From a virus: a stretch of DNA of 24,036 nucleotides. The translations under genes and the position numbers were made by a program. The notes under the pieces are model-generated. The model saw only the letters and a program-made list of their open reading frames with translations. It was not told where the DNA came from and did no database searches. Shown one piece after another: positions 1-24,036 of the stretch (the stretch's first letter is position 1; each line of letters begins with the position of its first letter). The stretch spans positions 1-24,036 of the IMG/VR virus record IMGVR_UViG_3300010354_000651; one strand, written 5' to 3'.

Positions 1-1101
1 GAAGTCATCGACTTCTTGCTTCATGCCCATTTGAAGATCTGCCTCATCATCCGCATAGTTCTTACGGTTCTCTTCCGCAAGACGGTTCATGATGCCAGCA
101 GCCCTGGTCTTCCACTTGTCCGAGTATTTCTCCCCACTGAGATTGTCGGGGGTGTTATGAATAGTCTCTACGTCAATACTGGACAGCTGCTTGGAATCAA
201 CTAGTTCAACAACGGTCTTCTCCCATAGATCATGGGCTTCTGATGGTGTGTAGGCGTTACCAGTCTTAGGGTTAATAAGACCCATGGTGCGGCGTACAAA
301 GTCTTGAGCAGTGAGCTGGCGGCTGAGAATGCTCTGCCTCATCGACTCCTGCTCATTGACAGTTGTTTGATCATCAAGCATCTTGAAGATCCGACCCTCA
401 GCTGCTTTTGATGCCTTGGTAAACTCAGGCATGAAATAAGCAAGGATCGACCTAGCACCGTATTGACTGGTACTTACTCCATTGTCAATAAGCCACTGTG
501 CCTTGTATTCCTGAAGACGTTGCCTTACAACAGCAGGATCTGTTTCCCCTGAAAGATCAAAGGTCTTTAGATCTTGTTCGTACTTCTGAGTTAGGTTGCC
601 TAAGACACGCTGCTTGGCATAAACAGCTCGTGCACCTGTCAGATTAGAAAGCTTGACAGTGTTAGCTGCAAAGCCTGGTGTAGCTCCGTTGTCGTTTCTA
701 ACAGCTTCTGCCTGCAGCTCTGACGTGCTTGCCAAAAGAACGCCATCTGCTTGACGCTGGTTCTGGATAAGATCATCTTCGATCTGCACCTTGCCTGATT
801 CAACATCAAGGATGAACTCAGCATCTCTGCGATTCTGATCGTCTTGATATAGCTTTTGGCCTAGTTCAACAGCCTTAGGAGAAAAGTCCTTCAGCATGTT
901 CATAATCGCTGCTTGCCCAGCAGAGTTATTGGCTGCTGTGGCAGCTGCATTAAGGCGGTTCATCTCCGCCTGACTACGCAGCGATTGAAGCAAGTTTTGG
1001 TTGTTAGTTGAAGCACCACTGGTTATGTCAGGAGCAGCATCGGGCTGATATGAGCCAGGGGCATTCTGTTTTACAATAGGTGTAAATTTAAGTTGTGCCA
1101 T
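1..1101 (-). CDS. Internal virion protein, gp15-like (partial, N-terminal 367 codons)
   Basis: An open frame starts at an ATG (1101-1099), two bases after the gp14 stop, and runs off the left edge of the window without a stop. In T7, gp15 is the middle component of the ejected core that forms the DNA-translocating tube across the cell envelope. The translation begins MAQLKFTPIVKQ and is rich in Ala, Gln and charged residues with long predicted helices (for example around YAKQRVLGNLTQKYEQDL), as expected of a helical ejection protein. I see no diagnostic catalytic motif. The assignment rests mainly on its position directly after gp13- and gp14-like genes and on its large helical character. T7 gp15 has 747 residues, so about half is visible. 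A fused or rearranged gp15/gp16 cannot be excluded because the C-terminus is outside the window. Confidence 0.8.
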   Translation of the reverse strand, partial: MAQLKFTPIVKQNAPGSYQPDAAPDITSGASTNNQNLLQSLRSQAEMNRLNAAATAANNSAGQAAIMNMLKDFSPKAVELGQKLYQDDQNRRDAEFILDVESGKVQIEDDLIQNQRQADGVLLASTSELQAEAVRNDNGATPGFAANTVKLSNLTGARAVYAKQRVLGNLTQKYEQDLKTFDLSGETDPAVVRQRLQEYKAQWLIDNGVSTSQYGARSILAYFMPEFTKASKAAEGRIFKMLDDQTTVNEQESMRQSILSRQLTAQDFVRRTMGLINPKTGNAYTPSEAHDLWEKTVVELVDSKQLSSIDVETIHNTPDNLSGEKYSDKWKTRAAGIMNRLAEENRKNYADDEADLQMGMKQEVDDF

Positions 1102-1103
1102 AA

Positions 1104-1793
1104 CTAAATCTTTGGTTTCCAGAATGTACCGCCACTACCCATATTTGAAGCTCCTGCATTAAGGAAGCCACCTAAGCCACCTGTAATTCCTCCAGTTAGA
1201 GCATTCATCCAGGGATCCTGTGCTTGCTGGAAGACAGGCTTAATTGGATCAAATCCTCTGTCGGGAATTGACGTAGCAAGTTTGAAGTAATCAGCCTTAC
1301 GAGCTGCAAAGTCTTTAATTTGCAATTCTCTATTTTTTTGATTGACAGCCTGTACCGCTCCTGCATATTGCTGCTGGTTAAGTGCTGACTGTTGGCCAAA
1401 CTCGCTTGCCTTCATCCTGCGGTTTCTTGTTGTAGACACGCCTGTAGGCAGCCCACTTGCATCCATCTCCCCCTGTGCTTGCATCATCTGCACTAGGCGG
1501 TTCTGTGCATCCACACCAAGATTTGAACGCAGGCTATTTAACCATTCCTGATTTTCTACCTGGCCAATACTTAAGGCAGCATCACGTTGACGATTCTGGA
1601 GTTGGTTCTGCAGTGTTGCAGCTTTGTACTCCTGAATACCAAGCATGTAGCGAGCTTGCTGGTCTGCTTGTGCTTGTTCGTAAGCAGCAATTTGCTGTGC
1701 CCATTGTGCTTCTATCGCACTGTTATCCGTTCCGAATAGCCCTTGAAGACCTCCTGTCAGGAGACCTATGCCTAGGCCGATAAATGGATCCAT
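1104..1793 (-). CDS. Internal virion protein, gp14-like
   Basis: This 229-residue protein is close in length to T7 gp14 (196 aa), the ejected internal core protein that inserts in the host outer membrane at infection. The N-terminus MDPFIGLGIGLLTGGLQGLFG is a glycine-rich hydrophobic stretch typical of gp14-family proteins. A long Gln/Ala-rich helical region follows (about residues 26-175; AQWAQQIAAYEQAQADQQAR is its start). The C-terminus is again Gly-rich (GGITGGLGGFLNAG) and ends FWKPKI. The start ATG lies inside the 3' end of the gp13-like frame, with a 71-nt overlap. The stop is two bases before the gp15 start. The function is inferred from synteny plus composition; no enzymatic motif is expected. 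Confidence 0.85.
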   Translation of the reverse strand: MDPFIGLGIGLLTGGLQGLFGTDNSAIEAQWAQQIAAYEQAQADQQARYMLGIQEYKAATLQNQLQNRQRDAALSIGQVENQEWLNSLRSNLGVDAQNRLVQMMQAQGEMDASGLPTGVSTTRNRRMKASEFGQQSALNQQQYAGAVQAVNQKNRELQIKDFAARKADYFKLATSIPDRGFDPIKPVFQQAQDPWMNALTGGITGGLGGFLNAGASNMGSGGTFWKPKI

Positions 1794-2217
1794 ATCTTAG
1801 TTGAATAAACTGTAGGTTGTTTGGCCCATATATGAGCCTCTGCTCTTCCTTAAAGCCAAGGAACTGAAGCAGTTTTAGATGAACAAGGTTCCTTGCATCT
1901 GCACTGCACCAGAGGTACGGCTCAGATCGACCTTCTATGAACCGCTTTGCTTCTTTAGCAAACGTGTGTGGATACTTTTGAATTGCAGGAGTGCAGAGCA
2001 TCCAGATCTGGTAATCACTGCCAATTCCAACTATTCCTGCTAATTCGTTGTTTGGGACGGTAAATGTATAACACTCATCCCTAATTGATGCTAAGGGTAT
2101 GGCATGGATAGGAACCACACCATGACCCTCAACACATTCTTTGTGGTCATCCTCCCGTAAGCTAGAAGCCACCTGATAGGCGGCCTCTAACGTACAAGGA
2201 TGTATGTAATTAGACAC
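1723..2217 (-). CDS. Virion assembly protein, gp13-like (GNAT-like fold)
   Basis: This 164-residue protein resembles T7 gp13 (138 aa), a small protein needed for virion/internal core assembly. The most recognisable part is the C-terminal region around NLVHLKLLQFLGFKEE, which matches the HIRFLKTIGA segment of T7 gp13 and resembles motif B of GNAT-like proteins. I chose the GTG start at 2217 because it gives MSNYIHPCTLEAAY, a normal N-terminus for the family, and overlaps the gp12 stop by a few bases. The only longer alternative is a TTG at 2256. The frame continues about 20 residues past the expected end and encodes an Arg-rich tail (RPRHRSPDRRSSRAIRNG) within the start of gp14. T7 gp13 has no such tail. 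Confidence 0.8.
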   Translation of the reverse strand: MSNYIHPCTLEAAYQVASSLREDDHKECVEGHGVVPIHAIPLASIRDECYTFTVPNNELAGIVGIGSDYQIWMLCTPAIQKYPHTFAKEAKRFIEGRSEPYLWCSADARNLVHLKLLQFLGFKEEQRLIYGPNNLQFIQLRYGSIYRPRHRSPDRRSSRAIRNG

Positions 2218-5200
2218 CCCGATAGAATCGATTGTTGTAGTCACCCTCCCATACAACTGAGTTGATCGTTGCAGGACCAGGATGGTCTGATGAGATGGTC
2301 AGCTCAGTATCCACATTTCTTGCATAAACAGGTATGACTTGAGTAGCAGAATCTTTAAATGGTACCGTACCAATCTCATACTGATCAGTAGTTCTTACTG
2401 TGTACTCTTCTTCGTAGTCTTCATGTCCCAGCCTGGAGAGTTTAGAACTGAAGACACCTGAATCGCCAAAATTAACCTTAACTCTATGAATTATCAACGA
2501 CGAACGGGTATCAGCAACATATCCTGATTCTGTTTTTTGCTTCACATAGAATTTGGGAAGTTTTACTTCCATATCAACAGGATAGCCTACTAGAATTGAA
2601 GCTTGGCTCCAGTCACCAGGAACAGTTGCTGTATATCCATCTTCATCGAGAGTAGTTGCATCTAAGGTGACTTCAGCTGCATAACCTGCTAAGTCAGACG
2701 CATCATCAAGGCTGTAGGCGATCACCCTTTTTGTGGTGGATAAACCTGAGGGAACCTTGAACGTGCTTTCATTAGCATTATCATCAAAGGTAATTTCGTC
2801 AGGTGTTATCAGGGCAGCGTTGTCAATGTGAACGTTGAAGCTTGAACCCTCACTGTTGGTGACAACAGAAGACCAATTTTGCTGTTTAAGGTCAAACCTC
2901 TGGATTGAAATGTAATCTTGAGGGTTTGTAGTAGCAGTTACTGAAACGTTATTTGTTTCGGTAAAATTGACAGCTGAGCCATCAACCTCAGTGACGTACA
3001 AGCGAGTACCATCGTCATCACGATCAACAACTAGGTATGGACCGCTTAGAGTGTTATTATCCTCAACTGAAATGTTGACAGTAGCTCCAATATCAAATCC
3101 AAGAGCCCACTCACCTGTAGTAAGTTCTATGTAATCAGAGTTGAAGTTTACATCAGTCAACTCTACAGAAGTTTCAGCCAGCTCATCATTGTTTCGGATA
3201 ACCGCATAGTAGCCATCATTCAAGATCGCATGAGAAACAAGCGAGCCTGAAAGTTGCCACTTAAACCACGCCCCCTGGGCACGCTCTCGTCCGTTGTCAA
3301 AGTACTTGAACAGCCAAACAATACTACTAGCTTCTTCGTTATCTACAATGCTTTCAGACGTAGAGTTTACATCATCTCTGTAGTAGGATTCACCAATAAA
3401 GATAATACCGTAATCTTTACTTGATGTTACCTGATTGAGTGTATCGGGTAAAAGACTACCCACAATCTTACTCTGTTCAACCACTCTTGCGTCAGAACTC
3501 TGTGGAATTTCAGTAATCTCATACATCGATGTATTGGCACCAGTGTCACCTAGAAATGCAATGCTTGTTCCTAAGCTGATAGGACGTGTTTTGTTGTTGA
3601 ATTTATAGGTGCTTATAGTGTCGATTTTTAGGTTGTCTGGCGCAAGAATGTCACCATCAGTACCCAACAGGAACTGCTCTCTATCACTAAACAGCAACAG
3701 CCCTGATCGGCTTGCAAGCATTGATGTTGCTGATGCTGCAGATGAAGATCCTAAGGCAATATCAATTGGATCTGATGCAATGGATGTAATTGCAGTCTTG
3801 GCAAAAAAGTTGAAGAGATCTCCCGCCCTGGACATACAAACAGTATCATCGGCTAGGAAGGCAAGCCTATTCCTATATAGGCAGATGTCGGATATGTACT
3901 TACCAACAAAACTTGGGATTGGCACAGAGATGTCATCTCCAACCTCGCGGTCCTCCCAATCAACTGGGCTGACGACAAACAGCTTATAAGAGGAGTTGGT
4001 TTCAGAATCAAAGACAGTGGTCCTCACCAACTGATGTGGCATTGTTGAAGCATCAAAGCTTTTCTTAATACCTGGCTTGTGAGTTTCTTCCCATACACCC
4101 TCACCTGAAGTAACACTACCTGCTGCAGTCTTACCTTCTTCACAGGTAAACTTAAGCCAGTAATCGTCTTCCTCTTCTGCACTGTTAATCACTTGGACAG
4201 TGTATCCATTTTTACAGGAGATCGGAAGTCTGGTGATGTTATTTACTCGGTTCGTGAATACATTAACAAGGTGAGCATCTACGGCTTCAATTGAGAAAGG
4301 AATGCTGCTCTTGATATAGATGCCATTGCCAATCCGCTCTGTAGTAAATGGGGAGCTTGCAAGTCCAGCAAAAGCTGACTGCAGGGCTGTGATAATGCTA
4401 CTAGCGTCACTGGAAGAAGTTGTAGGAGCAATGCTGATCTGTTCAACAGCACCAAGATAGGTAGCGGTACTCGCCTGCTTTACCCGGATTTTGTATGTAG
4501 CTTTTGCCATGCTGACATAGACCACATCATTAACATTCCAGTTATCACCACCTTCAATAATTTCTACGTCAGCTGAGTACGCACATTTATATCCCTTTTT
4601 AGCATTTGAATAATCCTTAGGAATAACTTGCGCTGTTGTGGTAAGGGAAAAGGTCAGATTCCCTTGTTCGGGTGTTACTGTAGACCCAGCAGCATTTTTC
4701 CAAGCCCCTCCCTTGTATGTATAGGTAGTACCATTAGCAAGAACAATTTTAGAACCTTCACGGTTTGCACTTGCACCTGTTGGGTTAATCGTAAAAGTTT
4801 CACTACCGACGTTCTCACAGGCATTTTTTGTGGCATCATCCTTGTCTGTATACGTTGGTTCTCCTACAATTTCAAGGCTCACTGCCGTTGAAATTTTTGT
4901 TTTGGAAGAGACCGTCGTTTCACGCCTAACAAGCATTTCGTAGCTTGCGGAGTTCTTGTCGATGACACGTAGCTCAACAAAGCCTTGGTAAGGAAGCGTG
5001 CTCTTGGATGAGGTCGTCATTTTGACAGGACCAATTGGAGCAGCAGGATCGCCGTTTGTAATGAAGGTGTAGTCGTTAATGGTAAAGGTTTTAATCTTTG
5101 ACGAGTCTGCGTGCTTGAAATACGAGACAGCTGCCACAGGTGAATCGACACCACTATTTACGTCATCATCACTAATGACACCTGATGACACCTGGTTCAA

Positions 5201-6511
5201 TGAACTTGCTGTGTAGGTACCTGATTCTTTGATTGAGAGTAGTACTGTTTCTGGAGCTTCTACGGTTGCGTCATTAACCGCTCTGACACGAATCTTGCGA
5301 GACTTTTGGTTCTTGCCAAATGTAAAACTAAATTCGGTCGATCCTGAATTAAGAGCTATAAGAGTGTTGTCTACTCGTATCTGATAGTCTGTATTTGGAG
5401 TTGCAGTGCCTGCGATTAACAGAGTAACCGTCAGCTTTGAGCTGAATGGCTTGCTCGCTGTCTTTGTCCTGGATACCGTATAAACAGCTTCGTAGTATGT
5501 ATCAGTACTGGAGGCACCTTCCTTAGTAATTGTTTTGTCGGGATCTATTTCAAGTGAAATAATCGGAAGTGTATTTTTTGTCGGTTTGTTTATCTTGACC
5601 CCACAAGAAGATGCCTGCTTTTCATATTGTATTTTAGCAGTATTAAGGTCACTTAATGTCGCACTGATTGAACTTTCGGTATTAGAGACTTGCTGTTTAA
5701 GGCTGTCAACTAGCTTAGGTTTAGGTATAACCTTGTAAGCATAGATGTTGCCGAAATATCCCTTATAGTTTGCAGCTTTCTGTATTAGCTGACCCTGCGA
5801 TATTGTGGCTCCGGGGTACTTCTTTTGTACAGCAGAAAGACCATATTGAATTGTCTTATTGCCAAAAACAAATATTCCAACCTTAATTTCTTTTAGGAAC
5901 TTTTTGCCACCGAAATAACCACCTTTGGAAGATGCAGTCTTATTGGTGGTGGCATACACCAGCTCTTTGACCTGGATCGCCTTGTTATCTTCAATCGCCT
6001 TAGCAAGTTGACTTTTTAGCGTTGTCAACTTTGATTTAAGATCATCATATTGTTTCTGTAAGCCGTAGTACTCGTCAGCTGCTTTGGTGTAAGCTTGAAT
6101 ACTACATGTTTCATCAATAGGTGATCCTGTAACCGGAACGTTTGATAGCGATGTAATAAACTCGTTGATTACCGCGTCAGGATTCTTATAGGGGACTGTC
6201 TGATATACAACAGGAATTGAAGCGCCAGTCAATGCATCCCAAACTTCAATCCTTCCGTTTGTGTGTACCCTGCCAATGTATTGCTCAGTGGGGTCACGGT
6301 CGATTGCAAACCATTTGCCAACGTAGTCTCTTGAGATGGCTGAATAGGATGTACCTCCAACCAGCTGTCCACCTGGCCTTTTCTTCAAGCCATCGGCAAC
6401 ATCAGGAAGTACGTTGACAGCATCTTTTAAGAAGCCTGGAGCAATCAGTTCATCCGCTTGTTGTGAAATCCCCAGGATAAGATTTGGGATAGTCTGTGTA
6501 ACTGATGCCAT
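2210..6511 (-). CDS. Tail nozzle / tail tubular protein B, gp12-like, with Calx-beta insertion
   Basis: At 1433 residues this is much larger than T7 gp12 (794 aa), which forms the hexameric tail nozzle. The family signature is clear at both ends: the N-terminus TIPNLILGISQQADELIAPG and GLKKRPGG match the gp12 start, and NDYTFITNGD (about 479-488), the SFVGKYISDICLYRNRLAFL segment and DPIDIALGSSS match the core. Between about residues 105 and 475 is an insertion absent from T7. It holds a helical coiled-coil pair (about 142-182 and 262-300) around a Gly/aromatic-rich stretch, then a Calx-beta domain (about 316-450: GTATPNTDYQ, VNDATVEAPETV, SDDD). The gene starts with TAATG overlap to gp11 and is followed by gp13. 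The insertion probably decorates the outside of the nozzle and may bind calcium or a host surface ligand; that role is inferred. Confidence 0.93.
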   Translation of the reverse strand: MASVTQTIPNLILGISQQADELIAPGFLKDAVNVLPDVADGLKKRPGGQLVGGTSYSAISRDYVGKWFAIDRDPTEQYIGRVHTNGRIEVWDALTGASIPVVYQTVPYKNPDAVINEFITSLSNVPVTGSPIDETCSIQAYTKAADEYYGLQKQYDDLKSKLTTLKSQLAKAIEDNKAIQVKELVYATTNKTASSKGGYFGGKKFLKEIKVGIFVFGNKTIQYGLSAVQKKYPGATISQGQLIQKAANYKGYFGNIYAYKVIPKPKLVDSLKQQVSNTESSISATLSDLNTAKIQYEKQASSCGVKINKPTKNTLPIISLEIDPDKTITKEGASSTDTYYEAVYTVSRTKTASKPFSSKLTVTLLIAGTATPNTDYQIRVDNTLIALNSGSTEFSFTFGKNQKSRKIRVRAVNDATVEAPETVLLSIKESGTYTASSLNQVSSGVISDDDVNSGVDSPVAAVSYFKHADSSKIKTFTINDYTFITNGDPAAPIGPVKMTTSSKSTLPYQGFVELRVIDKNSASYEMLVRRETTVSSKTKISTAVSLEIVGEPTYTDKDDATKNACENVGSETFTINPTGASANREGSKIVLANGTTYTYKGGAWKNAAGSTVTPEQGNLTFSLTTTAQVIPKDYSNAKKGYKCAYSADVEIIEGGDNWNVNDVVYVSMAKATYKIRVKQASTATYLGAVEQISIAPTTSSSDASSIITALQSAFAGLASSPFTTERIGNGIYIKSSIPFSIEAVDAHLVNVFTNRVNNITRLPISCKNGYTVQVINSAEEEDDYWLKFTCEEGKTAAGSVTSGEGVWEETHKPGIKKSFDASTMPHQLVRTTVFDSETNSSYKLFVVSPVDWEDREVGDDISVPIPSFVGKYISDICLYRNRLAFLADDTVCMSRAGDLFNFFAKTAITSIASDPIDIALGSSSAASATSMLASRSGLLLFSDREQFLLGTDGDILAPDNLKIDTISTYKFNNKTRPISLGTSIAFLGDTGANTSMYEITEIPQSSDARVVEQSKIVGSLLPDTLNQVTSSKDYGIIFIGESYYRDDVNSTSESIVDNEEASSIVWLFKYFDNGRERAQGAWFKWQLSGSLVSHAILNDGYYAVIRNNDELAETSVELTDVNFNSDYIELTTGEWALGFDIGATVNISVEDNNTLSGPYLVVDRDDDGTRLYVTEVDGSAVNFTETNNVSVTATTNPQDYISIQRFDLKQQNWSSVVTNSEGSSFNVHIDNAALITPDEITFDDNANESTFKVPSGLSTTKRVIAYSLDDASDLAGYAAEVTLDATTLDEDGYTATVPGDWSQASILVGYPVDMEVKLPKFYVKQKTESGYVADTRSSLIIHRVKVNFGDSGVFSSKLSRLGHEDYEEEYTVRTTDQYEIGTVPFKDSATQVIPVYARNVDTELTISSDHPGPATINSVVWEGDYNNRFYRGV

Positions 6512-7125
6512 TAGTTTCTAGCAAATGCACGATATGGTTGGAACGTTTGATATGACGTGTTGTCTGGCAACCCAAAGTAGGATGCATCTGATTGATTGCA
6601 TTCATACTCCATGCAGCTTGCACGCAGGAATGCTTCCTGAGTAGATAGAAGGGCAGCAAGCTCCCTGTTAGCAACCATTTGAGTCGCAGCACGTGTGGCA
6701 GATCTTGCCGCAATGTATCTCTTAAACACAAGTGGAAGATTTTCATACTCCACCAGTTCGATGACATCACAAAGAATTGGGTCGTTAAACTCATACGAGT
6801 GTGCCATCTTGTCGTATAGTTTCCCGTCTTTAACAATTACATTGGTAAGCCTACGATTATAGTTATCGTGTGCATCTACCTTTATGTAGTTAGATGGGAT
6901 TGGGATCTCCTTGCTGCCGTTGGGTGTTAATTTAATCTGCTCCTCTGTATTAAACGACCAACCCTCTGACTGAACATCAAGTATGGTGTCAATAAGGATG
7001 TTGTAAATGAATGCTACCTCTGGGTTTGTAAATTCCAGGGAGTTCAGTGGAGCTTGTCCCAGGCTCCCGAGAATTGAATTTACTGCGGATAGTTCTGTAT
7101 CGAAATCTTCAATAATGGAAGCCAT
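6511..7125 (-). CDS. Tail tubular protein A (adaptor), gp11-like
   Basis: This 204-residue protein is close to T7 gp11 (196 aa), the dodecameric adaptor between portal and nozzle. Family features visible are the N-terminal LSAVNSILGSLGQAPLNSLE (residues 12-31), the segment DVQSEGWSFNTEEQ, the PIPSNYIKVDA strand and the DLPLVFKRYIAARSAT-like helix (here NLPLVFKRYIAARSATRAAT). The gene is the first after the capsid terminator, just as in T7. Its ATG lies 10 bases beyond the U-tract of that terminator, with no clear Shine-Dalgarno sequence. Its TAA overlaps the gp12 ATG (TAATG), which suggests coupled translation of the two tail proteins. Confidence 0.93.
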   Translation of the reverse strand: MASIIEDFDTELSAVNSILGSLGQAPLNSLEFTNPEVAFIYNILIDTILDVQSEGWSFNTEEQIKLTPNGSKEIPIPSNYIKVDAHDNYNRRLTNVIVKDGKLYDKMAHSYEFNDPILCDVIELVEYENLPLVFKRYIAARSATRAATQMVANRELAALLSTQEAFLRASCMEYECNQSDASYFGLPDNTSYQTFQPYRAFARN

Positions 7126-7135
7126 GTTTCAAAAT

Positions 7136-7164
7136 AAAAAAAAGGGAGCCCAAATGGACTCCCC
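7136..7164 (-). terminator. Intrinsic terminator after the capsid gene (T-phi analogue)
   Basis: On the minus strand an 8-bp stem (7163-7156 paired with 7151-7144, one G-U pair) closes a 4-nt ATTT loop and is followed directly by eight T residues (7143-7136), then ATTTT. This is a textbook rho-independent terminator. It sits 15 bases after the capsid stop codon and before the gp11 gene, the same position as the single T-phi terminator of T7. It should lower transcription of tail genes relative to capsid. Confidence 0.9.
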
Positions 7165-7178
7165 GTAAACAATTAAAA

Positions 7179-8303
7179 TCAGAACTCGCTAGGAGCAGTA
7201 CCGCCCACGTACAGCTCAACGGCTGCAGCAGGGTTCAGGTAGTCAGCACCCATAGCAAGACGACCCACAATCACATCACCCTGATAGATGATGCTGGTGT
7301 CGCCACTGGTCACTTGGACCTGGGGACCAATAGCTTCCACGCAGCCAGCGGCTTCGCGTTGGAAGATCAGACCACAGGACTTGCTGCCAAATTCAGCAGC
7401 GGTACCATAGTCGTTCTGAATGCCAGTCACAGCACCGTCAGCATTCTCCAGGGCAGGACCGATGAAGCTACCCAGGTTGCCAGGGGAGGTTTCACCAGTG
7501 GTGCCACCGTGCTTGGTGCCATAGTTGCCCAGGAACGGGATGTTCATGGACTTGTAGATCTTGATGCCAGCGATCTCGATGATGCCATTACCCTTCTGCA
7601 GGGAAGTACCTTGGACATCACGGTTGACCAGGCCATTGGAACCAACGGCTTGGATCAGAGCGTAGTACTGGCGGGGGTTCAGGACACCCACACGACCTTC
7701 AGTGCTAACACCCTTCTCATCAAGAGCAGCAGCAGCGTCATAGAACGCAGCGACCAGGGCGGTAGCATCAAAAGCGTCCGAATCGTTTGCAGAAGAGCCA
7801 ACGCGGATTTGGGTACCACCAGGCTCAACAAAGTTAGCCTTGGTGATGGGGCTTGCCTTACGAGCGCCACGAGCGATAGCACGGAAGATCAGGCGGTCAT
7901 ACTTCTCAGCGAGGGCATAACCGATCTTGCGGGAGATCTCAGAGCGCAGGTCGTAGTGCGACAGCACCTCATCCAGCTCATACACAAAGGCTGAGCTGAT
8001 CAGAAGGTCATCACAGGTGATGGTCTTTTCAGCCACCGGGGGCGCACCATCCGAGTTGCCAAGGATGCTGTTGCCAGGTGTATGGAACTCAGCAGTAGTA
8101 CGACCCGTGTAGATGAACTGCAGGGACTTACCACCTTTGAGGGTACGCTTCATGATCATGTCACGAGCGATGGTTTCGTTTTGGAAACCTTTGAACATTT
8201 CACCCGAAAAAAGCTTCAGGTAAAGAGCACGGGCGTCACCCGCACTATTGGATTGGCCGGGCCTAGTCAGGCTTGCGACCATATCAGAAGATTGTTGTGC
8301 CAT
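7179..8303 (-). CDS. Major capsid protein, gp10-like (HK97 fold)
   Basis: This 374-residue protein corresponds to T7 gp10A (345 aa), the shell protein of the icosahedral head. Recognisable family features are the N-terminal NSAGDARALYLKLFSGEM (a match to the gp10 start, which forms the N-arm), GRTTAEFHTPGNSILG, then ISSAFVYELDEVLSHYDLRS, which is the capsid spine region, and the conserved GRVGVLNPRQYYALIQ. The gene lies after scaffold and the photosynthesis cassette and before the T-phi-like terminator. The stretch immediately upstream of the ATG is pure pyrimidine (TTTCTTTCTCTCTTTC) with no Shine-Dalgarno sequence, which is odd for one of the most highly expressed genes. No -1 frameshift extension equivalent to T7 gp10B is visible, since the terminator follows at once. 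Confidence 0.96.
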   Translation of the reverse strand: MAQQSSDMVASLTRPGQSNSAGDARALYLKLFSGEMFKGFQNETIARDMIMKRTLKGGKSLQFIYTGRTTAEFHTPGNSILGNSDGAPPVAEKTITCDDLLISSAFVYELDEVLSHYDLRSEISRKIGYALAEKYDRLIFRAIARGARKASPITKANFVEPGGTQIRVGSSANDSDAFDATALVAAFYDAAAALDEKGVSTEGRVGVLNPRQYYALIQAVGSNGLVNRDVQGTSLQKGNGIIEIAGIKIYKSMNIPFLGNYGTKHGGTTGETSPGNLGSFIGPALENADGAVTGIQNDYGTAAEFGSKSCGLIFQREAAGCVEAIGPQVQVTSGDTSIIYQGDVIVGRLAMGADYLNPAAAVELYVGGTAPSEF

Positions 8304-8334
8304 TGAAAGAGAGAAAGAAATGGTTTACTTGCTC
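8304..8334 (-). promoter_or_regulatory. Pyrimidine-rich leader without Shine-Dalgarno before the capsid gene
   Basis: Directly before the capsid ATG the minus strand reads TTTCTTTCTCTCTTTCA, with no purine-rich ribosome-binding site. In cyanobacteria some strongly translated mRNAs, including photosynthesis mRNAs, lack a usable Shine-Dalgarno sequence, and ribosomal protein S1 is thought to help through pyrimidine-rich or unstructured leaders. The same mechanism is plausible here but is inferred. Confidence 0.5.
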
Positions 8335-8348
8335 TCCAAACGTTTGGA
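8335..8348. other. 14-bp perfect palindrome upstream of capsid gene
   Basis: TCCAAACGTTTGGA reads the same on both strands and lies about 32 bases upstream of the capsid ATG, next to a run of seven A (plus strand) that is T-rich on the transcribed strand. It is too short of loop to be a good terminator. It could be a protein-binding site or a chance palindrome. Confidence 0.45.
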
Positions 8349-8373
8349 AAAAAATTTTGTATTGGTTTTTTGT

Positions 8374-8456
8374 GGTCTCTCCCACCGTCAATGGCTAAGG
8401 GTATCGGCGTACCGGCCTCAGCCAATAGTGATGGGGAGCATTGAACTCCCCAGACC
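8374..8456 (-). promoter_or_regulatory. Predicted structured RNA leader of the capsid transcript
   Basis: The minus-strand RNA can fold into two hairpins enclosed by a short closing stem. The closing stem pairs GGTCT (8456-8452) with AGACC (8378-8374). Hairpin 1 pairs GGGGAG (8451-8446) with CTCCCC (8438-8433) around a 7-nt loop TTCAATG. Hairpin 2 pairs nine bases at 8424-8416 with 8400-8392 (one G-U) and continues with CGG/CCG around a TACG tetraloop (8411-8408). A/C-rich unpaired sequence follows. It lies between the micro-ORF stop and the capsid gene. Possible roles are an RNase processing site, an mRNA stabiliser or a riboregulator. All of this is inferred by hand folding; no known RNA family is recognised. 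Confidence 0.5.
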
Positions 8457-8459
8457 GCC

Positions 8460-8522
8460 TTAACGGTTCACTGTTTTGGTATACTTAACACCACGATAGG
8501 TGTAGGTAACTTGAATGGTCAT
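8460..8522 (-). CDS. 20-residue DUF4278-like micro-ORF
   Basis: ATG at 8522 to TAA at 8460 encodes MTIQVTYTYRGVKYTKTVNR. The core TYRGVKY resembles the start of the short DUF4278 proteins of cyanobacteria, which begin with a strand containing TYRGxxY. A good Shine-Dalgarno sequence (GGAG, 7 bases before the ATG) supports translation, which is notable in a window where most genes have none. It lies between psbA and the capsid leader. It would be one of the smallest genes of the phage. The function of DUF4278 is unknown, and the match to it is from memory of the family pattern. Confidence 0.6.
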   Translation of the reverse strand: MTIQVTYTYRGVKYTKTVNR

Positions 8523-8596
8523 TGGGATTCTCCGTTATGCTCATGCGCGTTCCAGCCTTGAGCGACCCGTCCCCATGGGGATGAACGTACGGAGGA
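8523..8596. other. Short non-coding gap between psbA and micro-ORF
   Basis: This 74-base gap holds the Shine-Dalgarno sequence of the micro-ORF and two modest inverted repeats: CCCCATGGGG (palindrome, about 8572-8581) and, on the minus strand, GCTCA/TGAGC about 15 bases apart. No U-tract follows either, so I do not call a terminator. No ORF of note is visible. Confidence 0.4.
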
Positions 8597-9679
8597 TTAA
8601 CCAATAACAGGAGCAGTCAACGCAACCTCACTTGTACCAGCAGTTGCCAGATCAAGTGGGAAGTTGTGAGCATTACGCTCGTGCATCACTTCAAAGCCAA
8701 GGTTGGCTCGATTCAGAATGTCTGCCCAGGTATTCACCACACGACCATCAGCACTAAGCAGTGACTGATTGAAGTTAAAGCCATTCAGATTGAATGCCAT
8801 GGTGCTCACTCCAAGTGCAGCAAACCAAATACCAACCACAGGCCAAGCAGCGAGAAAAAAGTGAAGGCTACGGCTGTTATTAAAGGAAGCGTACTGGAAG
8901 ATAAGCCTGCCGAAATAGCCGTGAGCAGCGACAATGTTATAAGTCTCTTCTTCTTGACCAAACTTGTAACCATAGTTCTGTGATACTTGCTCAGTGGTTT
9001 CCCTGATAAGAGAGGAAGTAACAAGAGAGCCGTGCATCGCGCTGAATAGCGCTCCACCAAAAACTCCAGCAACCCCAAGCATATGGAAGGGGTGCATCAG
9101 GATGTTGTGCTCAGCTTGAAAAACAAGCATGAAGTTAAAGGTCCCCGAAATACCCAAAGGCATACCGTCAGAGAATGATCCTTGTCCGAAGGGATAGACA
9201 AGGAATACAGCAGATGCGGCTGCAACGGGGGCTGAGTAGGCAACACAAATCCAGGGCCTCATCCCTAGTCGATAGCTAAGTTCCCACTCGCGTCCCATGT
9301 AAGCAAAGATGCCAATGAGGAAGTGGAAGACAACGAGTTGGTAAGGTCCCCCGTTGTAGAGCCATTCATCAAGTGAATTAGCTTCCCAAATTGGGTAGAA
9401 GTGTAGTCCGATGGCATTGCTGCTGGGAACGACGGCTCCCGATATGATGTTGTTTCCATAAAGAAGACTGCCAGAAACAGGCTCACGAATACCATCAATA
9501 TCGACAGGGGGAGCCGCTACAAAAGCCACAAGGAAGCAGATGGTTGCTGCAAGGAGACACGGAATCATCAGTGTTCCAAACCAACCAACATAAAGACGAT
9601 TGTTAGTGCTGGTTACCCAGCTACAAAAACGCTCCCAGCTGTTAGACTGAGAGCGTGGAAGTGCAATAGTTGCAACCAT
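8597..9679 (-). CDS. psbA: Photosystem II reaction-centre protein D1
   Basis: This full-length 360-residue D1 protein replaces photodamaged host D1 during infection and keeps light-driven energy supply going. Numbering is one ahead of the standard because of one extra N-terminal residue. Visible functional residues are Tyr162 (TyrZ), Asp171, Glu190, His191, His199 and His216 (chlorophyll and iron ligands), Ser265 and His273, and the manganese-cluster ligands His333, Glu334, His338 and Asp343, with Ala345 as the new C-terminus after CtpA cleavage. The residue equivalent to position 130 is Glu (Glu131 here), the form associated with high-light D1 in cyanobacteria. The N-terminal 20 residues and Cys41 differ from typical host sequences. 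The gene follows rlpA by 6 bases and has no Shine-Dalgarno sequence. It is probably transcribed with hli and capsid genes. Confidence 0.99.
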
Positions 9680-9685
9680 TATAAT

Positions 9686-9982
9686 TTAAGAAAGACGAGT
9701 AATTCTTATCCGTCCAACTCCAGAGCGTGTGAGACCGATAGCATCAGCCGCACCTTTACTGAGATCAAGGCTCCTACCATGAATGTAAGGACCCCGATCA
9801 TTGACCCGAACAACGGCACACCGCCGGTAGCAGACTCGAAGTCTGGTTCCAAACGGGAGTGTCTTGTGCGCTGCAGTAAGGCCGTTTTGATTATATCTTT
9901 CCCCGTTAGCGGTAAGGTTGCCATGGAAACCAGGACCGTACCAACTAGCGAGCACAGACAATGTAGTTAGAATAGGAAGCAT
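9686..9982 (-). CDS. RlpA-like double-psi beta-barrel protein (probable peptidoglycan lytic enzyme)
   Basis: This 98-residue protein is essentially one RlpA-like double-psi beta-barrel domain: SWYGPGFHG, TANGERYNQNGLTAAHKTLP, FGTRLRV, VVRVNDRGPY and GRSLDLSKGAADAIG. Bacterial RlpA cleaves glycan strands lacking stem peptides. The residues equivalent to the known catalytic set are all here: Glu28, His39 and Asp62. Two cysteines (51, 55) could form a disulfide. No SPOR domain is present. The N-terminus is hydrophobic (MLPILTTLSVLA) and looks like a truncated signal peptide, so export is likely. It lies between the 49-aa ORF and psbA. It may help lysis or virion entry, since no T7-type amidase (gp3.5) is seen in this window. 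An expansin- or barwin-like binding role is an alternative. Confidence 0.88.
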   Translation of the reverse strand: MLPILTTLSVLASWYGPGFHGNLTANGERYNQNGLTAAHKTLPFGTRLRVCYRRCAVVRVNDRGPYIHGRSLDLSKGAADAIGLTRSGVGRIRITRLS

Positions 9983-10024
9983 AATAAAATAGCGAAGAAC
10001 TTTTATATCTCCGTCTACTCAAAT

Positions 10025-10055
10025 AGCCTCACCACTACTCGCAAGAAGTGAGGCT
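10025..10055. terminator. Hairpin between 49-aa ORF and rlpA-like gene, weak terminator or processing site
   Basis: An 8-bp perfect inverted repeat, AGCCTCAC (10025-10032) and GTGAGGCT (10048-10055), is separated by 15 bases. On the transcribed minus strand only ATTTG follows, so it would be a poor intrinsic terminator. On the plus strand it is followed by a T-rich tract, but that tract is the Lys codon run of the neighbouring gene. It could partially uncouple hli from rlpA-psbA or be an RNA-processing site. Confidence 0.45.
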
Positions 10056-10063
10056 CTTTCTAT

Positions 10064-10213
10064 TTACTTTTTTTTGGCAGTCTTAGCGGCTTGCTTGAAC
10101 TGCTTAGCAGTAGGCGCACCAGCTGCTCCAGGTTTACGCATCTTCTCGCCACTGCCTTTAGCGATTCGCTCGCGTTTGGCGTGGATGTTGGCGTACAGTC
10201 CAGGCTTTGCCAT
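10064..10213 (-). CDS. Small basic conserved phage protein, 49 aa
   Basis: ATG at 10213 overlaps the hli stop (TAATG). The product begins MAKPGLYANIHAKRERIAKG and continues with SGEKMRKPGAAGAPTAKQF, ending in TAKKK. I recognise this as a small Lys/Gly-rich protein that recurs in marine phages, usually near structural genes, but I know of no function. It is strongly basic (about one third Lys/Arg), with no membrane segment or metal motif. A nucleic-acid or virion-associated role is possible. It is coupled to hli and followed by a hairpin. Confidence 0.85.
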   Translation of the reverse strand: MAKPGLYANIHAKRERIAKGSGEKMRKPGAAGAPTAKQFKQAAKTAKKK

Positions 10214-10350
10214 TACCAAATTCCAGGGATAAGCTGACCAGTGACGGCGTACGCACCGATAGCTGCAATCACACCCAGCATTGCCAGGCGACCATTCAGC
10301 TTCTCAGCACGTTCGTTATGTGATTCAAGATAGTTAGGGTCCATATACAT
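10213..10350 (-). CDS. hli: High-light-inducible protein
   Basis: This 45-residue single-helix chlorophyll-binding protein carries the family motif ExxNGRxAMxG as EKLNGRLAMLG, followed by a hydrophobic transmembrane stretch (VIAAIGAYAVTGQLIPGIW). Hli proteins dissipate excess light energy and stabilise photosystem II in the thylakoid. The phage copy supports photosynthesis in infected cells together with psbA. I chose the ATG at 10350 because an AAAGAG stretch lies six bases upstream. A second ATG follows two codons later. The frame is open upstream into the scaffold gene, but with no better start. The stop overlaps the start of the next gene by one base. Confidence 0.96.
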   Translation of the reverse strand: MYMDPNYLESHNERAEKLNGRLAMLGVIAAIGAYAVTGQLIPGIW

Positions 10351-10378
10351 CGGTGGCTCTTTGGCCCAAATGTTGTTA

Positions 10379-11197
10379 TTAGAAGTCAAGGTCAGAACGT
10401 TCAAGTTTGTCAAAGAGATCCTGGCGATATGCTGGATCATTTTCATAGCGAGGATCAGACATCGCACGTACAAGCTCTGCCTGACTACGGAATACATCAG
10501 TGCTGGACTTCGCAGGCTTGCCCTGTAGTGTGTCCCCTTCAAATCCCATAGCGTCGGTATACCTAAAGTAAAGTGCTTGCAGAGCAAGGTTGATTGCGTT
10601 CATGTCACCTGACTCAATGATCGAGTCAAATGCAGAGACTTCTGATTGGCTGAAATTATCTGCTGCCCAACCAACTAATTGGTTATAAGCGGCCTCACCT
10701 CCAACGGAGTTCTTAATCTGATTTACAGCACCTTCAGACAGTTCAGTACCTGTTGACTGAGACTGCTGTGGGTTCTGTTCTTGCATACGAAGGTACGCCT
10801 GAACCAGTTCCTGAGAGGAGAGCTGTGAGAAAGCTTCCATCGTTTCTTCACTTAGTTCGCCAGTTTGAGCAAACTGCTCACTGGCTTCTAAAAGAAGGTT
10901 GACTTGATAATCTTCCTCCTGCTCTTCCTCTTCTTGAGGCTCCTCTTCAGAATCAACATCTTCTTCCTCACCATCCTCTTCAGTCTGTTCTTGACGGGAA
11001 GATGGATCACCCAACTTTTTCTGTAGTTCGATGTAGGCCTGCTCAAGCTCTTGTGCATTCTTGTATTTGCCAGCGAGCATTGATTCATGCTCTGCCATCA
11101 AGGCTTCGCCTACTTCAAGAGAGTCAGCTTCATCTGCTGCAACTGAATCAATAACTACAGGATCAGCAGAAGAATCATAAGTAAATACTTCGGACAT
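10379..11197 (-). CDS. Capsid assembly scaffolding protein, gp9-like
   Basis: This 272-residue protein is close to T7 gp9 (307 aa), the internal scaffold that guides procapsid assembly and then leaves. It is strongly acidic: residues about 66-100 form a Glu/Asp-rich low-complexity tract (GEEEDVDSEEEPQEEEEQEE). The region with ALMAEHESMLAGKYKNAQEL resembles the conserved N-terminal part of podovirus scaffolds. The C-terminal part (SDPRYENDPAYRQDLFDKLE) is a typical short helix ending that docks on the capsid protein. It lies directly after the portal gene. The next genes are hli and psbA rather than the capsid gene, which is the usual insertion point of the photosynthesis cassette in T7-like cyanophages. 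Confidence 0.92.
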   Translation of the reverse strand: MSEVFTYDSSADPVVIDSVAADEADSLEVGEALMAEHESMLAGKYKNAQELEQAYIELQKKLGDPSSRQEQTEEDGEEEDVDSEEEPQEEEEQEEDYQVNLLLEASEQFAQTGELSEETMEAFSQLSSQELVQAYLRMQEQNPQQSQSTGTELSEGAVNQIKNSVGGEAAYNQLVGWAADNFSQSEVSAFDSIIESGDMNAINLALQALYFRYTDAMGFEGDTLQGKPAKSSTDVFRSQAELVRAMSDPRYENDPAYRQDLFDKLERSDLDF

Positions 11198-11211
11198 AAA
11201 TATGTGGTGGT

Positions 11212-12819
11212 TTACATTGCACCTTCAGGTGCTTGGGGTGGTTGTTGACCAGTGAGCATTTCTTGCAATCCTGCTGCAGCCTCAGGGTTCTTTGTTGGAT
11301 CCATCAGAGGAGCTTTAGCCAGCTGCCCAACTTGTCCAACAAGAGATTGCTGCGCTTGCATCTGCATTCCTTGTTGCATCTCAGCCTGCATCTGTTCCTG
11401 GGTCTTAACAAGATTCAAAATGTCAATACCCTGAGCAGCAGCAAGACGCTTGATAGCTTCAGAAGGATCGATGTATTTCATCAATGCTTCTGGACCAAGT
11501 GTTTGTGCAATGGTCATGATGAAAGCTGTGAGACTCTCACGGTCCTGACCACGACCAAGTGCGTTCACACCTGCAACAATCTGTGGACGGACAAGATCCT
11601 TAGGCAGCTTTGGCATTTGGTTGCTGCGCTGCAGGATCAGCAGAGTACGGTTGAGATACGGAATCAAGAACTCAACTGTCAGCAGACTGAACAGTCCACC
11701 AAGTTGTTGCTCTAGCTCCAGCTGGGTAAGTCGAACTTCTTCAGCAGTTGTCCGTTCAGACTGTCTGACAGTCAGGATCAGGAATGCTTCAGAGATCCGC
11801 CTTTCAATCGTTGCTGCCATTTCAGAGGCAGTGCGGAAGTCGGCAGTTTTTCCAACCTGGATAACTGACACATCTTCCTGACGACCTTGGATGATCGCAC
11901 CGTTGCCTGCCTTGGCCAGCGTGGTCGGTTTGGTAGTGCTTGAGGGTGAGACTAGGAAAACAACTTTAGCGGCTGCTGCAGAGCCTTCTACGAGGGACTG
12001 AGCGAGTGATTCAAGGGCACGGAAGTCCCCAAGAAACTCTTCGACACGACCCCTCCCATAGTCTTCACCATCAACTGAATTAAAACGGAGGACGAGCCAA
12101 GGAGATGCGTTCTTAGGAGCTGTGCTCTTGCTGTTAGGAAGTACTTTGTCAAATGCTTCCTGGTGCCAGACCCAGCGCCCATTCTTCTCATCTAGCTTAA
12201 CGTGAGTGTATACTTCTACGTCGTCGCCGGTTGAACCTCGTAACCCATTCTGCATTGAATCATTGGGCACGGCTGCGGGCAGTTCAGAACCCAACAGCTT
12301 ACGTGAAATTAGTTCTTTGGTAACAATCTCAATCACGTTACCATTACCATCCCTCTCTACACAAAAGCGATTGAGGGGAAAGTTTTTCAGACCATCTTTG
12401 CCCATATAGATCAGAGCGTTACCACCAACAATCAAATGCTTGAGTGCTTGGTGTACGACTACCCGATCGTTTGATGCAGCGATGTAATCCATGACCATCC
12501 TTTCCATTTTGGAGAAGGACAGGTCAAGCTCGCTTCGGATCTCAGCAGGCATCTCAGTGCCCAGCTTGTCATCACGAATTTGTAGCTTAAAGAACGTTGT
12601 TTGTGGTGGCAGTAGTGCCAACATCAACTTAGCTGCCAGAGTTACAACAGCCTTTGCTCCCACACTCTGCCAAGGTGTTAGCAGTGTTTTGTTCGCATTT
12701 CGTCTGTCAACATCTTCATCAATGAGATACGGCAGTGTAAGCTTTGAACACTCAACTGCCGTTCTCAAGAAAATGTTTCTGGTTGAGCTAAGTTCGTCGT
12801 ACCTAGCTTTAGCGGTCAT
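11212..12819 (-). CDS. Head-tail connector / portal protein, gp8-like
   Basis: This 535-residue protein matches T7 gp8 (536 aa) in length and layout. The portal is a dodecameric ring at one vertex through which DNA is packaged and ejected. Visible family features are the N-terminal AKARYDELSSTRNIFLRTA and PYLIDEDVD, then LTPWQSVGAKAVVTLAAKLM, the KHLIVGGNALIYM segment, the clip/wing region FNSVDGEDYGRGRVEEFLGD, and SEAFLILTVRQSERTTAEEV with the conserved RxTAEEV. The C-terminus is Gln/Met-rich, probably a barrel-like helix. The start overlaps the stop of the Pro-rich gene (ATGA), and the scaffold gene follows after a 14-base gap. Confidence 0.96.
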   Translation of the reverse strand: MTAKARYDELSSTRNIFLRTAVECSKLTLPYLIDEDVDRRNANKTLLTPWQSVGAKAVVTLAAKLMLALLPPQTTFFKLQIRDDKLGTEMPAEIRSELDLSFSKMERMVMDYIAASNDRVVVHQALKHLIVGGNALIYMGKDGLKNFPLNRFCVERDGNGNVIEIVTKELISRKLLGSELPAAVPNDSMQNGLRGSTGDDVEVYTHVKLDEKNGRWVWHQEAFDKVLPNSKSTAPKNASPWLVLRFNSVDGEDYGRGRVEEFLGDFRALESLAQSLVEGSAAAAKVVFLVSPSSTTKPTTLAKAGNGAIIQGRQEDVSVIQVGKTADFRTASEMAATIERRISEAFLILTVRQSERTTAEEVRLTQLELEQQLGGLFSLLTVEFLIPYLNRTLLILQRSNQMPKLPKDLVRPQIVAGVNALGRGQDRESLTAFIMTIAQTLGPEALMKYIDPSEAIKRLAAAQGIDILNLVKTQEQMQAEMQQGMQMQAQQSLVGQVGQLAKAPLMDPTKNPEAAAGLQEMLTGQQPPQAPEGAM

Positions 12820-13073
12820 CCCAGATTAGTTCCGGTAGGGTTAATATTTGATGTCCCAAGATTCATTGGAATCTTCAAGGACGCTGTGCCAGATTGAGAG
12901 GCTGGCTGCTTATCTGCTTTAGATGTTTTAGTTTTAATGCCGATGTTGTCATCGGGGTTGCCAAGAACCTCAGCCTTACCTCCTTGCTGTGGAGCAGGGG
13001 GAGCCTTAGGGGCCGGTGCCATAGGAAGCGGCGGAGGCAGTGGAGGTGGAGATGGTTTGCTACCAAAGCACAT
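12816..13073 (-). CDS. Proline-rich small virion protein, gp7.3-like
   Basis: This 85-residue protein starts MCFGSKPSPPPLPPPLP, a common beginning for small phage proteins encoded just before the portal. It then has a poly-Pro/Ala arm, a Lys-rich middle and the ending SGTASLKIPMNLGTSNINPT. The end resembles the KKSLSVARSSGGGINI end of T7 gp7.3, a tail-associated scaffold/host-range protein. Position (directly upstream of portal) fits gp7.3. Start and stop both overlap neighbours by one to four bases (TAATG and ATGA). The function is inferred from synteny and the C-terminal pattern. Confidence 0.8.
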   Translation of the reverse strand: MCFGSKPSPPPLPPPLPMAPAPKAPPAPQQGGKAEVLGNPDDNIGIKTKTSKADKQPASQSGTASLKIPMNLGTSNINPTGTNLG

Positions 13074-13258
13074 TATTCTTCCTCCAGTAATTGTTTAACG
13101 TATTCAACAATGCTTGCCTGACCAGCTCGATACATGATCTGTTCCATTGTGTCATTAGGAGTAGGAGTACTCCATCGAAAATTTTCTTCTAATAGACCTA
13201 ATAGTTTGTCTACAGTAAAGCCTAAATTAAGCGTACTGTGGGAGGTTTGGGTTTGCAT
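13073..13258 (-). CDS. Conserved-looking small protein, 61 aa, unknown function
   Basis: I place the start at the ATG at 13258 (MQTQTSHSTLNLGFTVDKLL), which overlaps the end of the RNR beta gene by 32 bases. The frame is open further upstream with a non-ATG start, but that part lies wholly inside the RNR gene. The C-terminal half, with MEQIMYRAGQASIVEYVKQLLEEE-like helices, is amphipathic. No motif is recognised. It links the nucleotide-metabolism block to the head genes, and its TAA overlaps the next ATG (TAATG). Confidence 0.7.
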   Translation of the reverse strand: MQTQTSHSTLNLGFTVDKLLGLLEENFRWSTPTPNDTMEQIMYRAGQASIVEYVKQLLEEE

Positions 13259-13940
13259 GTTCAAAGAAGGCAGGCATACGAGCACGTTGAGTTTCCAAGA
13301 GACCTTCAGCCTTGCCTGAGTACATCAACGAATCGCTCGAATCCAGCCAAAATTTTTTGTCTAGATATTTGTTGGCCGATCTGCCCAATGGTTCCATGAC
13401 CCAATTGATCGTTGCCTTCCGCAGTCGATCAAGAGAAGGGCTAACGGTAAGGTTCAGCTCTTTACATACAAGGCTGTTACAAGCTACGTGCACTTGCTCG
13501 TCTCTGCTGATGTCAGCGGAAACTGTTCGTAGACCAGCATCACCGTTAAAACGGAAGAACGGCAAGAGCACAAAGAAAATCGCACGTTCGGCCACCATTG
13601 CTTTGAGGACCGTGTGATCTGGATGAGCCATCCAGGCATCCCGTAGCTTGAGGGCCTCAGCTTCAGCCTTTGCATCAGTGCCGATAGCGTTGGCGATATA
13701 AGAGAGTGCAAGGTCATGCTTCTCTTCATCGGTGATGTTGGATCGCAGTAGTGGTACTGCTGCTTCCGGTACTTCATTCTTGAGAGCTTCGTTGATAAAA
13801 TCTCCAACTGGAAGTTCCATATGCCTGATGGCAAGAGCACGGAAAATAGTTTCTTCCGCACCCTCTGCCAACTTACCGGCGGTTGTTTGGACAGGGGTCC
13901 AAGTTCTTTTTCTATCTAGGAGTTTCTGATAAGGATTCAT
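13227..13940 (-). CDS. nrdB: Ribonucleotide reductase class I beta (radical-generating) subunit
   Basis: This 237-residue ferritin-like helical protein should carry the di-metal site that starts the radical for the alpha subunit. Two ExxH metal-ligand motifs are visible: E72-E-K-H75 and E148-Q-V-H151. A third ligand candidate is E118 (VAERAIFF), with E42 or E30 as the first-helix ligand. The tyrosine that normally carries the radical, four residues after the first His, is Leu79. This matches the re-annotation of the P-SSP7 cyanophage RNR as class I with an overlooked, unusual beta. E. coli NrdB has 376 residues, so this is short. The ATG at 13940 overlaps the alpha stop (ATGA), a strong hint of a coupled pair. 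It is often left as hypothetical. Confidence 0.85.
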   Translation of the reverse strand: MNPYQKLLDRKRTWTPVQTTAGKLAEGAEETIFRALAIRHMELPVGDFINEALKNEVPEAAVPLLRSNITDEEKHDLALSYIANAIGTDAKAEAEALKLRDAWMAHPDHTVLKAMVAERAIFFVLLPFFRFNGDAGLRTVSADISRDEQVHVACNSLVCKELNLTVSPSLDRLRKATINWVMEPLGRSANKYLDKKFWLDSSDSLMYSGKAEGLLETQRARMPAFFEHANPNLPQYA

Positions 13941-15328
13941 TCGCCGCAATTACATTGAGGAGCAGGATCGTTAAGAAGAGACTCCAGGTAGGCGTCAACC
14001 TCAGACTGATCCAATGCGGCGTAGGCGTTGGTCTTGTCTTGAGTGTCACCCATAACCTGAAGCGAGTAATAAAGGGAGGTCTGCGGTGATTGCAGCCACT
14101 CTTCAATAAACGCTTCGTCATAGGTGATCACATCCGACCAACTATTGAAGCTATAACCGTGAAGAAGTCCCGTAGCATCCAGCATCTGTACGATGCCATC
14201 AGCAACCTTTTTATAGTCATCCCATCCAACCTCTGAAGCAATCTCCACAGGGCCATAGTCATAGCTCTGCACTCCAAAGGTCCCAGAGTCACGGTCTACT
14301 TGACGTGCAATGGGAGGTGCGATTTCAGGACAGGTGGTGTACCCATCCAGATCTGTGTACCGATAGCTGCATGATGCAGTAGGAGCAATGGCAAAGGCCC
14401 GCTCCATTCGGTTAGCTCTGGCAATCTGTGCAGCAGTGTTGATGCCCAGCAAAAGCTCATGTGCAAGAACCCTTGCTGGTGTGGCTTCACAGGGCTCTGC
14501 ATTGTTGATCTTCTCCAGAGCTTCCCCAAACTGCTTGTAGGTCACGTTGTACCGGCGCAGCAGGTTGGCAAGACCCAGCATCCCAAGACCCACCTGACGG
14601 TCAGTCTCAGACGGCAGATACTCACCACTCTCTCCCACACCTGTCTTGGCGTGAAGGGAGCACAGCTGAGCCATGCCCTCCGTAAAGGCACCCACAATGT
14701 CCTCTACGTTGCATTGCCCAAGGTTGATGTGCTGCAGCAGGCACGTTCCCCTAGAGGGTAGGTAGACCTCCAGGCAGACGTTTCCACGAATGCGTTGACC
14801 ATTGCGGTCAACCTTTGTCTTGTTCAACCAGATGTCCCCCTGGCGGATGCCAAGGAGAAGAGCTTCTTTTACTTCGGAGGATGCCGTCTGCCACCAATGC
14901 GGGTTAATGTTGATACAACGTTTAACCCAAGGTAGATCAGCCCGATTAGCATTGATAAAGTCAAGAACGTCGGGATGGTTAAGATCAAGATGACATACAA
15001 CAGCTCCATTCTTGTAAACTCCTCCTCGTCTCAGTACTTCGTTGAGGGTTGAATAGATTTTTGCAAAGGATACCGGGCCTGATGCCACAAGTCCTTTGCC
15101 GTTTTCAGCTCCCTTTGGTCGTAGCTTCGAGAGATGAACAGCCACTCCAGCTCCATAGCGGAGGGCATGAGAGACGAATCTCCAGGATGCTTCAATTCCA
15201 TTTGGTCCTTCCATTTCATCCTCCACCACAAAGACGGTGCAGGACACAGGAAGGCGTGAGGAGGGATCATCAATCCAGCTCTGCACACGTCCAGTGCGAG
15301 CGATTACTTCTTTGATGGCTTTGGACAT
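13937..15328 (-). CDS. nrdA: Ribonucleotide reductase catalytic (alpha) subunit, compact cyanophage type
   Basis: This 463-residue enzyme reduces ribonucleotides to deoxyribonucleotides. Visible active-site elements are Cys30 (PVSC), the N-x-C-x-E motif at Asn183, Cys185 (thiyl radical) and Glu187, the second redox Cys196 (RGTCLLQHINLG), and a C-terminal CNC (459-461) for re-reduction by thioredoxin or glutaredoxin. The loop AIAPTASCSYRYTD is the phosphate-binding region. It has no ATP cone, so the usual dATP feedback control is missing. The short, class II-like sequence often leads to a B12-dependent label, but the adjacent beta gene argues for class I. It starts directly after the MazG stop and couples to nrdB. 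Confidence 0.93.
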   Translation of the reverse strand: MSKAIKEVIARTGRVQSWIDDPSSRLPVSCTVFVVEDEMEGPNGIEASWRFVSHALRYGAGVAVHLSKLRPKGAENGKGLVASGPVSFAKIYSTLNEVLRRGGVYKNGAVVCHLDLNHPDVLDFINANRADLPWVKRCININPHWWQTASSEVKEALLLGIRQGDIWLNKTKVDRNGQRIRGNVCLEVYLPSRGTCLLQHINLGQCNVEDIVGAFTEGMAQLCSLHAKTGVGESGEYLPSETDRQVGLGMLGLANLLRRYNVTYKQFGEALEKINNAEPCEATPARVLAHELLLGINTAAQIARANRMERAFAIAPTASCSYRYTDLDGYTTCPEIAPPIARQVDRDSGTFGVQSYDYGPVEIASEVGWDDYKKVADGIVQMLDATGLLHGYSFNSWSDVITYDEAFIEEWLQSPQTSLYYSLQVMGDTQDKTNAYAALDQSEVDAYLESLLNDPAPQCNCGE

Positions 15329-15718
15329 TTATACTAGGTCGTTAAGGTTGGGTGGTTTATAGTTGGGTCCCTTAAGGACCTTTCCATCTTCTCGATAGAT
15401 GGGATCACCATCTTCATCGAGTTTGGTCATGTTGCTTTGATGCACACGGTTGAGAGCTTCATCAAGATCCCAACTCATGTTCTCTGCATACTGGTAGCAG
15501 ACGTAGACAAGATCTGCTAACTCTTTAAGGCAATGGGCTTTGTCTTTAACTCCCATCAAATACATATCGTTGTCAGCCTCAAGGAACTCCTTGAACTCTT
15601 CAACGATCAAATTCCGTTGCCCAGTCCGTGAAACTCTGCTCGTACTGTTCTTGACCCGGAAACTTTTCCTGAACTCTTGTGCTTGGTCGCTCAGAAAGGA
15701 TTTCATTCTCAAGCTCAT
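15329..15718 (-). CDS. MazG-like nucleotide pyrophosphohydrolase
   Basis: This 129-residue all-alpha NTP pyrophosphatase-like protein has the family metal-binding pattern EExxE...ExxD as Glu40-Glu41-x-x-Glu44 and Glu66-x-x-Asp69. The C-terminal part NRVHQSNMTKLDEDGDPIYR and REDGKVLKGPNYKPPNL is typical of the phage/cyanobacterial subgroup that resembles phosphoribosyl-ATP pyrophosphohydrolase. It hydrolyses (d)NTPs or related nucleotides to monophosphates. The exact substrate cannot be told from sequence. Its 5' end overlaps the DUF3310 gene by about 120 bases, and it is immediately followed by nrdA. I use the ATG at 15718, though ATG 15706 (MKSFLSDQ) is equally plausible. Confidence 0.9.
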   Translation of the reverse strand: MSLRMKSFLSDQAQEFRKSFRVKNSTSRVSRTGQRNLIVEEFKEFLEADNDMYLMGVKDKAHCLKELADLVYVCYQYAENMSWDLDEALNRVHQSNMTKLDEDGDPIYREDGKVLKGPNYKPPNLNDLV

Positions 15719-15905
15719 TTTGTAGATAATGTATTGCTTTGGTAAGGTCTTTTACTTTGTTCTCTTTGTAGCCAGCACGGCAGATATATTTGATTGCGTT
15801 ACCTAAGTGGTAGTTCAGTCGTTGGTCTCGAATGAAGTCCCATACTTCGACTGAACCTCTGCGATAGTATCCAGGTCCTTCGATTTCTGTTGTTCGCGTG
15901 GCCAA
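15600..15905 (-). CDS. DUF3310 domain protein (T7 gp1.7-related)
   Basis: This 101-residue protein contains the DUF3310 pattern VEVWDFIRDQRLNYHLGNAI then KYICRAGYKENKVKDLTKAI and HYLQNELE. In T7 this domain occurs in gp1.7, reported as a nucleotide kinase acting on dTMP/dGMP. Whether this short form has that activity is unknown. The only start in frame before the domain is TTG at 15905; an in-frame stop lies upstream and there is no ATG or GTG. It overlaps the 77-aa ORF upstream by 91 bases and the MazG gene downstream by 119 bases, so it is tightly nested. The nucleotide-metabolism setting fits. Confidence 0.85.
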   Translation of the reverse strand: MATRTTEIEGPGYYRRGSVEVWDFIRDQRLNYHLGNAIKYICRAGYKENKVKDLTKAIHYLQNELENEILSERPSTRVQEKFPGQEQYEQSFTDWATEFDR

Positions 15906-16048
15906 TGTTTCAGAAGGTTGTTGAGTGAATTAGTTAGACAAAAGGTCTGCCTCTGTAAAGCAAGGAAGACAGTGATGATGTCCTCCTTGGCTGAGTCAGG
16001 GTGACGCAAAGCGTCTTCAATTTGCCTTATCTTGAACTGCTGCTCCAT
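15815..16048 (-). CDS. Small protein, 77 aa, unknown function
   Basis: I chose the ATG at 16048 because it has a good Shine-Dalgarno sequence (GGAG, six bases upstream); the frame is open further upstream with a Pro-rich stretch inside the exonuclease gene. The product starts MEQQFKIRQIEDALRHPDSA and has mainly helical sequence (ITVFLALQRQTFCLTNSLNN). No known domain is recognised. It overlaps the 3' end of the exonuclease gene by 32 bases and the DUF3310 gene by 91 bases. Confidence 0.65.
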   Translation of the reverse strand: MEQQFKIRQIEDALRHPDSAKEDIITVFLALQRQTFCLTNSLNNLLKHWPREQQKSKDLDTIAEVQSKYGTSFETND

Positions 16049-16790
16049 TGTCAGCTCCAGGATTGGAGGTGGCGGGGGGTTCCCAAAGGAGGATGCTTTG
16101 TTCAGAAAAGTCATAGTTTTCTACTTGAAGGATCTTGGCAAGACGCGCATTCAGAAGCGCCTGACTCTCATCAAGGTCCTTCTCAGCAAAAGCTTTGACT
16201 ACGGTTTCCCATGTGCACCCCTCTTCATCAAGAAGAGCTTCCGCCCTTTTGATTCCGATACCAGGTACGCCTGAGTAACCATCTGTCTGGTCGCCTGCCA
16301 GTGTTTGAATGAAGTGCCACCTATCCCCATGTTCCTTCTCAATGGTCTGGACAGGATCAGATAGGTTGTACAAATCCCCAGGGATCTGCTTCATATCCTT
16401 GTCAGGTGAGCAGATGATGTTGCCTGGAAATTTTGTGGCATGGATTCCAATGGCATCATCGGCTTCCATGCTTGGCATGATTACGACGCTGTAGTCTTCC
16501 TTTAGCTTGTTGATTACTCGTCTATACCCGCAAGGTTTCTTTCGGTTGCGGTGGCCTTTGTAATCGGGTGAGATAGCTTTGCGGAAATTAGCAGTATCAG
16601 AGAAGAAAAGAATAGAATCGTCGAAACAACCAAGGTCATTAGCAATTGAGTACAGCTCTCGCTCTACCATGTCGTAGGCTTCACTGAATCGACTGGTGAC
16701 AGTAATAACTTCATCACCCCAATCGATCTCAGTTTCGTTTGCAGCGCAGCATTTATAGACAATAAAGTCAGCATCAATCAATAGGCTCAT
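16017..16790 (-). CDS. 5'-3' exonuclease, gp6-like (FEN/5' nuclease family)
   Basis: This 257-residue protein is close to T7 gp6 (300 aa), which removes RNA primers and degrades host DNA to nucleotides. Metal-binding acidic residues of the family are visible: Asp6 and Asp8 (LIDADF), Asp65 (FFSDTANFRK), Glu109/Asp111/Asp112 (MEADDAIG), Asp130/Asp132 (SPDKDMKQIPG), and Asp167/Asp170 (AGDQTDGYSGVPGIGIKRAE, which also forms the helix-hairpin-like DNA-binding element). The NFRK segment and the RRVINKL helix match gp6. It supplies dNMPs for the MazG/RNR block downstream. The start overlaps the 47-aa basic ORF stop (ATGA). Confidence 0.95.
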   Translation of the reverse strand: MSLLIDADFIVYKCCAANETEIDWGDEVITVTSRFSEAYDMVERELYSIANDLGCFDDSILFFSDTANFRKAISPDYKGHRNRKKPCGYRRVINKLKEDYSVVIMPSMEADDAIGIHATKFPGNIICSPDKDMKQIPGDLYNLSDPVQTIEKEHGDRWHFIQTLAGDQTDGYSGVPGIGIKRAEALLDEEGCTWETVVKAFAEKDLDESQALLNARLAKILQVENYDFSEQSILLWEPPATSNPGADNGAAVQDKAN

Positions 16791-16930
16791 TTACCTTGGC
16801 CTCTGCTGAGCTTTCGCCCATGAGAGGGTAGGCTGCGTTTACCTTCTCCTTGGCGAGTGTGTTTAAATTTAGCCCTTGACATGAACTTCTTTAGGGCTTG
16901 AGTTTTAGTCTTTGTTTTTGCGGGTGGCAT
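16787..16930 (-). CDS. Very basic 47-aa protein, unknown function
   Basis: ATG at 16930 (MPPAKTKTKTQALKKFMSRA) to a TGA that overlaps the exonuclease ATG (ATGA), so it fills the gap between the endonuclease VII-like gene and gp6. It overlaps the 3' end of the endonuclease gene by 26 bases. About 19 of 47 residues are Lys, Arg or His and only one is acidic. A shorter version could start at ATG 16882 (31 aa). No Shine-Dalgarno sequence is evident. It may bind nucleic acid. I do not recognise a family; coupling to gp6 is the main support. Confidence 0.6.
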   Translation of the reverse strand: MPPAKTKTKTQALKKFMSRAKFKHTRQGEGKRSLPSHGRKLSRGQGK

Positions 16931-17339
16931 CTACGTTAGTGGATAGATAGCATAACGCTCTATGGACTTTTTGTGGATCATCACCAAAGCACCCAAGGCC
17001 ACGATTGCAACGGTCGCAGATATAACCTCTAAAGGTTTCGTTGGTGTGGCAGTGATCCAATATCCATATCTTTGTGTGAGTTGAGCAGATTGGGCACGGA
17101 CCTGGTGGGGGCATTGGGTTCCTTTTGCGTAGCTTTGAGCGAAGTTTTGCCATTTCAGTTCTACAACTACGGCAGGTATTTCTTCTGCCCCCTCCTGTTT
17201 GGTAGTGATCAAATAAATCTAGTGGTTTGATCTCTTCACATTTAATGCACTTCGCTCCAATTTGTTCCGTCCTTTGCAGAGGCTGCGATTGGAACTCTAA
17301 GCCCGTAATATTCTCCTGATTGTACTGCGGATAGTTCAA
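16905..17339 (-). CDS. Endonuclease VII-like (His-Me finger, HNH-type) endonuclease
   Basis: The sequence has an N-terminal zinc ribbon (CIKCEEIKPLDLF...CRSC) and a C-terminal recombination endonuclease VII domain: CPICSTHTKIWILDHCHTNE, TFRGYICDRCNRGLGCFGDD. The two CxxC pairs bind zinc and the DH in LDHCH is the catalytic metal site. T4 endonuclease VII resolves branched DNA, but stand-alone relatives in phages are often homing endonucleases. The given start is a TTG inside the DNA polymerase gene (98-base overlap). No ATG or GTG is available. An ATT at 17261 with an AGGA eight bases upstream, giving a protein starting just before the zinc ribbon, is another candidate. Here it sits right after the polymerase gene. 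Confidence 0.85.
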   Translation of the reverse strand: MNYPQYNQENITGLEFQSQPLQRTEQIGAKCIKCEEIKPLDLFDHYQTGGGRRNTCRSCRTEMAKLRSKLRKRNPMPPPGPCPICSTHTKIWILDHCHTNETFRGYICDRCNRGLGCFGDDPQKVHRALCYLSTNVDATRKNKD

Positions 17340-18513
17340 GAATAAATTTCATGTCGTTGGCATCTGCCGGTGCACATTCAAACTGCAGCTCGTCGTGCAC
17401 AAAGGCAAGTTGGTGGGCTTCTATAGACCCTTGTCTAAGGGACTCATCAGTAAGCAGCATCCAACGTTTTGCAATGACCCCCGCTGAGCTTTGCAGCAGG
17501 TAGTTCAGAGCTTTGTGAGGACCGTCACAAGCAATGCGGCGACCGTCAATAGCATTGATGTAACTACATTGTCTGGCCTTACACTTAACCGCTTCAACCA
17601 GTTTCTGCAGTCCTGGAATTGCATCCATGTAAGCCTGACGTATCTCAGCACCCTTGGCTCTAGCCTTCGTTGGCGAAAGCTGAGGGTCGTAGCTGAGTCC
17701 GATCTTTTGATCGCCTGCTCCATAAAGAAAAGCGTAGGTAACTGTCTTTACTAGTTTTCGGCTGATGCCGATCTTGTCTGCGTTCTCCTGGTGAATGTCA
17801 CCGTTGATGAGAACGTCTCCATACCTGCCACCGTCAAACCTGGCTAGGTAGTGAGCCAACATCCGTAGCTCAATGCCAGCTAGGTCAGCACCCACCATCA
17901 CCATCCCAGGCGTTGCAGTGAAGAGCTTTCTAAATTCAGCCTCACTTGGTACCTGGGCTAGGTTTGGTTTGCGGTGAGCACAGCGGTGTGTGTTGGTAGC
18001 CACTGAACAGTGGTGGTGTATTCGGTTGTTACGGATAAGCTTTAACCACGCATTGACACCTTCACTCAACATTCCGAGTTGTTTTGTCAAATCCAAGCAA
18101 CGAAGAAAGTCCAAGGCGATTGGGCTCCCAATGTCTTTGAGGACAACTTCGTCGATGGTTGGCTTACCCTTGTCAGTGAACTGTGTTGGTTTCCATCCGT
18201 AAAAGGTCTTCATGACCCACGCAATGTGGTCACGGCTGGTTGGGTTCAGTTCCTTTAGTCGGGTAGACTCGCATCCAGCAAAATAACCTTGTGTTTTATT
18301 AGGTCGCTTTGGATTGAAGAGTGTCCCCTCAACGTAAGGATGCCTGTTGCGAAGTAATTCACTAAGTGATTCAAGCTCTCGTCTGAGAGAACATTCAAGT
18401 TCCCGTGCAGACTGCTCATCAAAGTACCATCCATGTAATTCTTGGTCGGTAAGTATCTCCGCTACCCTGTGCTCTAGCGAGACCCATTCAGGAAGGGCTG
18501 GAAGTATTGCCAT
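17242..18513 (-). CDS. DNA polymerase, polymerase domain (T7 gp5 C-terminal part, split gene)
   Basis: This 423-residue family A polymerase module lacks the exonuclease, which is encoded separately upstream. Catalytic motifs are intact: motif A with Asp210 (GADLAGIELR), motif B with Arg252, Lys256 and Tyr260 (SRKLVKTVTYAFLYGAG), and motif C His373-Asp374-Glu375 (FVHDELQFEC). The C-terminus GTNWSEVH keeps the final His of T7 gp5. The thumb stretch between about residues 54 and 91 is roughly half the length of the T7 region that holds the thioredoxin-binding loop, so processivity may be handled differently. ATG 18513 overlaps the exonuclease ORF by 40 bases in the -1 frame. The two parts probably assemble into one enzyme. 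Confidence 0.95.
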   Translation of the reverse strand: MAILPALPEWVSLEHRVAEILTDQELHGWYFDEQSARELECSLRRELESLSELLRNRHPYVEGTLFNPKRPNKTQGYFAGCESTRLKELNPTSRDHIAWVMKTFYGWKPTQFTDKGKPTIDEVVLKDIGSPIALDFLRCLDLTKQLGMLSEGVNAWLKLIRNNRIHHHCSVATNTHRCAHRKPNLAQVPSEAEFRKLFTATPGMVMVGADLAGIELRMLAHYLARFDGGRYGDVLINGDIHQENADKIGISRKLVKTVTYAFLYGAGDQKIGLSYDPQLSPTKARAKGAEIRQAYMDAIPGLQKLVEAVKCKARQCSYINAIDGRRIACDGPHKALNYLLQSSAGVIAKRWMLLTDESLRQGSIEAHQLAFVHDELQFECAPADANDMKFILELSAVQSGEYYGLRVPIAASAKDGTNWSEVH

Positions 18514-18992
18514 AGTTTTGTTGTTACGATTACATCCTGTTCCATGTAGTCCTGCATTTCTTGGGACCACTCTTTCCAGTCAGTTGTTTTGCTGAAGCAG
18601 CCTTTGTACTCCTTCAATCGATAGCCATAAGCTTCTAATGAATGACGCCCATACAATTGCAAGGGCATCTTTGCCGGTCGCTTCTCGTGATCTTCTTTTA
18701 GAACATTGTTGTTATACAAGCGGCTAAGCACCAAAGTATCCACAACAGCACCACTGGGATTGAACCAGGGGTAGAGCTTCCGTATAACAGGAATATCGTA
18801 ACTAATGATGTTATGGCCAATGATGGCATTGGCATCTTCAATAAATTGTAAGCCTTTTGTAATTGGCTGTGTATTTCCTTGATCGTTGAAGACGTAGCTT
18901 TTCTGCTCATCAAGATCGTGGATGCCAATACAGTGGATACAGGTAACATCATTGTATAAACCGTCAGTTTCAATATCAAAGATTAGATTCAT
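18474..18992 (-). CDS. DNA polymerase proofreading exonuclease domain (T7 gp5 N-terminal part, split gene)
   Basis: This 172-residue 3'-5' exonuclease module equals the first part of T7 gp5. Exo I is at Asp6 and Glu8 (FDIETDG), exo II is GHNIISYDIPVI, the shared segment is VDTLVLSRLYNNN, and exo III includes YMEQDVIVTTKL. HSLEAYGYRLKEYKG also matches gp5 (HALEAWGYRLGEMKG). The frame stops at TAG 18474, just where gp5 would continue into the polymerase domain. The ATG overlaps the stop of the 74-aa ORF. No canonical -1 slippery heptamer is seen in the overlap, so I treat it as a separate protein, although a sequencing indel is possible. Confidence 0.92.
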   Translation of the reverse strand: MNLIFDIETDGLYNDVTCIHCIGIHDLDEQKSYVFNDQGNTQPITKGLQFIEDANAIIGHNIISYDIPVIRKLYPWFNPSGAVVDTLVLSRLYNNNVLKEDHEKRPAKMPLQLYGRHSLEAYGYRLKEYKGCFSKTTDWKEWSQEMQDYMEQDVIVTTKLWQYFQPFLNGSR

Positions 18993-19213
18993 TTAGCGAC
19001 CCACACGTAGGTCTTATCTTTGAATTGAGCCCTAGCTACGGCTTCAGGTGTAGGTGGTGTAGGGCGTTTAAGCTTACGTTCGTATCGACGCTTCGCGGCA
19101 GTGGCTTCGTCCTTCCATACTGACCCATAGGTCAGGAAGGGGTCACGACCACTAAGGTTGTACGGATCAGAAGTCTTGTTGATCTGGGGATTCGTTGTCT
19201 GCTTCAGTTTCAT
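18989..19213 (-). CDS. Small basic protein, 74 aa, unknown function
   Basis: It lies between primase-helicase and the polymerase exonuclease gene, overlapping the former by 47 bases and the latter by 4 (ATGA). The product begins MKLKQTTNPQINKTSDPYNL and is Lys/Arg-rich with a helical stretch (DEATAAKRRYERKLKR), then PTPPTPEAVARAQFKDKTY. T7 has small genes 4.3-4.7 in this place, but I see no clear relationship to them. No motif is recognised. Its placement suggests a replisome accessory role, which is only inference. Confidence 0.7.
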   Translation of the reverse strand: MKLKQTTNPQINKTSDPYNLSGRDPFLTYGSVWKDEATAAKRRYERKLKRPTPPTPEAVARAQFKDKTYVWVAK

Positions 19214-20753
19214 TGAACTTACAGGTGTTTAAGTCATATGTCAGCTTGCAAGCGACGCCAACCTCGCCTGAATAGCGATTCTTAAGGACTCGCACTGTTG
19301 TGCTATTTCCCTGAGATGTGGACTGTTGGTCTCGCTCAAGTGCAATAACTCCGTCAGAGAGTTGTGCAATAGCTGCACTTCCCCTGAGCTGCCCAAGAGT
19401 GACCCGAGCTCCCTCTTCGTGATTCTTGTCATTAGCGGTACGTCGTAGGTGTGATACCAAGAACATCGCCACACCAGTTCGCTCAACCAAGGAACGAAGC
19501 TTGGTCATGGTGGTGTCGATCATGCGGCGCTCATCACCATCTAATCCACTAAGAAGAATCGAGAGGTGATCTAGAAAGATGACCCTCGCATCAAGACCTG
19601 CTGCCAGGTATTCAATTCGGTTGTAGATGAGATCAGGATCATAAGAACCAAACCCATCGAAAAGAAAGAGATTCCAGTTAGCAAGAGTCTCTTGATAAGC
19701 TTGGGTGAGAGTAGATCTGTCATGAGTACCTAAGTGGAGATTTTGACCAACAGCTGCGGACATCAATCCGAGTGCGGTTCTACGGTTGGATTCTTCAAGC
19801 GCCAGGTAACCAACCCGTTCGCCTTGATTGAGTAGGTGAGTTGCGAGGTCACGGCAGAAGCTGGACTTCCCGATGCCAGAGCCAGCAGTAATCGTGACAA
19901 GTTCTCCATACCGGATCCCGTGTAGCTTGCGCTGTAAACCTTCGAGGGGGTAGTCATGGTCTGCTGGTGGGCTTGGAGTTGTTACAAGCTCTAAGAGAGA
20001 TGAGCCTTCAACGATTCCATCTGGACGGTAAGGTTTTGCATCCCAAATAGCGCGACAAATCGCTTCAGCGTCATTGGCAGAGAGGGCGTCTGACGCATCT
20101 TTGTAATCGCCTTGGAGGTGAGCAATCTTGCACTTGCCCGGTGGCAATACGCTTGCTGCTTCCTCCGTTGCCTTACGGCCTGCATCGTCATTGTCGAAGA
20201 ACAAGACAATCTCCTCATAGCCCTGGAGCCAGGGGAGAGCCCGTTGAATCGATTTCCTGGCCGCTGCGGCACCGCTAGGTAAAGACACCATCGGCCAGCC
20301 CGACATAGCTTCATAACACGAAGCCGCATCGAGTTCTCCTTCCGTAACGACAACTCGTTTTCCAGTGGAGGGAAACAAATATTGCCCAAAGAGTGTTCCT
20401 GGGACTTCTCCTTCATAACTGAAATCTTTTGTTTTTGTCTTTACTTTGCAGCCTTTAAGGATTCCAGAGCTGTCGAAATAATGGAACCGTAGAACGTCTC
20501 CATCGGTAAAGATTTTGTATTTTTGGCAGGTTTTTTCTGAGAGCCTTCGCTTGGATAATCGCTGAGCTTCTCCTTGTAGGCGGACATTGCCGGACATTTT
20601 GTGATTGTGAACAATTTCTTCGACGTGATCGTACGCGTTGCATGAATAGCAATAAGTGTGGCCATCGGAGTACAATGAGTTTGCATCCGATGACCCACAG
20701 TGATTACACGCTAAGTGCCGTACGAACTCGCTCTCCAAGTCGTTTGTACTCAT
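19167..20753 (-). CDS. Primase-helicase, gp4-like
   Basis: This 528-residue bifunctional protein is close to T7 gp4 (566 aa). The zinc finger has Cys16, Cys19, Cys35 and Cys38 (LACNHCG...TYCYSC) and reads the primer template. The TOPRIM primase core has Glu138 (VTEGELDAAS) and Asp187/Asp189 (FFDNDDAGRK). The RecA-type helicase has Walker A at 291-298 (GSGIGKSS), Walker B around Asp395 (VIFLDHLSIL), a SHLRR segment and motif H4 (QLRGSAAIAQLSDGVIALER). The acidic C-terminal tail ends in Phe (SPDQQDF), as in gp4, where it contacts the polymerase. It overlaps the 70-aa ORF upstream by 50 bases and the 74-aa ORF downstream. Confidence 0.97.
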   Translation of the reverse strand: MSTNDLESEFVRHLACNHCGSSDANSLYSDGHTYCYSCNAYDHVEEIVHNHKMSGNVRLQGEAQRLSKRRLSEKTCQKYKIFTDGDVLRFHYFDSSGILKGCKVKTKTKDFSYEGEVPGTLFGQYLFPSTGKRVVVTEGELDAASCYEAMSGWPMVSLPSGAAAARKSIQRALPWLQGYEEIVLFFDNDDAGRKATEEAASVLPPGKCKIAHLQGDYKDASDALSANDAEAICRAIWDAKPYRPDGIVEGSSLLELVTTPSPPADHDYPLEGLQRKLHGIRYGELVTITAGSGIGKSSFCRDLATHLLNQGERVGYLALEESNRRTALGLMSAAVGQNLHLGTHDRSTLTQAYQETLANWNLFLFDGFGSYDPDLIYNRIEYLAAGLDARVIFLDHLSILLSGLDGDERRMIDTTMTKLRSLVERTGVAMFLVSHLRRTANDKNHEEGARVTLGQLRGSAAIAQLSDGVIALERDQQSTSQGNSTTVRVLKNRYSGEVGVACKLTYDLNTCKFNETEADNESPDQQDF

Positions 20754-20916
20754 CTACTTGATCAGCGTGGTATGTAAGCCATTCATCCAATGCTTTGAGA
20801 AAGCCAGTGACAATGGCATCTCCATACTTAGGAGTGTCAGCTTGGGCATCAGCCAAAATGTCTGAGAACTGCTCTGCATACCAGGCGATAGTGCCGTATT
20901 CTTTTACGTCAGCCAT
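20704..20916 (-). CDS. Small protein, 70 aa, unknown function
   Basis: I chose ATG 20916 (MADVKEYGTIAWYAEQFSDI), which overlaps the endonuclease I stop by 13 bases. A longer frame to 20946 would add ten hydrophobic residues but lies further into the endonuclease gene. The protein is acidic and helical (KYGDAIVTGFLKALDEWLTY then HADQVDEYKRLGERVRTAL). No domain is recognised. T7 has the lysozyme/amidase gp3.5 in this interval; this protein has none of the amidase zinc ligands and is too short. It overlaps the primase start by 50 bases. Confidence 0.75.
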   Translation of the reverse strand: MADVKEYGTIAWYAEQFSDILADAQADTPKYGDAIVTGFLKALDEWLTYHADQVDEYKRLGERVRTALSV

Positions 20917-21254
20917 GAGAGTGGAATAGAGTGGAATGAACACCACTGAAACCCGTGCTTTTCAGCCCAGGCTGCATAGGTGGTTTTAGATCCTTTGTTG
21001 ATCTTGTTGAATGGAGCTTGAAAGACGAAGCGAATATCTAAGTCTGGGTTACACCGTTTTACCTCTATCATTTTCCGTCGATCTTCACTTGTCAGTCTCC
21101 CCTTGGTTTCTAAATAAACTCCATTAGGAAGTAAAAAGTCAGGTGTGTAACGACATTGAAGAATGTACGGAACTTTCTTTGATTCATATTCAAACTTCAC
21201 CTTCAAGCTGGAGAGCAGATCAGCGACCTTACCCTCTAAGCCTGAGCGATACAT
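20904..21254 (-). CDS. Endonuclease I (Holliday junction resolvase), gp3-like
   Basis: This 116-residue protein is a shorter version of T7 endonuclease I (149 aa), which cuts branched DNA and host DNA. Catalytic elements are the N-terminal RSGLEGKVADLL (Glu7), FEYESKKVPY (Glu22/Glu24), YTPDFLLPNG (Asp38) and YLETKGRL (Glu49 and Lys51), corresponding to Glu20, Asp55, Glu65 and Lys67 of T7. LDIRFVFQAPFNKINKGSKT matches the gp3 C-terminal core. The basic C-terminal tail of T7 is absent. The start ATG overlaps the stop of the 61-aa ORF. With gp6 it degrades host DNA to feed phage replication. Confidence 0.95.
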   Translation of the reverse strand: MYRSGLEGKVADLLSSLKVKFEYESKKVPYILQCRYTPDFLLPNGVYLETKGRLTSEDRRKMIEVKRCNPDLDIRFVFQAPFNKINKGSKTTYAAWAEKHGFQWCSFHSIPLSWLT

Positions 21255-21439
21255 CAGTCCTCTTCGATAGCCTTTTCTACGATCTGTACGATAATGTCCA
21301 TGAACGCACGGCTCAGGTCATAGCGAAAGTCAGACATGTCACCTTTGTAGCGGGTGACAGTGATCGGAGGCAGCGTGAGTGTGGCGGTAGCTTCCCACAA
21401 GCCAAACTCTTTGTTCTTTGAATACTCAACTTCAAACAT
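21254..21439 (-). CDS. Small protein, 61 aa, unknown function
   Basis: It starts with TGATG overlap to the SSB stop and ends overlapping the endonuclease I start. The product begins MFEVEYSKNKEFGLWEATAT, predicted beta strands, followed by a helix ending FMDIIVQIVEKAIEED. It is acidic. No motif is recognised. Its position between SSB (gp2.5) and endonuclease (gp3) is where T7 has gp2.8, an HNH protein, but no such motif exists here. Confidence 0.75.
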   Translation of the reverse strand: MFEVEYSKNKEFGLWEATATLTLPPITVTRYKGDMSDFRYDLSRAFMDIIVQIVEKAIEED

Positions 21440-22014
21440 CAGAAGTCCTCCTCCTCATCACCTTCCTCAGCAGGAGCAGGGGTCACGTTGGGATCGTTCG
21501 ACTTGTACCCTTTGGTCTGTCCAAAGATGGCAGCGACTTCGGTTTCATCCAGGTCGCCTGTATCGACAGCAGCACCGCTGTTCAGAGCAATCACTTGAAT
21601 ACCTACCAGCTTCAGGCTGGTGCCATAGGTCACCCCATCTTTCAGTACATACGGCTTTTGACGGAAGGCAAGCTTGACCTTGGATCCACTGTAAAGAGGA
21701 GTGTTTTCGTCAGTGATAGGAGTTCCTTCCGAATCAACAACAGGAGGGCGAGTCTCCTCATTCCAGTTGAACTTGACTTTGTATTTACCGCCGTCAACTT
21801 CTTCCCAAGGCTCAGGCTTCAAGACACTACGCTTGGGGTTCTTCAGTTTTGATTCAGCCCACTTAAGGGTTTCAGTTCGATCCGCTTCCAGCAGTTCGAT
21901 CAGTCGGTCGTCTACCAAGGCTCCAAGGGAATATCCAAACTTGGAGGGTTTCATAACAGCCTGATAACCTTCAAGGACAACAGGCTCTTGGGTGACGTGA
22001 ATAGTTTGTGCCAT
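21439..22014 (-). CDS. Single-stranded DNA-binding protein, gp2.5-like
   Basis: This 191-residue protein corresponds to T7 gp2.5 (232 aa), which coats single-stranded DNA and contacts polymerase and primase-helicase. The OB-fold core includes KYKVKFNWNEETRPPVVDSE, then NTPLYSGSKVKLAFRQKPYV and GTSLKLVGIQVIAL, the last being the conserved strand motif of the family. The C-terminal tail is strongly acidic and ends in Phe (PAEEGDEEEDF), exactly the gp2.5 type of tail needed for protein contacts. It starts at the RNAP stop (TAATG), so it is coupled to RNAP translation. Confidence 0.96.
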   Translation of the reverse strand: MAQTIHVTQEPVVLEGYQAVMKPSKFGYSLGALVDDRLIELLEADRTETLKWAESKLKNPKRSVLKPEPWEEVDGGKYKVKFNWNEETRPPVVDSEGTPITDENTPLYSGSKVKLAFRQKPYVLKDGVTYGTSLKLVGIQVIALNSGAAVDTGDLDETEVAAIFGQTKGYKSNDPNVTPAPAEEGDEEEDF

Positions 22015-24036
22015 TAACAGAAAAAGTAGGTGGATTCAATCACGGATTCCGGTTCAAGGTCTCCAATGATCGGTGGTTTTGATTGGGCTCCAATTTGGTT
22101 GGCCCAGTCAGTTAAGTAGTCGTGCTCTGCAAACAAATGCATGTACGTTTCCCGTACCAAAGTGGACAGGATGCCCATGTCAGTGGCTCTGCAAAGCACG
22201 GAATCATGGATCAATGCAATGGGTGCATTGAACCGAAGGGTAGACAGGTGAAGGAGTGAAGCATCCAGTGAGTGGATCAGGTTAGGGGCAGTAGCGTTTT
22301 TGTGGTGCGCTAAGTCCACCTGGTCCTTGTCACCAACAGCTGCGGTAATCCTGCATCGGCCCAACAATTGCAACTCGATCGATTGAATTTCTTTCTTCAT
22401 GAGCTTTTGTGTGACAACAAACCCAGATGGGGTTGTCCACGTCAGCTCCTTCGCTCCTGATCTGATTGCTTCAGTGACCTGCTGCTCAATCCATTTCATT
22501 ACAGCCATTGGACCAGGGACCACCTTGTTCATGGCGTCCCGTACAGCCTTTACGGTTGCTGTCAGATCATCCTTTTCAACCTCAACTCCCTTCTCCTTCA
22601 ACGCCTCACGAATGTACCCACGATTGGAGTATGGCTTAGCGTTGTAAGGAATAGTCATGACCGTTCGTTTGGTCACCTTGCGGTCCATGTACGGCTGCAC
22701 AGAGGCAGGTACGTGGGGCCTAGCAGCCTCTGCAATCACCTTGTAAGCATCTTGTGGCCTGTCACTAGGTAAGACGTTTACCAGGCGTGCTGTAGAGGCA
22801 TCACGGGCCAATCCAGCAAGGATCTGCAGACCACTGCAAGTGGCATCAGTCGCAATCATCAGCCCAGTGTGCTGGCGATCACATTTGATGACGCAGTGGT
22901 AGTACTCCTCGCAGGCAGCAAGGAACTGCCAAGGCTCCTCTGCTGCTTCCCATTCACTGAGATTGTCAATGGGGTCTTTGGCTACCCGTTCGATCAACTC
23001 TTGATTCTCAGCCACCCATGTCAGCCGCTCCTGCATAGGTGCTTTATCCAAGCCATAGGTGGTGGCGACCTGAAAGGCCAACCAACCCTCAGCTTCAAAT
23101 GTCATGAACGCTTCCTCATGAAAGCGTAACAACGACTTCCCAAAGTCTGTGTCCTGAGGGGTCAAGAATGGTGGAATGGGGTACGCTCTTCCTCGATAAT
23201 CAAAGGACCAAGGGATAAAGAATTTCTCTCGGCTCTTGAAGATCTGAACAGCGTTCATCGTCATCCGTGTGCGGACGGAGCGTTCAAACGCTTGTGCGTT
23301 GACGTTCATCACCTCTGCAGCACGTCGCCTGTAATCCTTGCGAGAGGCATAGTTCTCGGCAATATCTACAGGCTTTGGTGGTAGAGGTAGTTCGATGATC
23401 GGGACAAACTTGCCAACTGAGATCTGCTTTTCCAAAAGCGTCTCAGCCACCTCAACAATGAACGGGTTGAGGCGGTAGGCCACCTTCTGAATTTTGTTCA
23501 GAAAGGCGATGGGTGTTTCCCCCTGTATACGTGTGGGATTGCCCCGACGCACCATGTCATGGCCCCGCATGACTTCGTTGAGCAGGTAGCCACCACTGTG
23601 GGTGCTGCTCCAGTCGTTGGGCTCAATCAGCATGGGCCACGCCAAAGGGCTGAACAGTTCGGCCTGTGCCACCACCTGGTCCTTGATTTCTAAGAACTCT
23701 GGTGTGGGGACCACAAACTGGGGTGTCTTGTTACCTACCCTTCTGGCCTCCCGCATGAACCAGTTGGTGGATTCGCAGATGCAGTCCAGCAACCAACCAC
23801 CAAGCTTGATGCGGTTGGCGCGACCCCACGACTGCCAGTGGGGCACATCGTAGCGGTTCATCAAGGTGGTGATCACCTTCACTTTTTGAAGGGTGCCAAT
23901 GGAGCGGTGCCAGTAGTTCTCCTGCAGGGTGTGCAGCAACCCCGGCACCTCCCGTTCGTAGTGAAGCATCATGCACTCGGCTTCCAGGGCCGCACCAATG
24001 GCATCGGTGACGTTCTGGATTTGAGAGCTGGCGGGC
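22014..24036 (-). CDS. Phage RNA polymerase, single-subunit T7 type (C-terminal part, partial)
   Basis: The frame is open to the right edge of the window, so the N-terminal part of the 883-residue-type enzyme is missing; about 673 codons are visible. It transcribes the middle and late phage genes. Conserved elements include SFDYRGRAYPIPPFL (the MDWRGRVY region of T7), ATDATCSGLQILAGL with the first catalytic Asp (T7 D537), KVTKRTVMTIPYNAKPYSN with the Lys and Tyr of the O-helix (T7 K631, Y639), and LIHDS with the second catalytic Asp (T7 D812). It ends ESTYFFC in place of T7 DFAFA. The specificity loop (LMKKEIQSIELQLLGR) differs from T7, so the promoters differ too. I did not find a convincing phage promoter motif. 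Confidence 0.97.
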   Translation of the reverse strand, partial: PASSQIQNVTDAIGAALEAECMMLHYEREVPGLLHTLQENYWHRSIGTLQKVKVITTLMNRYDVPHWQSWGRANRIKLGGWLLDCICESTNWFMREARRVGNKTPQFVVPTPEFLEIKDQVVAQAELFSPLAWPMLIEPNDWSSTHSGGYLLNEVMRGHDMVRRGNPTRIQGETPIAFLNKIQKVAYRLNPFIVEVAETLLEKQISVGKFVPIIELPLPPKPVDIAENYASRKDYRRRAAEVMNVNAQAFERSVRTRMTMNAVQIFKSREKFFIPWSFDYRGRAYPIPPFLTPQDTDFGKSLLRFHEEAFMTFEAEGWLAFQVATTYGLDKAPMQERLTWVAENQELIERVAKDPIDNLSEWEAAEEPWQFLAACEEYYHCVIKCDRQHTGLMIATDATCSGLQILAGLARDASTARLVNVLPSDRPQDAYKVIAEAARPHVPASVQPYMDRKVTKRTVMTIPYNAKPYSNRGYIREALKEKGVEVEKDDLTATVKAVRDAMNKVVPGPMAVMKWIEQQVTEAIRSGAKELTWTTPSGFVVTQKLMKKEIQSIELQLLGRCRITAAVGDKDQVDLAHHKNATAPNLIHSLDASLLHLSTLRFNAPIALIHDSVLCRATDMGILSTLVRETYMHLFAEHDYLTDWANQIGAQSKPPIIGDLEPESVIESTYFFC

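Follow-up and report, generated by a model that had tools for sequence, protein, structure and literature searches.

The window analysed here is a 24,036-nucleotide stretch of an IMG/VR virus record (IMGVR_UViG_3300010354_000651). It encodes, on the minus strand, the tail nozzle protein gp12, the place of which in the tail operon is fixed by the adaptor gene gp11 directly upstream. The features of interest are as follows, with residue numbers referring to gp12.

6511..7125, minus strand: gp11, adaptor, upstream neighbour of gp12 (PHROG 446)
2210..6511, minus strand: gp12, tail nozzle protein, 1433 residues, 1-nucleotide overlap with gp11
5114..6196, minus strand: whole insert, residues 106-466, about 361 residues, in the loop matching T7 gp12 residues ~101-108
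6104..6106, minus strand: Cys136, opening the hairpin, conserved throughout the aligned hairpin nozzles
5981..6100, minus strand: coiled-coil helix 1, residues 138-177 (AlphaFold2, block pLDDT mostly 71-81; heptad test)
5723..5980, minus strand: Gly/Tyr/Phe-rich distal hairpin, residues 178-263 (pLDDT ~33-61, no confident fold)
5606..5722, minus strand: coiled-coil helix 2, residues 264-302 (AlphaFold2, block pLDDT ~79-84; weaker heptad test)
5603..5605, minus strand: Cys303, closing the hairpin (..YE..A..CG[IV]), conserved throughout the aligned hairpin nozzles
5153..5566, minus strand: Calx-beta domain, residues 316-453 (profile, fold model, structure comparison)
Minus strand, within the Calx-beta domain: candidate Ca2+ ligands E331, D375, D414, E418, E421 and D448-D450
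5054..5083, minus strand: TINDYTFITN, residues 477-486, where the conserved nozzle resumes with the opening strands of the following blade of the propeller

The gp12 of the window is a T7-type nozzle protein. It matches the Pfam family of these nozzles, PF25675, with an E-value of 1.5e-143 and 480 bits (cut-off 27), falls into PHROG 457, and directly follows the gp11 adaptor, as expected for a nozzle of this type. A model of residues 1-1120 aligns with T7 gp12 (7ey9) at Z 29.4 and 3.9 Å over 552 residues, and the nozzle fold with its central beta-propeller is present. An earlier note on this DNA had contrasted its 1433 residues with 794 in T7, and both lengths are confirmed by the open reading frame list and the T7 gp12 chains. 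The same note ascribed the extra length to an N-terminal insert. About 361 residues do lie there, at 106-466, but they account for only 361 of the 639 residues beyond T7; the others are found in a region at ~545-690 that is common to P-SSP7-type nozzles, and in smaller inserts seen only in the window, notably residues 1121-1214, for which neither a phage match nor a PHROG was found.

The main insert lies directly ahead of the conserved NDYTFITN motif, as had been proposed, and the strand order on both sides of it in the AlphaFold2 model fits a loop between propeller blades. In T7 gp12, blade 3 of the propeller opens into the tip domain (PMC6702177). Residues 106-466 have no counterpart in P-SSP7, T7 or most relatives among the best 80 loci per search; the concern that the same insert might already be part of P-SSP7-type nozzles is answered by the P-SSP7 protein itself (976 residues), which lacks it. 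The codon GC of the insert resembles that of the rest of gp12, so that nothing visible marks it as recently acquired. It consists of two nested parts, a coiled-coil hairpin followed by a Calx-beta domain.

The paired heptad-like helices that had been read from the sequence at about 142-182 and 262-300 are modelled at 138-177 and 264-302. The heptad spacing of helix 1 is equalled by 0.04% of shuffles and that of helix 2 by 5%. The module is of the S-RIP2 type: two long helices between two cysteines, with the YE..A..CG[IV] ending or an equivalent, at the same site. Homologues occupy this site in the cultured phages S-RIP2 and S-SBP1 and in at least dozens of IMG/VR nozzles, and the hairpin module is widespread among nozzles and not unique to the window phage. 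Long and short types of hairpin are connected at 97% in hhalign over helix 1 and its lead-in, and a G-[NDSK]-x-Y pattern (GNIYAY) is retained in most long-type relatives in the alignments. A disulfide between Cys136 and Cys303 is possible. One nozzle, L026, has two cysteines without a hairpin, and its insert matched no Pfam family; it was counted as hairpin-bearing, and the gain/loss count of the hairpin on the nozzle tree is accordingly approximate. The window gp12 forms a long branch in that tree and its exact placement is unsure.

The Calx-beta domain, which the earlier note had put at about residues 316-450, is upheld at ~316-453 by both profile and predicted fold. It scores 65 bits, compared with 15.7 for the best of 2000 shuffles, against a profile from which the window was left out but whose sequences had been collected by searching with the window domain. 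In the proposed search with PF03160, Pfam's own model alone gives 18.5 bits, below its cut-off of 27. Profile matches reach the calcium-binding domains of NCX1, down to E 1e-12. Structure prediction returned a Calx-beta fold (pLDDT 85), and the model aligns with CBD1 of Calx and of NCX1 at Z ~10.5 and 3.1-3.2 Å over 109-113 residues. The motifs GTAxxxxDY and DxxxExxET and the terminal DDD are all present, and alignments show that the invariant Calx-beta columns are shared. In the sequence alignment, the acidic positions matching what we take to be the Ca2+ ligands of NCX1 CBD1 are kept, except that NCX1 D446 corresponds to Asn413.

As a single-protein query the insert found no match in viral contigs or genomes and only Calx-beta matches in the phage collection, and a phmmer search of the PDB with the Calx-beta domain alone gave chance-level matches only; with such searches nearly empty, profile searches were needed. 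Separate models were made of the domain and of the nozzle, and a mixed alignment of hairpin and Calx-beta sequences (A7) was dropped because the hairpin rows smeared across the Calx-beta region. In the whole-nozzle model, for which the alignment held no Calx-beta homologues, this region has a pLDDT of ~30, and the position of the domain relative to the stalk is therefore not fixed. A search of open-access papers found no phage nozzle described as bearing a Calx-beta domain.

The arrangement of hairpin and Calx-beta domain is found again, likewise at this site, in a second nozzle lineage, L114/L115 (contigs IMGVR_UViG_3300032233_001000 and 3300034198_006791), with a gp12 that is 42-43% identical to that of the window. 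Hairpin, Calx-beta domain and a SYFKHxD motif follow in the same order in both, whereas L114/L115 lacks most of the insert at 1121-1214. Its Calx-beta domain is 30.5% identical to the window domain, retains the ligand acids, and ends in DDE where the window has DDD. L114 came to light only through the Calx-beta search; a survey of nozzles among the best 80 loci per search, with the Calx-beta loci left out, yielded no second Calx-beta nozzle. Between the two lineages the hairpin and Calx-beta arm is 24-31% identical, compared with 67% and 55% in parts of the conserved core; residues 467-700 diverge as fast as the arm, at 30% identity.

The loop at T7 gp12 ~101-108 is an insertion hotspot. In other nozzles it holds tail-fibre, baseplate or virion repeat domains, along with weak matches to CBM_5_12-like and endosialidase-barrel-like domains. 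Calx-beta domains also occur in other viral tail genes, namely a GTA_TIM tail protein and a baseplate-hub lysozyme.

On balance we favor a reading of the insert as an accessory arm for secondary host contact, made up of a hairpin stalk and a Calx-beta domain stiffened by Ca2+. The arm would emerge from the loop that connects two propeller blades, beside the blade bearing the tip domain of the nozzle, with the Cys-bracketed hairpin as its stalk and the single Calx-beta domain at the base end. Six nozzle subunits would place six such arms around the tail. Ca2+, most likely bound by the acids of the Calx-beta loops, would stiffen the domain and orient it toward the cyanobacterial surface, where envelope glycans or a surface protein could be contacted in a secondary, low-affinity attachment additional to the one made by the tail fibres, whose genes are not part of the window. 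Calcium-dependent host contact is plausible, with Ca2+ binding, surface exposure and a receptor presumed. The role draws its plausibility from the retention of ligand positions in two nozzle lineages, from the arm being a fast-diverging part of gp12, from the other virion and tail-fibre domains that the same loop takes in related phages, and from the nozzle protein of another podophage, which binds a host receptor (PMC7241545). Fast divergence also fits a loss of constraint, and a Calx-beta domain need not depend on Ca2+, that of integrin beta4 having been solved with and without calcium, according to structure titles. The earlier suggestion that contact takes place in seawater is unsupported, the closest isolates by DNA including the estuarine S-CBP1 and the lake DSL-LC07 phages.

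The principal competitor, which we consider unlikely, is that hairpin and Calx-beta domain brace neighbouring nozzle subunits or the bases of the tail fibres, Ca2+ lending rigidity without any host contact. The loop belongs to the propeller, the part through which nozzle subunits contact one another most strongly (PMC6702177), and the hairpin is kept in many nozzles whatever domains are added, as would be expected if the stalk, at least, were structural. Yet T7, P-SSP7, P-SCSP1u and most relatives build their nozzles without it, unrelated domains occupy the same loop elsewhere, and the arm has changed more rapidly than the conserved core. That divergence, together with a patchy distribution among nozzles, would suit a passive, drifting insertion without selected function, but this is improbable given an open frame, ligand acids and cysteines kept in two lineages that share fewer than half of their nozzle residues, and a codon GC that betrays no fresh arrival. 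Marginally less probable still is a sensor, in which binding or loss of Ca2+ opens or closes the nozzle and tunes DNA release to the medium. NCX1 CBD1, of the same fold, is a regulatory Ca2+ sensor, and nozzle opening needs large subunit motions (PMC6702177); however, the domain is joined to the end of a long hairpin insert, has no evident connection with the gate loops, and is lacking in nearly all related nozzles, which gate all the same. An assembly chimera or chance resemblance, which the origin of the window as an IMG/VR virus contig and the sub-threshold Pfam score might suggest, is in practice refuted by L114/L115, where two other IMG/VR contigs show this architecture at the matching position; the Calx-beta profile and fold results also lie far above controls.

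The tail fibres are generally held responsible for host binding in T7-like phages, and the nozzle is seen as a DNA gate. A recurrent insertion site with exchangeable contents on the exterior of that gate would turn the nozzle into a second surface for contacting the host. We tentatively raise the broader possibility that the inter-blade loop serves generally as a socket into which interchangeable modules for host contact can be fitted, among them the hairpin stalk and domains of Calx-beta, carbohydrate-binding-like or tail-fibre type. Cyanopodoviruses would then have a second, six-fold adhesion device that is independent of the tail fibres and, in its Calx-beta version, Ca2+-dependent. Such a socket could help to explain cyanophage host range, the Calx-beta version brings a testable calcium dependence, and the loop offers a concrete place to examine in the existing phages S-SBP1 and S-RIP2.

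Among known systems, T7 gp12 and P-SCSP1u gp23 (both PF25675) share with the window protein the platform, beta-propeller, tip core and gp11-gp12 order, with structural Z-scores of ~29 and 23, respectively, but at 794 and 806 residues they have only a short loop in place of the 361 extra residues; P-SSP7, longer than either, likewise lacks the insert. The Synechococcus podoviruses S-RIP2 and S-SBP1, whose host is Synechococcus WH7803, carry the Cys-bracketed hairpin at the same site, in inserts of ~185-200 residues that, unlike that of the window, are without a Calx-beta domain; the annotation of their nozzles does not go beyond tail tubular or hypothetical protein. With CBD1 and CBD2 of NCX1, Drosophila Calx, and bacterial and cyanobacterial repeat proteins (PF03160), the window domain shares fold, motifs, terminal DDD and acids, but it occurs as just one copy within the nozzle protein of a phage, with Asn at one ligand position and, as in some cyanobacterial copies, a longer loop after DY. 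Ig-like or carbohydrate-binding accessory domains are on record for virions of 936 phages (PMC6669499) and of the T7-like phage Peru-2 (PMC13320782). These resemble the arm as accessory domains with a proposed auxiliary role in host contact; they sit on capsid or long-tail proteins, whereas the window phage carries its Calx-beta domain on the nozzle.

The genes of the window, a virus record of 24 kb, are those of a T7-like cyanophage, among them RNA polymerase, primase, ribonucleotide reductase, psbA, portal, capsid, gp11, and gp12. The nearest DNA relatives of the window are Synechococcus podoviruses, with S-CBP1 at the top. The gene of concern here is as follows.

2210-6511, minus strand: gp12 nozzle gene, an ORF of 1433 residues

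Its product is unambiguously a T7-type nozzle, matching PF25675 at 480 bits, being assigned to PHROG 457, and having a model (residues 1-1120) that superimposes on T7 gp12 with Z 29.4 at 3.9 Å over 552 residues. The tail is mosaic: the replication, portal, and psbA genes (8371-23807) are ∼75% DNA-identical to S-CBP1, and gp12 is closer to P-GSP1/P-SSP7-type nozzles (35%) and closest to that of locus L114 (IMGVR_UViG_3300032233_001000; 42-43% identical). A short minus-strand ORF at about 10213-10587, which adjoins the scaffold gene and has the end ...NERAEKLNGRLAMLGVIAAIGAYAVTGQLIPGIW, resembles a high-light-inducible protein.

In an alignment with 15 other nozzles, most have no counterpart of gp12 residues 106-466, an insert that ends immediately ahead of TINDYTFITN, where the earlier note had located the extra residues. 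When aligned to a nozzle profile, T7 gp12 is interrupted at this same point (residues about 101-108), and so is P-SCSP1u gp23. The gp12 model has four strands at 65-103 and further strands from 473 onward, a predicted context that fits a loop joining two propeller blades. In the T7 nozzle, the tip domain extends from the third blade (PMC6702177), so the tip side is the probable exit of the inserted arm from the propeller. The spacing between G[IV]SQQPD and NDYT, compared over 172 nozzle ORFs, is bimodal, at ∼103-129 without an insert and 278-320 (one 233) with a hairpin, a few nozzles with other inserts falling at 141-247; in the window it is 464. A second insert, at residues 1121-1214 (window 2870-3151), was seen in the window gp12 only. 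This insert is ∼75 residues longer here than in the closest relative, L114; searches with it against phages and PHROGs were negative, and Pfam gave nothing notable.

In the earlier note, residues about 316-450 were read as a Calx-beta domain, and this is borne out. The Pfam model (PF03160) alone falls short, at 18.5 bits against a cut-off of 27. A profile of 95 Calx-beta domains excluding the window, though collected by using that very domain of gp12 to confirm them, scores gp12 at 65 bits over residues 335-452 (best of 2000 shuffles, 15.7). Aligned with S-CRM01 g123 and the repeats of Xanthomonas phage LucasX, the region shares GTA....DY, D...E..E, and a terminal D, and the profile of this alignment reaches the NCX1 calcium-binding domains in the PDB, down to E 1e-12. 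AlphaFold2 (61 sequences) predicts ten strands at pLDDT 85; Foldseek ranks NCX1 CBD1 first, and VIA-align superimposes the model on Calx and NCX1 CBD1 with Z 10.5 (3.1-3.2 Å, 109-113 residues), above unrelated structures at Z 7-8. In the alignment from this PDB search, of the Ca2+ ligands of NCX1 (E385, D421, D446, D447, E451, E454, and D498-500), all align with acidic candidate ligands in gp12 (E331, D375, D414, E418, E421, and D448-450, respectively) except D446, which becomes N413.

The paired heptad-like helices of the earlier note also appear in the model.

gp12 residues 138-177 and 264-302, minus strand: hairpin helices (model, block pLDDT mostly 71-84)

Helix 1 has a clear 3.5-residue periodicity, with Y/A/L at a/d positions (equaled by 0.04% of shuffles); that of helix 2 is weaker (5%), and residues 178-263 between them are modeled with low confidence. 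Judged by homology, the hairpin is not unique to the window. A homologous insert of 185-200 residues, bracketed by two cysteines, occupies the same site in cultured S-RIP2 and S-SBP1 and in fosmid phage MedDCM-OCT-S45-C4, and at least 80 loci in an IMG/VR scan match this type. A longer type, in four loci (L019, L024, L028, and L030), ends in ..YE..A..CG[IV], like the hairpin of the window. Between the two types, hhalign gives 97% for a stretch comprising helix 1 and the residues leading into it. The hairpin is patchy on the nozzle-core tree, and several gains, losses, or transfers are needed, an approximate count since one row is mislabeled. Other nozzles hold different domains in this loop.

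L021:2939-3301, also L103:1733-2092: repeat found in tail fiber, baseplate, and virion proteins (PHROG 17885, 2e-15; PHROG 6005, 2e-8)
L022:2383-2670: CBM_5_12-like stretch, weak, below Pfam cut-off
L061:2384-2716: endosialidase-barrel-like stretch, weak, below Pfam cut-off

The inter-blade loop is an insertion hotspot.

The full arrangement recurs in L114, one of the Calx-beta loci in IMG/VR, whose gp12 is that of L115 (3300034198_006791). Its nozzle gene directly follows gp11 and encodes 1319 residues (PF25675, 521 bits), with the same hairpin, both cysteines, the Calx-beta domain in the same position with its acids kept and ending DDE, and the SYFKHxD run into TINDFTF. A dedicated scan found no third hairpin plus Calx-beta lineage. 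Assembly error is ruled out as the source, since two further contigs carry the arrangement. Identity to the window gp12 is 67% over residues 1-105 and 55% over 701-1120, against 24% in the hairpin, 30.5% in the Calx-beta domain, and 30% over 467-700. Such faster divergence of the arm would be expected of a host-facing part, but weaker constraint would look alike.

Six nozzle subunits would give six arms, each a stalk carrying a Ca2+-stiffened β-sandwich. The chief rival reading makes the arm a structural clamp between nozzle subunits. An accessory contact with the host surface is the best supported role; Ca2+ binding by the domain, and host contact through it, are inferred steps. There are precedents: TTPB, the nozzle protein of one podophage, is required for adsorption and attaches to a membrane protein of the host (PMC7241545), and Ig-like and carbohydrate-binding add-on domains occur on phage virions (PMC6669499, PMC13320782). 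The GTA_TIM tail protein of LucasX (L017, 206680-212745), with four Calx-beta stretches, is a tail-tip precedent. A T4-like baseplate hub/tail lysozyme gene (L122:1366-4992) has a Calx-beta domain at residues 531-620, and L117, L123, and L125 appear similar.

T7-type nozzles, the Calx-beta fold, and add-on domains on virions are each familiar from earlier work. One canonical probe found Calx-beta in 4 of 50,697 phage records, and we found no report, in a search of one open-access library, of a Calx-beta domain or hairpin of this kind on a T7-like nozzle. Set against these known systems, the reading of the loop as an exchangeable socket is the more novel case.
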